Source: Clostridiaceae bacterium (GTDB lineage Bacteria; Bacillota; Clostridia; Saccharofermentanales; Saccharofermentanaceae). Taken from it: a stretch of 64,000 bases of DNA. The notes below the pieces were generated by a model. It saw only the letters and a list, made by a program, of their open reading frames with translations, did not search any database and was not told the origin of the DNA. Positions 1 through 64,000 of this stretch are shown here, piece after piece. Position 1 is the stretch's first letter; each line of letters begins with the position of its first letter. Both the position numbers and the translations under genes were made by a program. The stretch spans positions 62,001 to 126,000 of the forward strand of contig DUPM01000088.1 in assembly GCA_012838315.1 (NCBI GenBank), read 5' to 3'.

Positions 1-364
1 TGCTACTCTGATCCATTAGGGCACTAAGGACATCTTTGTTCACGAAAAGAACTTCGGTCGCGCTCATCGCTTCAAATGTAAACGCGTAATAGTTCTGGGT
101 ACCGAAAATGAGGTCTTCACCAAAAAAATCTCCGGACTTGAGAAGTGATATCGTCGCGAAGTCACCGGATGTCGTGTACTTTTGCATTGCGATTCGTCCC
201 TTTTCGATGACGCCAATACTTGAACATAAATCGCCTTCTGCGACGACAATTTCTCCCTTTGCAAAACTTCTCACACGCGTCAACGCACAGTAGTTTTGAA
301 ATGTTGTTCGCTCCAAACCGGCGAACAACGATGTCTTTCCCAATGCTTCACAGGCCTTAATCAT
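1..364 (-). CDS. Crp/Fnr-family regulator, N-terminal part (cut by window edge)
   Basis: Translating the minus strand from 364 gives an open frame to the window edge (about 121 residues) with the plan of a cyclic-nucleotide-binding beta-barrel: a segment KGEIVVAEGD, then IGVIEKGRIAMQKYT, then LLKSGDFFGED. The DNA-binding helix-turn-helix would lie beyond position 1, so the class is inferred from the sensor domain only. Two ATGs are possible (370 and 364). The GGGGAG ribosome site sits 7 bases before 364 and is too close to 370, so I choose 364. The start overlaps the nagA stop by 8 bases, so this is the third gene of the PHP-nagA operon and is probably translationally coupled. A role in sensing a metabolite of amino-sugar use is only a guess from position. 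Confidence 0.8.
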   Translation of the reverse strand, partial: MIKACEALGKTSLFAGLERTTFQNYCALTRVRSFAKGEIVVAEGDLCSSIGVIEKGRIAMQKYTTSGDFATISLLKSGDFFGEDLIFGTQNYYAFTFEAMSATEVLFVNKDVLSALMDQSS

Positions 365-1619
365 GAACATTCTCCCCGTTTCTATCGATTGTCGCTCCAC
401 TCGTACTGGTATTCATGGTAGATTGATAAATGATTCGCCCCTCACAAATGGTCAAGACCGGAATCAGACGGTCATCCAGAATCGTAATATCTGCCAGTTT
501 TCCTTCCTCAATACTTCCGGTCATTTGTCCGACCCCAATGACTCGAGCCGGGTTAATGGTCGCGGCTCTTATCGCATCCTCAAGTGGAACTCCAATGGAA
601 ACCAAGTTTCTCACACCCTCGGCGACAGACGAAACAGATCCTGCCAAGCGACCGTCTCCGAAATCAGTCCTTCCATTATAAACCTTAACAAGGGCATTTC
701 CGAGCTTGTATTTACCATCGGGCATACCCGCGCCCCTCATTGCGTCGCTGACAATGACAGCGCGGTTGGGTCCGAGAATCTTAAAGGTTAAGGCCAACAG
801 CGATGGGTGAATGTGTACAAGATCGCAAATCAATTCCGCCGTCACAGATGAATCTTCAAGGATGGCGCAAACCGGGCCGGGTGCTTTGTGATGAATCGGG
901 CGCATCGCATTATACAGATGCGTCGCATGACGAAGACCTAAAGCGACAGCTCGTCGCGTAATATCATAGTCCGCATCAGAATGCGAAATTGAAAGTGCAT
1001 AATCCTTAGAAAATGTTCGAATAAATTCATCCGCACCGGGAAGCTCAGGTGCGACATCAATGATTTTTAGCAATCCGGGAAATCGACTCTCAATTTTATT
1101 GACAAGATTAATTTCAGGCAGTTGTAGTACTTCTGATGACTGGACACCACTTCTCGAAGGCGACAAAAACGGCCCCTCCAGATGAACTCCAATAAGCTTG
1201 GCACCGTTAGGGGTATCACGAAAAAAGTGGTCTACATGAGTGAGCGCGGCCATTAAACTCGGTTCGTCAATCGTCATCGTTGTCGCGCAAAATGAAGAAA
1301 CACCATAACGGGCCAAGTGAGATGACAATTCAAAAACAGCAGTGGCTGAGTCATCACAAGTATCCGCTCCACCTCCGCCATGGACGTGAATGTCGATATA
1401 TCCCGGAACCGCGTAGTAACCACCAATGTCGATGATTTGTACGTCGCCGGATACTGTTAACGCACAAGCGCTATCACATTGCACGCTACTCATAGCATCT
1501 TTTGGCCCCTGTGCATCTGATACAGAATAAACCCCATCAATTATTTTACCTTTGATATGGATATCGGATCGACGAAATTGAAAATCCGAATGACAGACCA
1601 TTGCGTTTTTCAAAAGCAT
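357..1619 (-). CDS. nagA: N-acetylglucosamine-6-phosphate deacetylase
   Basis: 420 residues; removes acetate from GlcNAc-6-phosphate in the cytoplasm, feeding amino sugars to glycolysis or wall synthesis. Amidohydrolase signatures are visible: the metal motif HVHG near residue 78-81 after PGYIDI, HLEGPF in the middle, a later histidine in ATHLYNAM, and VSDAM toward the C-terminus where the catalytic Asp is expected. The protein is a little longer than usual; residues about 33-60 look like an insertion in the N-terminal strand region. Start ATG 1619 follows AGGGAGAAATCCG. It lies 12 bases after the PHP gene and overlaps the Crp-like gene. No nagB is present in the window. Confidence 0.93.
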   Translation of the reverse strand: MLLKNAMVCHSDFQFRRSDIHIKGKIIDGVYSVSDAQGPKDAMSSVQCDSACALTVSGDVQIIDIGGYYAVPGYIDIHVHGGGGADTCDDSATAVFELSSHLARYGVSSFCATTMTIDEPSLMAALTHVDHFFRDTPNGAKLIGVHLEGPFLSPSRSGVQSSEVLQLPEINLVNKIESRFPGLLKIIDVAPELPGADEFIRTFSKDYALSISHSDADYDITRRAVALGLRHATHLYNAMRPIHHKAPGPVCAILEDSSVTAELICDLVHIHPSLLALTFKILGPNRAVIVSDAMRGAGMPDGKYKLGNALVKVYNGRTDFGDGRLAGSVSSVAEGVRNLVSIGVPLEDAIRAATINPARVIGVGQMTGSIEEGKLADITILDDRLIPVLTICEGRIIYQSTMNTSTSGATIDRNGENVHD

Positions 1620-1631
1620 CGGATTTCTCCC

Positions 1632-2387
1632 TTATGACCGAAGTCTTCGGCTCCCCAACAGATAGAGCCCTTTTCTGCAACGAATAGCAGAAATCATTTC
1701 CTCGATAGTATAAACGTCGTTCTGAAAAAGAATCCCGCCTCCCGGTATCGTATCAATATCATGCGTGTCTGATCCGGATGTCACCACAAGGTGATTCTCG
1801 CGAGCATATGACATGGCATCAATATCCCATTGCACATCGGGATTTCTGGAATTGACGACTTCGACAGCATCCACCAATTCAGGAAAAAGACGAAGTTTTC
1901 GGATATAGGGTGCTTGTCGAAATGGGTGAGCGTGTATATTAAATGCGCCATCCCGACGAGAGTTTTGCAAATACGTCTCAGGACTCCACGACAAGATATC
2001 CGGATGATCCAGAAGCCATTGCTTGTTCAATCCATAAGTTAGAAATTCCGTACCGTGATAAGCATATTCCCATCCAAAAAACACCTTAAGCCCAACCTCT
2101 CTGCCTCGAATCAAGGCATTATCGTAACCCCGGCAGAATAGTTCGACCCGCGTCGACCAAGGAAGGTGTGAAGGGACAGAAGTGTTCCCGTTAAAAAAAT
2201 GATCGGTAATAACGATGCCTGAAAAACCAATTGATTTGTAAAAGTCGACGAGATCCGCGGCTTGATCTCTTGAACAGGCACTGGCTTCAGAAGTATGCAT
2301 GTGCGTCTCAAATGCATAGCCTTTTTTAACTGTATTCAGTAAAGCGCGCTTACGCTTTTTGTAGTTCGCATTTGTATTTCCAAACAA
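1632..2387 (-). CDS. PHP-domain metal-dependent phosphoesterase
   Basis: 251 residues. The PHP motif 1 (ETHMHTSEAS) is at about residue 27-36, followed by GIVITDH near residue 58. A mid-protein INxHAHPF-type metal site (FNIHAHPF), and SGSDTHD near the C-terminus complete the set of His/Asp ligands expected for a trinuclear PHP phosphoesterase. The substrate is unknown; the family includes histidinol-phosphatase-like and nucleotidase enzymes. The start is TTG at 2387, preceded by a GGGGT ribosome site; no better in-frame start precedes the PHP motif. It heads an operon with nagA (12-base gap), so a sugar phosphate or phosphodiester substrate is plausible but not shown. Confidence 0.85.
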   Translation of the reverse strand: MFGNTNANYKKRKRALLNTVKKGYAFETHMHTSEASACSRDQAADLVDFYKSIGFSGIVITDHFFNGNTSVPSHLPWSTRVELFCRGYDNALIRGREVGLKVFFGWEYAYHGTEFLTYGLNKQWLLDHPDILSWSPETYLQNSRRDGAFNIHAHPFRQAPYIRKLRLFPELVDAVEVVNSRNPDVQWDIDAMSYARENHLVVTSGSDTHDIDTIPGGGILFQNDVYTIEEMISAIRCRKGLYLLGSRRLRS

Positions 2388-2556
2388 TATCTACCCCAAT
2401 CCCAATCGCTAACCTATCTATCGCGAAATGAATGTAATTATACCTTTACTTTAACCAAAGACGCCATGGATAACAAGACCACTGAATTCAATCACAAAGA
2501 ACATATCAATAGAATCGAATGCTTTCCGAAAGTATAATGTCCGTCGAACAAAATGG

Positions 2557-2587
2557 ATAAAAAAATGCGGCTCACATAAGCCGCATT
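2557..2587 (-). terminator. Rho-independent terminator of the small leader-like gene
   Basis: On the minus strand a 9-bp stem (AATGCGGCT with AGCCGCATT, 2579-2587 and 2564-2572), a 6-base loop and a T-rich tail lie 24 bases after the stop of the 72-residue gene. The rest of 2388-2611 shows nothing I can assign. Confidence 0.85.
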
Positions 2588-2611
2588 GATAACGGACTAG
2601 TCTGCATAGAA

Positions 2612-2830
2612 TCAGAACAACTTCTTAACAGAACCTAAGATGCCCGATGCCTTGTCACCGGCAATTTTAGCCTTAACTCCATCGACTAACGCATTCACTT
2701 GATCGTCAGGCAAGTCTATTCCGATAACAGCCTCAACAGCCTTAACTGGGTCTTCTTTAAATTTATTGGCAAACTTGTCATCACTTTTAACTTTTGCAAC
2801 AATTTCTTCAATCTTCTTCTTAATGTCCAT
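2612..2830 (-). CDS. Small helical protein resembling Nif11/NHLP-type leader domains
   Basis: 72 residues, very Lys/Asp rich, no cysteine, no membrane segment. The pattern is amphipathic helix, then KFKEDPVKAVE, then GIDLPDDQ, then a C-terminal helix and a Gly-Ile-Leu-Gly tail. The order (short helix, DPxxAxE, G-hydrophobic-DLP) is what the leader half of Nif11 and nitrile-hydratase-like leader peptides looks like. Proteins of this build are also found as stand-alone genes in Clostridia with no known job. A good AAGAGGG ribosome site precedes ATG 2830, and its own terminator follows, so it is a monocistronic gene next to tRNA-Leu. No modification enzyme or peptidase-transporter gene is near, so a peptide-precursor role is not supported by context. 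Confidence 0.75.
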   Translation of the reverse strand: MDIKKKIEEIVAKVKSDDKFANKFKEDPVKAVEAVIGIDLPDDQVNALVDGVKAKIAGDKASGILGSVKKLF

Positions 2831-2930
2831 TTAGCCCTCTTTCTTGAGTCAAAACGAGACTCATATATATTCGTCCTACAGAGTTATTGTAATTCAAGAT
2901 GAATGCATCTGCAAATGATTAAATTTCAAT

Positions 2931-2965
2931 AAAAAACCACCGATCAATCATAGATTAATCGGTGG
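2931..2965 (-). terminator. Rho-independent terminator of tRNA-Leu
   Basis: 13-bp stem (arms 2937-2949 and 2953-2965, one G-U pair), 3-base loop and a run of six T on the minus strand, starting 3 bases after the tRNA CCA end. Confidence 0.9.
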
Positions 2966-2968
2966 TGA

Positions 2969-3051
2969 TGGTGCGGTCGACGGGACTTGAACCCGTATGG
3001 TCTCCCACACGCCCCTCAAACGTGCGCGTCTGCCAGTTCCGCCACGACCGC
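2969..3051 (-). tRNA. tRNA-Leu (anticodon GAG)
   Basis: The minus strand reads GCGGTCG for the acceptor arm, a GCGGAACTGGCAGAC D-arm typical of leucine tRNAs, and an anticodon stem CACGT/GCGTG around the loop TTGAGGG (anticodon GAG, reading CTC/CTT). A long variable arm and GGGTTCAAGTCCC T-arm follow. The discriminator A and an encoded CCA are present (2969-2972). Confidence 0.95.
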
Positions 3052-3092
3052 ATATCTTAGTCATTGCCGGAGGGCTTTAAGCAGCAAGAGTA

Positions 3093-3121
3093 ATTATACA
3101 TAGAGCCTTGCGGCATGTCAA
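3093..3121 (-). promoter_or_regulatory. Sigma-A promoter of tRNA-Leu
   Basis: Perfect consensus on the minus strand: TTGACA (3116-3121), 17-base spacer, TATAAT (3093-3098), about 40 bases before the mature tRNA 5' end. This is one of the strongest promoters in the window, as expected for a stable RNA. Confidence 0.9.
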
Positions 3122-3208
3122 CTCTTGTACTGCAACACTTTTCAGACGCTTGGATAACCAGAAATATGCCATCAAAAGTATGCGAAATACAATCAAAAGT
3201 AAAGCGAA

Positions 3209-4306
3209 TTACGCATAGTTTGCAATCAATGCAATCAGGATAATTCCCAAAAGAATGGCGATTGCAACACGCAAAGGTGAAATCGGAGCCTTTCCACCCA
3301 CCTTACCGGTCTGCCCATTAACGACAAACTGATAAACTTTCTCCTTATACGTAAATGATGACAACCAAACCGGCACTAAAATGTATTTGTATGTCACATT
3401 GTCAAATACAGTCGAAAAAGACTGACATCGAGCACGATCCGCGCGCCATTTCTTTTTGATATAACCCTCAATATTGCGTCTTAACCGTTGCTTGATACCC
3501 ACTTGCGCATTCGCCCATCCATCCTTCAACCCGACGGAGTAACGCTCTGCGACGAAGCCCGCAACAAGCTCGGGCCTGTAGGGTACCAACTTTGAAAAGA
3601 TAAAAGGCTCTGCACGCTTCACGCCGGAGTCCTGGTTTTTCTTGGAGGCAACAACGGTAAAGTCATCTATAAGTTCTTGATAAACACCTCTGACACTTCT
3701 CCAATCCGTGACGGTCTCCATTCGATCGCCACGCTTTACCCTTCGGTCAAATCCGGCCTGTCCGGAGAATGTTGAAGTTGTAGAAGTATCGAAAGTCCAA
3801 TAAGGTAAGTATACCCCGACAAACGACTCCGGTTTGGCTTGACGCTTGGCGGCAGAAGGGGTAAATATTTTTCTTCTCAACCATTTGGTGAAAAGCTCTC
3901 CCGCATTATTAATTGGAATCTCAAACGGACACACACCTCCCGGAGCAATAGATTTCTCGCTTGCAGAAGGCATGACATTCGTTGAGCCACAAAACGGGCA
4001 TACCGCTGCAGTCTCGAGCGCGTCATAAACACTTTCCCCTGCACAATTTGAGCATATAACGACCTTTTTCTCAGCGCCCCAATCAAAACTTTCTAAGTGC
4101 TCCGCAGAATCAAAGTCAATTTCAACAACCGCATCACCCGAATCCGGTGCCGGCAACTCTTTGCGGTACCCGCAATATTCACAGAGCATCCCGCGCGTCT
4201 CAGGATCGTAAATGATGGTCGCCGCGCAATTCGGGCACTTCTTGTCCGTAACGTCCTCAGTTGTTTCAATAGTAGAAATCATTGTCTCATCGCTTTGCGT
4301 ATCCAT
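3209..4306 (-). CDS. YdjG-like double zinc-ribbon membrane protein
   Basis: 365 residues. Two zinc ribbons: Cys24/27/42/45 and Cys85/88/103/106. A soluble middle region follows (LPYWTFD near 170), and a single C-terminal membrane helix (about 343-362, ILLGIILIALIANYA) would leave the ribbons in the cytoplasm. This is the layout of B. subtilis YdjG, which with YdjH and the SPFH protein YdjI forms a membrane complex linked to PspA. YdjH- and YdjI-like genes lie 13 kb away (15981-18099), supporting the call. The start ATG 4306 has an AGAGGTG site inside the preceding GH13 gene, only 9 bases downstream of that gene's stop, so it appears to ride on the glycogen operon. The biochemical role is unknown. 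Confidence 0.75.
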   Translation of the reverse strand: MDTQSDETMISTIETTEDVTDKKCPNCAATIIYDPETRGMLCEYCGYRKELPAPDSGDAVVEIDFDSAEHLESFDWGAEKKVVICSNCAGESVYDALETAAVCPFCGSTNVMPSASEKSIAPGGVCPFEIPINNAGELFTKWLRRKIFTPSAAKRQAKPESFVGVYLPYWTFDTSTTSTFSGQAGFDRRVKRGDRMETVTDWRSVRGVYQELIDDFTVVASKKNQDSGVKRAEPFIFSKLVPYRPELVAGFVAERYSVGLKDGWANAQVGIKQRLRRNIEGYIKKKWRADRARCQSFSTVFDNVTYKYILVPVWLSSFTYKEKVYQFVVNGQTGKVGGKAPISPLRVAIAILLGIILIALIANYA

Positions 4307-4315
4307 AGCACACCT

Positions 4316-6382
4316 CTATACTTCAAAATATACTCTATACTCTAACGGATTAACTGAGATTCGTAAAGGCCCTTTGATTTGTTCGCAGAATGGATAAATT
4401 GCTTTCTGGTCTCGTGACAGGGTCTCGGCCCCATCGCTATAAGCACACTCCAAATCGAAGTGGCAAGCTTCTGATGTACTCGAATTGAATGCCACAACGA
4501 TTCGACGTGGCCCATCTTGCTCTCTCCCGAAAAAATCTTTTCTGTCTTCAGATAGGGTCCTTTCAAATACGAATAGTTGATCTGTCGTCGTCAGCGTCTT
4601 ATAGGAGCCCGTTTTAAGAACCGGATTCGCCTTTCTGAACGTCGAAAAAGACTTGAAAAACGAAAGCTGTTCTTGCCCGTCCTGAGATATATGATCCCAT
4701 GGATACGTTCTTCTGTTAAACGGATCACGATAACCCTCCATACCGACCTCATCACCGTAGTAGATACTAGGGTTTCCGACGTATGTCAATTGAAATACAT
4801 ACGCCAATCGCATCAACGCCAAACCGCATTTTCTTTGATCCGGAGTCATCTGTATTTGTTTTTGTTTATGCCGATCTCCGGGATCGCTAGGACCGGCAAG
4901 GCATGTAATCGCTCTCGGAACATCGTGACTTGAGATTAAATTCATAATGCAATAATGTGCTTCCGGCGGATAGTTTTCACGATATGTCTCAAGCAAATTA
5001 TTAGCCTCGCTAGCAGAATACGTGCCAACGAGGTATCCGATCAGCGCGTCTCTAAACGTGTACCCCATCACTGAGTCATGAGAATTTCCAAGTAAGAAAT
5101 CGCGATAACTACCGTAACTTATCTTGTTGCTGGCATCCTCCCAGACCTCACCGACGACAATCCCTTCGCCATCGGACTCTTGCTTGATGCGCTTTCTGAT
5201 TTCACGAATAAAACCGTCCGGCAACTCATCTGACACGTCCAGTCGAAAGCCGGCGCTACCGCTCTTCATCCAATGTGCGAGAACGCCGCTATCGCCGAGA
5301 ATAAAACCTTTGTAAAACAAATCGTTCTCATTGACATTCGGCAATTCCGGAAATCCCCACCACGAATCATACGAGATCGTTCCGTGAGCATCTCGAGAAA
5401 AATTGTACCACGAGCGGTAAGGACTATACTCACCCTTAACGTATGCCTGATAAGCACCAACTCCGGTGTATCTGCCATACTTATTGAAGTAGACACTGTC
5501 GGCACCGGTATGACTGAAAACTCCGTCCAGAATAAATCGGATGCCCGCTGCCTCAGACGCTTTTCTCAACGCATCATATCCCGTCTGTCCACCAAGAATC
5601 GGGTCTACAGAAAGGTAGTCCGCTGTATCATATCTGTGATTGGATCTCGCCTCAAAAATCGGATTCAAATATATAAGATCCACATTCAACGATTGAATGT
5701 AATCCATTTTTTCGGCAATACCATGTAACGTCCCGCCAAAAAAATCACACGCAACGTATCCTGTCTCCGGTTTGCCGTCGATATCCACATCCTCAGTCCA
5801 ATTCTCGTGATAAATCCGCTCACCCGAAGAATAGCGCGATTTCATATCATCATAGTCGAACGACTCGCCTCTAAAAAACCGATCCGGGAAAATCTGATAA
5901 ATCATCGCGCCCTTAAACCAGTCGGGTGTCTTAAAGTCTTTGTCGTACACCGTGATCTGAAACGCTCCCGGAAAACGCTCCTCTGAAACACCCACTCGAG
6001 AAGGAGAGCGACTGAGTCGACCTTTGCCGGAACGGTCCGATCCCGGCTTAACATAATAGAAAATCTCTTGAGCCGAGCCGGTCTGTGGGTGAATGTCATA
6101 AAAAGAAAACCAGTAAAACAGAATTCCGGGCTCACCGGGCATCGTTAATTCCACTTCGTACCTTCCGGTGTCATGGCTAGTCGGCACCATTGGCATCTCA
6201 TGATATGAAAACTTATATAAACCATACGTATAGCAAAGAATGACTCGTTCAAACGGCCGAGAAATTTCAAAGTGTATTTGTACTTTTTCCCAAGTTCTTC
6301 TTGCCCCGAAAGGGTTTCTAAAATGAATTGAACGAGAATCATGCGTTGCAAAAAGATGTTCAGGAAAGTGCTCTGGCGTCAT
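4316..6382 (-). CDS. GH13 alpha-glycosidase (cyclomaltodextrinase/neopullulanase type)
   Basis: 688 residues. An N-terminal beta-domain (about 1-120, CBM34-like by position) precedes a GH13 barrel beginning at MIYQIFPDRF (160-169). The four GH13 regions are present: DGVFSH (Asp286), GFRLDVSDE (nucleophile Asp382), GEVWED (acid/base Glu412) and SSHDVPR (Asp487). No signal peptide, so it acts in the cytoplasm, probably on maltodextrins or glycogen-derived branches. It starts 5 bases after glgA stops. This suggests glycogen debranching or dextrin hydrolysis coupled to synthesis; the bond specificity (alpha-1,4 or alpha-1,6) cannot be read from the sequence. Confidence 0.9.
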   Translation of the reverse strand: MTPEHFPEHLFATHDSRSIHFRNPFGARRTWEKVQIHFEISRPFERVILCYTYGLYKFSYHEMPMVPTSHDTGRYEVELTMPGEPGILFYWFSFYDIHPQTGSAQEIFYYVKPGSDRSGKGRLSRSPSRVGVSEERFPGAFQITVYDKDFKTPDWFKGAMIYQIFPDRFFRGESFDYDDMKSRYSSGERIYHENWTEDVDIDGKPETGYVACDFFGGTLHGIAEKMDYIQSLNVDLIYLNPIFEARSNHRYDTADYLSVDPILGGQTGYDALRKASEAAGIRFILDGVFSHTGADSVYFNKYGRYTGVGAYQAYVKGEYSPYRSWYNFSRDAHGTISYDSWWGFPELPNVNENDLFYKGFILGDSGVLAHWMKSGSAGFRLDVSDELPDGFIREIRKRIKQESDGEGIVVGEVWEDASNKISYGSYRDFLLGNSHDSVMGYTFRDALIGYLVGTYSASEANNLLETYRENYPPEAHYCIMNLISSHDVPRAITCLAGPSDPGDRHKQKQIQMTPDQRKCGLALMRLAYVFQLTYVGNPSIYYGDEVGMEGYRDPFNRRTYPWDHISQDGQEQLSFFKSFSTFRKANPVLKTGSYKTLTTTDQLFVFERTLSEDRKDFFGREQDGPRRIVVAFNSSTSEACHFDLECAYSDGAETLSRDQKAIYPFCEQIKGPLRISVNPLEYRVYFEV

Positions 6383-6387
6383 TATAT

Positions 6388-8133
6388 TTACTCTTTATTA
6401 TCCTTCGCGTTGTCTTTTTTTTTGCCCTTTACCGGCGAATTAGTTTTCGATTTTGCGACCTTTTCACCGGGCTTTGCTCGCTCGGAGTCTGTCTTCGAGA
6501 CAGTCGACGAGGCCTTTGTCGGAGATGCCTTTCGCCCCGAAGTCTTCGCCGGATTGGCATCTTTGACAGGAATATCCGCTGCATTATCTATAACGCCATT
6601 GTCATGAACCGGTGCAACGACTCGATCCAATGATTTTGGCTCGGGCATTGTATCTATGACCCTATGGGCCTCATCCACTGGAATACCGGAAATTAATGAG
6701 TAAAGCCCGATGTACTCCACGGCTGATTTAGACCAAGTGTAATCGCCATTCATGCCGGAAACAACGAGTCGGTCCCATACTTTTTTATGATGTCGATACA
6801 AGTCGCAAGCGTACTTAGTCACAAATAGAAACTCGTGTGCATTTATGTTAGCAAAAGAGAATCCGTTGCCTTCACCGGTGTATTCGTTGTAAGGATGCAC
6901 GGTGTCCTTGAGACCACCGGTCTCTCTAACAATCGGAATCGTGCCATACCGCATCGAAATCATCTGAGACAATCCGCAAGGCTCAAAAAGCGACGGCATT
7001 AAAAACATGTCTCCAGCCGCGTAAAGCTTGTGGGCCATGGCATTGTCATAATAAATACAAGCGGCCATCTTCAAAGGATTGCGTTTAGCAATCTCAAGCA
7101 GTGTTCTCTCATAAAATGAATTTCCGGTTCCAAGAACCACCACCTGCATACCGTCAAACAACATTTCTTCAACGACACGCAGAAACAAGTCCATACCTTT
7201 TTGATCGACAAGACGCGTCACCATCACACACATCGGCGCGCCCGGGTTTTCATCCAGACCAAGCTCCGCTTGTACGATTCTCTTGCACACTGCTTTTCCG
7301 GATTGATAATCGTCAACACTATACTTCTTAGGCAGATAGTCGTCCTTGCTCGGATCAAATTCGTCAGAATTGATACCGTTCAAAATACCCGTGACCTTGT
7401 ATGCGTATCTTTGAAGCGTATTGTTGAGCCCTTCGCCGTAATAATCTGTCATAATTTCGTATGCATACGTCGGAGAAACAGTCGTCACGGAATTGGAATA
7501 AACAATTCCGGCCTTCATAAAGTTGACTGCGCCCTCTTTCAAAGAAAGTTCTTCGGTAAGAAATTCATCGGGGAGATCCATCAAGTCTTTGATGGCATCA
7601 ACACCATGAATGCCTTGATATTTGAGGTTATGAATCGTATATACAGTCTTCAGATTCTCGAACATACCGTTCGGTCGATAATGAGCATCAAGCAACAAGG
7701 GAATCATACCCGATTGCCAATCATTTCCATGTAAAACATCGGGCATGAAACCCATGAATTCACCCATAAACTCGAGCACCGCACGTTGAAAAAAACAGTA
7801 CCGCTCAATGTCAAAGACGTATTCGACATAAACTTGGTCATAGTGAAAATAATACTCGTTGTCAATGAAATAATACGTGACGCCCTCGTAATTCATCGAA
7901 AACAAGCCGGCGTAAACCGATCTCCAACCCATTTTAACCATCTTCCAGCCAAGAAAATCCAACTCGTTAATATGCTTCTTCTTAACCATTTGGTAGAGCG
8001 GCATAATGATTCTTGCATCACAACCATTTTGGTTGAGCGCGCGAGGTAAAGACCCGACGACATCCGCCAGACCGCCGATTTTTGCGAAAGGCGCCGCTTC
8101 GGATGAGACGAGCAATACTTTGATTGGATTCAT
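6388..8133 (-). CDS. glgA: Glycogen synthase (ADP-glucose) with long basic C-terminal tail
   Basis: GT5 glycosyltransferase that adds glucose from ADP-glucose to glycogen. KIGGLADVVG at residues 18-27 holds the ADP-glucose-binding lysine; HGNDWQ, YTIHN, VTRLVDQKG and PSLFEPCGLSQ are the usual N- and C-domain motifs. The catalytic part ends at about residue 490, the normal size for GlgA (about 480). From about 496 to 581 there is an extra 86-residue tail made almost only of Lys, Ser, Pro, Ala, Thr and Asp, which looks disordered and basic. Start ATG 8133 overlaps the glgD stop by 4 bases (ATGA) with an AAGGGGGC ribosome site. Confidence 0.95.
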   Translation of the reverse strand: MNPIKVLLVSSEAAPFAKIGGLADVVGSLPRALNQNGCDARIIMPLYQMVKKKHINELDFLGWKMVKMGWRSVYAGLFSMNYEGVTYYFIDNEYYFHYDQVYVEYVFDIERYCFFQRAVLEFMGEFMGFMPDVLHGNDWQSGMIPLLLDAHYRPNGMFENLKTVYTIHNLKYQGIHGVDAIKDLMDLPDEFLTEELSLKEGAVNFMKAGIVYSNSVTTVSPTYAYEIMTDYYGEGLNNTLQRYAYKVTGILNGINSDEFDPSKDDYLPKKYSVDDYQSGKAVCKRIVQAELGLDENPGAPMCVMVTRLVDQKGMDLFLRVVEEMLFDGMQVVVLGTGNSFYERTLLEIAKRNPLKMAACIYYDNAMAHKLYAAGDMFLMPSLFEPCGLSQMISMRYGTIPIVRETGGLKDTVHPYNEYTGEGNGFSFANINAHEFLFVTKYACDLYRHHKKVWDRLVVSGMNGDYTWSKSAVEYIGLYSLISGIPVDEAHRVIDTMPEPKSLDRVVAPVHDNGVIDNAADIPVKDANPAKTSGRKASPTKASSTVSKTDSERAKPGEKVAKSKTNSPVKGKKKDNAKDNKE

Positions 8134-9239
8134 ACAATAGCCCCCTTATCAATGACAACCGGATAATTTGAATGGCCGACCAGTCTTGTGCCCGGTCGAA
8201 TAACAGCATTTTTATCTAGTATAACATTTTCGAGAACACAGTTATCTGCGATGTGAACATCTTGCATGATGACACAATTCTTAACTGCGCTGTTTTTTGA
8301 CACCATAACGCCTCGAAATAGGATGGAGTCGTGAACCGAACCCATGATTCGGCATCCATCAGACACTAAAGCGTTACTGACGTCACATCCCTGTTGATAC
8401 AAAGTCGGAGCCTCATCTTTGACTTTGGTGTATATTGGCGAGCCCTTCCAAAACAAATCCGCGCGAGTATTGTGATCGAGCAAACGCATCGAAGCATCAA
8501 AATAAGTCTGAATATCGTTGATTCTCAACACAAGCCCCTTGTACTCAATCGCACGAACTTTAAGTACGTTAAATCGCTTGACCAAGGTGTGAACGCCAAA
8601 GTATTGTTCGCCGTGTGACATCATGTCCGATATTAATTCAATCAAAAGATTTCTACGCAAAACAACAATGCCCAAGCTGCATTTGTTGGACTTCGGCGAC
8701 TCCGCATTGAAGAGCATATCTGTAACCATGCCCTTGCGGTCGACATCGAAAATATAATTGGGCCGACCATACTTGATCCCATCACGATTGTACATCACGG
8801 ATATATCAGCACCCGCCTGTTCATGTGTCCTGATGAAGTCAACGAACGCCGTATTTAGAATCATGTTACTGTTAGAAATGATAACAAACTCGGCACGATT
8901 AGAACGAATAAAATCCAACAATCCGGTCAACTCTTCGCCATCCTGAGACGCGGTACTCTCGGAATTAACAAATGGAGGAAGAATATTCAGACCAAAAGAC
9001 TTTCGATCTAAATCCCATGAAGCGCCGGAGCCCAGATGATCCATAAGCGATTTGTACTTATTAAGCGTCAGAATGCCGACGCTTTTTATTCCGGTGTTCA
9101 CCATATTCGACAACATGTAGTCGATTATTCTGTAACGACCACCAAAAGGCATTGCCGCCAAAGCGCGCGGTTTTGACAAATCTCCCAGGCTTATTTTGTT
9201 GTTATCAGCGAGTATCAATCCCATTGCATCAATAAACAT
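8130..9239 (-). CDS. glgD: GlgD, regulatory partner of ADP-glucose pyrophosphorylase
   Basis: 369 residues, homologous to GlgC but with the nucleotide loop degenerated: where GlgC has GGQGSRLG this protein has ADNNKISLGDLS, while RYRIIDYMLSN and the C-terminal left-handed beta-helix repeats remain. This is normal for Firmicute GlgD, known to form hetero-oligomers with GlgC and tune its activity rather than catalyse on its own. It sits between glgC (21-base gap) and glgA (4-base overlap). Confidence 0.95.
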   Translation of the reverse strand: MFIDAMGLILADNNKISLGDLSKPRALAAMPFGGRYRIIDYMLSNMVNTGIKSVGILTLNKYKSLMDHLGSGASWDLDRKSFGLNILPPFVNSESTASQDGEELTGLLDFIRSNRAEFVIISNSNMILNTAFVDFIRTHEQAGADISVMYNRDGIKYGRPNYIFDVDRKGMVTDMLFNAESPKSNKCSLGIVVLRRNLLIELISDMMSHGEQYFGVHTLVKRFNVLKVRAIEYKGLVLRINDIQTYFDASMRLLDHNTRADLFWKGSPIYTKVKDEAPTLYQQGCDVSNALVSDGCRIMGSVHDSILFRGVMVSKNSAVKNCVIMQDVHIADNCVLENVILDKNAVIRPGTRLVGHSNYPVVIDKGAIV

Positions 9240-9260
9240 ATGATATAATCCCCCCGTTTC

Positions 9261-10520
9261 TTATACTCTGAATGTCTCTTCGACGACGTTTGAAGCATTA
9301 TCAACCTCTAAATCGCTATCGATTTGACAGTTGGCCGGAATAACGGCATGGTCTTTGATTTTTAATCCTTTTTCGATAACAACAATGCCATGCGTGCAAA
9401 TCTTGGTATTCACGTAAGGACTGTCCCCTTCAATAGAGGCACCGGCACGAACGCCCTCGCCAATAATGGTGCCGGAACCGACAATACACTTGTCCAGAAA
9501 CGCTCCGGAGCGAACTGTAACGCCAGGTAGCAATACACAATCTTTAACGACGGCACCCTTTTCAATCGTCACCGAATCTGACAATACGCTATGCTCAACC
9601 GAGCCGAAAACTTGGCATCCGTCTGTCATTGCAGACATCGATACCTTGGCCTCTGCAGAAATGTAATTTGAAGGTTTAACCGGGTTTCTACTGTAGATAC
9701 GCCAGTTTCTATCAATTAAATTGGTCTCCTCAGGACTGTCCAACAAATCCATGTTAGCCTCCCAGAGACTATGAATCGTTCCAACATCCTTCCAATAGCC
9801 CGAAAAACGATATGCAAACAATCGATTATCGTTTTTAAGCATTGCCGGAACAATATCTTTGCCAAAATCGTTGCTGGAGCCCGGATTATTTTCATCTTCG
9901 ATTAGCGCTTTTCTTAACACAGACCAAGTAAAGACATACACCCCCATTGATGCAAGATTGCTGATTGGCTTTTTGGGCTTTTCAACAAATTCGCGGATGC
10001 TGTCATCTTCATTAGTATTTAGTATACCGAAGCGAGACGCATCCTCCCACGGCACTTCTAATACTGCCAAAGTCGCATCAGCATGGCGGTCGATATGCGC
10101 CTGAATCATTTTCGCATAATTCATCTTGTAGATATGGTCACCTGAAAGCACAACGATGTACTTGGCCTCGCAGTCATCCAAAAAATCTTTATTCTGAAAA
10201 ATGGCATTTGCGGTTCCCTTGTACCAGTCACTTTTTCCGGTACGCTGATAAGGAGGAAGAATAAACGCACCTCCATTCGTACGATCCAAATCCCACGGAT
10301 GACCGTTGCCGACGTAGGTATTAAGTGCCAACGGCTGATATTGCGTGAGCACCCCCACGGTCTCGATGCTCGAATTGGTGCAGTTCGAGAGTGGAAAATC
10401 GATAATTTTGTACCTGCTCCCAAACGGGACCGCAGGCTTCGCAATGTTCTTGGTCAAGACACCCAGTCTTGAGCCTTGTCCGCCCGCGAGGATCATTGCA
10501 ACAATGTCTGCTTTTGCCAT
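9261..10520 (-). CDS. glgC: Glucose-1-phosphate adenylyltransferase, catalytic subunit
   Basis: 419 residues; makes ADP-glucose from glucose-1-phosphate and ATP, the committed step of glycogen synthesis. Visible motifs: [20 protein letters not shown] at residues 14-33, [19 protein letters not shown] (metal/substrate Asp), FVEKPK and a C-terminal beta-helix of hexapeptide repeats. Start ATG 10520 has a GGAGG site. It follows glgB after 22 bases. Confidence 0.97.
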
Positions 10521-10542
10521 AAATACTTACCTCCATAATAAT

Positions 10543-12429
10543 TTAGCGAATTTTCTTTTTGAAATAAATCCCGGACAGGGGTGGAAGATTCATCTCAATA
10601 TAATAAGGCTTGCCGTTATGATCGCCTTTAACCGCTTGAACACCCTGTTCCAAACCATCAAGAATCGGGTACCCACTCCCCCCGTAACTCATGTCGTCCG
10701 AATTAAGGACAATCTCATATCGTCCCGGCTCCCAAACCGGAATTCGATAATGATTAATCGGAACCGGAACCATATTGAACACAACATAGATACTCTGATT
10801 GGGCTTGACGCACATCCGACGCAATATATAAACACTGTTATCTCTATCGGAAGTATCCACCCATTCGAAACCGTCCCACGAGCTATTATTCATCCAGAAT
10901 GCTTTCGTCTTGATATAGTAATGATTGAGATCACACACAAAATCTTTGAGGACACGGTGTGCTTCATACTTGAGCATAAACCATTCCAGCTGCTCATAAA
11001 AACGCCACTCGATATACTGGCCAAACTCTCCACCCATAAAGGTCAGCTTCGCTCCGGGATGTGCCATCATATACATGTAAAGCACACGCAAAGACGCAAA
11101 CTGCCTCCATTGATCGCCCGGCATTTTATTGATGATACTCTTCTTGCCGTGGACGACTTCATCATGCGAAAGACACAATATGAAGTTTTCCGAAAATGCA
11201 TATACCATGGAAAAACAGAATTGTTCATGGTGCCATCCGCGCGCATAGTAATCGGTCGAAAAATATTCAAGCGTATCGTGCATCCATCCCATGTTCCACT
11301 TGTGTGTAAATCCCAGCCCGCCTTCAGAAACCGGATGCGATACCTTGGCCCAAGCCGTCGACTCCTCAGCTATCATCAAAACATGTGGATAATACTCGCG
11401 AACTACATTGTTGAGAGATTGAAGAAATTCGACAGCCTCGTAGTTCTCTGTTCCACCGTTAATATTGGGAATGTACTCCGTTCGTCCGTAATTGCGATAA
11501 ATCATACTGGAAACCGCATCGACCCGAATGCCATCGACATGATACTCTTCAATAAAAAATATGGCATTAGACATTAAAAAAGATCGGACTTCGGCCTTCG
11601 AAAAGTCGAAAACGAAAGTCCCCCACTCCAAATGCTCGCCAATTCTCGAATCCGCGTACTCATAACACGGAGACCCGTCAAAACGGACCAAGCCCTCTAA
11701 ATTCTTAGGAAAGTGCGCCGGAACCCAATCGAGAATGACGTGAATGCCTTTGCGGTGAAGATAATTAACAAAATACTTGAAGTCCGCCGGTGTGCCGAAG
11801 CGACTGGTTACGGCAAAATATGACAAAACCTGATAGCCCCAAGAATCATCCAAGGGATGCTCCATAACCGGCATCAGCTCAACGTGAGTGTATCCCATCT
11901 CTTTGCAATAAGCGGCTAAATCGTGCGCAATGATACGGTAGTTCATAAAATTACCGTCTTCGTGTCTGCGCCAAGAACCAAGATGCAATTCATAAATATT
12001 GACCGGTGCCGGACGAAGCGCATCACCGCGCTTCTGACAAAAGCGCTCATCAGACCATACAAAATCATTGGGATCATATAAAATGGACGCATCAGCCGGA
12101 CGAGTCTCGCTATGTCTGGCAAACGGATCCACTTTCATGTAGACTTTGCCGTCAGCGCCAACCACGCGGTACTTGTATCTGTCCCATTGCTTCGCAGCGT
12201 TCACTTCAGCAATCCAGATTCCTGTCTTATCATCCTTGCGCATCGGGTGCGTAGTTGGCTCCCACTGATTGAAATCTCCAACAACAAAAACCGCCTGAGC
12301 CTTTGGCGCCCATACTCGAAAGCTAAACCCACGATCTTCAGAGTGATGATCCAACGGAAAAGAACCAAGCAGATTATACGCCTGATAATTCCGTCCAACA
12401 TTAAAAAGATAAGCCTGATCCATACTCAC
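10543..12429 (-). CDS. glgB: 1,4-alpha-glucan branching enzyme
   Basis: About 628 residues: an N-terminal CBM48 domain (GFSFRVWAPKA, FNQWEP) and a GH13 barrel with VILDWVPAHF, GIRVDAVSSM (nucleophile Asp), MIAEESTAW (acid Glu) and LSHDEVVHGK (Asp). First gene of the glycogen operon, with promoter 12468-12495. The start is odd: the ribosome site AGAGG is ideally spaced for ATG 12441, but that frame hits TAG after two codons (ATG GCG TAG). The same frame reopens at GTG 12429 and ATG 12423, which have no good ribosome site of their own. Translation therefore probably begins by re-initiation; I list GTG 12429 as the outermost possible start and ATG 12423 is equally possible. Confidence 0.95.
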   Translation of the reverse strand: MSMDQAYLFNVGRNYQAYNLLGSFPLDHHSEDRGFSFRVWAPKAQAVFVVGDFNQWEPTTHPMRKDDKTGIWIAEVNAAKQWDRYKYRVVGADGKVYMKVDPFARHSETRPADASILYDPNDFVWSDERFCQKRGDALRPAPVNIYELHLGSWRRHEDGNFMNYRIIAHDLAAYCKEMGYTHVELMPVMEHPLDDSWGYQVLSYFAVTSRFGTPADFKYFVNYLHRKGIHVILDWVPAHFPKNLEGLVRFDGSPCYEYADSRIGEHLEWGTFVFDFSKAEVRSFLMSNAIFFIEEYHVDGIRVDAVSSMIYRNYGRTEYIPNINGGTENYEAVEFLQSLNNVVREYYPHVLMIAEESTAWAKVSHPVSEGGLGFTHKWNMGWMHDTLEYFSTDYYARGWHHEQFCFSMVYAFSENFILCLSHDEVVHGKKSIINKMPGDQWRQFASLRVLYMYMMAHPGAKLTFMGGEFGQYIEWRFYEQLEWFMLKYEAHRVLKDFVCDLNHYYIKTKAFWMNNSSWDGFEWVDTSDRDNSVYILRRMCVKPNQSIYVVFNMVPVPINHYRIPVWEPGRYEIVLNSDDMSYGGSGYPILDGLEQGVQAVKGDHNGKPYYIEMNLPPLSGIYFKKKIR

Positions 12430-12432
12430 ACT

Positions 12433-12441
12433 CTACGCCAT
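12433..12441 (-). promoter_or_regulatory. Two-codon upstream ORF in glgB leader (ATG GCG TAG)
   Basis: The AGAGG ribosome site (6 bases upstream) serves an ATG followed in frame by one codon and TAG. The stop is 3 bases before GTG 12429 and 9 before ATG 12423, a distance that permits re-initiation. Confidence 0.6.
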
Positions 12442-12467
12442 AGCGCACCTCTCAGGTTTATATAACA

Positions 12468-12495
12468 ATTATAGCGCAAGCCTAATTCATAACAA
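12468..12495 (-). promoter_or_regulatory. Probable promoter of the glg operon
   Basis: Minus strand TTGTTA (12490-12495), 16-base spacer, perfect TATAAT (12468-12473), 27 bases before the two-codon ORF. Confidence 0.65.
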
Positions 12496-12500
12496 GGCAA

Positions 12501-12534
12501 AAACAAAAAAAGAAGGGGCATTTTTGCCCCTTCT
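12501..12534 (-). terminator. Rho-independent terminator of the oxoacid oxidoreductase operon
   Basis: Perfect 10-bp stem AGAAGGGGCA/TGCCCCTTCT (12511-12520 and 12525-12534), 4-base loop, T-rich tail on the minus strand. It lies after the gamma-subunit stop and before the glg promoter. Confidence 0.92.
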
Positions 12535-12588
12535 CAACAATTATGAACAATCAATAAATCTTTCAAAAAAATGAGACTTGCGAGGTCC

Positions 12589-13131
12589 TTATTTTTTGAC
12601 CAATTGAACGCCTTGGTCGAAAGCATCAAGATTCGACGGAATCATATGGTGTCGGCGCTCAGGTAGAACATCATAGAGCGCTTTCTCAAAGGCTTCTCGC
12701 ATAAAGCACCCCGAAGCGGCAGATAAACACCCCAAAAGCACAACTGTCGCATAAGCCATGTTTCCAAGTTCATTTGCAATCTCCGAAGAGGGAATCGGAA
12801 AGAAACGGACATCCTTGCGCGTGGTTCCCGTCTTAACCAACGATGAATCGATGATTATGATACCACCGGGCTTAACCTGCTTTTCAAATTTTTCAAGAGA
12901 GGGACGGTTAAGCGCAATTAGAACATCCGTATCATTAATAACCGGAGAACCGATGACTTGATCCGAGATGACCACCGAACAATTCGCGGTACCGCCACGC
13001 ATTTCCGGGCCGTAAGACGGGAACCACGAGACCTCTTTTCCTTCGATCAAAGCCGCTTCAGCTAACATCTTACCGGCAGACAATACGCCTTGACCGCCGA
13101 ACCCGGCCAAAATGATTGAATAATCTATCAT
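12589..13131 (-). CDS. 2-oxoacid:ferredoxin oxidoreductase, gamma subunit
   Basis: 180 residues of the pyruvate/ketoisovalerate oxidoreductase gamma family (domain III): GFGGQGVLSAGKMLAEAA at residues 9-26, SYGPEMRGGTANC and DVLIALNRPSLEKF are characteristic. With the three genes upstream it forms a four-subunit enzyme that oxidatively decarboxylates a 2-oxoacid to an acyl-CoA and reduces ferredoxin. It starts 4 bases after the beta-subunit stop and is followed by a strong terminator. Whether the substrate is branched-chain 2-oxoacids (VOR) or 2-oxoglutarate (KOR) cannot be settled from the sequence. Confidence 0.9.
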   Translation of the reverse strand: MIDYSIILAGFGGQGVLSAGKMLAEAALIEGKEVSWFPSYGPEMRGGTANCSVVISDQVIGSPVINDTDVLIALNRPSLEKFEKQVKPGGIIIIDSSLVKTGTTRKDVRFFPIPSSEIANELGNMAYATVVLLGCLSAASGCFMREAFEKALYDVLPERRHHMIPSNLDAFDQGVQLVKK

Positions 13132-13135
13132 CGCA

Positions 13136-13882
13136 TCACACCTCCAAATCCTTCCCTTTGAATACTCCGAGTGGATATTGAGGGACCATATTCTCTTTTA
13201 ACCAATCGATGGATTCAACCGGTGACTTGCCCCAGTTCGTCGGACATGTAGACAGAAATTCAACCATTGAAAAACCTAATCCCTGCTTTTGAACGCGAAA
13301 AGCTTTTGCCACCGCACGTTTCGCTGCCTGAATATTCTTAAAATCCGTAATCATAACACGCTCGATATAAACCGCACCGGTCAGTGTCGCTAACATCTCA
13401 CTCACATTAATCGGGTAGCCTTGTAATCCGGAGTCTCTTCCAAACGGAGACGTGGTAGTCACCTGTCCGAGCAGAGTGGTTGGCGCCATTTGTCCGCTGG
13501 TCATACCGTAGACAGCGTTGTTGACGAAAAAGACACTGATATTCTCACCTCGAGCTGCGGCATGAACAATCTCCGCAGTACCAATCGAAGCCAGATCTCC
13601 ATCTCCCTGGTACGTAAAAACAGTATGGTCCGGATGAACGCGCTTGATACCAGTCGCAACCGCCGGCGCTCGACCGTGTGCTGCCTGAGCCATGTCGCAC
13701 GCAAAATATTCGTAGTTGTTGTATGTGCATCCGACAGAAGATACTCCGATGGTATTTTCGAGAATATCCTGTTCGCACATGACTTCCGCGATAATTCGAT
13801 GAATAATACCGTGAGTACAACCGGGACAATAGTGAAACGGCTTATCCGTGAGCCCCTTTGTTTTTTCAAATACGATTGCCAT
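13136..13882 (-). CDS. 2-oxoacid:ferredoxin oxidoreductase, beta (TPP-binding) subunit
   Basis: 248 residues. HYCPGCTHG near residue 17-25 and the thiamine-pyrophosphate motif GDGDLASIG, then about 26 residues later NNAVYGMTSGQMAPTT, bind TPP and magnesium. It carries out the decarboxylation with the alpha subunit. The start ATG 13882 overlaps the last base of the alpha-subunit stop (TAATG), indicating coupled translation. Confidence 0.93.
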   Translation of the reverse strand: MAIVFEKTKGLTDKPFHYCPGCTHGIIHRIIAEVMCEQDILENTIGVSSVGCTYNNYEYFACDMAQAAHGRAPAVATGIKRVHPDHTVFTYQGDGDLASIGTAEIVHAAARGENISVFFVNNAVYGMTSGQMAPTTLLGQVTTTSPFGRDSGLQGYPINVSEMLATLTGAVYIERVMITDFKNIQAAKRAVAKAFRVQKQGLGFSMVEFLSTCPTNWGKSPVESIDWLKENMVPQYPLGVFKGKDLEV

Positions 13883-14952
13883 TATTGATTCACTTCCTTG
13901 TGTATATTCATGATCAGGTCCAGAATCTCCTTTTGAGAAGGTAGATTACCGCCGGTCCGACCATGGAAATAAACCGGCTTAACGCCATTCACAGCGAGCT
14001 TAACATCTTCAATCATCTGCCCGGCATTGAGCTCTACGTCAAGAAAAGCCTTCACACTAGAGTCCTTTGCAAGTTCAGAAATCACTTCTGACGGATAGGG
14101 CCAAAGCGTAATCGGACGAATCATGCCAACTTTAACACCCTGCTCTCGAGCCTGACGAATGACATTACGACAAATACGACTGCACGTACCGAACGCGACA
14201 ATAACAACCTCGGCATCGTCTGTCTCCATCGCTTCAAATCGAGTCTCTTTCTCCTCAATCGCACGGTATTTTGCCTGAAGCTCATTGTTTTTGGCTTCGA
14301 GATCATCGGGATTAATATAAATTGACTGAATCGAGTTGTGAACGCGTCCTTTGTTACCGGTCAATGCCCATTCCTTTGTAGACTCAACAATCGGCTCCTC
14401 TTCTCGAAATAGTACAGGCTCCATCATTTGTCCGAGAGTACCATCTCCCAAAATCATGACGAGCATTCGATATTCGTCCGCTAAGTTGAAAGCCTCAACG
14501 GTCATCTCGTACAGCTCCTGGATTGACGCCGGAGCAATGACAATATTCCTGTAATCTCCATGACCGCCACCCTTTGTCGCTTGAAAATAATCACCCTGAG
14601 CCGGCAAAATACCGCCGAGTCCTGGGCCGGCGCGAACAATATTCACGACGACTGCTGGTAACTCCGCACCGGCAATATACGAAAAACCCTCTTGCTTCAA
14701 GCTGATTCCGGGCGAAGACGATGACGTCATCGCCCGACCACCGGCGGCTGATGCACCGTAAACCATATTGATCGCCGCAACTTCACTCTCAGCCTGCAAA
14801 AATGTACCGCCGGCTTTGTTCATCGTCAGGGCCATATAATGCATAATTTCTGTTTGTGGCGTAATCGGATAACCAAAATAATAACGACAACCCGCTCGAA
14901 TCGCCGCCTCGGCAATGACTTCATTACCCTTCATTAATATTCTCTTATTCAT
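13882..14952 (-). CDS. vorB: 2-oxoacid:ferredoxin oxidoreductase, alpha subunit (VorB-like)
   Basis: 356 residues covering domains I and II in one chain: GCRYYFGYPITPQTE near the N-terminus, AINMVYGASAAGGRAMTSSS, and a C-terminal domain with FGTCSRI and GMIRPITLWPYP. The length and arrangement match the subunit usually named VorB (3-methyl-2-oxobutanoate dehydrogenase). That would tie in with ilvE and the ilv/leu genes in the same window, but a 2-oxoglutarate enzyme is a real alternative. GAGGGTG precedes ATG 14952; the gap to the ferredoxin-like subunit is 9 bases. Confidence 0.9.
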   Translation of the reverse strand: MNKRILMKGNEVIAEAAIRAGCRYYFGYPITPQTEIMHYMALTMNKAGGTFLQAESEVAAINMVYGASAAGGRAMTSSSSPGISLKQEGFSYIAGAELPAVVVNIVRAGPGLGGILPAQGDYFQATKGGGHGDYRNIVIAPASIQELYEMTVEAFNLADEYRMLVMILGDGTLGQMMEPVLFREEEPIVESTKEWALTGNKGRVHNSIQSIYINPDDLEAKNNELQAKYRAIEEKETRFEAMETDDAEVVIVAFGTCSRICRNVIRQAREQGVKVGMIRPITLWPYPSEVISELAKDSSVKAFLDVELNAGQMIEDVKLAVNGVKPVYFHGRTGGNLPSQKEILDLIMNIHKEVNQ

Positions 14953-14961
14953 GCTACACCC

Positions 14962-15168
14962 TCACTTCTCAACTGTAATCACCGAATCGGGACACTGTAC
15001 CGCACAAAACGTGCAACCAATGCAACGACTCTGATCAATACAGGTAACGGGATGATAGCCTCTGGAATTTAAACGATCATTATCCAGCTGTAATATGGAC
15101 TTCGGACATACTGCGACGCACAATCCGCATCCCTTACACAGCTCATCTTGAAACGATACTCTGGCCAT
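14962..15168 (-). CDS. 2-oxoacid:ferredoxin oxidoreductase, delta (2x[4Fe-4S]) subunit
   Basis: 68 residues with two ferredoxin-type cluster motifs, CKGCGLCVAVCP (from residue 11) and CIGCTFCAVQCP (from about residue 49). It passes electrons from the TPP site to ferredoxin. First gene of the four-gene operon; AGGAGG ribosome site; promoter at 15204-15232. Confidence 0.93.
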   Translation of the reverse strand: MARVSFQDELCKGCGLCVAVCPKSILQLDNDRLNSRGYHPVTCIDQSRCIGCTFCAVQCPDSVITVEK

Positions 15169-15203
15169 GCTTTCCTCCTGTTGCTCTAATACACTGATTA
15201 ATT

Positions 15204-15232
15204 ATTATAGCGACCGGTGCAGTGAAAAGCAA
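15204..15232 (-). promoter_or_regulatory. Promoter of the oxoacid oxidoreductase operon
   Basis: Minus strand TTGCTT (15227-15232), 17-base spacer, TATAAT (15204-15209), 35 bases before the delta-subunit ATG, abutting the 3' end of bioY. Confidence 0.75.
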
Positions 15233-15233
15233 A

Positions 15234-15869
15234 TCAGCTGCGCACTCTTTCGCTCAAATATTTCAGACGTTTTGATAAATAGACAACAGGAATGACTAAA
15301 AGAAGGTCTTTCCAAATGAAAGGTAATACAGCTACTCCAAATACCTTGCCAATTGTCCAAGCCGAAGCTCCGTCGGACGCAAAAAAACGAAAGAAAATAT
15401 ACATGTATGCTGTACCGCACATATAGGAGACAACCACAGCCACTACACCACAAAAAACATATAAAGCGTATTCAATTTGTACTGTGAAATGATTGCGGTA
15501 AAATCTGTCAAAAATTATGCCCCCCACAAAAGCACATGCAACAAAACCCAACAGAAAGCCAAACGTCGGCGTGTAAATATACGACAGACCGCCGCCGGAT
15601 GCAAAAACAGGCAACCCTGCCAGCCCCATGAAAAGATACAATGCCTGCGTCATAATGCCTCTCTTCCAACCCAAAAAGGTGCCCGAGAGCACTGCCATCG
15701 GCAGTTGAAACGTCAGCGGCACAGGAAACGATACGAGGCTGATTTTCGCAGATACAATCATCAGAACACAAAACAACGACACCATGGTCATGTCTAAGAC
15801 TCTGTTTCTATTTTTTCTGCGAAGATCCATGTCGGCTCTCCGCTTCACTTGTTGTGATTTTTCTTCCAT
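15234..15869 (-). CDS. bioY: BioY biotin transporter substrate-binding membrane protein
   Basis: 211 residues: a charged N-terminal stretch (1-25) then about six membrane segments. BioY hallmarks are VPLTFQLPMAVLSGTFLGWKRG, a GLAGLPVFASGGG loop and the PTFGFLLGF segment. It is the S component of an ECF vitamin transporter; no energising EcfA/EcfT genes are in the window. GGAGA site before ATG 15869; promoter at 15905-15932. No biotin synthesis genes are near, consistent with uptake. Confidence 0.92.
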   Translation of the reverse strand: MEEKSQQVKRRADMDLRRKNRNRVLDMTMVSLFCVLMIVSAKISLVSFPVPLTFQLPMAVLSGTFLGWKRGIMTQALYLFMGLAGLPVFASGGGLSYIYTPTFGFLLGFVACAFVGGIIFDRFYRNHFTVQIEYALYVFCGVVAVVVSYMCGTAYMYIFFRFFASDGASAWTIGKVFGVAVLPFIWKDLLLVIPVVYLSKRLKYLSERVRS

Positions 15870-15904
15870 AATTATCTCCGGTCTACATCTTTATAGCGCT
15901 TACC

Positions 15905-15932
15905 ATTGTAAACTTATCGACTTTATTGTCAA
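15905..15932 (-). promoter_or_regulatory. Promoter of bioY
   Basis: Minus strand TTGACA (15927-15932), 16-base spacer, TACAAT (15905-15910). Both boxes are embedded in GTTGACAAT and GTTTACAAT, which resemble BirA half-sites but run in the same direction, so a BirA operator is not claimed. Confidence 0.75.
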
Positions 15933-15940
15933 CCCTATGC

Positions 15941-15972
15941 ATAAAAAACGAGTGTCCCAAAGGACACTCGTT
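15941..15972 (-). terminator. Rho-independent terminator after the YdjI-like gene
   Basis: Perfect 11-bp stem (15947-15957 with 15962-15972), 4-base loop, T-rich tail on the minus strand, starting 9 bases after the stop codon. Confidence 0.93.
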
Positions 15973-15980
15973 CGAAAAGA

Positions 15981-17252
15981 CTACTGTTTCGGCTTACCGC
16001 ATTGCGAGCAGAACTTACCAGTATTTCCGCCTGCACCACAACTGCACGTCCAGCTTCCATTATTCTGAGGCTTAGGTGCTCCACACTCGGCACAGAAGTT
16101 ACCCGTATTACCGTTGAAACCACATCCACACTGCCAACCACTCGGTGTTGAAGCAACGTAAGCTGCTCCGGCACCCGCAGTTACTCCTGCGCCAGCTCCT
16201 GTTCCCGCTTGTGCGCCTGCAGGAGGATTAGCAGGGTTCCCGACTTGGTTCCACGCAGCATTAAGGTTGCCACCTCCACCAAATCCACCGCCGCCTAAAC
16301 CACCGACCATACCCATGCCCATGAGCCCGGTCATCGCGCCTGCTGTATTATTCGCAGCGTCAACCTGAGCACGAGCATTTGACTCAATGGATCTGGCCAT
16401 CAGCATGTTCGGATTCTGCGAGAGTATAATGTCACGATCAAACTCTTGAATTCGACCTCTGGACTCGTCGTCCGGGGAAATGCTGTTAATTCCAACAGAA
16501 ACAACTACCATCCCGCGTCCTGCCAACCACTCTTCATCAAGCACTTCGTTCATGTGACCCGTGAGCTTGGTAATTTCAGAAGGCAAACGATTGTATCGAA
16601 TACCGTCTCCACCATCGCCCATTCGGTTCAACGCGTTCGTCAGATTACCAACAAACTCCGTTTTGGCTTGCTCCATGAGTTGAGAACGAGTATAGTCACC
16701 ACTGACATTGCCTGAGATATTCGTAAAGAAAGAAACCGGATTCTCGATTTTAAATGAAAAAACACCATTGACACGTACATAAATGCCTCTGTATGTCGGG
16801 TCATCGTAAGGAATCGCTGCCGGAGTTCCGAACTTGTTGCCAATCACTTCGAGCATATTAACAAAATATACACGCTGTTGCATCGGTGTCTCACCACCGG
16901 CCTTAATACGTTGCCAAAGATCTATAACAGACTTTTTGGCTCCATCCAAGAATCCGCTGCTACCGAAACACGACGGAGCAGATGACGCATCCCATGTATA
17001 CATACCTGCTTCGGTCGTATAATCTGTGACCTGCCCGCCATCGACTAATAGCAATGCGGTGCCCTCAGGAACAGCAATCTTAGATCCGTTTGTGATGACT
17101 TCTGCATCACCCTTATTGCTGCCGCGCACCATTTTCCTGGCGCCCTTCTTGACCAATGTCTCCTGCCCGAGCGAATCACACGTAAAAAATTCAAGATATT
17201 GATCGGATAATGTAGATCCGACGGCTTGCATTGCTGCCTTAATTAATCCCAT
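15981..17252 (-). CDS. YdjI-like SPFH-domain protein with two C-terminal zinc ribbons
   Basis: 423 residues. The SPFH/band-7-like region covers about 25-300 (GTALLLVDGGQVTDYTTEAG, IYVRVNGVFSFKIENP), followed by a Gly/Ala-rich linker (about 300-370). Two short ribbons follow, each with a CxC and a CxxC pair (CGCGFN...CAECG and CSCGAG...CSQCG). B. subtilis YdjI has the same SPFH plus ribbon design and is recruited to the membrane with PspA. Here it lies 25 bases after a YdjH-like gene; the YdjG-like partner is at 3209. Cytoplasmic, probably peripheral at the membrane and oligomeric. No pspA gene is in the window. CGGAGG site before ATG 17252. Confidence 0.85.
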   Translation of the reverse strand: MGLIKAAMQAVGSTLSDQYLEFFTCDSLGQETLVKKGARKMVRGSNKGDAEVITNGSKIAVPEGTALLLVDGGQVTDYTTEAGMYTWDASSAPSCFGSSGFLDGAKKSVIDLWQRIKAGGETPMQQRVYFVNMLEVIGNKFGTPAAIPYDDPTYRGIYVRVNGVFSFKIENPVSFFTNISGNVSGDYTRSQLMEQAKTEFVGNLTNALNRMGDGGDGIRYNRLPSEITKLTGHMNEVLDEEWLAGRGMVVVSVGINSISPDDESRGRIQEFDRDIILSQNPNMLMARSIESNARAQVDAANNTAGAMTGLMGMGMVGGLGGGGFGGGGNLNAAWNQVGNPANPPAGAQAGTGAGAGVTAGAGAAYVASTPSGWQCGCGFNGNTGNFCAECGAPKPQNNGSWTCSCGAGGNTGKFCSQCGKPKQ

Positions 17253-17277
17253 GTCTGTTCCTCCGTATTATTTATTG

Positions 17278-18099
17278 TTAAATAGTGTAAATCTTATCCG
17301 CCCGCCAGAGGCGAATGTCGATAGGTTCAATCGAAACCCCGCAGTACTCGCAGTTTCTCGAAGAAATCGAAGTAATCGGTGCGGCACAACTCGGACAATT
17401 TAATGAAAGAGCCTGGGTCTCCGAGCTGTTGAGCTTCGATTCATCGATGACATATAGCCATTCGACGTTGTATCGAACCTGCTGAATCCTATCCGGATTT
17501 CCAAGGCTAACAATATCATTTTTTTTAACATAATGCAAATATTCTAGAGCAGTCTGAAAGACGATTACGGCCGTTGCCGCACGTCTGCTGTAATGGTTAA
17601 TTACGGTTCGATGAATCCGAACACTTGCGAAATACGGTTTGCGCCGTTCACTCTCATTATTGGCCTTTTCCATGCTAATATTTTTCATTAATGACGGTGT
17701 CAGAGGAATGGGTCTGCCGTTCTTGAATTTATATTCCCTTTCAACATCACGCAAATGTCTCAAGGTCTGATTATCCGTATCTATATCTTCAAAATAGCTT
17801 TGCAACAAGCACTCGCTCATCGACATGAGCTCTTTAATATTGAGCGTCGGAAAATCTTTCTCGATTTGCGGTTTAAATGTCTCATTCATTCCGGACAAGG
17901 ACTTGGGCCCGGTATCCTGATTCAGTGTGATTTGATCTAGGGATCCATTATTTCTCTGGAGCTCTCTTGATACCGCATTGACAATCGTCCCCAATGCCGA
18001 TCTGCGAATGCGCCTGACTGTTGAAGCGATGACGCCTCCGATAACAATCAATCCGATACCGATAGAAATTGGCCATATCAGCCACAAGTACTCGCCCAC
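17278..18099 (-). CDS. YdjH-like membrane-anchored zinc-ribbon protein
   Basis: 273 residues with one N-terminal membrane helix (about 5-27, LIWPISIGIGLIVIGGVIAS). A soluble domain follows (the segment around ERRKPYFASVRIHRTVINHY), with a zinc ribbon near the end (CPSCAAPI...CEYCG). Start is GTG 18099 with a GGAGG site 6 bases before. The pairing with an SPFH protein is that of the B. subtilis ydjGHI group; a YdjH match is inferred from context and topology rather than from strong motifs. It lies 39 bases after a P-loop ATPase gene, so the ATPase, YdjH-like and YdjI-like genes probably form one transcript ending at 15941. Confidence 0.65.
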   Translation of the reverse strand: MGEYLWLIWPISIGIGLIVIGGVIASTVRRIRRSALGTIVNAVSRELQRNNGSLDQITLNQDTGPKSLSGMNETFKPQIEKDFPTLNIKELMSMSECLLQSYFEDIDTDNQTLRHLRDVEREYKFKNGRPIPLTPSLMKNISMEKANNESERRKPYFASVRIHRTVINHYSRRAATAVIVFQTALEYLHYVKKNDIVSLGNPDRIQQVRYNVEWLYVIDESKLNSSETQALSLNCPSCAAPITSISSRNCEYCGVSIEPIDIRLWRADKIYTI

Positions 18100-18138
18100 A
18101 ATAATCCTCCAATATATATTTTTTATGAATGATTATGA

Positions 18139-18858
18139 TTAATAATTATAGAAAATGCTTTGCTTCATCCGCAACAACGGTACAGCGTCCGGCGTTAATT
18201 CCAACCAATCTGCAGGAAGATATTTATCAAATCCGGCGGCAAAAAGAATCGGTATACCGGTCTGCTCCGATGCCTTTCTCAGTACCGGATAAGACAATCG
18301 CAATTCTTCTCCTGTCGTTTCAGACAGTAAATTTGAGTTATCGATAAAACCGCTGATCGGAAGTCTCGATGCTTCAGATAACATACCTGCCGTATTGGCG
18401 ATTCCATCGACATCCACAGTAAACGGCCGAAAAGTATTGATAACCATATACACACGGAAATCTGTTTTTTCAATCTTTCCACGCATTCCCGCAAGCACCT
18501 TCGCTCCAAGATCTTCACCGCCGAGGTCAAGCACACCAATGACAGAACCGTCATCGAAAATTGCATTAATCTCAGGTGGCAAAGCCGGAACATCAACATT
18601 TGTATTGGCATACACAGGCGCAATGACGCGTATATTGTCTTCCGTCAAGGACGATATCGCATCAGCAGATCGATAGAACGGATTGACGATATCGAGATCT
18701 GCAAGAATAATCTGACGATCTTTGTGCTTTTCAGCTAGCATCCGTGCGAAGTGAACGGATACTTCGGATTTACCGCTTCCGTAAGCCCCGACAAATATAT
18801 GCAGACGCGGGTCGGCCTCGAAATAAGAAGAATCATCTGTCTTAATTATTTTTTTCAA
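18139..18858 (-). CDS. P-loop ATPase of the MinD/ParA-like type, function unknown
   Basis: About 239 residues. The Walker A motif GAYGSGKSE is near residue 23; ADLDIVNPFYR provides the deviant switch region and GVLDLGGEDLGAK a Walker B-like strand. The frame extends upstream, but GTGGAGG fits TTG 18858 (5-base spacing), so I use that start. Similar ATPases of unknown role occur near oxoacid oxidoreductase genes in other Clostridia (from memory, not checked); here that operon is 3 kb away with bioY and the Ydj genes between. Either a Ydj-complex or an iron-sulfur enzyme partner would fit. Confidence 0.7.
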   Translation of the reverse strand: MKKIIKTDDSSYFEADPRLHIFVGAYGSGKSEVSVHFARMLAEKHKDRQIILADLDIVNPFYRSADAISSLTEDNIRVIAPVYANTNVDVPALPPEINAIFDDGSVIGVLDLGGEDLGAKVLAGMRGKIEKTDFRVYMVINTFRPFTVDVDGIANTAGMLSEASRLPISGFIDNSNLLSETTGEELRLSYPVLRKASEQTGIPILFAAGFDKYLPADWLELTPDAVPLLRMKQSIFYNY

Positions 18859-19017
18859 AACAACCTCCACGCGCAACAACTTGAGTTGACCGCAAATCCT
18901 TAGATTGACGAATGCGCAGATATGTAATTAAATGATGAATAGGTTTATGTGTACAGATTACCACAATTTGTACTTGATAATAAACATATCAGGCAACGTC
19001 ATTTGGGGAGGCGCATT

Positions 19018-19209
19018 ATGTTTCATTTCTTTCGTCAACGCAAGAATAAACCCGAGCGCAGTGCAGAGGCCCCCCCTGCTTCTGATCTCGTCGATAGTGC
19101 TAACACACGATTGATTGCTGCAATAACGGCAGCAATTTTGTGCTATCGTTCATCTTCTAACCATATTAGCAAATCTGGTTTTATAGTAAAGCGTATCCGA
19201 CGAATTTGA
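19018..19209 (+). CDS. Small OadG-tail-like protein (orphan decarboxylase-subunit homologue)
   Basis: 63 residues. GGGGAGG sits 6 bases before ATG 19018, a near-perfect site, so this start is preferred over the longer open frame from 18949. The N-terminus is basic (FFRQRKNKPE). The C-terminal half, DTRLIAAITAAI-like then GFIVKRIRRI, follows the pattern seen at the end of OadG/MmdD-type subunits of sodium-pumping decarboxylases (ELVAVISAAI ... RVRSIRRV). The membrane helix of OadG is absent, and no biotin-carrier or carboxyltransferase gene is adjacent. Possible remnant or free-standing subunit. The following apgM gene is 54 bases away. Confidence 0.6.
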   Translation: MFHFFRQRKNKPERSAEAPPASDLVDSANTRLIAAITAAILCYRSSSNHISKSGFIVKRIRRI

Positions 19210-19263
19210 TAGTATGCCGTACTGGCGTGAATAATAAATTGCGAGGCCGGGCGAAGCGCCCTC

Positions 19264-20502
19264 ATGAAGTTAATGAAATATTTAATAGTTCTCGGCGACG
19301 GAATGGCCGATATCCCCAATTCTTCTCTGTCGGGAAAGACCCCGCTTCAAGCGGCGGTGACTCCAATCATTTCCGATTATGCATCCCGAGCACTGTGTGG
19401 CATGGTCAAGACATTGCCCGACGATGTCGAGCCGGGAAGCGGTCCTGCGAACATGTCCGTTATGGGGTATGACCCTTTGTTGTACTACACCGGACGATCC
19501 CCTCTGGAAGCGGTCAGCATGGGCGTCCCAATACAGGACGGTGATATTGTATTTCGATGCAATCTCGTCAGCCTGAGACAATCAAATGCCTTATCGTCAT
19601 ATGAAGACTTGATTATGAAGGACTATTCTGCCGGAGAGATTTCTACTGAAGAGGCGCATGTTCTCATAACTGATTTAGATGCGGCTCTTGGCACAGAGGG
19701 CCTTCACCTATATTCCGGGCGGAGTTATCGCCATTGCCTAGTCTGGCATAATGGACCCCTGCAGTCTCAACTGACTGCGCCTCACGATATCACAGACAAA
19801 GACGTACGTCATTACTTGCCCAAGGGGCAAATGGAAAGCGAAATACTCCAACTAATGAAGCGCTCGCACGAGGTGCTCAAGGACCATCCCGTGAATCTTA
19901 AGAGACGTCTTGAAGGCAAAAACACTGCGGATTCAATTTGGCTCTGGGGGCAAGGCACCCGACCAAACTGGCCGTCTTTTCAATCCATGTATAACAAATC
20001 AGGTGCAGTGATATCTGCTGTCGATCTGCTTTTCGGCATTGCCATTTGTGCCGGCCTGAAACCGATTGAGGTCGAAGGCGCCACAGGAAATCTAAATTCC
20101 AATCTTCTCGGTAAAGCAAAGGCTGCCATTCGTGCGTTCAAGGAAGGTATCGAATACGTATACGTTCACGTTGAAGCGCCTGATGAATGTGGCCACCAAG
20201 GGGATATTTTCGGTAAAGTTCGCGCAATTGAGAAAATTGAAAGCGATGTAATCAGACCACTGCTTCAGCATCTTGAAGATTCCAAAAAGACAACCGGTGA
20301 AGATTTCCGTTTTATGTTTTTACCTGATCATCCGACACCGCTGGATATTCGCACACATACTTCAAATCCGGTACCTTTTCTTTTGTACGACAGCACCGAC
20401 GACAAACGCTCTGGAGTCGAGAAATATGACGAATACAGTTGTGCCGGAACCGGAATCTTCTATCCGACTGGCCCCTCTCTTTTCGAGGAATTTATTAAGT
20501 AA
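19264..20502 (+). CDS. apgM: Cofactor-independent phosphoglycerate mutase, archaeal ApgM type
   Basis: About 412 residues; interconverts 3- and 2-phosphoglycerate in glycolysis. Alkaline-phosphatase-fold signatures: VLGDGMAD at residues 9-16 (metal Asp), ANMSVMGYDP with the candidate catalytic Ser, YVHVEAPDECGHQGD and FLPDHPTP (metal ligands). The family usually has GSD before the catalytic Ser segment; here it is GSG. ATG 19264 and ATG 19273 (MKYLIVLGDG) are both possible. A small stem (GGGCG-AAG-CGCCC, 19249-19261) sits between a GCGAGG site and the first ATG. Its stop is 13 bases from the convergent mutS2 stop, with no room for a terminator. Confidence 0.9.
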   Translation: MKLMKYLIVLGDGMADIPNSSLSGKTPLQAAVTPIISDYASRALCGMVKTLPDDVEPGSGPANMSVMGYDPLLYYTGRSPLEAVSMGVPIQDGDIVFRCNLVSLRQSNALSSYEDLIMKDYSAGEISTEEAHVLITDLDAALGTEGLHLYSGRSYRHCLVWHNGPLQSQLTAPHDITDKDVRHYLPKGQMESEILQLMKRSHEVLKDHPVNLKRRLEGKNTADSIWLWGQGTRPNWPSFQSMYNKSGAVISAVDLLFGIAICAGLKPIEVEGATGNLNSNLLGKAKAAIRAFKEGIEYVYVHVEAPDECGHQGDIFGKVRAIEKIESDVIRPLLQHLEDSKKTTGEDFRFMFLPDHPTPLDIRTHTSNPVPFLLYDSTDDKRSGVEKYDEYSCAGTGIFYPTGPSLFEEFIK

Positions 20503-20515
20503 TAGTTGTTTTTGA

Positions 20516-22954
20516 CTATAGCGTCACAATCGTAACGCCGTCTTCGCCCTCACCGATTTCACCGGATCTGAACGACGCCACTCTCCTGTCGGTTTTTAAT
20601 TGTTTGCGAACCGCAGACCTCAGAGCGCCGCTACCTTTTCCGTGGACAATTCGAACCGTACCCATTCCGGATAAAACACAGTCGTCAATATAGTGGTCCA
20701 GTTCAAACAAAGCGTCATCAACTGTTTTTCCTATCAGCATTAATTCCGAAACCGTCGACTTCATCTTTTCATTTTTGATCTTGCCGGCTCCGCTTTGAGA
20801 AGACTTAACCGGAGCCCTAGATTGTTTCTTGCCGCTCTCCGGTTTAGGCTGATCTTTGTCCGGGTACCGAAGACTATGAGCTGAAACAGTAAGTTTCATA
20901 TCTCCCGATGCGATGACACACTGTCCTCTGCTGTCGGGGCCTTTAATCAAAACACCCTCAATTCCGAGAGTATCCGAATAATACGATGCGCCTATTCGGA
21001 TGACATCCGGCCTTTGACCTGCCAATTCACTTACGGGAACAACGACGCGCTCTTGCTCCAAATCGCTAATTCCGGCTCTGAGGTTATTCCGAATCGTTTG
21101 AAGTTTACGCTCGCTCTCCTCCAAGGAAGTTTTTTTCTTTCTCTGTTTCACTTCAGATAACATGGCTTCGCATTCGTCGAACGCCTCTTCGAGCAACTCT
21201 TGCTTTTCGATTCGGGCCTGTGCCAAAATGCGTTGTTTGCTACTTTCGATATTATCCCGTTCTACACGAAGTGCTTCTCTCTCTTGTGCGGCCTGATCTC
21301 TGATTTGTCGAATCTCATTTTTTAGTTTTTCGCTTTCGCGATTGTGACGTTCAACTTCTGACAAGAGGGATTCGAATCGAATACCTTCTTTTGAGAGAAA
21401 CGATTGCGCCGCGTCAATGACTTCCTGAGACAACCCAAGTTTTTTTGAAATAACAAATGCGTTGCTGACACCCGGCATACCGATGAGCAAACGATACGTT
21501 GGGCTCAGCGTCTCAGTATCAAATTCGCAACATGCATTTTCAACATCGGGCGTCTCAATTGCGTAGCCCTTCAACTCTTTGTAGTGCGTTGTTGCAACTG
21601 TAACTGCGCCTCTTTTTCTGAATTCATCAAGAATTGAGATTGCCAGAGCCGCGCCTTCTGACGGGTCTGTTCCGGAACCAAGCTCATCAACTAGCACAAG
21701 TGTTGATTCATCTGCCAAATGCAGAATTTCGACTAAATTTTTCATATGGGATGAAAATGTAGAAAGGCTTTGCTCAATGCTTTGCTCATCGCCAATGTCC
21801 GCCAAGACCTGTCTAAAAACTGCTATTTCCGAATGATCCTGACATGGGATGAAAAGGCCTGCCATTGCCATGAGTGTCAAAAGGCCACAGGTTTTCAACG
21901 AAACCGTTTTCCCTCCGGTATTCGGGCCGGTGACAACGAGCGTACGAAAACGTTTGCCCAATTCAAAATCAATCGGAACAACGACTGACGCATCGATCAA
22001 TGGGTGTCTGGCTTTACGAAGAAAAATATGACCCTCTTGATTGAGAATCGGGCAAGTCGCACGCATATCAAGTGCCAGCGTCGCTTTGGCACAACAAAAA
22101 TCGATTTGCGCAATCCACGCGATATCTTTCGTGATCATGTCAAACGATGCCGCGACGATACCGGACAATCTCTGAAGAATGCGCTCAATCTCTTGTTTTT
22201 CAGCAGCAATCCATTCGGCAATTTTATTATTTGCTTCCACAACACCCAGTGGTTCGACAAAAATGGTCTGTCCGCTCGAAGACATATCATGTACAATTCC
22301 GGGAATCTCAGACCGTCTCTCGGATTTCACGGGCACCACATAGCGATCATTTCGAATGGTCACCAACTGTTCCTGTAAAGCCTCGGGGTGATTTCTGATG
22401 ATTTTCTCCAATAACTGGCGAATGTGACTTTGAGCCGTACGGATGTGTCGTCTCAAATCATATAAGGTATCACTGGCGCGATCATTCATCTCCTCCGGGG
22501 TGTTAATGCAAAAGGAAATATCCTTCTCTGCTACCATATCTGATTTAAGTGACGCAAAATAGTCAGCAAACACACCCTCTTTGAGATGTGTCTCTTTTGC
22601 CAATCGTTCCAGCCGATTCACTGCTCTGAAAAACGATGCAACATCAAGCAATTCTTGCATGGACAAAACACCGCCGTTTAAGGCGTACGATACAGAAGAA
22701 GTAATATCCGAAATGCCCGAAAACGATATGGATCCTTCACTTTGAATATACTGAAATGCCTCATCGGTTCGATTTAAATCGCTTTTCACACGATCGAAAT
22801 CCGAACTTGGAAATAAGTCACGACATACACTCTTTCCAAAGGGCGTCTTGGCATTTGCCAAGAGTTTTTCTCGAATCTTATCAAATTCTAATGTCGATAA
22901 TGGGCGACCCTTAATACGAGACGCCTCGAAATTTTTTTCAAAAGTCGTATACAT
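20516..22954 (-). CDS. mutS2: MutS2-family ATPase with altered Smr domain
   Basis: 812 residues. Order: clamp/lever region, ATPase with Walker A VTGPNTGGKTVSLK (about 330-343) and LVLVDELGSGTDPSEGAA (Walker B), a long coiled coil (about 530-640), a KOW-like segment, and a C-terminal Smr domain (about 735-812). The family acts on branched DNA or stalled ribosomes, not on mismatches. The Smr domain keeps HGKGSGALR and GEGEDGVT, but the family LDLR/LDLH motif reads LMLI, so nuclease activity is doubtful. ATG 22954 has GGGAGAATT. It is 50 bases after pgsA. Confidence 0.95.
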   Translation of the reverse strand: MYTTFEKNFEASRIKGRPLSTLEFDKIREKLLANAKTPFGKSVCRDLFPSSDFDRVKSDLNRTDEAFQYIQSEGSISFSGISDITSSVSYALNGGVLSMQELLDVASFFRAVNRLERLAKETHLKEGVFADYFASLKSDMVAEKDISFCINTPEEMNDRASDTLYDLRRHIRTAQSHIRQLLEKIIRNHPEALQEQLVTIRNDRYVVPVKSERRSEIPGIVHDMSSSGQTIFVEPLGVVEANNKIAEWIAAEKQEIERILQRLSGIVAASFDMITKDIAWIAQIDFCCAKATLALDMRATCPILNQEGHIFLRKARHPLIDASVVVPIDFELGKRFRTLVVTGPNTGGKTVSLKTCGLLTLMAMAGLFIPCQDHSEIAVFRQVLADIGDEQSIEQSLSTFSSHMKNLVEILHLADESTLVLVDELGSGTDPSEGAALAISILDEFRKRGAVTVATTHYKELKGYAIETPDVENACCEFDTETLSPTYRLLIGMPGVSNAFVISKKLGLSQEVIDAAQSFLSKEGIRFESLLSEVERHNRESEKLKNEIRQIRDQAAQEREALRVERDNIESSKQRILAQARIEKQELLEEAFDECEAMLSEVKQRKKKTSLEESERKLQTIRNNLRAGISDLEQERVVVPVSELAGQRPDVIRIGASYYSDTLGIEGVLIKGPDSRGQCVIASGDMKLTVSAHSLRYPDKDQPKPESGKKQSRAPVKSSQSGAGKIKNEKMKSTVSELMLIGKTVDDALFELDHYIDDCVLSGMGTVRIVHGKGSGALRSAVRKQLKTDRRVASFRSGEIGEGEDGVTIVTL

Positions 22955-23004
22955 AATTCTCCCAGTTTACTAATAACGGTTGTTGAACAGCTTATGAACA
23001 GCAC

Positions 23005-23622
23005 TTAACTGATGTTCTGGCCTGAGGATACATCCTCAGGATTATCTTCGTTCATCTCATTAAACTTGACGATTGCGTTCATCGCATAACGAACTGTCGA
23101 AAAGGTTGCCATCAGAACAGGTGGGATAAATATGAAATGCGCATAATACAAAGTATCTTTGGTAAGGAAAAACAGCGAAGCAAGTGCCATGACAAAAAGG
23201 ACGGTTGAGGCCTTTCCATACCATTTCGCCATTACGACAAGCTTCATCTGTTGTAATACAAACGCCCCGCCAAGAATCATAACAATCTCTTTAACAAGAA
23301 TAAACATGACTACCCAGAGCGGAATGCGACCAATCAGCAACATCATAAACGCCGTTGTAAATTGAAAAAGCTTGTCCACAAAAGGATCGTATATTTTCCC
23401 AAACTCAGAAACCATGTCATACTTGCGAGCAATATAGCCGTCAGCCAGATCAGTCAACCAGATCGCAACAAAAAATACAAAAGCGACTGTTGCGCTCAAT
23501 TCCTCATGTTCTTGACCTTGCCTCATTCGAAAAATAAAAATAGCCATAACAGGAATAGCCAGTAGCCGTATTGTCGTGAGTATATTCGGGATGGTCCATT
23601 CAAGTTTAAGTTTTGTTTTCAT
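23005..23622 (-). CDS. pgsA: CDP-diacylglycerol-glycerol-3-phosphate 3-phosphatidyltransferase
   Basis: 205 residues, five or six membrane segments, with the CDP-alcohol transferase signature DLADGYIARKYDMVSEFGKI continuing to D-P-F-V-D (about residues 58-80). It makes phosphatidylglycerol phosphate. This is the host's own enzyme; a second CDP-alcohol transferase (52055) lies on the island. AGGAGA site; starts 8 bases after pfkA. Confidence 0.9.
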   Translation of the reverse strand: MKTKLKLEWTIPNILTTIRLLAIPVMAIFIFRMRQGQEHEELSATVAFVFFVAIWLTDLADGYIARKYDMVSEFGKIYDPFVDKLFQFTTAFMMLLIGRIPLWVVMFILVKEIVMILGGAFVLQQMKLVVMAKWYGKASTVLFVMALASLFFLTKDTLYYAHFIFIPPVLMATFSTVRYAMNAIVKFNEMNEDNPEDVSSGQNIS

Positions 23623-23630
23623 TCGATCTC

Positions 23631-24689
23631 CTATTTGAGAAGGCGTGAACGTTGCAAATCAATCTCAGGGATGGTCTTTTCCATCTGAAGACCCTCCTCA
23701 ACATCAACATCCGCGATTGCGCCCTGTTTGAGTACGATAATTCGATTAAGTAACCCTTGAGAGATACACTCTACAGCATGAATACCCATCAAACTTGCCA
23801 TTGTACGATCTCTCAGTGTCGGACTCCCGCCTCGCTGCAGGTGTCCAAGAATTGTAGGCCGCGACTCAATACCCGTCGCCTTCTCTATCTGTTCTGCAAT
23901 ATCTGTCGCCTTTGCTGCGCCCTCCGCAACGATGACGACATAGTGGCGTTTCCCCATGTTTCGTCCGTCTAAAATAGTCCGAATAACATCGCGATCGAGG
24001 TCGTATTTGTGTTCAGGAATCAAAACCACTTCTGCACCGGTCGCGATGCCGACATTCAAAGCGATATATCCGGCATGACGTCCCATCACTTCAATGACAC
24101 TGCACCGCTCGTGTGAAGAAGCTGTATCTCTTAACTTATCAATTGCCTCCATCGCCGTGTTCATCGCGGTATCATAACCAATCGTATATTCTGTTGAAGC
24201 GATATCGTTATCAATCGTACCCGGAAGGCAAATCACCGGCAACCCAATGCGCGCCAAGTCCCTAGCAGCTTTAAACGAACCATCTCCACCAATGACAACC
24301 AACGCTTCAACCCCGAATACATTACACATTTTTGCGCCTTTAACAACGCCCTCCGGAGTCTCGAAAGTCTTGGAGCGCGCGGTCATTAAAAACGTCCCGC
24401 CACGTTGCAATGTCTCGGATACCTGACGGGTCGTGATTTCATCAAACTCGCCTTTCCAGAGACCGTGAAAACCTCGTGTTATCCCGAATACGCGAATCCC
24501 GTTATTGATTCCCGCACGAACAACTGCACGAATTGTCGCATTCATTCCCGGCGCGTCACCGCCACTGGTCAACACACCGATGCTTCTCACTCTCGGCCGT
24601 TGATCGTCCGGAATGTTCGCATAATTAATCGCACGTAAATTCTTAAGATCTGGCAAATTGTCGATTGAATATTTTTCTGTTTCCGTCAT
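23631..24689 (-). CDS. pfkA: ATP-dependent 6-phosphofructokinase
   Basis: 352 residues from ATG 24689, chosen because AAGGAG lies 6 bases before it; an upstream in-frame Met lacks a site. It phosphorylates fructose-6-phosphate. GVLTSGGDAPGMNA, GGDGSFKAA (Gly rather than the second Asp of pyrophosphate-type enzymes, so ATP use is predicted), PGTIDNDI with the catalytic TIDND, and EVMGRHAGYIAL are present. An N-terminal arm of about 35 residues precedes the first strand, unlike E. coli PfkA. A TATAAT on the minus strand at 24782-24787 could be its own -10 box, but no convincing -35 is seen. Confidence 0.95.
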   Translation of the reverse strand: MTETEKYSIDNLPDLKNLRAINYANIPDDQRPRVRSIGVLTSGGDAPGMNATIRAVVRAGINNGIRVFGITRGFHGLWKGEFDEITTRQVSETLQRGGTFLMTARSKTFETPEGVVKGAKMCNVFGVEALVVIGGDGSFKAARDLARIGLPVICLPGTIDNDIASTEYTIGYDTAMNTAMEAIDKLRDTASSHERCSVIEVMGRHAGYIALNVGIATGAEVVLIPEHKYDLDRDVIRTILDGRNMGKRHYVVIVAEGAAKATDIAEQIEKATGIESRPTILGHLQRGGSPTLRDRTMASLMGIHAVECISQGLLNRIIVLKQGAIADVDVEEGLQMEKTIPEIDLQRSRLLK

Positions 24690-24833
24690 AAATATCTCCT
24701 TATTATCTATATCCATATATTTACTGCGCAGCCATTTCGGCCACGTCATATATTTGTCCGTTCGAAATTGAGTTTCACTTCATTATACATAGAGTTGTGA
24801 AAAAGAAAAAGCGAAGATATGCGCGACTCAAAT

Positions 24834-27800
24834 TTACAACAGCGCGACATTATCCTCTCCGACGCGACGAGCTATTTCTTCGAGCAAGTCATCAGACATA
24901 TCTACCCAGTAATCTTGTGACAAACGTATCTGCTTCTTTTCCTTGTGAAAATAGACGATGACTGGTGTGCTTCCCGAAAAATATGAAAACAATGCCAAAA
25001 GTCTTCGATATGCAGCATCATCGGAGTGACCCGTATAGCGAATCGCTAGCTTTGAAACCACGTTCTTATGTTCGATTGTATCAGGGAGTTCTGTTTCAAC
25101 CCCCTCGTATTTGCGATTCGTCTCATCCGCAATCACATCTTCAACTAATTGATGCGTCATATCGGTCTGATGATTGTTAGAGACAGACTCAGGATAGAAC
25201 CTCCCTGAAGAATCGGACTCAGAATCTCGCTCCATGCCCGGCACTTCGTTTTCAGCTGATCTCGATGACGCAGAAAGCTCCGGTTCGTCCGGATTCAGAA
25301 CTTCTATGCGCTCTGCTATCAATTTCGGTGGTTCATCCTCTCGAATGCTGGCCAAGCCGGTCACACGCAAAACCTGATTCTCGGCTACCAACGCACCAAA
25401 TTGCTTAAATGTATGTGGAAAAACGATGACTTCAAAGCTCCCGACCATGTCCTCCATATTCAAAAAAGCCATCATCTCCTGCTTTTTGGTCAGCTTTGTG
25501 CTCTTACTCATGACCAATCCGGCCATAACTAAACGCTCGCGATCCCGGAGTATTCGCTTCGCTCCAGCCTCACATGGCTCATCTGTTGTACAAAAAAGTG
25601 CGGCGTTGGCTGTGGTCGAACGCCTAATACTTTCCGCATATGCCTCAAGCGGATGGCCGGATACATAAATGCCGAGCACTTCTTTTTCCTTAGCAAGACG
25701 ATCAGACATATCGAATTCATCGACATTCGGATATATGGGCTCCGCTTCGGTATCATCCGTTGCCGACTCACCCATTGAAAACAGCGACATTTGACCATCC
25801 ATAGTTTTCTTTTTAGCACTCTGAAGCTGTGCAATAAATGGCTCCATCGCCGCAAGCATCGCAGCGCGAGATATCCCGAACCCATCCAAGGCACAAGAAT
25901 AAATGAGACTCTCAACCACTTTTTTATTGATGTCAATGGCATCAATACGGCGTAAAAACTGTCCAAAAGACTCATATTGGCCATTTTCAGACCGTTCGGA
26001 GATCAGGCGTTCTATTGCAGCAAATCCGACATTCTTAATGGCCGAAAGCCCCATTCGGATTTTCTGATCTCCTCGGGTCGTAAACTTCGCCATACTCTGA
26101 TTAATATCCGGTGGCAACACGTCGATCCCCATTTTTTTGCAACAACCAATATACCAGGCCGCCTGTGTCAAATTGCCTCGATAACTGTTGAGCATGGCGG
26201 ACATGAATTCCGTTGGATAGTAGTATTTTAAATATGCCGTATAATAGCCAATTGTCGCATACACAGCCGCATGTGATTTGTTGAATGCATAGCCCGCGAA
26301 GTGTGTCACATCCTCAAAGATTTTCGCCGCGATTTTTTCTGAAACACCTCGCTTCACAGCGCCGTCGACAGTACGACCGAGTTCGTCTAACCCGCCATGA
26401 ATAAATAAAGTGCGATACTTCTCCATGATGGAAGCTTTCTTCTTGGACATCGCGCGGCGAATATTGTCGGATTGACCCATCGAAAATCCAGCCAAATCAC
26501 GAACGATCTGCATCACTTGTTCTTGATAGACCATGCATCCGTATGTGACATCCAGAATAGGCTCCAGCATCGGGTGATCGTAATGAATGGTCTTCGGATC
26601 CTTCTTTGCACTAACATATCGCGGTATTTGATCCATCGGTCCCGGTCGATAAAGCGATATGCCGGCAATGATGTCCTCAAGAGAAGATGGTTGAAGATCC
26701 ATCATAAAAGAGGTCATCCCGGCGCTCTCGAGTTGGAATACGCCTTCAGTGTCCCCTTTGGCAATCAAAGAGAAAACCTCCGGATCATCTATTGGAAGCG
26801 TTTCAAATTCGATACGAACGCCATGGTTTTCAAAAACTGCATCCGCTGTATCTCGCATCACGGTCAGCGTTCGAAGTCCTAAAAAGTCAAATTTTAAGAG
26901 ACCGATTTCTTCAACATTACCTTTTGCAAACTGTACGACGATATTATCGTCATTTTTGGAAAGCGGGGCAAGTTCTGTGAGCGGTACGCCGGAAATAATA
27001 ACACCAGCGGCGTGCGTTGACGCGTGTCTGGCCATACCTTCAAACTTCATTGCCGTGTCGAGCACTTGCTTAGCCATCTCATCCTGCCGATACTCTTTTT
27101 CGAGGTCCGGAGATACTTGAAGCGCTTTCTGAATCGTAATGCCGAGTGTGCTCGGTATGAGCTTTGCAAGTCGATCCGCTTGAGAGTATGGCACGTCAAG
27201 AGCTCTCGCAACATCGCGAACACATGCTCGAGCAGCCAACGTTCCGAACGTCACCACCTGTGCAACACGATCAGAGCCGTATTTTTGCGTGACATAGTCA
27301 ATCACCTCTTGACGGCGCTCATAACAAAAATCGATATCAAAGTCCGGCATGCTCACGCGCTCGCTATTGAGAAATCTTTCAAAAATCAGTCCATAGCGTA
27401 TTGGATCGATATCCGTGATACCGAGCACATATGCCGCCAATGACCCCGCACCCGAGCCGCGTCCGGGTCCAACCATGATTCCATTGTCTCTGGCAAAGCG
27501 AATAAAATCCCAAACAATTAAGTAGTAGTCGGTATAGCCCATCTTGTCGACTACAGAAAGTTCGTAATCAAGCCGCTCGTAGTAGATGTTCTTTTGGCTG
27601 TTGGGCCAACGCTCAGCCCCCAATGTTCGGAATCGCTTTTCTAAGCCGGAAACGCATAAATCCTTCAGATATTCCAAATGATTGGCATACGACTCCGGCA
27701 CATCAAACGAAGGCAAATGAATCTTCCCAAAAACATATTGTGCTTGGCATCGATTGGCGATATCCACTGTATTATCAATCGCTGATGTCACCTCACCGAA

Positions 27801-28577
27801 AAAAGCGCGCATTTCCGATTCTGATTTGACGTAGAAATCCTCCGTCGGCATTCGCATTCGATCTGTGTCAGTCAAGCGCTTACCGGTTTGCATGCAAAGG
27901 AGTACATCATGTGCCTTGGCATCTTCTTTTTCGAGGTAATGACAATCATTTGTTGCCACCAAAGGAATCCCTGTCTCGTTGGACATGCGAATCAGTAGTT
28001 GATTGACCTTTGCCTGTTCCGGAATTGAGTTGGACTGAATCTCAAGATAGTAATTCCCGCGACCGAAGATCTGATCATATTTTAAAGCGGTCGCCACGGC
28101 TTGGTCATAAGAATGGTCGAGAATATCACGCGCAACGTGGCCTGCGAGACACGCTGACAAAGCGATCAAGCCTTCTGAATGTTCAGCTAGCAACTCCAAA
28201 TCTACTCTGGGTTTGTAATAAAATCCGTCTATAAAGCCCTTGGACACCAAGCGGTTAAGATTGATTAAGCCGATCTGATCTTTGGCCAGCAACACCAAGT
28301 GATGCGCATCCTTATCCGCAGCTCCTTCTTTGAAAAACCGCGAACGTGGCGCCACGTAACACTCGCATCCAATGATTGGATGGATGCCTTCGTCGCGCAT
28401 GATTCTGAAAAAATCTACGGCACCGTACATGACACCATGATCCGTAATAGCGCACGCGTTCTGCCCCAGAGCCTTCAAACGCTTTGCTAATTCGCGAATT
28501 CGAATCGCGCCGTCGAGTAAGCTATATTCTGTGTGAAGATGAAGATGCACGAAACCTGAAATATTGTCGCTACTCAC
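24834..28577 (-). CDS. dnaE: DNA polymerase III alpha subunit (DnaE)
   Basis: 1247 residues, GTG start 28577 with GGGAGAATATC before it. N-terminal PHP domain (HLHLHTEYSLLDG from about residue 12), a polymerase core with GPGRGSGAGSLAAYVLGI and the catalytic PDFDIDF around residue 400, the helix-hairpin-helix region, and an OB fold (LVMAGLVMS...) near 1000. After the OB fold comes a Ser/Glu-rich stretch and a C-terminal domain ending in VGEDNVALL. It begins 16 bases after uvrB ends, so it is probably on the same transcript. Confidence 0.97.
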   Translation of the reverse strand: MSSDNISGFVHLHLHTEYSLLDGAIRIRELAKRLKALGQNACAITDHGVMYGAVDFFRIMRDEGIHPIIGCECYVAPRSRFFKEGAADKDAHHLVLLAKDQIGLINLNRLVSKGFIDGFYYKPRVDLELLAEHSEGLIALSACLAGHVARDILDHSYDQAVATALKYDQIFGRGNYYLEIQSNSIPEQAKVNQLLIRMSNETGIPLVATNDCHYLEKEDAKAHDVLLCMQTGKRLTDTDRMRMPTEDFYVKSESEMRAFFGEVTSAIDNTVDIANRCQAQYVFGKIHLPSFDVPESYANHLEYLKDLCVSGLEKRFRTLGAERWPNSQKNIYYERLDYELSVVDKMGYTDYYLIVWDFIRFARDNGIMVGPGRGSGAGSLAAYVLGITDIDPIRYGLIFERFLNSERVSMPDFDIDFCYERRQEVIDYVTQKYGSDRVAQVVTFGTLAARACVRDVARALDVPYSQADRLAKLIPSTLGITIQKALQVSPDLEKEYRQDEMAKQVLDTAMKFEGMARHASTHAAGVIISGVPLTELAPLSKNDDNIVVQFAKGNVEEIGLLKFDFLGLRTLTVMRDTADAVFENHGVRIEFETLPIDDPEVFSLIAKGDTEGVFQLESAGMTSFMMDLQPSSLEDIIAGISLYRPGPMDQIPRYVSAKKDPKTIHYDHPMLEPILDVTYGCMVYQEQVMQIVRDLAGFSMGQSDNIRRAMSKKKASIMEKYRTLFIHGGLDELGRTVDGAVKRGVSEKIAAKIFEDVTHFAGYAFNKSHAAVYATIGYYTAYLKYYYPTEFMSAMLNSYRGNLTQAAWYIGCCKKMGIDVLPPDINQSMAKFTTRGDQKIRMGLSAIKNVGFAAIERLISERSENGQYESFGQFLRRIDAIDINKKVVESLIYSCALDGFGISRAAMLAAMEPFIAQLQSAKKKTMDGQMSLFSMGESATDDTEAEPIYPNVDEFDMSDRLAKEKEVLGIYVSGHPLEAYAESIRRSTTANAALFCTTDEPCEAGAKRILRDRERLVMAGLVMSKSTKLTKKQEMMAFLNMEDMVGSFEVIVFPHTFKQFGALVAENQVLRVTGLASIREDEPPKLIAERIEVLNPDEPELSASSRSAENEVPGMERDSESDSSGRFYPESVSNNHQTDMTHQLVEDVIADETNRKYEGVETELPDTIEHKNVVSKLAIRYTGHSDDAAYRRLLALFSYFSGSTPVIVYFHKEKKQIRLSQDYWVDMSDDLLEEIARRVGEDNVALL

Positions 28578-28593
28578 GATATTCTCCCAACAA

Positions 28594-30642
28594 TTACTTG
28601 ATTCGTCCTTTTACGATAATCAGCAAATCCCTCAAACGCGCCGCTTGCTCAAAATCCAGCTCTTTTGCTGCCGCCTTCATTTCTCGTTCGAGTCTGACAG
28701 CAAGAACCTTGAGCTCCGGAACAGTTAAAGAAGTTGTCTTGTCCGAAATCAACGGCTCAATCGCCGCCTCGGACAGATTTTCTTCTTGGCTGATCTCCTC
28801 AATGGTATCCAAAACGTTATGAACATTCTTAATGATACTGCGCGGCGTAATATTGTTCTCCTTATTATATGCGATTTGAAGCTCTCGGCGGCGGTTCGTC
28901 TCAGAAATTGCATCAAACATCGAATCCGTCACCTGATCAGCGTAAAGAATTACTCGACCGTTCACATTTCTCGCAGCACGCCCGATAATCTGTATCAGCG
29001 ATCGCGCCGATCTCAAAAAACCTTCCTTATCGGCATCAAGAATCATGATCAGAGACACTTCAGGCAAGTCCAGTCCTTCTCTCAATAGATTGATTCCGAC
29101 AAGCACGTCGAAAGCACCACGCCGTAAATCCCTCAAGAGCTTCATTCGCTCGACCATTTCTACATCGGAATGAAGGTACTTGACCCGAATATTCTCACCC
29201 GCGAGAAAACTCGTCAAATCCTCCGCCATTTTCTTGGTCAGTGTTAAGACCAGACTGCGTTCACCCTTCTGAGTATTTAGTCGAATTTCAGAAAGTATAT
29301 CATCAATCTGACCTTCGACCGGCCGAATATAGACTTCGGGATCCACAAGCCCAGTCGGTCGAATAATTTGCTCTACGACTTGTTTGCTGTGGTTCGATTC
29401 GTAAGTCGATGGCGTAGCAGAGACGAAAATCGCCTGCCCCATCCGCTCCTCAAATTCTTCAAACCGAAGCGGTCGATTGTCGAATGCGGACGGCAAACGA
29501 AAACCATAATCGACAAGAGAGGATTTGCGCGAACGATCACCATTAAACATCGCACCAACTTGCGGTATCGTCACATGCGATTCGTCGATAAACAGCAGAT
29601 AATCATCCGGGAAAAAGTCCATAAGTGTAAACGGTGCCGAGCCAGGCTCTCTTTGCGATAAATGTCTGGAGTAGTTCTCAATGCCTTTGCAAAAACCGGT
29701 CTCACGAAGAAGTTCCAAGTCATATCTGGTCCTTTGTTCCAGTCGATATGCCTCAATCTGCTTTCCCTGTGCTTTGAGTTCATCCACACGAACTTCAAGC
29801 TCCTGCTCGATCGTCTCGAGTGCCTTTTTCAGTTTTTCATCATTGGTTGCATAATGCGATGCGGGGAAGATAGAAGCATAGTTTCTCGAAAAACGGATTT
29901 TCCCGGTAATGCGGTCAACCTCAGTGATCTTCTCAATCTCATCACCAAAAAAACTAACCCGAGTCAGTAACTCCTCCGAAGATGGTGGATATATGTCCAG
30001 TGTATCGCCTCTGACTCGAAAAGTACCGCGCGTCAACTCAAAATCATTTCGAATGTACCGAATAGATACCAGTTCTCGCATGACTTGCTCACGCGTCTTA
30101 CGCATACCCGGCCGTAAACTAACCATGAGTGATTTGTAATCCTCCGGATCTCCTAACCCATAAATACAAGAAACGGACGCGACGACAATAACATCCTTGC
30201 GTTCAAGTAGCGAAGACGTTGCGCTGTGCCGCATGCGATCAATCTCATCGTTGATTGACGAATCCTTTTCTATATATGTATCCGAAGCCGCGATGTATGC
30301 TTCAGGCTGATAATAATCATAGTAACTGACAAAGAATTCTACCGCATTATTCGGAAACATCGCACGAAATTCAGCGCAAAGTTGCGCCGCCAGAGTCTTG
30401 TTGTGAGCGATGACCAGCGCCGGACGTTGTGTCCGGGCAATGATGTTGGCCATAGTGAATGTCTTTCCCGACCCCGTGACGCCGAGAAGTGTCTGAGCGG
30501 GCAATTGACTCTCGAGTCCATGAACCAATTGATCAATTGCGACCGGCTGATCTCCGGTCGGCACCATATCCGCCTCAATCTTGAACGGTGCAAACATTTC
30601 GTCTGGGAAATAGTCTTTATTTCGAAGTGTATTCTTGACCAA
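28594..30642 (-). CDS. uvrB: Excinuclease ABC subunit B
   Basis: 682 residues from TTG 30642, chosen because AGAGGTGG is 6-7 bases before it; the longer frame has no site. A DNA-repair helicase of UvrABC: Walker [11 protein letters not shown], the beta-hairpin region [11 protein letters not shown], helicase motifs ([17 protein letters not shown]) and a C-terminal UVR motif ([11 protein letters not shown]). The upstream promoter carries a GAAC-N4-GTTC site, the Gram-positive LexA operator core. Confidence 0.97.
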
Positions 30643-30715
30643 AATAAACCACCTCTTTATATCAAAATCTAACAAAAATACGCATCAACGCGGCGTTGAC
30701 TCCTCACCGTTTTTC

Positions 30716-30744
30716 AGAGTAACATGACAAGAACAATTGTTCAA
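30716..30744 (-). promoter_or_regulatory. LexA (SOS) box and promoter of uvrB
   Basis: GAACAATTGTTC (30731-30742) is a perfect palindrome matching the GAAC-N4-GTTC core of the Bacillus/Clostridium LexA site. It overlaps a minus-strand -35 TTGAAC (30739-30744), with a 17-base spacer to TACTCT (30716-30721). The rest of 30676-30963 holds the divergent ilvE leader, with TATAAT at 30929-30934. Confidence 0.75.
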
Positions 30745-30963
30745 CAAATGAGAAATCAGAATTTTTCGATATGATCCTTCTTGCTCTGAGGGTCGTGCGG
30801 CCAATGCCGTCAATTAAATATATTGTGATTTAGCATAGTTTTTGACGCAAAGCGACTTATGTTAATGTATATTTATCAAAATTACTATGGATTTTTGAAT
30901 TATGTGTCCGAAACGATTCATATCGTATTATAATGTCAAGGAAATAGGTTAGGAGGCTTCATT

Positions 30964-32034
30964 ATGTTCCCATCGATTGATATCAAGAAAACATCTTCAC
31001 CACGCAGCAAGCCGATTCCGGGGCAGCCCTTGCCTTTCGGACAATTCTTTACCGATCACATGTTCGTCATGGACTATGTAGATGGTCAAGGTTGGATTAA
31101 TCCCAGGATTGAGCCATACGGCCCAATCGCTATTGAGCCCACGGCCATGGTTTTCCATTATGGGCAGGCCGTTTTCGAAGGGCTTAAGGCTTATCGTTGC
31201 AAAGATGGAAGCATTAACTTGTTTCGTCCGCAACTCAACTTTGAGCGCATGAATGAGTCTGACAATCGTCTGGTCATCCCCCATTTGGATCCTGATTTTT
31301 GTGTGCATGCGACAAAAACCTTAGTCGATCTCGATAAAGAATGGATTCCGACCGGTGACGGCGAATCTATGTATATTCGCCCTTTTGTTTTTGCAACTGA
31401 CCCTTATCTCGGTGTCAGACCGTCTTCGACTTACAAATTCATGATTCTTCTTTCTCCATCCGGTGCATATTATCCGCAGGGCATCGATCCTGTAAAGATT
31501 TATGTCGAAGAGAATTTTGTTCGTGCCGTCAGAGGCGGTACCGGTTTTACGAAGTGTGCCGGCAATTATGCCGCTAGCTTGATTGCGCAAGACAAGGCGC
31601 ACCGTAGTGGTTATGTTCAAGTACTGTGGCTTGATGGCATTGAGCAAAAGTATATTGAAGAGGTCGGCTCAATGAATATGTTTTTTGTCATCGATGGCGT
31701 TTTAGTCACTCCGGTTCTCAACGGTAGCATCCTTCCCGGCATCACTCGACGTTCCTGCATCGAACTGGCTAAATCCCTAGGCATGGAAGTTCAGGAAAGA
31801 CTGATTTCCATCGATGAAATTATTACTGCAGGACGTGAAAAGCGCTTAACTGAGGCCTTTGGAACCGGAACCGCAGCCGTTATTTCTCCGGTCGGCGAAC
31901 TCAAGTACAAAGATAATGAAATTATCATCAACGACAACAAGATTGGTCCTATTGCCAAGATGGTATATGACACAATCACCGGGGTTCAAAGCGGCAGAAT
32001 TGAAGATCAATACGGTTGGGTAACCAAAGTCTAA
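30964..32034 (+). CDS. ilvE: Branched-chain amino acid aminotransferase
   Basis: 356 residues, fold-type IV PLP enzyme of the longer BCAT2 type: FHYGQAVFEGLKAYR near residue 60, FTKCAGNYAASL, then YIEEVGSMN and the C-terminal GTGTAAVISPVG. It interconverts Leu/Ile/Val with their 2-oxoacids, the link between the ilv/leu genes (58-64 kb) and the oxoacid oxidoreductase. AGGAGG (30951-30956) is 7 bases before ATG 30964; a terminator follows. Confidence 0.96.
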   Translation: MFPSIDIKKTSSPRSKPIPGQPLPFGQFFTDHMFVMDYVDGQGWINPRIEPYGPIAIEPTAMVFHYGQAVFEGLKAYRCKDGSINLFRPQLNFERMNESDNRLVIPHLDPDFCVHATKTLVDLDKEWIPTGDGESMYIRPFVFATDPYLGVRPSSTYKFMILLSPSGAYYPQGIDPVKIYVEENFVRAVRGGTGFTKCAGNYAASLIAQDKAHRSGYVQVLWLDGIEQKYIEEVGSMNMFFVIDGVLVTPVLNGSILPGITRRSCIELAKSLGMEVQERLISIDEIITAGREKRLTEAFGTGTAAVISPVGELKYKDNEIIINDNKIGPIAKMVYDTITGVQSGRIEDQYGWVTKV

Positions 32035-32060
32035 TATTGCTTTTTTCGAACTCGACTCAT

Positions 32061-32113
32061 ATAGGTTGTCTCAATAGGCTTATACAAAGCAAATTGAGGC
32101 GGCCTATTTTTTT
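32061..32113 (+). terminator. Rho-independent terminator of ilvE
   Basis: 15-bp stem with several G-U pairs (32061-32075 with 32093-32107), loop of 17 bases, then seven T. Confidence 0.85.
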
Positions 32114-32139
32114 GATAGTATTTTTCATGATTTATTCGT

Positions 32140-32166
32140 TATAATAAATATGAATTTGATTCATAT
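32140..32166 (+). promoter_or_regulatory. -10 box and perfect dyad operator before the XRE gene
   Basis: TATAAT at 32140-32145 is followed by ATATGAAT-TTG-ATTCATAT (32148-32166), a perfect 8+3+8 dyad over the expected transcription start. Probably an autoregulation site for the adjacent repressor. Confidence 0.6.
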
Positions 32167-32178
32167 TCCGGAGATTTT

Positions 32179-32367
32179 ATGAACGCCTTTAAATATTATC
32201 GGAAAAAATGCGGATTGAGCCAGCATGAGGTCGCTTTAAGTCTCGGCCTTGATCAAACGACCATCTCGACTTGGGAAAAGGGGAAAAAAATGCCTCGAGC
32301 TACTCGCATGCCATCTATCGCCACTCTATTTCATTGCAGTATCGATGATCTTTATAAAAACTACTAA
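32179..32367 (+). CDS. XRE-family DNA-binding regulator, single HTH domain
   Basis: 62 residues, essentially only a Cro/CI-type helix-turn-helix: YYRKKCGLSQHEVALSLGLD and TISTWEKGKKMP. The end (ATLFHCSIDDLYKN) follows the usual fold. GGAGA site before ATG 32179. No sensor domain. It could control itself and the next gene (RDD protein, 161 bases on). Confidence 0.9.
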   Translation: MNAFKYYRKKCGLSQHEVALSLGLDQTTISTWEKGKKMPRATRMPSIATLFHCSIDDLYKNY

Positions 32368-32442
32368 ATGGATAGCAATCACGACGATACGCCTTGCCTA
32401 TTCCAACATGAGCATCCCATCGTCTTCATATCTTGAATATAT

Positions 32443-32471
32443 TTGACGAAAAAAACCGCAAGTGATACGAT
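32443..32471 (+). promoter_or_regulatory. Candidate promoter of the RDD gene
   Basis: TTGACG (32443-32448), 17-base spacer, TACGAT (32466-32471), 57 bases before the start codon. Confidence 0.55.
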
Positions 32472-32528
32472 GTAATATCATTATTCTTCATAAATCTTGA
32501 TAAATCATCTCATATCGGAGGTTACCGC

Positions 32529-33086
32529 ATGAATGACGCTCCAATCTCCCGTCGCTTTATCGCTTTCTTGCTCGATTTTTTTATTGCCGGTGCTTTAATG
32601 TCCGGCTTGCTTTATGTTCTTGATTACTACACCATCTTCAGCGTCGTCAGCCGATTTGCCGGAGGTGAAGAAAAAGCCTATCTTCAAGTTTATATCTTAT
32701 TCATAGGCATCTTCTTCATTTACGAGCTGCTGAGCACTTTGTTACTACGTGCGACACCAGGCAAGATAATGGCAAATATTGAGACGGAGTTTCCAGGCAA
32801 TTATTTCGTCGGACGAACATTTCTTCGCTCACTCCTTAAAACCATCACTGTCGCAACAGCTCCAATTGGTATTCCTCTCACGCTTTTATTCGGCTTCGCC
32901 AGAAATAGTTCGAGTTTGATTCACGATGCGATTTGCAAATCATCTATCACAAACGAATCTCGTTGCCCAAGACTTTTTGGCATTCTCATTTTCGCACTCG
33001 CCGCCGCATGTTTTTATGTTTTTTACGTCCACTATCAACAATATTTTCTTGATCTTCGATTGATAAAAATTCCAACGTTATATTAA
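32529..33086 (+). CDS. RDD-family membrane protein
   Basis: 185 residues, four predicted membrane segments (about 10-30, 52-72, 105-125, 148-168). RDD hallmarks: SRRFIAFLLDFFI at the N-terminus (Arg and Asp), ATPGKIMANIE, FLRSLLK and LIHDAICKS. The function is unknown; some members are ion antiporters or accompany other membrane proteins. GGAGG 6 bases before ATG 32529. Convergent with the next gene. Confidence 0.85.
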   Translation: MNDAPISRRFIAFLLDFFIAGALMSGLLYVLDYYTIFSVVSRFAGGEEKAYLQVYILFIGIFFIYELLSTLLLRATPGKIMANIETEFPGNYFVGRTFLRSLLKTITVATAPIGIPLTLLFGFARNSSSLIHDAICKSSITNESRCPRLFGILIFALAAACFYVFYVHYQQYFLDLRLIKIPTLY

Positions 33087-33116
33087 CAATCTTTTTGTTA
33101 TTGTCTTGCTGATTCG

Positions 33117-33138
33117 GCGATGCAAAAGCGTCGCTTTT
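33117..33138 (+). terminator. Weak hairpin after the RDD gene
   Basis: 7-bp stem (33117-33123 with 33128-33134, one G-U), AAAA loop, then only four T; it touches the stop codon of the convergent oxidoreductase gene. Confidence 0.45.
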
Positions 33139-34181
33139 CAATTCTCCTGAGGAAATTTCATATGCCACTGCATTCGCATTAAATCCATAGTCTTTATAAC
33201 ATCTAATGTGTCCGATAACGGCATAATCGGGTTTTCTTTCCAACCGTTATCAAGACAATTAAGAAAAGACTTGATCTCATGGGAATATCCAAAATCTACC
33301 CTTTCTGGCAAAAAAATCTCGACCGGTTCTCTCTCGATAACAATTGCGGGTTCGACCGAGCGATAAAGCGCGGCCGATTGCCCCGCGAAAAAATTCGTGA
33401 TTTCAATCGATCCAAGTGAGCCGATTATGAGCATGCGGTTGGTCATATTCTTGTCTATCGAAACCGTAGTATATGCGGTCACATGATCTTCTCCATATAG
33501 GTTATGCGTCATCTTATAGCGAAATACGGCATCAAATGCAATATCTACGCCGCTATTTGCTTTCGCAACCATGCTCTGTATTAACATCGGCTGTCCACCA
33601 AATATCATATTGAAAAAAGAAATCGGATACACTCCTAAATCAAGCAATGCGCCGCCGCCATTATGAAATGACAACGTCCGATGTTCGGGGCGATCAATCA
33701 GCGCCATTCCAAAGTCTGATATGGCGTGCATCGGGACACCGATACGTCCGTCATTGATCCACGAGACGACCCTCTCTGTTACCGGCAAAAACCTCGTCCA
33801 CATCGCCTCCATGAGCAAGACATTGTTGAGACGAGCACAGTCAATCATCTGCGAGACTTGCATCGCATTAAGCGCAAAGGGCTTCTCACAAATAACCGGT
33901 TTTTTGTGATTTAAAAAAAGCATTGCTGTGTCGCAGTGCGCATCATTCAAGTTTGAAATATATACTGCATCAATATCGGGATCACGAGCCATTTCTTCGT
34001 AGTTCCCATAAGCTTTTGTATCGGGATATTTTGAGGCGTATTTTTCTAAAAATGTTTCTGCTCTGGATATGTTTTTGGACGCAGCAGCTGCCAGAACTGC
34101 ATTTGAAGTGACCATTAATCCTTGTACAAATTTTTCGGCTATTACACCGGGCCCTGCGATTCCAAATCGATAAACCTTCAT
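33138..34181 (-). CDS. Gfo/Idh/MocA-family NAD(P)-dependent oxidoreductase
   Basis: 347 residues. Rossmann glycine motif GIAGPGVIAEKF near residue 7; the family motif CEKPFALN around residue 95; MEAMWTRFLP and GGGALLDLGVYPI further on, as in the dihydrodiol/xylose dehydrogenase branch. It probably oxidises or reduces a sugar or cyclic polyol; the substrate is not deducible. GGAGG before ATG 34181. It stands alone between convergent and divergent neighbours. Confidence 0.9.
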   Translation of the reverse strand: MKVYRFGIAGPGVIAEKFVQGLMVTSNAVLAAAASKNISRAETFLEKYASKYPDTKAYGNYEEMARDPDIDAVYISNLNDAHCDTAMLFLNHKKPVICEKPFALNAMQVSQMIDCARLNNVLLMEAMWTRFLPVTERVVSWINDGRIGVPMHAISDFGMALIDRPEHRTLSFHNGGGALLDLGVYPISFFNMIFGGQPMLIQSMVAKANSGVDIAFDAVFRYKMTHNLYGEDHVTAYTTVSIDKNMTNRMLIIGSLGSIEITNFFAGQSAALYRSVEPAIVIEREPVEIFLPERVDFGYSHEIKSFLNCLDNGWKENPIMPLSDTLDVIKTMDLMRMQWHMKFPQEN

Positions 34182-34300
34182 ACTTCCTCCAAAATCAAGC
34201 CGTTATTCCGCCGGTATCATTCACGTATCGCTTGCAAGTGTCGGTGTTGTTTTCTATACTATATCATCATTGGAAAAAATAATTCAACGAGGGTGAAACA

Positions 34301-34756
34301 ATGACTGATATAGACATTCAATCCATAAACAATTCAGAGCCAACCGGAAATACTTTCATAACCGGTGATATATTCGAAGGATTAATCGTTTCAGAATATG
34401 TTGACAATAAATACGAGATCTCAACCGATGATGCATCGGTTATAGTGACGCAGAAAGTGATTTCTCAGGCTCCGGATCGAATTTGTTTGGGTTTTCTATT
34501 TCAGTGCACGCAACCCGCGCGTTTTAGACTGGATGTGCTGATTCCTGAGAACTGTTATAACGCTATTGTCTCGCTAAACGATCACGAGTTAGTCGGGTAT
34601 TTCTCAAAAGACTTACCCGAAAACCCCGAATACGTCATCAAACCCTCCTGCGATGGCAAGGACAAAGTATCAACATTGAAGCCCGGTGAATTCCAGTCAA
34701 TTAATTTTCGTTGGGAGACGGGTGATGTTTTGAAGTTTTTCTTTTATTTCAAATAA
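34301..34756 (+). CDS. Orphan beta-sandwich protein resembling part of GH127
   Basis: 151 residues, no signal peptide, GAGGGTG site before ATG 34301. The second half, FRLDVLIPENCYNAIVSLND then LKPGEFQSINFRWETGDVLK, follows the pattern of the beta-sandwich domain of GH127 (DUF1680) beta-L-arabinofuranosidases (LRLRIPxWC..A.VxVNG ... GxYxxIxRxWKxGDxV). The catalytic barrel is missing. It may be a remnant of a longer gene or a free-standing binding domain; no sugar genes except the oxidoreductase are adjacent. Similarity judged by eye. Confidence 0.5.
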   Translation: MTDIDIQSINNSEPTGNTFITGDIFEGLIVSEYVDNKYEISTDDASVIVTQKVISQAPDRICLGFLFQCTQPARFRLDVLIPENCYNAIVSLNDHELVGYFSKDLPENPEYVIKPSCDGKDKVSTLKPGEFQSINFRWETGDVLKFFFYFK

Positions 34757-34775
34757 CTGATAATTAAAATCCTTG

Positions 34776-36020
34776 TTATGTAGGCTTTGTTGTTGCTCGA
34801 GGATCCCTAGCGACTGCAACCTCGTGAATCGGATCAAGCCGCTCCCCTTTTTCGTATTGAGAGGTCGGAATACAATTGTGGGATCCCTTATTTACCGATT
34901 CCAAGAGGATAAACGCAACATTATTGATCCTTGACTTGAGTTGATCCTTGCCAATCTCTTCGATCAAGAGCGACGATGAATCCTGTATCGTCCCACGGAC
35001 AAAGCCCCCCGTGCGCTGCAAATTCAGGTTCTTCGTCTCTTTCATTTGATCGACCACCGAAAAATTATAATCAAACGACTCAATGAAAACGATGGGCACG
35101 TTCTTTTCATCAAAATGCAAATGATCCGACGGTGTCAAGGTCACTTCCCGATATATGTCCACCTGATTATCCCCGTTAACATCCACATATGCACCGGACA
35201 TGTTATAAAGCAAGTCAACTCCGTTTTTCGAATTTAACATATTGTCATACACAACATCGTATGCCTCATAAAGCTTTCGACGTCTATCATATTTTTGACC
35301 CGGTTCCAAAGAATTTCGCCCGGAACTTGCATAAAGTTTATCTCCTGCGTATATGCTTTCAACACAATACATCGCTTCCAGTGACAAAAATGCTTCTTGG
35401 TCAAGCGAACTTAAAAAATAGTTTGAACCGGCATAATTTGAAGAGGACGCACCAAAAAACACTAACACGACATCGTATGCAAAGTTGTAATTGGCCGCTT
35501 GCTCGGCAAATGTCATCAAGGCAGCGACGCCCGACGCGTTATTTTGAATTCCGTTATAAAGGGGCGTTGTCTCACCCTCGGGCAACTCGAAATAAGCCGG
35601 TTGTGGGGTGTCATAATGCGCGCCAATCACGACCGTTTTTCGAACAGGCACATACTTTTCATCCGTTTCACGTTGCATGAAACCTTCGCCATTAATGTGA
35701 ACGATATAGTTCGCCGACGCAGACCCCTCAACCGAAAAACTCTGAGTCTCAACCTCGTAACCCATTCCTGCGAGCTCATCACGAATCATCTCTCCGGCCT
35801 GCTTTTCTTGAAACGAAAACGAATACCGTTGCGGATATGTTGTCGCAAGCTTCAATGCAAAATCAGAGCCGTAATCACCAAACGCCGCAGGTAGTATATC
35901 TTGCTTAGCAGCGTCAGAACATGCGCTTATTACAAGAGAAATCATCAATATAATTGCGGAGGCCGTCGCCATCAGCCGCTTAGACATCTTCTTTTTTACA
36001 GTTTTTTGATGGATATTCAT
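34776..36020 (-). CDS. M28-peptidase-like lipoprotein lacking catalytic residues
   Basis: About 414 residues. Lysine-rich N-terminus, hydrophobic helix and lipobox ISAC put a lipid-anchored Cys at residue 34, so it sits outside the membrane. The M28 aminopeptidase fold is recognisable: GAHYDT (His135, Asp137), a GIQNNASG loop, FFGASSS, and PSDHLHF (His300). In active enzymes the second segment is GAxDNxSG (bridging Asp) and the third FFGAEE (catalytic Glu plus ligand Glu). Here these are Asn and Ser-Ser, and the later N-x-D ligand appears as Glu. It is therefore probably not a peptidase but a binding protein. Start ATG 36020 (GAGG at 6-7 bases) is preferred to ATG 36032, which overlaps the upstream stop. 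Confidence 0.8.
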   Translation of the reverse strand: MNIHQKTVKKKMSKRLMATASAIILMISLVISACSDAAKQDILPAAFGDYGSDFALKLATTYPQRYSFSFQEKQAGEMIRDELAGMGYEVETQSFSVEGSASANYIVHINGEGFMQRETDEKYVPVRKTVVIGAHYDTPQPAYFELPEGETTPLYNGIQNNASGVAALMTFAEQAANYNFAYDVVLVFFGASSSNYAGSNYFLSSLDQEAFLSLEAMYCVESIYAGDKLYASSGRNSLEPGQKYDRRRKLYEAYDVVYDNMLNSKNGVDLLYNMSGAYVDVNGDNQVDIYREVTLTPSDHLHFDEKNVPIVFIESFDYNFSVVDQMKETKNLNLQRTGGFVRGTIQDSSSLLIEEIGKDQLKSRINNVAFILLESVNKGSHNCIPTSQYEKGERLDPIHEVAVARDPRATTKPT

Positions 36021-36028
36021 TGTATACC

Positions 36029-37039
36029 TCATGTTTGCAATATCACTGCCAGAATGTTTTCAAAGTAAGCTTGGGCCTCTATTTTGCTCATGCGAACGGG
36101 CGCGATACTTCCGTGCTCATCTTTCATAATAATGGATGTGGAATCTCCTTCATAGACCAATCGACTGAGAATGCGTTTAATTAGCGTTTCGCGAGTTACT
36201 CCTTCAACTCTTGTTGGCAATCCGACTCGATGATACAACGCTTCAAGTTTCGTAGAATGATTCATTGCCATCAGAGCCAGAGCCATCGATTCGCCCGAAG
36301 TATATTTTAGAAAGCGAAAGTGTGTCTCGATTGCATTCGCAATCTCCCTCCCGTAAAGAAGACTGTTGGGTTTATTTGTGCGGATCTTCATGCCGGAGCG
36401 GATGGCTGCTTCAATCAATCCTGCTATGTCACCGGGAACAGAAAGTCTTGTAAGCAAGTCTCTGTCATCTATCAGACCGTAGAAAACAATTTGAGCCGCG
36501 CCATTGTTGGTAATCCGTGCTGAGACCGTTCGAAGAAAGGCCGTATCTATAATAACATCACTTGGATGAGTGTCTATCTGCAGAAGATCTTTATAACTTT
36601 GAAAGCTTAAGAACGCCTTGTTGTTCTGCGATGCCTCAACCATTGCCAGAAGCGTAGTTGGAACGATGAGCGTATGCATCGGACAGTTGAAAATGCCCGT
36701 AACAAATCGTGCAACATCAATCAACCCGCCACCGCCAAGCACAATGAGCAGGTCAGCAGGACCAAATTCAAAATCCAATAACCTTTCAATAATCGGCTTG
36801 ATGGCATCAATAGTTTTGGCCATAGTATTGCCGTCGGTAATAATTATGGCTGGGTTGCTGACGTGTGGTCGCAAATATTCTATAATGTCCTTTAGGTAAT
36901 ATCCCGACACTTCGCGATCCGTGAGAATCGCAACTCTCGGAGGCAAATCGAAATTTTTGATGTGCTCCTCAATGGAGGACTTTGCAATATCGTGACCAAT
37001 GACAGCCAATTTGCCACTGCCGATTTCGACACACTTCAC
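36029..37039 (-). CDS. Dehydroquinate-synthase-like protein without metal ligands
   Basis: 336 residues from GTG 37039, which has GGAGGG at 7 bases; the longer frame from 37075 has no site. The scaffold is AroB-like: VLGGGGLIDVARFVTGI (NAD loop), IVPTTLLAMVEAS, VIIDTAFLRTVSAR and FYGLIDD. Compared with AroB, AEVIKYG reads AQIVFYG (Glu ligand and Lys lost), the GHTxGHAxE metal motif reads GREIANAIE (both His lost), and LHGEAV reads TSGESM (His lost). It cannot be an ordinary zinc dehydroquinate synthase. Glycerol-1-phosphate dehydrogenase was considered, but the PTTLLA segment is closer to AroB. It is translationally close-coupled to the M28-like lipoprotein. Confidence 0.75.
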   Translation of the reverse strand: MKCVEIGSGKLAVIGHDIAKSSIEEHIKNFDLPPRVAILTDREVSGYYLKDIIEYLRPHVSNPAIIITDGNTMAKTIDAIKPIIERLLDFEFGPADLLIVLGGGGLIDVARFVTGIFNCPMHTLIVPTTLLAMVEASQNNKAFLSFQSYKDLLQIDTHPSDVIIDTAFLRTVSARITNNGAAQIVFYGLIDDRDLLTRLSVPGDIAGLIEAAIRSGMKIRTNKPNSLLYGREIANAIETHFRFLKYTSGESMALALMAMNHSTKLEALYHRVGLPTRVEGVTRETLIKRILSRLVYEGDSTSIIMKDEHGSIAPVRMSKIEAQAYFENILAVILQT

Positions 37040-37194
37040 TCGATTTCCCTCCATTTTTTCGCTAATGTTTATCATATCACTTTTTTCGACACTCTGTGAA
37101 TAGCTTTATCTTCAGGAGACAGCGCTTTTCGTGTTTATCGAACGCACTTTTAATGGTAATATATGTACTTAGTATTACAACAAAGAGGTGTTTT

Positions 37195-38682
37195 ATGCCA
37201 ACTTCAAACACAGTATGCTCGAGCGTGCGCACGCGATTCGCGCCGAGCCCGACGGGGTTTATGCATGTCGGAAATCTTCGTACCGCGCTTTATGAGTACT
37301 TACTTGCTAAGTCTATGGGCGGAAGTTTTATCTTGCGTATTGAGGATACGGATCGTGAACGTTTGGTCGAGGGCGCGACGGATATTATTTATCAGACACT
37401 TAAGTGTGCCGGGCTTATACATGATGAAGGTCCAGACATCGGTGGTCCTTTCGGTCCCTATGTTCAAAGTGAGCGCATGCACCTGTATCGGCCTTTTGCG
37501 GAACAATTAGTTCGAGAAGGCAAGGCATATTATTGCTTCTGTACAAAGGAGCGACTCGAGGGGCTAAGACAATCGTCAGGCACTCCCGAATCCGCCGGAT
37601 ATGATCGCCACTGTCGAGAACTGAGTTCCGAGGATGTTGCTGATAAACTCGCTATGAATGTTCCGCACGTCATTCGACAAAAGGCGCCCCTTGAAGGATT
37701 TACGACTTTTTTTGATCATGTGTACGGCGAGATCACTGTTCCCAATAAAGAGCTTGAGGATCAGATCCTGATAAAGGCAGATGGTTTTCCGACGTATAAT
37801 TTTGCAAATATCGTTGACGACCATTTGATGGGTATTACACATGTTGTTCGCGGGAGCGAGTATCTTTCCTCAACACCAAAGTATAATCTTCTCTATCAAG
37901 CATTTGGTTGGGATATTCCCGAGTATGTCCACCTGCCTCTGATTCAAGGAAAGAACTCGGATGGCACCGTGTCAAAGCTTTCTAAGAGGCATGGAGCGAC
38001 CGGTTTTGAGGACTTGGTCGACAATGGATATTTGCCTGAAGCGATTATCAATTACATCGCATTGTTGGGCTGGTGCCCGAAGGACGAGACGCGCGAGATT
38101 TTTTCGATCGAGGAATTAATCCAGGCTTTTTCGATAGAAGGAATTAGCAAGTCTCCTGCGACCTTCGATTATGACAAACTCGATTGGTTTAATGCAGAGT
38201 ACATTCGCGGAATGGACGCACAAAGTTTTTACAATCATGCTACCCCGTATTATAAACAACTCGGAGTGAGTGATGAACTGAGCGCGATATTACTTGAGGT
38301 TTTACAACCTCGAATCACGAAGTTTATCGATATCCCCGGAAAAATTTCGTATGTGAAGAATTTACCAGAATATGAGCTTGAGCTGTTCGAGCACAAGAAG
38401 AGCAAATCGACCATAGAAACCTCAAAGGCAATGCTTGAGAAGCTCTCTTCCCTTCTATCTGATATATCGGACTGGAATAAAGATACTCTGCTGAGCCGTC
38501 TGTCCGCAATGGCGGAGTCTGAGGGCGTCAAAAACGCGCTCGTCATGTGGCCATTACGTATCGCTATCACCGGCACCCTTGTGACGCCCGGTGGTGCCGT
38601 AGAAGCTCTATTGTTACTCGGCCGGGACGAATCATTAAAACGCATTGTGCTTGCTCTTTCAAGACTTTCTGACATTAAATAA
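37195..38682 (+). CDS. gltX: Glutamyl-tRNA synthetase
   Basis: 495 residues from ATG 37195 (AGAGGTG site); a longer frame from 37096 lacks a site and family support. Class I synthetase: RFAPSPTGFMHVGNLRTALY holds the HIGH-like motif, VSKLSKRHGATGF the KMSKS-like motif. Standard bacterial GluRS size. It is followed 20 bases later by glnS, so both glutamate and glutamine tRNA charging are encoded in one unit. Confidence 0.97.
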   Translation: MPTSNTVCSSVRTRFAPSPTGFMHVGNLRTALYEYLLAKSMGGSFILRIEDTDRERLVEGATDIIYQTLKCAGLIHDEGPDIGGPFGPYVQSERMHLYRPFAEQLVREGKAYYCFCTKERLEGLRQSSGTPESAGYDRHCRELSSEDVADKLAMNVPHVIRQKAPLEGFTTFFDHVYGEITVPNKELEDQILIKADGFPTYNFANIVDDHLMGITHVVRGSEYLSSTPKYNLLYQAFGWDIPEYVHLPLIQGKNSDGTVSKLSKRHGATGFEDLVDNGYLPEAIINYIALLGWCPKDETREIFSIEELIQAFSIEGISKSPATFDYDKLDWFNAEYIRGMDAQSFYNHATPYYKQLGVSDELSAILLEVLQPRITKFIDIPGKISYVKNLPEYELELFEHKKSKSTIETSKAMLEKLSSLLSDISDWNKDTLLSRLSAMAESEGVKNALVMWPLRIAITGTLVTPGGAVEALLLLGRDESLKRIVLALSRLSDIK

Positions 38683-38702
38683 TTATTCCAAAGAGGTGTG
38701 AA

Positions 38703-40376
38703 ATGAATCAAAGCAGTAATTTTATTTTCGACATGATTGAGCAGGATATTGCGCCCGGTGGACAATTCCACGGCATGACCGTACATACGCGATTTCCTCC
38801 TGAGCCCAATGGCTACCTTCATATCGGTCATGCCAAGGCCTTGGAAATCGATTTCGGTGCAGCGGAGCGTTTTGGAGGGCTGTGCAACCTTCGTATGGAT
38901 GACACTAATCCGACCAAAGAAGATGAAGAATATGTCGATGCAATTAAGGAAGATATTCGCTGGTTGGGGCATGATTGGGGAGATCGTTTTTTCTATGCAT
39001 CCGATTACTTTGACAACATGTATGAATTCGCAACAGAGCTCATCAGCAAAGGTCTGGCATATGTTTGTGAGCAGACCGCTGACCAGGTTCGAATGAACCG
39101 CGGTGACCTCTCGACGCCGGCCAAAAGCCCCTATCGTGATCGTCCGATAGAAGAGAGCCTTGAACTTTTTGCAAAAATGAAAAACGGCGATTTCGCAGAT
39201 GGCAAAATGACACTTCGTGCTAAGATTGATTTAGCCTCCGGCAATTTCAACATGAGAGATCCGGTCATTTATCGCATCAACCGCATCCGTCATCATAATA
39301 CGGGTGATCGCTGGTGTATCTATCCGATGTATGATTTTGCTCACCCGATTGAGGACGCGCTCGAAGGCATTACACATTCACTATGTTCTCTGGAATTCGA
39401 AGCGCATCGGCCGCTTTACGATTGGGTCATCAACAATTGCTCCGTGCCATGCAAGCCGCGCCAGATTGAATTTGCTCGCTTGGGTATTACGCACACGGTC
39501 ATGTCCAAAAGAAAACTTCGCAATTTGATTGAACAAGGGATTGTCGACGGCTGGGATGACCCGAGGATGCCAACACTATGTGGTTTGAGACGAAGAGGCT
39601 ACACGCCATCCTCAATCCGCACCTTCCACGAACGCAACGGAGTCTCAAAGGTCAACAGCGTCGTCGATTATGCTTTCCTGGAGCACTGTCTTCGAGATGA
39701 ACTGAACCACACCGCCCTTCGTGCGATGGCTGTCTTACATCCGGTCAAGTTGATTATTGAAAATTATCCTGAAAATCAATCCGAGAACTTTACAGTTGAG
39801 AACAACCCGGAAAATCCAGAGGACGGCACGCGGGAAGTCAGCTTCTCGAAGACCGTATATATTGAAGCCGATGACTTTCAAGAGGTCCCCGAGAGAAAGT
39901 ATTTTCGCCTCTTTCCCGGCAACGAAGTCCGTTTGAAGTCCGCATACGTCGTCAAATGCACACGCTGCGAAAAAGACGACTCCGGCAACGTCCACACAGT
40001 TTATGCGACCTATGATCCTGAAAGCCGCGGCGGTAATACTACGGACGGCCGAAAAATCAAATCTACGATTCACTGGGTGGATGCGAATACGGCTTTCGAT
40101 GCGACCGTGCGACTGTACGATCGCCTTTTCGATATTGAGTCGCCCGACCTGGCTGATTGCGATTACCTGGCCCACATTCGAGAAGATTCTATCCAGACTA
40201 TCGACAACGCAAAACTGGAAGCGTCTCTCCGAGATTGCCCGGATCAGGCTCGCTTCCAGTTCATGAGACTGGGCTATTTTTGCAAAGATTCCAAAGCCTC
40301 AACTCCGGAACGACCCATCTTTATTCGATCGGTCTCACTCAAAGACAGTTTTCGACCGAAAAACGATAACCCGTAA
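38703..40376 (+). CDS. glnS: Glutaminyl-tRNA synthetase
   Basis: 557 residues. RFPPEPNGYLHIGHAKAL (about 31-48) is the GlnRS form of the HIGH motif; DDTNPTKEDEEYVD and TVMSKRKLRNLIE (KMSKS region) follow, and the C-terminal anticodon-binding beta-barrels are complete. Most Firmicutes lack GlnRS and use GatCAB amidation instead, so this gene was probably acquired at some point. AGAGGTG site. The last 38 bases overlap the convergent galM gene. Confidence 0.96.
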   Translation: MNQSSNFIFDMIEQDIAPGGQFHGMTVHTRFPPEPNGYLHIGHAKALEIDFGAAERFGGLCNLRMDDTNPTKEDEEYVDAIKEDIRWLGHDWGDRFFYASDYFDNMYEFATELISKGLAYVCEQTADQVRMNRGDLSTPAKSPYRDRPIEESLELFAKMKNGDFADGKMTLRAKIDLASGNFNMRDPVIYRINRIRHHNTGDRWCIYPMYDFAHPIEDALEGITHSLCSLEFEAHRPLYDWVINNCSVPCKPRQIEFARLGITHTVMSKRKLRNLIEQGIVDGWDDPRMPTLCGLRRRGYTPSSIRTFHERNGVSKVNSVVDYAFLEHCLRDELNHTALRAMAVLHPVKLIIENYPENQSENFTVENNPENPEDGTREVSFSKTVYIEADDFQEVPERKYFRLFPGNEVRLKSAYVVKCTRCEKDDSGNVHTVYATYDPESRGGNTTDGRKIKSTIHWVDANTAFDATVRLYDRLFDIESPDLADCDYLAHIREDSIQTIDNAKLEASLRDCPDQARFQFMRLGYFCKDSKASTPERPIFIRSVSLKDSFRPKNDNP

Positions 40377-41469
40377 AGTAGCATTTACGCTCACCGGCCA
40401 CAATGACTGCATTCGGAAAATCGGGATGATTGACAGCATCCGGGTACATTTGCGCTTCAAGGCAAATACCTGTATAGGCTTCATATGTTCCGTCGTTTTT
40501 TGAAGGACATTCCGACAAGTGGTTGCCGGTGTATATCTGTACGCCCGGGAAATTCGTCAACATCTCCATCTTGCGACCGGTCTTCGGATCGTACAAGTAT
40601 GCTGATGGTATGTCCGCACGTCCGCGGTTCTCCAGACAATAGTTCTGATCCATGCCCTTGGAACAAGCGAGCTGAGGATGCGAGTCGTTCATAGTTTTCC
40701 CGACATAGTCCGGCTTCGTAAAATCAAAAGGGGTTCCCGCAACATCGATATATGTACCGTCCGGAACATTGTCTTCAGACTTTCTCGTAATGCGAGAGGC
40801 TTTGATCCAAAGAAGATGATTTTTCACATTACCCGCATCGTGCGCTTCAAGGTTAAAGTAGGAGTGATTTGTCGGCGCAAACACAGTTGCCTGGTCCGAC
40901 TCCCCGGTAAACACAATGATCAAAGTCTTGTCTTTACCCCAAGCGTAAAACACCTGCGCGTTTAAATTGCCGGGAAAACCAGCGGCACCGTCCGGGGAGA
41001 CCAACTCGAATAACACTGACTCACCCTCTATAACTTGCTTTGTATTAATCATCGTCCGATCCATGAAAGCCTGTCCTTCGGATTCCGAAAGTACTCCGGC
41101 ACTCCAAAAAGAATCGTGAAAGCCCGGTGAGCCGCTATGCAAGTTATTCTCTCCCTCATTCTGAGTTATATGATGTCTCACCCCTTCAATTTGAAACGTT
41201 GCGCCCTTAATTCGGTTTGCACTTCGGCCTACCGTTATGCCGTGCCATGACGGATTAAGCAGATAGTCATCCAAATCTTTATGCCCGAGTTCAACGTCTG
41301 CTAATTGCCCCCAACGGTCCGGAACCATAATATTGGTAATTAATGCCCCTAGATTGATCACCGAAAAGGAAGCACCGGAAGAATGCTTGAGCGTGTATTC
41401 AAAAGAATGTCCCCGGTATTTATCCGGATCCCGGTTTAAAAGATATGGTTTAATTTCTACAGTCATCAT
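40339..41469 (-). CDS. galM: Aldose 1-epimerase (mutarotase)
   Basis: 376 residues of the galactose mutarotase beta-sandwich: GRSANRIKGATF near residue 77, NEGENNLHSG, the catalytic His in TNHSYFNLEAH, and a C-terminal Glu in GICLEAQMYPDA. Interconverts alpha and beta sugars. GGAGAAGAA precedes ATGATG at 41469. No galactose genes are adjacent; it could serve glucose as well. The 3' end lies antisense over the end of glnS. Confidence 0.93.
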   Translation of the reverse strand: MMTVEIKPYLLNRDPDKYRGHSFEYTLKHSSGASFSVINLGALITNIMVPDRWGQLADVELGHKDLDDYLLNPSWHGITVGRSANRIKGATFQIEGVRHHITQNEGENNLHSGSPGFHDSFWSAGVLSESEGQAFMDRTMINTKQVIEGESVLFELVSPDGAAGFPGNLNAQVFYAWGKDKTLIIVFTGESDQATVFAPTNHSYFNLEAHDAGNVKNHLLWIKASRITRKSEDNVPDGTYIDVAGTPFDFTKPDYVGKTMNDSHPQLACSKGMDQNYCLENRGRADIPSAYLYDPKTGRKMEMLTNFPGVQIYTGNHLSECPSKNDGTYEAYTGICLEAQMYPDAVNHPDFPNAVIVAGERKCYFTGYRFSVENCL

Positions 41470-41561
41470 TTCTTCTCCATTTCGTATCTTTGTATTTATT
41501 ATTCAACTGAAAGCATCATATCGGTAGAAACACCGTACCGTACCACACTCAATCTATTGTA

Positions 41562-43793
41562 TCACTGACGATCTTCCGGCGGCTCTGCCGGAACAAAAAC
41601 CTTGTATTCTCTCTCTCTTTCCTTCGCCTTGGCGGCGTCCTCAGAAATTCGAATCAGCTCGATTTGGCTGTCTATTTTTTTCTTGCCGCGCAAATCAAGT
41701 TTGTGATAAGTGCCGTCGGCACAGAGCCAATGTGAGCGCATTGTATCTTTCAGCTCGATATCAAGCACCTCCATAACGCGCGCACGACATGCTTCATCCT
41801 CAACCGGGAACATCAGCTCGACTCGGCGGTCCAGATTTCTGGGCATCCAGTCTGCTGAAGACAGATAGATGTCCTCTGCGCCTTCATTGAAAAAATAAAA
41901 TATACGAGAATGCTCCAAAAAACGACCCGTAATGGAGCATACTTTGATATTTTCAGACAGTCCCGGGACACCTGGGCGCAAGCAGCAAATTCCGCGGACT
42001 ATTAATTCGATTCGAACACCTGCCGATGAAGCATCGTAAAGCGCATCAATAATTTTGCCGTCTACTAAAGCGTTCATCTTCGCAATAATATGCGCTTTTT
42101 TGCCTTCTTTAGCGTTCTTAATTTCCTTATGGATTTTTTGAATGAAAAAATCCTTCAACCACAGTGGTGCCGGGATGAACCTTCGCCACTCCGGAGGTTG
42201 CGAAAATCCCGACAGCATGTTAAAAAACTCGGATGCATCAACTCCGAAGGGCTCAGATGCGGTGAATACACCGATATCTGTGTATATTTTTGCCGTGATG
42301 TTATTGTAATTTCCGGTGCCCAAGTGCAAATATCGACGAATGCCGGCCTCCTCTTGACGAACGACCAATGTGATTTTGCTATGTGTCTTGAGACCCACTA
42401 ATCCATATATAACATGACAGCCGGCGTTCTCAAGTTTTTTCGCCCAGTTTATGTTGTTCTCTTCGTCAAAGCGTGCCTTTAATTCGACCAAAGCCATAAC
42501 TTGCTTGCCGTTTTGCGCTGCCATGGCCAAGCTCTCAATAATCGGAGACGCCTTGCTGACACGATACAGCGTCTGCTTGATGGCCAATACTTTGGGATCT
42601 CTGGCGGCCTGATCCAAGAAAGCTGCAACAGGATCAAAAGACTCATACGGCAGATGGACCAACCGGTCCTTCGCGCGGATTTGGTCAAACATGTTATCTG
42701 TTCCATCAAACATAGACGGCTTTTGAGGCATATGCGGCGTATCGCATAGCGCAGGATAGTTTTTTGCGATTCCCGAGTAGAGCCGCATCAAAAACGTTAG
42801 GTCAATCGGACCGGTAACACAAAAAATATCTTTGCGATTGATCTCAAGTGCATCTGTAATGTATTTGAGCAAATGAATATCCATATCTTCATTGACTTCC
42901 AGCCGGATAATTTCACCATATCTTCGCATGCGAACTTGCTCTTCAATCTCTTTGAGTAAGTCCTCCGCCTCGTCTTCATCAATGTCTAAATCCGCATTGC
43001 GCATGACCCGGAAAAAGCCGGTCGAAATAATATCCACACCGGTAAAAAGCAGATGAATATTCGCTCTGATGATTTGCTCAATAGGAACAAATGCGAGGCC
43101 GCTTGATGTTCTGCACTCGAAAAGTCTCGGTACCACCGTCGGCACCTGAAGCGTCGCAAACAAAAGATCGTCGCCGTCCTCTTCTGAGATTAAACCCTCC
43201 GTTGAGGAATTTTCGCCATCCGATCGACGTCCGGCTAATACGCATATATTCAATTGTCTACTGTATATGAGCGGAAATGGGCGAGAAGCATCGACAGCCA
43301 TCGGGGTCAGAATCGGATAGAGTGTCGTCATGAAATATCGATCCGCTGAAGCCCTCGATTTTTTGTCCAATTGGTGGTAATCGAGAATATCGATCCCGTG
43401 AGCGTGTAGCGATGGGACAAGCGACCGGGTGTATGTCGAATACATCAACGCCATACTGCTCCGCGTTTTGGCATCAATCCTCTCAAGTTGTTCATCAACG
43501 GTTAATCCGGATATATCGCGTTCGTTATACTGAATGCTCTGCATATCCCTCAAAGACGCAACTCGAACGATGTAAAACTCATCTAAATTCGAAGCGGTGA
43601 TTGATAAGAACTTGACACGCTCAAGCAAAGGATGTTTTGTGTCCCTCGACTCAAACAAGATTCTGTCATTAAATTCAAGCCAACTGAGTTCGCGATTAAA
43701 AAACCGCTCTGAATTGCTCTCAATGCCAACGTTATCCGTTTGCTTTTTTCCACCGTTTTTCTGTGTTTTTTTCTTCTCATTCTTGGAATTCAT
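41562..43793 (-). CDS. ppk1: Polyphosphate kinase 1
   Basis: 743 residues: a Lys-rich N-terminal tail (1-30), FFNRELSWLEFNDRIL, then ASNLDEFYIVR, KQTLYRVSKASPI, and two phospholipase-D-like halves with the catalytic His in LKTHSKITLVVR and the later YLSSADWMPRNLDRRVE. It makes polyphosphate from ATP and can run backwards. It overlaps the upstream Ppx-like gene by 4 bases (ATGA), so synthesis and breakdown are co-expressed. Confidence 0.96.
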   Translation of the reverse strand: MNSKNEKKKTQKNGGKKQTDNVGIESNSERFFNRELSWLEFNDRILFESRDTKHPLLERVKFLSITASNLDEFYIVRVASLRDMQSIQYNERDISGLTVDEQLERIDAKTRSSMALMYSTYTRSLVPSLHAHGIDILDYHQLDKKSRASADRYFMTTLYPILTPMAVDASRPFPLIYSRQLNICVLAGRRSDGENSSTEGLISEEDGDDLLFATLQVPTVVPRLFECRTSSGLAFVPIEQIIRANIHLLFTGVDIISTGFFRVMRNADLDIDEDEAEDLLKEIEEQVRMRRYGEIIRLEVNEDMDIHLLKYITDALEINRKDIFCVTGPIDLTFLMRLYSGIAKNYPALCDTPHMPQKPSMFDGTDNMFDQIRAKDRLVHLPYESFDPVAAFLDQAARDPKVLAIKQTLYRVSKASPIIESLAMAAQNGKQVMALVELKARFDEENNINWAKKLENAGCHVIYGLVGLKTHSKITLVVRQEEAGIRRYLHLGTGNYNNITAKIYTDIGVFTASEPFGVDASEFFNMLSGFSQPPEWRRFIPAPLWLKDFFIQKIHKEIKNAKEGKKAHIIAKMNALVDGKIIDALYDASSAGVRIELIVRGICCLRPGVPGLSENIKVCSITGRFLEHSRIFYFFNEGAEDIYLSSADWMPRNLDRRVELMFPVEDEACRARVMEVLDIELKDTMRSHWLCADGTYHKLDLRGKKKIDSQIELIRISEDAAKAKEREREYKVFVPAEPPEDRQ

Positions 43794-45334
43794 TTCGTTG
43801 GCCTCCTCAGGCGAAGACTCGGCGCTACGCCAAACACTTGGCTATAAAGCTCACGTTTTTGGTCAAATGCCCATTCCTCAAACGTCAAATCATAAGCGCT
43901 GTCACAGCAAATGGTAAGCGAGTCAGTTGTTGCCGTGATCGAAGTACTTCGAATCTTTTGTCGATGCGATGCATCCATGGCGTCCGCAATACGAAGAATG
44001 GCAGTAAGCTTCGAAACAAGCATCTTTGTATCTGAAGGCAAATACGTATAGAAGCGATCCGAAAACATGATCGGCTTCGCATAAAAACGCGCGCAACAGG
44101 CGACGACCTCTCTCTCATTTTCATTAAGACCGATTAGCTCTGTCGTGTTAATAATATGATATGACCTAGATCCGTGCTTGCTGACGTGTATATACTTACC
44201 CACTTCATGAAGAATGACGGCAATCCGCAACAGCAAACGCTCTTGAGAACCCATGCCGTGGTACTTCACACACGCATCGAAAATCGCCAGTGCATGCTTC
44301 TCGACATTTTCGGTATGCTTTTTATCACTTCGATATCTCTTGGCGATATGACGCGCCGCTGCAATCAAATCCAACTCCGGATCCTGCTTCAACTGAAAAC
44401 CCCAAGAATCGTAGGCTAAATGGTACGCCACCCCATCACTTAAAGATGCAGCCGGTAAATGCACCCCATCAAGGCCGGTGTAGTCGAGCATTTTTTTTAT
44501 GAGAATTGCCGTCGGCAATAATAACGATGCATTTAAAGACGGGACATTATGAGTCAATGCAAGATCCGTAGATTTTGTGCGAAGCAGAAGGTCATACACG
44601 TCCAAAAATTGCTTTTTGGTCAGGAAACAATACGCACGACTCGATAGACCGGCTAATGTTTTAATGAATCCGATATCGCCGCCAAAAGCAATAAACTCCT
44701 TATAGCTTATTCCCTTGGGCTCAACCGAGTGATAATCATCTAAATCCTGAGAAATAAATTCTTCAAGAACCTCTGTATAGTGGGTCGTTTTTCTCTCTAA
44801 ATCGGACAACAACTCACTTACGCGAAGCGATCCTAAAAGCATATTCTGACTGAAAATAAACTCGGACTTATCATAAACAGTTGCTTGAATACTGCCGGCG
44901 CCGATATCAAGCATCATCGTACCGTTCCGGATGATATCGACAAAATCCGGCTGATTCTCTTTCACCGCTAAATTGTGATAATAACGTTCTTGGGCATTGT
45001 CAATAACCACAACCTTGAAATCTGTACGCAACCGAATCTGTTCGACTAGAAAATCTTTATTTCTGGCCTCTCGAAAAGAACTGGTCGCAATACAAACAGC
45101 CTTTGCAAGAGCGTATTCTTTCATCTTCAAACGGTATCCCTCGAGAATCTCACAAAACTCCGCAATCTGCTCCGCCGTCACATATCCGTCACGGTAAGTC
45201 TTGGCACCAAAGGAAAAATAGGTTCGAACAGATTCAACTTCCTTGGGCTTTCGATTTGGAAAAGTCTCAAAAATCTTGAGTCTTAAAGCAAGCGACCCAA
45301 AATCAATAATGGCAATAAACGGGTCCTTGGACAT
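43790..45334 (-). CDS. Ppx/GppA-family phosphatase with HD-type C-terminal domain
   Basis: 514 residues from ATG 45334 (GAGGTG at 6 bases; the frame also has GTG 45343). N-terminal ASKHA-fold phosphatase: AIIDFGSLALRLKIFE, ATSSFREARNKDF, MLDIGAGSIQATVYD and FGGDIGF. The usual DIGSNSxR reads DFGSLALR and the Ser-Gly-x-Glu-Glu loop reads IDNAQER, so the active site departs from E. coli Ppx. The C-terminal half (about 310-514) is HD-like: AVILHEVGKYIHVSKHGSRS, YHIINTTELIGLNENERE. Probable exopolyphosphatase or guanosine pentaphosphate phosphatase partner of ppk1. Confidence 0.85.
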   Translation of the reverse strand: MSKDPFIAIIDFGSLALRLKIFETFPNRKPKEVESVRTYFSFGAKTYRDGYVTAEQIAEFCEILEGYRLKMKEYALAKAVCIATSSFREARNKDFLVEQIRLRTDFKVVVIDNAQERYYHNLAVKENQPDFVDIIRNGTMMLDIGAGSIQATVYDKSEFIFSQNMLLGSLRVSELLSDLERKTTHYTEVLEEFISQDLDDYHSVEPKGISYKEFIAFGGDIGFIKTLAGLSSRAYCFLTKKQFLDVYDLLLRTKSTDLALTHNVPSLNASLLLPTAILIKKMLDYTGLDGVHLPAASLSDGVAYHLAYDSWGFQLKQDPELDLIAAARHIAKRYRSDKKHTENVEKHALAIFDACVKYHGMGSQERLLLRIAVILHEVGKYIHVSKHGSRSYHIINTTELIGLNENEREVVACCARFYAKPIMFSDRFYTYLPSDTKMLVSKLTAILRIADAMDASHRQKIRSTSITATTDSLTICCDSAYDLTFEEWAFDQKRELYSQVFGVAPSLRLRRPTK

Positions 45335-45460
45335 TTCTTTCACCTCGCTGATGGGCTACAAATATTATACAACGTCAAATGATATTAACCAACATGACAC
45401 GACAACATACATCCTCCCCCTTTCCTAATGATTTGATTAGTCATAATAATTAACATTCTG

Positions 45461-45500
45461 TTGACATAAAACTAAGGCCAACATATTATAATTAATTTAC
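45461..45500 (+). promoter_or_regulatory. Promoter of the DPSL gene with a possible PerR-like box
   Basis: TTGACA (45461-45466), 17-base spacer, TATTAT (45484-45489). Overlapping the -10, 45486-45500 matches the PerR consensus TTATAATNATTATAA at 11 of 14 fixed positions. The operator is tentative. Confidence 0.6.
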
Positions 45501-45536
45501 ATATTGTTTGAGGATCAATTTTGAAAGGAGATTCAT

Positions 45537-46049
45537 ATGGGACAAAAAGCAATTGACATTGCCAATCTTGATGTTGCCGAGCTCATTCAGATGTTGAATG
45601 AGGCCCTCGCCGAAGAGTGGCTCGCGTACTATCAATACTGGGTAGGGGCACGGATTCTGGAAGGCCCGATGCGAAGCGAGGTCGAACCCGAACTTCTCCT
45701 CCATGCCACAGAGGAGCTTGGACATGCCGAACTTGTAGCAGATCGCATTATCCAATTGGGTGGCACCCCCATTCTGAATCCGGCACTGTGGACCAAGTAT
45801 GCCAAGTGTGATTATGCTGAACCCTCGGACCCTTACATCGAAGAAATATTGAAGCAAAACCTAGAAGGCGAGCGTTGCGCTATACAGCGATATCAAGACA
45901 TTGCTGAATACACACACGGCAAGGACATGTCAACACACCAAATGGCCATCGGAATTCTCAACGACGAACTTGAACACGAGCACGATATTGAAGATTTTTT
46001 GGCTGATATCAATCGACTCAAAGAAGATATCCGAAAAATACGCATGTAA
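45537..46049 (+). CDS. Ferritin-like DPSL protein (possible thioferritin)
   Basis: 170 residues forming a four-helix ferritin-like bundle. Di-iron ligands are suggested by EEWLAYYQY (about 26-34), EELGHAE (59-65), the Glu in LEGERCAIQRY (about 110-119) and DELEHEHDIEDF. Two cysteines, Cys91 and Cys114, sit around the third ligand helix, as in the Dps-like DPSL (thioferritin) group of anaerobes and archaea, which use peroxide to oxidise and store iron. A good AAAGGAG site precedes ATG 45537, with its own promoter and terminator. Ordinary bacterioferritin is less likely because no heme-binding Met is evident. Confidence 0.8.
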   Translation: MGQKAIDIANLDVAELIQMLNEALAEEWLAYYQYWVGARILEGPMRSEVEPELLLHATEELGHAELVADRIIQLGGTPILNPALWTKYAKCDYAEPSDPYIEEILKQNLEGERCAIQRYQDIAEYTHGKDMSTHQMAIGILNDELEHEHDIEDFLADINRLKEDIRKIRM

Positions 46050-46068
46050 AATCTTCATTAAACCACCA

Positions 46069-46095
46069 GACCTCCTGCAAGGGAGGTCATTTTTT
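46069..46095 (+). terminator. Rho-independent terminator of the DPSL gene
   Basis: Perfect 7-bp stem GACCTCC/GGAGGTC (46069-46075 and 46082-46088), 6-base loop, then six T. Confidence 0.88.
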
Positions 46096-46129
46096 GTTAT
46101 AATTCAAAAAAACAAAGGTGGAAACAATC

Positions 46130-46654
46130 ATGCAAATCGATAACAATGACGCCCTTTCTGAGAACCACCTAGACGCACTTATGAAAACGCAACATTTTTT
46201 TGAGTGCGAACTCAATAAGATGGTCGATGATATCGCAACTGAAGAGGCCTGTCGCATTTCAAAAGTCAAAAGTCGTAACGACTCCAGAACAGAGCATGTT
46301 CAAATTGTGATGTATAGACACACTAACGGATCCGGTCGCCTTTTTGGCGGTGCGTTGCTTCAGATGGTTGACGTAGTCGGCGCCATATGCGCGAGAAGAC
46401 ATGCAGGAACGGAAGTCACGACGGTCGCTATTGATCATCTGGAGTTCAAAGCGCCTGCGCAGATCAATTCGACATTGGTCTTAATTTCCGAAGTCGAATC
46501 GGTCGGTCGGACATCCATGAAAGTCAAAATTTCGACTTTTGTTGAACAACTGAATGGATCTAGAGAAGAAATCAACACCGCGCACGTCACATTTGTCGCC
46601 CTAGATCGCCAGAATCGTCCAACTCCCGTTCCAAGATTGCTTGAAGCACAATAA
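46130..46654 (+). CDS. Hotdog-fold acyl-CoA thioesterase
   Basis: 174 residues from ATG 46130 (AGGTGG at 9 bases; GTG 46118 lies inside that site). A single hotdog domain (about 55-160): RLFGGALLQMVDVVGAICARRH with the DVxG-type active-site helix, VTTVAIDHLEFKAPA and VGRTSMKVKIST, typical of the YciA/BACH acyl-CoA hydrolases. It cleaves a fatty acyl-CoA; chain length unknown. Last gene of normal base composition before the AT-rich island. Confidence 0.85.
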   Translation: MQIDNNDALSENHLDALMKTQHFFECELNKMVDDIATEEACRISKVKSRNDSRTEHVQIVMYRHTNGSGRLFGGALLQMVDVVGAICARRHAGTEVTTVAIDHLEFKAPAQINSTLVLISEVESVGRTSMKVKISTFVEQLNGSREEINTAHVTFVALDRQNRPTPVPRLLEAQ

Positions 46655-46762
46655 TATCCTTTACTAAATTTTCGCAAGAAAAAAGTGGACTTCCTTTAGT
46701 TGGACAGCGATAAAGAAGTTTTCACAAATATCGTATAAAACTTAATACAGCGGGTTATGCAG

Positions 46763-46797
46763 ACAGGCACACGGAATCGACCGTGTGCCTGTTTATT
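46763..46797 (+). terminator. Rho-independent terminator of the thioesterase gene
   Basis: Perfect 12-bp stem (46763-46774 with 46781-46792), 6-base loop, T-rich tail. The remaining 46655-46841 has no gene; the change to AT-rich sequence begins just after this hairpin. Confidence 0.85.
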
Positions 46798-46841
46798 GAA
46801 TAATAATAAAAAATAAGAATACTATTTCTCAATTGAGCAAG

Positions 46842-47906
46842 TTATAAATGCTTTTCAAACAGCAGATATTCCCTTTGGTAAAGGATTTTATTGTCAATAT
46901 ATTTTTCGGACACCTTGCCCTTTTTAATAAGAGCACCTATTGATGAAGATCTTTTTCTGCGAAGCTCTTCAAACATAGCTTGTGACAAAGCAGATCCAAG
47001 TCCCAGATGCTTTTCGTCAACGCCAATATACAGAAGAATGTAATTATCACATCTTCTTCTGTTTTTAAGCATAAATAAAATCTCAGGAAGTCCTATATTT
47101 CCGCAAAGTCTATTTCCGTAATCGGGAACGCTAATAAAAAATCCTGCCAGCTTATTATTTTTATATCCAAGTTTGACCATAGAAAAATCAAGAACTGTTT
47201 TGAGGTCCTTATACATCTCTCTAAATTCTTTTTCGGTAATATGTGAGAAAACAGGGAAATCACTGTATAGCTTAACAAGCAGAGTGTAAACCTCACCGAT
47301 AACCTTGTCCCAGTCTTTTTTTGACGGAGAAACAATGCTGTAACCTCTTTTGGTAAAAAAGTTATATCTTTTTATATAGTTTTCGTCATCTTCCTCGTTC
47401 TTTGAAAGCTTTTTATAGATGTTTGATACATACACCTGGGAAATTTTATAGCCGTTTTCCTTCCATAGCTTCGGGTAATAGTCCTTGCCATAGGGTTCGG
47501 AAAAGAATCGCTTTTCATCAAATTTGTTAGATTTCATTCTGTATCCAATCCAAAAGCTTGCGTCAACAGGACCTGTAAGCTTTCTTATTCCGTTTTCTCT
47601 TGCAAAGTTTTCGGCTGCTTCCATAATAGTTTTTACTGCTTCAATATTATCCTCGCTGTCAAAAAAGCCGAGATAAGCTTCATCTTTATCGGTATATATT
47701 GTTACAGCACATCTTGCAACAACCTTGCTGTCACAGTAACATAGAAAAGCTGTAAATGTGAAATAATTGCTCAACGTATGTGTACCTTTGAGCAATGCAA
47801 TTTCATCGGAACGCTTCTGCATAAGCTCTTTTTTTATATGTATGCGTGAGGGAAAATCTAAAAAATCTTCATAATCATTTTCGGTCACTTTTTTTACAAG
47901 ATACAT
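46842..47906 (-). CDS. GNAT-type N-acyltransferase (YghO-like)
   Basis: 354 residues. The N-terminal half has the layout of YghO-like acyltransferases (EAYLGFFDSEDN, GIRKLTGPVDASFWIGYRM, EPYGKDYYPKLWKENGYK); the C-terminal half is a GNAT-like fold (MVKLGYKNNKLAGFFISVP, GVDEKHLGLGSALSQAMFEEL). It probably transfers an acyl group from acyl-CoA or acyl-ACP to an amine. As last gene of the lipid-type operon, an amino head group is a plausible acceptor (inference). AAGGAG site lies within the last codons of the previous gene; the gap is one base. Confidence 0.75.
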   Translation of the reverse strand: MYLVKKVTENDYEDFLDFPSRIHIKKELMQKRSDEIALLKGTHTLSNYFTFTAFLCYCDSKVVARCAVTIYTDKDEAYLGFFDSEDNIEAVKTIMEAAENFARENGIRKLTGPVDASFWIGYRMKSNKFDEKRFFSEPYGKDYYPKLWKENGYKISQVYVSNIYKKLSKNEEDDENYIKRYNFFTKRGYSIVSPSKKDWDKVIGEVYTLLVKLYSDFPVFSHITEKEFREMYKDLKTVLDFSMVKLGYKNNKLAGFFISVPDYGNRLCGNIGLPEILFMLKNRRRCDNYILLYIGVDEKHLGLGSALSQAMFEELRRKRSSSIGALIKKGKVSEKYIDNKILYQREYLLFEKHL

Positions 47907-47907
47907 T

Positions 47908-50295
47908 CTATTTCTCCTTTCCGCATATTTTTATTATTCCGCTATTGCCGTCAAGCTCTATTATATCGCCGTCTTTTATCAGTTCAGAAGCGTTTTTTAC
48001 TCCGACAACAGCAGGGATTTTCAGCTCCCTTGAAATAATAGCAGTGTGCGATAAAAGAGAACCTTTTTCGCTGATAATTCCCTTTGAATTTGACAAAAGA
48101 AACACCCAGCCCGGGTCTGTCATTTTTGCAACAATTATTTTACCCTTGGTATCAGGAGGATTGCAGGCATCTTTAACAACAACTGCTGTTCCTTTTGTTA
48201 TTCCTGCAGAAGATGGTGTTCCGTAAAGCGTTTTTTCATCTGAATCAACGCCTGAAACAGTGTCTGTGCGGATGATGTTTTTATCGAATTCCTTGCCCGC
48301 AAAGATTATTCTTGAAAATGCGGGAAGCTCATAAAATCCTTTGTAGTCACGTTTTCTTTTCTCTATTATGTCAGCAAAGGTATCAGGATTTCCGTTAAAA
48401 ATCTCATCTTTTGTAAGATAGAAAACATCTCTTTTATCACATATTTTCCCATCTGAACAAAAGATTTCTCCTGCTCTCAAGAACATTGAACGCACCATTC
48501 CGTAAATTCTTGTTCTGTTAAGGCGCGAAATTTCTCTGTTCATTATTCCCACAGAAGCCTTTTCAGCAAAATACATAATTCGTTTTTTTCTCTTTTTTAT
48601 ATCAGCTGTTATGCTTTCTGTTGATTTCTCAGTTTCATCAAGCAGAGATTTTTTTGTTCTTTCGAATATATCTTTATCAGAAGAAAGTTCGCTGATTTTT
48701 TTCATAAGCAGCAACGGACTTTCCCTGAACGTAACAGTTTCCATTTTCAATTCCTCAGGCGAACGGTCACCGTAAAGTAAAATATATTCATAGAACTTTT
48801 CTTTGAATTCAGGGTAAGCGTCAAGCTTTTCTTCAAGTTCTTTTTCCTTCTGTGAGCCGTTCAGTTCATCAAGCATTTTTCTATCATAGTCAGCAAGCTT
48901 TATCATTGCCCTTATTGGCTTCATACTTTCTATATTTGAAATACCGCTTATAAATTCGTTAACTGTTTTTTCATAGTCTGTTACACCTGATTTTTTGATT
49001 TCAGCTTTAAGCAGTCCCGTGAAAACAAATGCGTAAAGATCATTGAGAAGCGTTATATCCCATACGGAAAGAACCTTTTCTGATATCTCATCATAGAGTG
49101 ATTTTACATCTTTGAGAGTGATATCTGCGGTGAAATTCTCCCTGAAATATTTTTCTGTTGCAGGAAATGAAGCGTTGAGCTTTTCCATATTTTTTCTTAC
49201 AGAAAAGGCTTCGGAGATAACATTTACATATGTAGAAAGTCTTTTAAAAAATGAAAGCTTTACTTCATCGCTGTCAACAGATTTTTCCGTAACACCCATC
49301 ATATCCTGCCACACGGGAATTATCTTTTTTGACATTGGAAGAAATGACAATACAGTATACCAATTACTGATTTTATAGTATACTCTGCCGTTTGCCGAGC
49401 CTGTCATATTATAATAAGTTTCGTTATATCTGTTTACAATTTTTTCATCACGAAGAACTCTGTTGGCAAGCCCCTTGAAGACACCGCTGTACGCTTCTTT
49501 CACAAAAGAAATTGTTAACGGCAGCGATATTCCGGGATAGCTTTCCACTATGTTGCTGTTATCAAGAATAAGTGGAGTTTTATTATTTATTGTCGTTATT
49601 GGTCTGACCTGAAGGATAAAAACTTCATCGTTCTTTACAGCAAATTCAATATCAATAAGCTTTCCAAAGATTTCTTCTGTTTTTTCGCATAACGAAATAA
49701 GCTCTTCTATCAAATTCTCTGTCATAGACGGAGATTTTTCACAGCTTTTTTCGGTATAATATTTTTTATCTGTTCTGTTGTAATAACAGGTTGTAACGTC
49801 TGTTTTTTCTTCAACAACATTGTCCCCTGTTCCGCTTCCCATAACAATAACGCTTTCGTTTAAAACGCCCTGCGGATTGGAAGAAAATATAACGCCTGAA
49901 TAATCAGAGTCAATCATTTCCTGAACAATTACAGACATTTTTATGGTGTCAGGATTTATATTGTTTTCCTTACAGTAAGAAATAACATTTTCCTTTTCGG
50001 CAGACAAAAAGCAATCCTTTATTTTATCGTATACATTTTCTTTTTTTACAAAAAGAAAGCTGTCAAACTGCCCTGCGAAAGAGTTATCAGAGGAATCCTC
50101 ACAAAGTGCAGATGAACGCACCGAAAACTCCCTTCCGTCATTCAAGAATGAAAGGAGCTTTTCTTTTTCGGGGATTTCATTTATACAAAAAAGCGTCGGA
50201 ACATTAAATCCGTTCTCTTTCATAATAAAAAGACGTTCTGTTTTTTTTCCGATTGTGTATTCCTTGAAATTATCTGTTGTAATAAATGTATTCAT
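47908..50295 (-). CDS. PEP-synthase/RPH-like phosphotransferase 1
   Basis: 795 residues. N-terminal ATP-grasp domain as in pyruvate-phosphate dikinase and rifampin phosphotransferase (EFSVRSSALCEDSSDNSFAG at 56-75, VIVQEMIDSDYSGVIFSSNP, FILQVRPITT near 240). A long helical middle domain of unknown specificity follows (about 250-640), then a swivelling phosphohistidine domain with GSLLSHTAIISREL, His750 being the carrier. No PEP-binding TIM barrel is present, so PEP or pyruvate is not expected as substrate. By analogy with RPH the enzyme would split ATP to AMP and Pi while phosphorylating an acceptor bound by the middle domain. Start ATG 50295 overlaps the UbiA stop by 4 bases. Confidence 0.85.
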   Translation of the reverse strand: MNTFITTDNFKEYTIGKKTERLFIMKENGFNVPTLFCINEIPEKEKLLSFLNDGREFSVRSSALCEDSSDNSFAGQFDSFLFVKKENVYDKIKDCFLSAEKENVISYCKENNINPDTIKMSVIVQEMIDSDYSGVIFSSNPQGVLNESVIVMGSGTGDNVVEEKTDVTTCYYNRTDKKYYTEKSCEKSPSMTENLIEELISLCEKTEEIFGKLIDIEFAVKNDEVFILQVRPITTINNKTPLILDNSNIVESYPGISLPLTISFVKEAYSGVFKGLANRVLRDEKIVNRYNETYYNMTGSANGRVYYKISNWYTVLSFLPMSKKIIPVWQDMMGVTEKSVDSDEVKLSFFKRLSTYVNVISEAFSVRKNMEKLNASFPATEKYFRENFTADITLKDVKSLYDEISEKVLSVWDITLLNDLYAFVFTGLLKAEIKKSGVTDYEKTVNEFISGISNIESMKPIRAMIKLADYDRKMLDELNGSQKEKELEEKLDAYPEFKEKFYEYILLYGDRSPEELKMETVTFRESPLLLMKKISELSSDKDIFERTKKSLLDETEKSTESITADIKKRKKRIMYFAEKASVGIMNREISRLNRTRIYGMVRSMFLRAGEIFCSDGKICDKRDVFYLTKDEIFNGNPDTFADIIEKRKRDYKGFYELPAFSRIIFAGKEFDKNIIRTDTVSGVDSDEKTLYGTPSSAGITKGTAVVVKDACNPPDTKGKIIVAKMTDPGWVFLLSNSKGIISEKGSLLSHTAIISRELKIPAVVGVKNASELIKDGDIIELDGNSGIIKICGKEK

Positions 50296-51191
50296 ATCTT
50301 TCCAAATATCATATAGGCGGGAATTATCAGAAGCATTGTAGCCTCTGTAATGTATGTATAAATTTCAACTCTTGTTACAAGCCTGAATCTTTCGGGATTC
50401 TTTATAAACATAATAAACTCTGCGGTCATTATTGTAACATTGATTATGAGGATAAAGAAACCGATTATATTAAGATTTATAACAAGGAGAAGATTTGTAA
50501 CTATATCCACAAGCGTGAGGATAAGGATAAACAGCGTAGATTTTTTATGTCCAAAAAGCTTTGAATATGTTGTGTATTCCGTTTCATCCTTCGGCGCACG
50601 GATTTTTCTTGCAATCTCCCATATAAGCGCAGGAAAATAAAGCGTCATAAGAACAAGAAAGGATGTTAATGTAAATGGCTGAAGCTCGTACTTTATGCAG
50701 CAGAATGAAATGATATACAAATTCAGTACCATCTGCACAGGGTTGTGCGTAACCAGTGCAAGCGGCAGACTTTTGCTGATTTTATGCTTCTGGAAAAACC
50801 ACAATGACATAAGAATTCCATAAGTCATAAGAAACAGATAGAATAAAATGTTATTCATAAAAATAACATTCAGAATTGTCATAACGGCAAGGTCTATGGC
50901 AACAACAGTGTTCAAGTCTTTTTTATAAACCTTTCCGCTTGGGAATGCTCTGTCGGGGAAAAGTCGTTTATCTGATTCGTAATCCTTGAAATCATCAGCA
51001 ATACGCAAGAACATCAGAAAACCGAAAATCGTTATTCCGCCAACAATTTCCTGTATGCCTAAAGAAAAATCCGTAACACCATAATTGAGAAGCAAAATAA
51101 AATATATCTCGCCAAAGACTATAAAGCCAAGCAGAAGTCTCGGAATAAGCGGATACATTTCCTTGAAATAAATATTAAGTCGCCTGAGCAT
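50292..51191 (-). CDS. UbiA-family prenyltransferase
   Basis: 299 residues, eight or nine membrane segments. The first Asp-rich motif is RIADDFKDYESD (Asp66, 67, 70 and 74) followed by the usual KRLFPDRAFPSG loop; the second region is EIARKIRAPKDE (192-203), with the second Asp set reduced. It would attach an isoprenoid (from a diphosphate donor) to an acceptor in the membrane. Relatives make quinones, heme O, or the archaeal digeranylgeranylglyceryl phosphate; no quinone genes are here. GGAAAG site; overlaps the decarboxylase gene by 17 bases. Confidence 0.85.
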   Translation of the reverse strand: MLRRLNIYFKEMYPLIPRLLLGFIVFGEIYFILLLNYGVTDFSLGIQEIVGGITIFGFLMFLRIADDFKDYESDKRLFPDRAFPSGKVYKKDLNTVVAIDLAVMTILNVIFMNNILFYLFLMTYGILMSLWFFQKHKISKSLPLALVTHNPVQMVLNLYIISFCCIKYELQPFTLTSFLVLMTLYFPALIWEIARKIRAPKDETEYTTYSKLFGHKKSTLFILILTLVDIVTNLLLVINLNIIGFFILIINVTIMTAEFIMFIKNPERFRLVTRVEIYTYITEATMLLIIPAYMIFGKI

Positions 51192-52053
51192 TTTTCTTTC
51201 CTATCCTTTCTCCGATGAGGACTTTGGTTTCAATTCCTTTTTCAGAATTTTCAAGTATATCGGCATCAATAGTCACGGTGCCTTTTTTTACCATAACAAC
51301 GCAGGTTGAGCCTCCCATTTCAAAGTATCCCTTTTCTTCACCCTTGAAGAAACTTTCTGCGGAGTAATTTATTATTTTGCCTACAAGCAAGGCACCGATT
51401 TCAATTTGATAGCAAGTGCCGAAGTTTTCCGTTTCGATATACGAAACACTACGGAAGTTTTCTGAAAACACCTTATATTTTTTCGAAGAAATCGGACTCA
51501 CGGTATGAAGCTTACCATTTATATATTTGCTTCGGATAAGCTTTCCGTCGTCGAAAAAGCAATATCTGTGGTAATCGTCAACCGTTAATCTGAAAACAAG
51601 ACAATATCCACCATAAAAGTCCGTTGTCAAATCTTCGTCAATGATTTCCCTTGCAGTATAGATACTGTTTTTTATGGGGATTTTTCCGTCATCTGTAATT
51701 CTGTAGCAAAGAAGCTTGCTGTCTGCTACGGATATCAAATCATTTTTTTCGGCTGAAAAGACTCTTTTTCCGTCAGCAAGCTTTCTTGTGAAAAAATCGG
51801 AAAAGGAACTGTACTCCCTGTCCTCAAAATCACTCATAACAATTCCGTATTCTTTGACAAAGGGGGCAATTTTCTCTGTGGATTTTCTTGTGGAATTTCT
51901 TTTTGCATTGAGTCTTGAATAGCCTTTTCCTGCAATAAAAAGTCTTAGAATAATTCTTCCCAATATATTGCCGTACAGAAAATTAAGAGCTTTGCCACCA
52001 TACTGTTTATCCTCATAAAAGGTTTTGTTTTTTCTGTCGTAAATCCTTGCCAT
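51175..52053 (-). CDS. psd: Phosphatidylserine decarboxylase proenzyme
   Basis: 292 residues from ATG 52053, where GGTGG is 5 bases upstream; the frame also starts at TTG 52065. Pyruvoyl enzyme: DFFTRKL near residue 87-93, VDDYHRYCF (active-site His, about 161), LHTVSP, and the self-cleavage site FEMGGSTCVVM with Ser249. The first residue of the usual LGST is Gly. Cleavage before Ser249 would give a beta chain of about 248 and an alpha chain of about 44 residues. Converts phosphatidylserine (or a related lipid) to its ethanolamine form at the membrane. Partner of the PssA-type gene just upstream. Confidence 0.9.
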   Translation of the reverse strand: MARIYDRKNKTFYEDKQYGGKALNFLYGNILGRIILRLFIAGKGYSRLNAKRNSTRKSTEKIAPFVKEYGIVMSDFEDREYSSFSDFFTRKLADGKRVFSAEKNDLISVADSKLLCYRITDDGKIPIKNSIYTAREIIDEDLTTDFYGGYCLVFRLTVDDYHRYCFFDDGKLIRSKYINGKLHTVSPISSKKYKVFSENFRSVSYIETENFGTCYQIEIGALLVGKIINYSAESFFKGEEKGYFEMGGSTCVVMVKKGTVTIDADILENSEKGIETKVLIGERIGKKNAQAT

Positions 52054-52054
52054 A

Positions 52055-52663
52055 TTATCCACCAACGAAAATTACTGCAACGGCAAGGGCTATTGCAAGA
52101 AGTCCGAGCAGCAGATATGCAATTCCCTTCGGTTTTGCTATTTTTATTTTAAGTATAAACAGAACAGCTGTGACAAAAAGACATACAGGCATTATTATTT
52201 CGGTAATGCTTAAAATGCTGCCTGCAATAAAAGCAGATACAACTATCAGAGACGCAAAGGTTACAGGTAATCCTGTATAGAATTTTGTTTCCGATGAAAT
52301 GGAAGCAGAAACATTGAAAAAGCCCAGCCTTGTTATAGCTGCAAGCACATAAAACACACTGATTGCGATATGATACCAACTTGTGTTTCCCATAGCAAAG
52401 GAAATTACAACAGGAAAAACAGCAAAGCTTACCATATCGGTAAGGGAGTCTATCTGTATTCCGAATTCTTTTTCTTCTTCCGTTCTTTTACAGCGTCTTG
52501 CTATCATTCCGTCAAAGAGGTCTGCGACGCCGCATACAATAAGGCATAAGACAGCATATTTCATTTTTCCCGAAAGTGCCAATGCCATTCCGAGGACTGC
52601 AGCTGCTGCACCTATATATGTAAGTATTACCGATTTGTTATAGTATCCGAGAAACATTTTCAA
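52055..52663 (-). CDS. pssA: CDP-alcohol phosphatidyltransferase, PssA type
   Basis: 202 residues, six to eight membrane segments. Signature D-x2-D-G-x2-A-R ... G-x3-D-x3-D is complete: Asp48, Asp51-Gly52, Ala55-Arg56, Gly68, Asp72, Asp76. The 11-residue spacing between Arg and Gly and the FPVVISFA segment that follows favour serine transferases over PgsA. It would join serine to a CDP-activated lipid. TTG 52663 (7 bases from GGTG) and ATG 52657 are both possible starts; TTG gives a 4-base overlap with the upstream stop. Confidence 0.85.
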   Translation of the reverse strand: MKMFLGYYNKSVILTYIGAAAAVLGMALALSGKMKYAVLCLIVCGVADLFDGMIARRCKRTEEEKEFGIQIDSLTDMVSFAVFPVVISFAMGNTSWYHIAISVFYVLAAITRLGFFNVSASISSETKFYTGLPVTFASLIVVSAFIAGSILSITEIIMPVCLFVTAVLFILKIKIAKPKGIAYLLLGLLAIALAVAVIFVGG

Positions 52664-55170
52664 TTCTTTTCACCGCCAATTATTATTTCGCCCGTTTCGC
52701 CGTTTATTGTAATAGTTTCGCCATCCTTGATAAGCTTTGTTGCATTTTCGGTGCAGACAACGCAGGGAATGCCGTATTCTCTTGAAACTATTGCTGCGTG
52801 ACATAGTATTCCGCCGTACTCCGTAACAATTCCGCCCAGCATAGCAAATTTACTTGTCCAGCCTGTATCGGTGAACTTAGTTATAAGGATGTCGCCCTCG
52901 CATAATCTGTCTGTTTCGTCAAGAGAGTGAATTACTCTTGCTGTTCCTGTTGCCTTGAAACAGGAACAGCCTATTCCGCATAACGCCTTACCTGCAACAC
53001 TGCTTGATGTATTTGCAAATTTTGAGCCGATTTCGTTTTCACTTGTAAAATTTCTGAAAGAGGAATAGTATACCTTGTTTTTTTCTATTATTCTGACGAA
53101 TTCTTCCTTTTTGATGTTATTATCAAGCAAGTTTCGTATATCTTCAATTTTTGCAAACCAGATGTCATTTTTATCTGAAATATAATTTTCATTGAACAGT
53201 ATTTCAGCGAGCCTTAACGTATACGCTCTGATTATGCAGTAAAATCTTGTTGAAACATCTCTGAATTCTTCTCTCCACCAAAGAAGCTTTCGCATTTCAG
53301 CTACATTCTTTTCAAACTTTCTGTAAGCTGATGCAGAAAGTTTTTTCTTTACCTTTTCCATCTCTTTGCTGAAATCTTCACGCAGACGCAAAGAATCGGT
53401 TTCAGGTGAACATTCATCACCTAAAGCACAAGTTCTTTTTACATCATCTATTACCGTGATTATATCCTCATAAAAAGACGGATATGTAACATCAAGTTCC
53501 TTCTTGGAGTGATACCCGAATTTTTCTATATACTCCAGAACCTTTTCGCCACAAGGAACAGAGTTGGTTTTTCCGGCTATTTCAGAAGCAGGCGTGTCGC
53601 TCCAGAAAGCAAATGCAGCTTTGTCGCTTCTGATACTTCTGCTTATTTCCCACATATCACAAAAAGGGAGTAGATGTGAAATATTATCAAGACCGCCTAT
53701 AAGGGTAAAATAACCGCCCTTTGTGGTGTGCTTCAGGATTTTATCTTTATACAATGACTGATGAATTGTGTTGATAAAAATCTGTCGGAAATATGTGCTT
53801 TCGCTGTTAAGGTAATCAGTGAAAACAAGCTTTTTCCATTTTGCTTTTATTTCGTCAGCCGAAAAAGGTTTGTCCTTATCTGCAAAATAATCGGAATAAA
53901 TGTTTAAGAGTTCTGATTTGAATTTTTCGGCATTATCCTTGCGTTCCTTGACAATCTTTTTCTGCGCCAATGCCATTATGGCAATATCCACAAGAGTTTT
54001 AGGAGTAACTGATGTAGTAACGCCATCTCCATCATACGTTATTTTAACACCCAATTCACTGTCAAAATCTCTTTCCTTGTATCCAGGAACTTTAGCCATT
54101 GCTGATTTTACAACGCTTAAATTCCAATAAGGTCTTCCGTAGAACATATCTCCAAGCTTTTTTTCAAGCTCGGCAGGCTTCAAGATTTTAGATTCAATAA
54201 GGAATTTACGCAATTCACTTTCCCAGATATATTCATAAAGACTCCACATATACGGGGTACAAACGGTTGCTGAAACTCCGCCGTCCTTAAAGTCTGCGGT
54301 AGTCCATTGGTCTTTTATTTCACCGTAAAGAATTTTTGTTATTGCTCTTGCCTGAAGGATATAAAGAATTTCATTTTCATATGCAAATTCAATATCGCAT
54401 GGGTAACCGAAAAACTGCTGAATACGAAGCGCTGTATCTGCAATTTCTTTTATTTTGTCGTCAGAAATAAGCTTTCCTGATGAAAGTGTAATTTCTTTAT
54501 TCCACCAATTATAGGAATATCTTTCGGCTGCAACCTTTCCGCTTACAAGATTTTCGCCCTGACCTTTTGCTGCCTCAATAAAGATTTCTTTATCACAACC
54601 GCTTGTAGGATTTACCGTAAATGCGACTCCGCTTACCTCGGAATCAATCATTTCCTGAATAATAACTGACATTCCGATTTCATCGACAGACAATTCATTT
54701 GCCGCAATATAAGAAAGAACTGTTTCCGAATATGCCGAAAGATAGCATTTTATAATAGCTGCTGAAATTTCGTCAATACCTTTTGCGTTGATTACTGTAT
54801 CGTACTGACCCGCAAAAGAAAATCCGCTTAAATCTTCTTTTATTCCGCTGCTTCTTACGGCGTATTTCTTTTGCATGTTTATTTTTTCTTCTATTTCTGA
54901 TTTTACTTCATTATGTAATTTAAGCGAGGAATAAAGCTCTGAAATTTTATCGGAGGTTTCTTTTGCATTGCTTTTTGAAAGCACCTCCAAAAGCATATCA
55001 ACCTCGTGCTTGTTATCATTTGCGGAAATAGTTTTCGTGAAAATATCGTTCCCGAGAACAATACCTGTCGGAACATTGAAGCCGTTACGTTTCATTAAGG
55101 AAAGAAAAGCTGCTTTGTTGCCGACCTCTCCTGCGTTAAGCTTTTCTTCAAGACAATACATATCATTCAA
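52660..55170 (-). CDS. PEP-synthase/RPH-like phosphotransferase 2
   Basis: About 836 residues from TTG 55170 (AAGGA 5 bases upstream) or 833 from ATG 55161; the frame opens further upstream without support. Same three-part plan as the gene at 47908: ATP-grasp (KKYAVRSSGIKEDLSGFSFA, IIQEMIDSEVSGVAFTVNP, YILQARAITK), a large middle domain of about 450 residues, and a phosphohistidine domain (GGILCHAAIVSREYGIP, His791). There is a Cys-rich segment before the last domain (GIGCSCFKATG). The two paralogues share little in their middle domains, so they probably act on different acceptors. It is 14 bases after the CarS-like gene. Confidence 0.85.
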   Translation of the reverse strand: MNDMYCLEEKLNAGEVGNKAAFLSLMKRNGFNVPTGIVLGNDIFTKTISANDNKHEVDMLLEVLSKSNAKETSDKISELYSSLKLHNEVKSEIEEKINMQKKYAVRSSGIKEDLSGFSFAGQYDTVINAKGIDEISAAIIKCYLSAYSETVLSYIAANELSVDEIGMSVIIQEMIDSEVSGVAFTVNPTSGCDKEIFIEAAKGQGENLVSGKVAAERYSYNWWNKEITLSSGKLISDDKIKEIADTALRIQQFFGYPCDIEFAYENEILYILQARAITKILYGEIKDQWTTADFKDGGVSATVCTPYMWSLYEYIWESELRKFLIESKILKPAELEKKLGDMFYGRPYWNLSVVKSAMAKVPGYKERDFDSELGVKITYDGDGVTTSVTPKTLVDIAIMALAQKKIVKERKDNAEKFKSELLNIYSDYFADKDKPFSADEIKAKWKKLVFTDYLNSESTYFRQIFINTIHQSLYKDKILKHTTKGGYFTLIGGLDNISHLLPFCDMWEISRSIRSDKAAFAFWSDTPASEIAGKTNSVPCGEKVLEYIEKFGYHSKKELDVTYPSFYEDIITVIDDVKRTCALGDECSPETDSLRLREDFSKEMEKVKKKLSASAYRKFEKNVAEMRKLLWWREEFRDVSTRFYCIIRAYTLRLAEILFNENYISDKNDIWFAKIEDIRNLLDNNIKKEEFVRIIEKNKVYYSSFRNFTSENEIGSKFANTSSSVAGKALCGIGCSCFKATGTARVIHSLDETDRLCEGDILITKFTDTGWTSKFAMLGGIVTEYGGILCHAAIVSREYGIPCVVCTENATKLIKDGETITINGETGEIIIGGEKN

Positions 55171-55184
55171 ACATATCCTTTCGG

Positions 55185-55778
55185 TCAAAACATATTTTTT
55201 CTTAAATGACAGAAATATAAAAGCATATTCAGTATGATATGTGTTACTGCACCAAGCAGTACATATATAAAATAATACCATATTGGCAACGGATAAAAAA
55301 TGCATACAACGAGAACACAGCCGAAAATTGAATCGGCCTGGTCAAGGAAGATGAAGAAAACTTTTTTTATACCGCTTATATCATTCTTACCAGGAGTAAT
55401 GTCAAGCCTTCTTTTAAAAAAGCTGTTTGGAAGCTCAAATAAAGCGTAGGCAAAGCCGATAAGTGTTCCAATCATAATATTATACAAAAAAGAATTGTTA
55501 TAATTTCTGTAAAAATAGTTATAGGCTGTAAGAGAATCGCTGTTCAGGGAAATAATTCCCCACAGGACTGAGAACACAGCTCCGAAAGTAATCATTCCGA
55601 TAAAGCCCTTGAAGGTCTTGTTATCGCCGAATATTCTTCTTCCGTCAGAAAAATTCTTTCCGAAATCAACAGGCTTTTTCAGAAAACCACATACATTTAC
55701 CTTGCACCATACCATATTCATAATACCTGCAAGAATAACGGGTAGCAGTGTTACATACATTTCTGCAAGCTTTTCCAT
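55185..55778 (-). CDS. CarS-like CDP-lipid synthase (CDP-archaeol synthase family)
   Basis: 197 residues, five membrane segments. GRRIFGDNKTFKGF (46-59) corresponds to the G-D-x-K-T-W/F-R/K-G motif of the CarS/CdsA superfamily. Later SFFKRRLDI and FLDQADSIFGC match the CarS pattern SFIKRRL ... LDQLDF. CarS is the archaeal enzyme that activates unsaturated archaetidic acid with CTP; short relatives occur in bacteria. First gene of the operon, AAAGGA site before ATG 55778, promoter at 55816-55844. The host presumably has its own CdsA elsewhere, so this copy is expected to serve a special lipid. Confidence 0.8.
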   Translation of the reverse strand: MEKLAEMYVTLLPVILAGIMNMVWCKVNVCGFLKKPVDFGKNFSDGRRIFGDNKTFKGFIGMITFGAVFSVLWGIISLNSDSLTAYNYFYRNYNNSFLYNIMIGTLIGFAYALFELPNSFFKRRLDITPGKNDISGIKKVFFIFLDQADSIFGCVLVVCIFYPLPIWYYFIYVLLGAVTHIILNMLLYFCHLRKNMF

Positions 55779-55815
55779 AAAAATATCCTTTCTATATAGT
55801 ATAATAATCTATTGT

Positions 55816-55853
55816 ATTATAACATAAAAGCTGTCAGATTTCAATATCCGACA
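55816..55853 (-). promoter_or_regulatory. Promoter of the island operon with dyad operator
   Basis: Minus strand TTGAAA (55839-55844), exactly 17 bases, TATAAT (55816-55821) preceded by TG one base upstream (extended -10). The dyad TGTCAGAT-ttcaat-ATCCGACA (55832-55853; arms pair at 7 of 8 positions) overlaps the -35 box and would suit a repressor. Confidence 0.75.
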
Positions 55854-56134
55854 ACTTTTGATGTTTTTAATTCAATTTGGTCGATTATTAGCCAAAACTT
55901 GCTAATCACTGCAATCTCCTCACAATTTAACTACTCAAATCAGTATATTTGTCAGTGTATTTATAAAATAAAAACTGGCATTATTGAAAGATTATACAAT
56001 TATTGTACTAAACTAACCGCTGATATAAAGCGTTACAACATTTATTCCCCTTTCTTTTTATACAATCCTCCAAAATTTCATAATCCCCCTCCATCAGACT
56101 TAAAAATTCGTTCGAATTTGTAGGTACTTATGAA

Positions 56135-56347
56135 GGGGGTATTTTTCTGCCCTTAGCCGCTGCAGATTTTTTTGAGGGGTAATGCCCATTCGGGCGGAAC
56201 AAGAAAAGTAGGAATACGGAATATTTTGTTTTTTGTATGCGTAGCAAGCAGAGAAAGTACCGTATACTTTCGGGGGAATCGGCTTTTTGAGTTGCTACCC
56301 CCTCAAAAAGTATCAGCCGTCCGCCGCTGTGCTGATACCATACCCCC
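56135..56347. repeat. Nested inverted repeats upstream of the recombinase gene
   Basis: Outer pair GGGGGTAT (56135-56142) and ATACCCCC (56340-56347). Inner pair TTTTTGAGGGGTA (56169-56181) and TACCCCCTCAAAAA (56296-56309), differing by one extra G/C. Within the right half is a hairpin GTATCAGC/GCTGATAC (56310-56317 and 56331-56338). Smaller stems are GCCC-ATTC-GGGC near 56184 and TAGGT-TGC-ACCTA near 56354. Confidence 0.7.
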
Positions 56348-56391
56348 ACATTTTAGGTTGCACCTAAGACCGCTGAATTTTAAGGAGGGTG

Positions 56392-56490
56392 ATGAAATTC
56401 ACAGAAAAACAACCTCGTAAAAAAAGATGCCCTATACAATTTATCGTGACAAATATCTCAACAAAAATTGAAGGGTATCAGAAACAATGA
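56392..56490 (+). CDS. Possible small basic protein before the recombinase
   Basis: 32 codons with a full AAGGAGG site (56382-56388), though only 3 bases from the ATG. The product is basic (starts MKFTEKQPRKKR) with no recognised domain. Its TGA overlaps a following ATG, and the recombinase starts 27 bases later, so it may be a leader peptide of that gene or nothing. Confidence 0.35.
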   Translation: MKFTEKQPRKKRCPIQFIVTNISTKIEGYQKQ

Positions 56491-56517
56491 TGTTGCCGCA
56501 AGGCAGAAAGGAGTTAA

Positions 56518-58213
<1,696 letters not shown>

Positions 58214-58261
58214 GAAAACCTCTTTGTGGCACCCTCACCTCGGAAGTCCCCTTTCATTAGT

Positions 58262-59962
58262 TTACATACCCGGCATCATCATATCTTCGGGATTCTTTCC
58301 CGCTGGTATCATTGGATAAACCAGTTCTTTGATATCCAGCATGACATGAAGGACATAGGGATCTTTTGTCTCGTTCATAATCTTGATTTGATCTATCAAC
58401 TCTTCCCTGTTGGTTGCTCGACCGCCTTTGAGGCCATATGCATCAGCAATCTGAATGAAGTTCGGATTGTTCTCAAGAAGCGTCTGGCTGTAGCGTCTTT
58501 CAAAAAATAATTCTTGCCACTGTCGTACCATGCCCAGTTGCTGATTATCCATGATAATCACTTTAACGTTGAGATTCATCGACTTCAAAGGGCCAAACTC
58601 TTGAATGGTCATCTGTAATCCGCCGTCACCAACGAAAAGCACCACCGGACGATCGGGTGCCGCAATAGCCGCACCGACAGCATATGGCAAACCGGTTCCC
58701 ATCGTACCTAATCCGCCGGATGTCAGAAACGACCGAGGGCTTTCTACTTGGAAATGCTGAGCGGCAAAAATCTGTTGTTGCCCGACATCGGTAACCAAAA
58801 TCGGGTCTTGACCGACATAGGCCTGAGAAACAGCATGAACGACAGCCTCAGGCAGCAGTCGATCGTCGAGCTCATACAAACGATCCTTGATTCCCTGATA
58901 GCGAACCGTTTTCTCAGTAATACGATTATTCCACTCTGTCCAATGATCAGATATCGGCTCTTCCGGATATTTAGCGAGCATGTGCGAAAAAAAGGAATGC
59001 GCATCATCCTCAATCTCAATGTGCGGCCGTATGTTTTTGCCAATTTCAGCGGGGTCAATATCTACGTGAATAACCGTTCGTCCAGGGAAAGCGTTATATT
59101 TTGAAGGATTACCGATAATTCGATCCGAAAAACGACAGCCTACGGCCAACAGCAAATCACACTTTCCAATCGCGACATTGGCTTGCGGAGTCCCGTGCAT
59201 GCCAACCATCCCAAGATACTTCGGATGATTTTCATCGAGCGCCCCCTTGCCCATCATTGTTGTGGCGACCAACATATCGCTTTTGTCTATAAACTGGGCA
59301 AGTGCCTGACATGCGCCATCTGAGATGACAACGCCACCACCAATGAGTAGCAGGGGTTGCTTTGCTTTGCTCAAAGCGTCATATACTTGAGGCACCATAT
59401 CTCGCGCTTCTTTTCTTTTCGGACGGTGAATAATAACGCCTTCACCGCCGGACTGACCATCAGGAATTTCAGCAGTAAATAAATCTTTGGGCACATTAAC
59501 CAGAACAGGTCCCGGACGACCATCGGTCGTCAACTGCCAGGCTTCTTCGAGTGTCGGAACCAAATCCTCGGGCGTCATGACGAGGTAATTATACTTTGTA
59601 ATCGGTTGAGTGATACCGGTGATATCCGCCTCCTGAAAGGCATCTTTGCCGATACTGTCTCTGGAAACCGCACCGGTGATTGCCAAGAGCGGAACTGAGT
59701 CAAGATACGCGTCTGCAATACCGGTCACCAGATTGGTTGCACCCGGACCGGATGTGGCAAAAACGACACCGGGGCGACCCGTCACCTTCGCATAACCCTC
59801 GGCAGCATGAACCGCTCCTTGCTCGTGTCGCGTCAAGACATGTGGGAATTGCGTCTGATAAATTGCATCGTATAAGACGATGACAGACCCACCCGGATAA
59901 CCAAATGCCGGGTTCACACCCTTATCCTTAAGAAAATTGATAATAGTCATTGCACCATTCAT
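58262..59962 (-). CDS. ilvB: Acetolactate synthase large subunit
   Basis: 566 residues from ATG 59962 (AGAGGTG at 5 bases; the frame extends 9 codons further). TPP enzyme: FGYPGGSVIVLYDAI, RHEQGAVHAAEGYA with the catalytic Glu, GPGATNLVTGIADA, and the TPP/Mg motif GDGGLQMTIQE ... NNQ-like DNQQLGMVRQWQ. First step of Val/Leu/Ile synthesis. Complete at the C-terminus, so the island did not cut it. The regulatory subunit gene ilvN and ilvC, often next in this order, are not here; the island begins right after the stop. Confidence 0.96.
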   Translation of the reverse strand: MNGAMTIINFLKDKGVNPAFGYPGGSVIVLYDAIYQTQFPHVLTRHEQGAVHAAEGYAKVTGRPGVVFATSGPGATNLVTGIADAYLDSVPLLAITGAVSRDSIGKDAFQEADITGITQPITKYNYLVMTPEDLVPTLEEAWQLTTDGRPGPVLVNVPKDLFTAEIPDGQSGGEGVIIHRPKRKEARDMVPQVYDALSKAKQPLLLIGGGVVISDGACQALAQFIDKSDMLVATTMMGKGALDENHPKYLGMVGMHGTPQANVAIGKCDLLLAVGCRFSDRIIGNPSKYNAFPGRTVIHVDIDPAEIGKNIRPHIEIEDDAHSFFSHMLAKYPEEPISDHWTEWNNRITEKTVRYQGIKDRLYELDDRLLPEAVVHAVSQAYVGQDPILVTDVGQQQIFAAQHFQVESPRSFLTSGGLGTMGTGLPYAVGAAIAAPDRPVVLFVGDGGLQMTIQEFGPLKSMNLNVKVIIMDNQQLGMVRQWQELFFERRYSQTLLENNPNFIQIADAYGLKGGRATNREELIDQIKIMNETKDPYVLHVMLDIKELVYPMIPAGKNPEDMMMPGM

Positions 59963-59992
59963 ATGTACACCTCTCTTCCTTGTTGTCACAGC

Positions 59993-61678
59993 TTATTCAT
60001 TCGGTGTCGAATGCTGCACACGATTCATGCTGGCGCCGTTTGAAGCCGCATCAGCTAGTTGCTCATACCTTGAAAGAATACCCTTGAGATTGCGAGCAGG
60101 CAATTTTGCCGGCTCACGCGCGGAAAGCGTATCTTCGGGTACATTCAGCTGAATTTTACGATTTGGGATATCCACTGTGATGCTGTCGTTCTCCTGTACA
60201 TAAGCCATCAACCCGCCAACAGCCGCTTCCGGGCAAACGTGCCCGATACTTGCTCCGCGTGTCGCTCCGGAAAAGCGCCCATCTGTAATCAACGCCACAC
60301 TATTGTCGAGTCCCATGCCGGCCACAGCAGATGTCGGCGTGAGCATTTCTCGCATGCCGGGGCCACCTTTCGGGCCCTCAAATCGAATCACAATGACATC
60401 GCCGGCATTAATTTTCCCCGAGAAAATAGCTTCGGTCGCTTCTTCTTCAGAATCGAAAACGCGTGCCGGACCGGTATGAACCATCATTTCCGGCAAGACA
60501 GCGCCCTTCTTAACGACTGCACCCTCAGGCGCCAAGTTACCTTTGAGAATGGCTAAGCCGCCGTCCTTCGCGTAGGGATTGGTGTGAGGGCGAATCACTT
60601 GTCCATCCGCTCCACCTACGCCATCAATTCGCTCATTAATCGTCCCGTCCACCGTCAGACAATCGATATTGTAAAATCCGCCTTTGGAAAGCTCTTTAAT
60701 AACAGAAGAGATTCCTCCGACAGCATTTAAATCTGTGATAAAAAGCTCGCTGGCAGGGTTTAACTTGCATAGTTGCGGCGTCGTTTCTGCAATTTTAGAT
60801 ATATCATCGACGGCCAATGGCGCGCCACACTCTCTGGAAATGGCAAGCATGTGAAGCACACTGTTGGTTGAACCACCTAAAGCCATATCCATGCGCATGG
60901 CATTCTCAATAGCGCGCTTATTCATAATCTGACGTGCCGTAATGCCCTCTTCTAGGACTTTCATGATTTGCATTCCCGTCTGTTTTGCTAAACGGCGACG
61001 TTCAGCGAATACCGCGGGAATGGTTCCCGATCCTGGCAGAGCCATGCCCATCGCCTCAGTTAAACAACTCATAGTATTTGCCGTGTACATGCCGGAACAG
61101 CTACCGCAGGTCGGACAACAAGCCTTCTCCCACTCGCTGAGTTCGCATTCAGTTATCGTGCCGGAAGCGCAAGCGCCAGATGCTTCGAAAAGATTGGAGA
61201 GTCCGACACGTTGGCCGCCGTAGTTACCGGGGAGCATTGGTCCTCCGGTTACAAAAATAGCCGGTATATCAAGCCTTGCTGCTGCCATGAGCATGCCCGG
61301 GATAATTTTGTCGCAACTGGGAATAAATACAACGGCATCTAAAGGTTGTGCCATAAGTACCAATTCGCAGGAATCGGCGATCACGTCACGACTTACGAGT
61401 GAATACTTCATACCAATATGGTTCATCGCCGTTCCGTCACACACACCGATTGCCGGAAACTCCATAGGCACACCGCCTGCTAGGCGAATCCCGTCTTTAA
61501 CACAGCGAGCCAACTCATTCAAATGAATGTGGCCCGGAATCAACTCGTTATATGAATTGACGACACCAATCATGGGACGCTTCATCTCATCCTCGGTCAT
61601 CCCAAGTGCATAAAGTAACGAGCGATGTGGCGCGCGACTAATTGAATCGGTCATCTGTCTGCTTCGATTTTTCATCAT
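59993..61678 (-). CDS. ilvD: Dihydroxy-acid dehydratase
   Basis: 561 residues. Iron-sulfur dehydratase of Val/Leu/Ile synthesis: cluster cysteines in [10 protein letters not shown] / SCDKIIPGM and [15 protein letters not shown], the metal region [10 protein letters not shown], and C-terminal [21 protein letters not shown] 6 bases before ATG 61678. Its oxygen-sensitive cluster suits an anaerobe. It is 30 bases upstream of ilvB. Confidence 0.97.
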
Positions 61679-61727
61679 GTATCACTCCTTATAATAACGT
61701 GCAAAAGCAATGTCTAATAATATGCGA

Positions 61728-61787
61728 AAGAAGAGTAAGTCTGCCCCACTCTTCTTGACCGTTTTGGTTACGCCCCGTATTCGGGGC
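61728..61787 (-). other. Two hairpins between leuB and ilvD
   Basis: GCCCCG-TATT-CGGGGC (61772-61787) abuts the leuB stop; AAGAAGAGT/ACTCTTCTT (61728-61736 and 61748-61756) follows with a short pyrimidine tail on the minus strand. They may cause partial termination or protect the mRNA end within the operon. Confidence 0.45.
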
Positions 61788-61788
61788 A

Positions 61789-62892
61789 TCAGACAATAGA
61801 CGCAATCACTTTCGCTGTCATTTCCTTGGTGCCAATCACCTTGTCCTCTTGTCCATAAGCAATGTCCTTAGTCCGCCAACCATCTGCGATGACATCCGTC
61901 ACCGCCTTCTCAATGGCAGCCGCCTCATCGGTCAATGATAGCGACCAACGCAACATCATTGCAGCTGACAGAATCGCAGCCAACGGGTTGGCCATATCCA
62001 TTCCCGCGATATCCGGCGCAGAACCATGAACCGGCTCGTACATGCCGGGAGTACCCGGCTTGCCGAGTGACGCAGATGGTAGCATACCGATAGAACCTGT
62101 GATCATACCGGCCTCGTCTGAAATAATATCACCGAACATGTTTGACGTTACAATAACGTCGAAATCATTAGGACGTCGAACAAGTTGCATTGACGCGTTG
62201 TCAACGTACATAAAATCCAAAGCGACTTCAGGGTATTCAGCAGAAATCTTTGTCGCCACTTCTCTCCACAAACGAGAACTCTCAAGAATATTCGCCTTAT
62301 CAACGCAAGTCAGCTTCCTATCACGTCCCATTGCCATATCAAATCCAACACGCACAATACGCTCAATCTCAACTTCGCTGTAAGCCTCCGTGTCGTATGC
62401 CTCAACACCCATCGGCGTACCATCTTCGAGGGTGCCACCCTGACGCCGTCCTCGCTCACCAAAATACAGACCACCCGTCAATTCTCGGACAATCATGATG
62501 TCAATGCCTTTGTCCACAATGTCTGCCTTAAGCGGGCTGGCCACGGACAAGGCGTCAAACAAAATAGCAGGACGCAAATTCGCATAGAGATTAAGACCAC
62601 CTCGCAAATCCAAAAGCGCACGCTCCGGACGACGGTTTCCGGGAAGATCATCCCACTTTGGACCACCAACCGCACCGAGCAACACAGAGTCGCTGTTTTT
62701 ACAAGCGGCTAGAGTCGTGGCCGGCAAGGCGTCTCCGGTCGCATCAATAGCGCTTCCACCGGCTAACAGCTCATTGAACTCAAACTGATGCGAATACTTT
62801 TTGCCAACTTGCTCTAACACTTCACAAGCGGCGTTTGTAACTTCCGGACCAATCCCGTCACCGGGTATGACCGCTATTCTGAATGAACTCAT
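61789..62892 (-). CDS. leuB: 3-isopropylmalate dehydrogenase
   Basis: 367 residues from ATG 62892 (GGAGG at 4 bases); the frame extends 8 codons upstream without a site. Isocitrate/isopropylmalate dehydrogenase family: IAVIPGDGIGPEV, VRELTGGLYFGERG, DKANILESSRLWREV, and NMFGDIISDEAGMITGSIGM with the metal-binding Asp residues. Oxidises 3-isopropylmalate to the leucine 2-oxoacid. 80 bases after leuD. Confidence 0.97.
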   Translation of the reverse strand: MSSFRIAVIPGDGIGPEVTNAACEVLEQVGKKYSHQFEFNELLAGGSAIDATGDALPATTLAACKNSDSVLLGAVGGPKWDDLPGNRRPERALLDLRGGLNLYANLRPAILFDALSVASPLKADIVDKGIDIMIVRELTGGLYFGERGRRQGGTLEDGTPMGVEAYDTEAYSEVEIERIVRVGFDMAMGRDRKLTCVDKANILESSRLWREVATKISAEYPEVALDFMYVDNASMQLVRRPNDFDVIVTSNMFGDIISDEAGMITGSIGMLPSASLGKPGTPGMYEPVHGSAPDIAGMDMANPLAAILSAAMMLRWSLSLTDEAAAIEKAVTDVIADGWRTKDIAYGQEDKVIGTKEMTAKVIASIV

Positions 62893-62972
62893 ATTTCCTC
62901 CGTCACGCTCTGTCAAAAGAGCATGTTCTGATTATTATATTATCATTGTGCGATATTGAAAAGACAGATGCC

Positions 62973-63467
62973 CTAGGACTTGGCCTTTTCGGCGATGTAG
63001 CCGACCAGACCGTCTGCTTCAATAATCTTACGAATAAACTCCGGAAAGGGCTTTGCGGTAAATACCTCACCGGTGGACAAATCCTTGATTTCTCCGGTGT
63101 CAAAATCAACCTCAACCTCGTCACCATTACCAATTCGCTCAGACGCTTCCTTGGACTCCATGATCGGAAGCCCCATGTTAATGGCGTTACGAAAAAAGAT
63201 ACGAGCGAAAGACGGTGCGATAACACAGGAAATGCCACTGGCCTTGATTGCAACCGGCGCGTGTTCACGCGAAGATCCACAACCGAAATTCGGACCGGCA
63301 ACAATGATGTCACCGTCTTGAACACGATCAACAAATGTCGCATCAATGTCTTCCATACAATGCTTCGCGAGTTCTTTCGGATCGGACGTATTGAGGTATC
63401 GAGCCGGAATGATGACATCCGTATCTACATTGGCTCCGTATTTAAAGACTTTTCCTTTAGCATTCAT
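62973..63467 (-). CDS. leuD: 3-isopropylmalate dehydratase small subunit
   Basis: 164 residues, the short archaeal/clostridial LeuD type. [11 protein letters not shown] near residue 15 and [14 protein letters not shown] near residue 54-67 form the swivel active site. Works with LeuC. GGAGG before ATG 63467; 19 bases after leuC. Confidence 0.97.
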
Positions 63468-63486
63468 AGCGAGGTCCTCCTCTTTC

Positions 63487-64000
63487 TTATTTATTCAAAT
63501 CATCCGGGCCGCCGATATATCCCAAGACCGCCGAAGCAACCGCCACCGGAACACCGGCGAGATAGACTTCGGATTCAGGATGACCCATTCGACCGACAAA
63601 ATTTCGGTTGGTCGTAGAAACGCATCGCTCACCCTTGGCTAAGATTCCCATATGGCCGCCCAAACACGGTCCACATGTGGCCGCTGAAATAACACACTCT
63701 GAATCAGCAAAAACTTCCAAAATGCCCTCTTTAAGAGCCTCTTTCCAGACTCTTTGCGAACCGGGCAACACAATACAGCGAATGCCTTTTTTGACTTTGT
63801 GTCCCTTGAAAATGGAAGCAGCAAGTCTTAAATCCTCAAGACGACCGTTGGTGCAAGAACCAATAACCACTTGATCAATGTCAACGCGCTCAAATTCGCC
63901 CAACACCTTCGTGTTTTCAGGCAAGTGTGGGAAAGCCACCTGTAGCTGAACATCATCGAGCTTAATCTCGATAACTCTTGCATACTCCGCATCCTCATCT
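63487..64000 (-). CDS. leuC: 3-isopropylmalate dehydratase large subunit, C-terminal part (cut by window edge)
   Basis: About 171 residues are visible; the frame stays open to the window edge. Aconitase-type features: [18 protein letters not shown] with a cluster Cys, [12 protein letters not shown] with two more, and [17 protein letters not shown]. The protein uses the short LeuC form that pairs with the short LeuD next to it. Confidence 0.97.

Follow-up and report, generated by a model that had tools for sequence, protein, structure and literature searches.

Introduction

The question raised by this locus is what can be made by an operon that joins enzymes of phospholipid head-group synthesis with a UbiA-type transferase, an acyltransferase and two dikinases resembling rifampin phosphotransferase (RPH). 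It lies in a window of 64,000 nucleotides, the whole stretch of Clostridiaceae DNA analysed here. From the data considered below, it may be concluded that gut and rumen bacteria pass around this seven-gene operon, which very probably makes an undescribed two-chain lipid and furnishes it with an ethanolamine head, the lipid itself being predicted. If so, common inhabitants of the gut and rumen trade a ready-made pathway for an apparently undescribed membrane lipid, RPH-type dikinases acquire a new role as lipid kinases, and the combination of archaeal-style enzymes (UbiA, CarS) with acyl chemistry of the bacterial kind is relevant to the lipid divide.

The operon and its mobile element

Seven close-set minus-strand genes were confirmed at positions 46842–55778 (Table 1), and Pfam, NCBIfam and structure models gave the same families as those named in a preliminary description of the locus. 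With PEPS1 starting at a TTG codon at 55170 (its longest ORF extends to 55305), the junctions from CarS to GNAT are a gap of 14 bases, overlaps of 4, 11, 17 and 4, and a gap of 1. Pfam cut-offs were exceeded by PPDK_N with PEP-utilizers (twice), PS_Dcarbxylase, CDP-OH_P_transf and CarS-like.

Table 1. Features of the operon and of the element that carries it (positions in the window)
Feature	Position	Strand	Basis
Mobile element, operon plus recombinase, ~11.5 kb (left end fixed to within a few bases from the L046 comparison, right end approximate)	46695–58240		comparison with L046 and G001
Tandem-GNAT acyltransferase, YghO-related	46842–47906	-	hhalign, predicted structure
PEPS2, the other RPH-like dikinase, nearly always accompanying UbiA	47908–50295	-	PRK06241.2-3
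UbiA-fold membrane transferase, distinct subfamily	50292–51191	-	PRK13592, predicted fold
Psd, phosphatidylserine decarboxylase family	51175–52065	-	PF02666, 159.5 bits
PssA/archaetidylserine-synthase-like CDP-alcohol serine transferase	52055–52663	-	PF01066
PEPS1, RPH-like dikinase and proposed kinase of a lipid alcohol, supplying CarS	52660–55170	-	PPDK_N + PEP-utilizers
CarS-like CDP-lipid synthase (CTP:lipid-phosphate cytidylyltransferase family)	55185–55778	-	PF01864, 73.7 bits (cut-off 22)
Large serine recombinase of the element	56518–58197	+	Resolvase + Recombinase + Zn_ribbon_recom + DUF4368

The earlier claims of mobility, AT-richness and an adjoining serine recombinase were all borne out. 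The GC content of the operon is 0.34–0.41 against about 0.43–0.51 in the flanks. In the genome of a sister species (G001), the flanks of the element are contiguous, an empty site. Near-identical copies occur elsewhere: in another gut species (locus L046), identity is 99.2% from 46695 on, and the insertion is at a different site. The left end is common to both copies, the arms are imperfect inverted ones, and no clean att core was found at the ends. Searches of viral contigs and of plasmids with the window UbiA gave no match, a plasmid search with the UbiA of Roseinatronobacter sp. S2 returned only that protein itself, and plasmid matches of GNAT (Chloroflexota, Rhizobium) had unrelated neighbours.

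Enzymes of the operon

The window UbiA matched only NCBIfam PRK13592 (7e-126, slightly below the cut-off of the model), and the PF01040 cut-off was passed by relatives at loci L061 and L150, the orthologue from Pseudobacteroides cellulosolvens among them. Its AlphaFold model (pLDDT 80) has the UbiA membrane fold, and the top PDB matches in Foldseek were the DGGGP synthases 6m31 and 7bpu (6m31: E 5e-4, TM 0.66–0.70). DGGGP synthases etherify a glycerol hydroxyl, and the second Asp-rich motif of known prenyltransferases binds diphosphate. The first motif, RxxDxxKDxExD, was found in 83/83 sequences, with Asp in place of the motif Asn; the second is ExxRK in 83/83 and retains DxxxD in only one of them, the corresponding residues of MjDGGGPS being D180/D183/D187 (PMC9385802). 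Since the second motif is lost, a prenyl-diphosphate donor is doubtful. In a phylum-wide sample of 398 genomes, none gave a match exceeding the cut-off of PRK13592; weak matches elsewhere belonged to UbiAs with neither PEPS2 nor GNAT in their neighbourhood. By sequence and predicted fold, the protein belongs to a distinct subfamily nearest in fold to archaeal DGGGP synthase.

Both dikinases share with RPH an ATP-grasp part followed by a swivelling His domain with the catalytic His kept. PEPS1 has rifampin phosphotransferase as its best PDB match (5hv2/5fbs, 6e-65), with the His motif in 28/28 full-length homologues, and PEPS2 reaches 834 bits against NCBIfam PRK06241.2-3 (cut-off 850), with the His in 72/72 and ATP-site residues invariant or nearly so. 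However, PEPS2 and PEPS1 score only 199 and 274 bits against the NCBIfam RPH cut-off of 999, and unlike RPH they stand in a context of lipid synthesis. To our knowledge, dikinases of the PEPS1 kind have not been described as acting on lipids.

GNAT had no Pfam match; its predicted structure (pLDDT 86) resembles tandem GNATs, and hhalign related it to Escherichia coli YghO (probability 98.3, E 1.3e-14), whose relatives we take to be bacterial ceramide N-acyltransferases. CarS scored 82.5 bits against the NCBIfam CarS equivalog (cut-off 148). The best NCBIfam match of PssA was archaetidylserine synthase (2.6e-24, 86.1 bits against a cut-off of 240), followed by pssA (5.8e-21). These enzymes and Psd support the branch from a CDP-lipid through a serine lipid to an ethanolamine lipid claimed in the preliminary description. 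The host CdsA is encoded away from the operon, and no DgkA-type kinase was found anywhere in the host genome. Because the operon carries the only PS decarboxylase of the host, it cannot be read as the usual PE pathway with unrelated genes beside it; this reading was rejected also in view of the absence of the whole insert from the sister species and the recurrence of the gene set.

A core and its head-group modules in related loci

UbiA has relatives at 249 loci. In the best 80 of these (Clostridia), which were examined, the same gene set is found repeatedly; the operon is thus not a chance assembly. The core of these 80 loci consists of UbiA, PEPS2 and GNAT; about half of the loci add an acyl-CoA ligase, often beside GNAT. 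In an HMM-based count, CarS occurs at 60 of the 80, and every one of the 60 has exactly one lipid-kinase candidate, either PEPS1 (29) or a DgkA-type diacylglycerol kinase, DGK (31). The 11 uncut loci without CarS consist of the core alone, with neither kinase in 11/11. Of carriers in culture, P. cellulosolvens DSM 2933 and Butyrivibrio sp. INlla14 are of the PEPS1 type, R. flavefaciens YRD2003 is of the DGK type, and strain 1XD8-76 has the core alone. Since PEPS1 and the DgkA-type kinase are mutually exclusive and both tied to CarS, PEPS1 behaves as a lipid kinase feeding CarS. Mapped on the tree of UbiA, exchange between PEPS1 and DGK takes only about two changes and the gain or loss of CarS about two, so this rule is backed by few independent events. 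PEPS2, by comparison, adjoins UbiA in three phyla. The two dikinases are not interchangeable, PEPS1 being tied to CarS and PEPS2 to UbiA.

The core is also independent of the head-group enzymes. In 12 of 13 core-only genomes CarS is absent genome-wide, and in 7 of 13 PS decarboxylase is absent; in full operons, PssA and Psd mostly come after CarS in gene order. Because of these genomes and the 11 core-only loci, UbiA, PEPS2 and GNAT are best placed upstream and not in the tailoring of PE. Mobility and the CDP-lipid branch of the earlier interpretation stand, and its late prenylation and N-acylation of a finished PE is unlikely.

In the alphaproteobacterium Roseinatronobacter sp. S2, UbiA, PEPS2, a YghO-like GNAT and an AMP-ligase accompany a protein of the DUF3419/BtaA family. 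The substrate of BtaA is the hydroxyl of diacylglycerol. CarS is lacking there, and a membrane protein without a Pfam match has, by eye, motifs like those of phytol and dolichol kinases; this could mean that UbiA is served by a kinase.

Comparison with known systems

Four consecutive enzyme families of the archaeal phospholipid route (DGGGP synthase, CarS, archaetidylserine synthase and decarboxylase) are all represented in the operon, UbiA and PssA being closest to the archaeal proteins in fold and sequence match, respectively. However, a kinase accompanies CarS here, though DGGGP is already a phosphate, and PEPS2 and GNAT have no role in the archaeal route as known. No GGGP synthase (PcrB family) was found in the host genome; of 14 other genomes searched, 11 had none and three gave marginal matches. 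A straight archaeal pathway was rejected because GGGPS is missing from the genome and ExxRK replaces the second Asp motif of UbiA. Archaeal-type lipid genes of the FCB group (PMC7852524) likewise include a DGGGP-synthase-like UbiA in bacteria, but have GGGPS beside it and no CarS, whereas the window operon has CarS without GGGPS.

Betaine-lipid synthesis is linked to the homologous core through the DUF3419 protein mentioned above; the window has none, and its proposed head group, phosphoethanolamine, differs from a betaine. The myxobacterial elb operon, which serves the synthesis of an unusual PE-type ether lipid, also provides for acyl activation and acyl transfer. It consists of FAR-ACS-ACP-AGPAT fusions together with dehydrogenases (PMC9131029), and it was rejected as a model, having no common gene set and nothing else alike. 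A literature search on UbiA with dikinases and on Butyrivibrio ether lipids found nothing relevant.

Proposed pathway and its alternatives

From protein families, active-site residues, the kinase/CarS rule, core independence and mobility, all read from sequence, we infer the substrates and product of the whole pathway. In our opinion, it is somewhat more probable than not that a lipid alcohol resembling diacylglycerol is made by the core and phosphorylated by PEPS1 or DGK, and that its phosphoethanolamine head is then built by CarS, PssA and Psd. The acyl-CoA ligase, at loci that have it, and GNAT would add an acyl chain; PEPS2 would use ATP and a phospho-His to give a phosphorylated substrate for UbiA, and UbiA would attach a second chain, probably isoprenoid or alkyl, by an ether link to a glycerol-type scaffold. 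The prenyl or ether chemistry of this step is something we only infer. The resulting two-chain alcohol would be phosphorylated by PEPS1 (half of the CarS-bearing relatives have a DgkA-type kinase instead), converted by CarS into a CDP-lipid, provided by PssA with serine in exchange for CMP and decarboxylated by Psd to the ethanolamine lipid. The BtaA-family partner in Roseinatronobacter and the DGGGP-synthase-like fold of UbiA favour such a core alcohol; the lack of a GGGPS to make the first ether speaks against the pathway, as do the small number of events behind the kinase/CarS rule, the lost second Asp motif of UbiA, the kinase-like membrane protein of Roseinatronobacter and the action of many Gram-positive DgkA-type kinases on undecaprenol.

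The earlier order, in which CarS, PssA and Psd make ordinary PE and GNAT, UbiA and the RPH-like enzymes afterwards N-acylate, prenylate and phosphorylate it, respectively, has in its favour a single operon, the YghO relationship and the ligase often adjoining GNAT, but the persistence of the core in genomes without CarS or PS decarboxylase and a kinase tied to CarS, not to GNAT, make it quite improbable. In a sphingolipid-like pathway, GNAT, as a relative of ceramide synthase, would N-acylate an amino-alcohol lipid, to be converted by the kinase and the CarS–PssA–Psd branch into a ceramide-phosphoethanolamine-like lipid. Bacterial ceramide formation does require an N-acyltransferase plus an acyl-activating enzyme (PMC11324152), and the YghO profile match agrees with this; yet neither a serine palmitoyltransferase nor a CerR family is among the conserved neighbours at the 80 loci, UbiA and PEPS2 would be left without explanation, and we consider this very unlikely.

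Another role for PEPS1 and DGK would be to phosphorylate a prenol or polyprenol donor for UbiA, as in phytol salvage. DgkA-type kinases of Gram-positive bacteria often act on undecaprenol, and the phytol/dolichol-kinase-like protein of Roseinatronobacter points the same way, but all 11 uncut UbiA loci without CarS manage with neither kinase, so that this idea is improbable. Equally slight as for the sphingolipid-like route is the chance that the core is a route to a small natural product, prenylated or polyketide-like, and not to a membrane lipid: PEPS2-like proteins also resemble RedH/PigC ligases (NCBIfam) and, in S. clavuligerus, a PEPS2–UbiA pair adjoins an AfsA-like gene, whereas CarS, PssA, Psd, DGK and the BtaA-family partner are all membrane-lipid enzymes.

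Within the preferred reading, a core alcohol followed by head-group addition, a more specific product may be suggested only tentatively: a third type of membrane glycerolipid of gut Clostridia, a hybrid with one prenyl- or alkyl-ether chain from the altered-site UbiA and one acyl chain, swappable head-group modules and a PEP-synthase-like dikinase as lipid kinase, the dikinase–UbiA–GNAT core being present also in an alphaproteobacterium and the dikinase–UbiA pair in an actinomycete.

Several carriers are in culture (Pseudobacteroides cellulosolvens, Butyrivibrio sp. INlla14, Ruminococcus flavefaciens), so that the operon is open to immediate testing.

Operon Structure and Mobility

The seven ORFs of the operon are packed as tightly as was described preliminarily, with junctions of +14, −4, −11, −17, −4 and +1 bases when PEPS1 is started at the TTG codon at 55170. 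Pfam and NCBIfam matches were, in order, CarS-like, PPDK_N/PEP-utilizers, CDP-alcohol transferase, PS decarboxylase, PRK13592 prenyltransferase and again PPDK_N/PEP-utilizers, and the seventh gene gave no meaningful family match in either database. Two observations back the UbiA label of the fifth gene: the P. cellulosolvens orthologue exceeds the PF01040 cut-off, and the AlphaFold model has as its top solved structures the archaeal DGGGP synthases 6m31 and 7bpu, with A. fulgidus UbiA and UBIAD1 ranking behind. The GNAT label of the seventh gene is likewise supported: its predicted model resembles tandem GNATs and FemX-type transferases, and its sequence profile aligns with that of E. coli YghO. 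The families named initially were recovered. In E. coli K-12, yghO is itself listed as encoding a putative DNA-binding transcriptional regulator, yet its profile matches these tandem-GNAT acyltransferases.

In a congeneric sister species, only 26 bases separate the sequence that lies to the left of 46664 in the window from that to the right of 58240, so about 11.5 kb, containing the operon and a large serine recombinase, was inserted (or was lost in the sister species). A goat-cecum Oscillospiraceae genome carries the same element at a different site, matching the window at 99.2% nucleotide identity from position 46695 onward, and at one more locus, L045, the operon is 99.3% identical. Comparison of the element's ends showed imperfect inverted arms, and no exact att cores were found. 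GC content is 0.34–0.41 over the operon vs. about 0.43–0.51 outside. Recent horizontal transfer is well supported by the joined flanks, the near-identical copy elsewhere and this GC contrast, in line with the mobile, AT-rich operon first proposed.

Coordinates of the operon and of related features
Feature	Sequence	Positions	Content
Acyl-CoA thioesterase-like gene	window	46118–46654	next to the element on its left side; a chromosomal gene in the sister species
Operon	window	46842–55778	seven ORFs, all minus strand
PEPS2	window	47908–50295	RPH-like dikinase
PEPS1	window	52660–55170	RPH-like dikinase; start taken as TTG at 55170
yghO	L126, E. coli K-12	7044–8216	
L150 operon	NZ_CP121116.1, Roseinatronobacter plasmid	523–8507	UbiA, PEPS2, DUF3419/BtaA-family, membrane protein with phytol/dolichol-kinase-like motifs, GNAT, AMP ligase
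PEPS-like genes	L155, Natrinema plasmid	5920–10879	haloarchaeal full-length gene, then two ORFs resembling a split second copy
L156 cluster	NZ_CP065235.1, Streptomyces clavuligerus plasmid	7024–12401	AfsA-like, isoprenylcysteine methyltransferase-like, PEPS2-like, unannotated UbiA of the ExxRK subfamily

Distribution and the Kinase

This UbiA was found in 41 of the 115 genomes of the host GTDB family, all carriers apart from the host being in one other genus. A scan of 84,980 species, with one genome per species, gave UbiA relatives at 249 loci; the best 80 are Clostridia by their record names, mostly from gut and rumen, and include cultured P. cellulosolvens, Butyrivibrio and R. flavefaciens. 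The gene set recurs in these best 80 (UbiA 80, PEPS2 79, GNAT 73, CarS 60, AMP-ligase 38), and the only extra families recurring in operon position are the AMP-binding ligase and the PF01219 diacylglycerol kinase (DGK). At some loci (L092, L075, L077), PssA, or PssA with Psd, lies several kb away from UbiA, and in five CarS loci Psd is present with PssA undetected.

HMMs run on all frames revealed exactly one lipid-kinase candidate in each of the 60 CarS loci, PEPS1 in 29 and DgkA-type DGK in 31, never both or neither; neither occurred in the 11 CarS-less loci having enough upstream sequence. No PF01219 kinase was found in the window's genome, and in both DGK-type genomes checked, those of L113 and L114, the sole one adjoins CarS. 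On the UbiA tree, the PEPS1/DGK switch needs about two changes and CarS gain or loss about two, which limits the independent events behind this rule. The simplest reading is that PEPS1 and DGK are non-homologous replacements, PEPS1 being a candidate diradylglycerol kinase that would yield the phosphate required by CarS. The PEPS1 His motif is present in 28/28 sequences; in PEPS2 the catalytic His is invariant (72/72) and the ATP-site R/E/D nearly so. RPH identity was rejected for the PEPS proteins, which score far under the NCBIfam cut-off.

Proposed Pathway

The RxxDxxKDxExD and ExxRK motifs are common to all 83 sequences of the UbiA subfamily, from three phyla, which by sequence is about equidistant from DGGGP synthases, chlorophyll synthases and EboC. 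In contrast to DGGGP synthases, whose second motif is D180/D183/D187 (PMC9385802), the subfamily has lost these acids and carries ExxRK. This loss, together with the constant partnership of PEPS2, suggests that PEPS2 may supply a phosphorylated substrate, which UbiA would use instead of, or beside, the classic prenyl diphosphate.

Among 13 genomes with CarS-less loci, 12 have no CarS anywhere (the remaining one has a marginal match only) and seven have no PS decarboxylase, so UbiA, PEPS2 and GNAT do not depend on an ethanolamine lipid for their substrate. A plasmid of the alphaproteobacterium Roseinatronobacter carries a homologous core (UbiA 6.7e-13, PEPS2 482 bits, GNAT 8e-17, AMP-ligase 3e-10) around a DUF3419/BtaA-family protein. 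BtaA moves aminocarboxypropyl onto the free hydroxyl of diacylglycerol, which suggests that the product of the core resembles diacylglycerol. This Roseinatronobacter operon (L150) probably makes the lipid of the window operon in a betaine-type form.

The best reading, which we favour by a modest degree, is that the operon is mobile and encodes a modular pathway to an undescribed lipid with an ethanolamine head group, the product being predicted and the second chain putatively prenyl/ether. The archaeal lipid pathway was rejected because the kinase accompanies CarS and GGGP synthase is missing from the host genome. A known sphingolipid cluster was rejected as well, with no SPT family conserved among neighbours of the 80 loci, as was the elb ether-lipid operon as a match. 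No description of the gene set was found in the open-access literature searched, subscription papers being mostly outside reach. On a Streptomyces clavuligerus plasmid, the PEPS2 and UbiA pair adjoins an AfsA-like gene.
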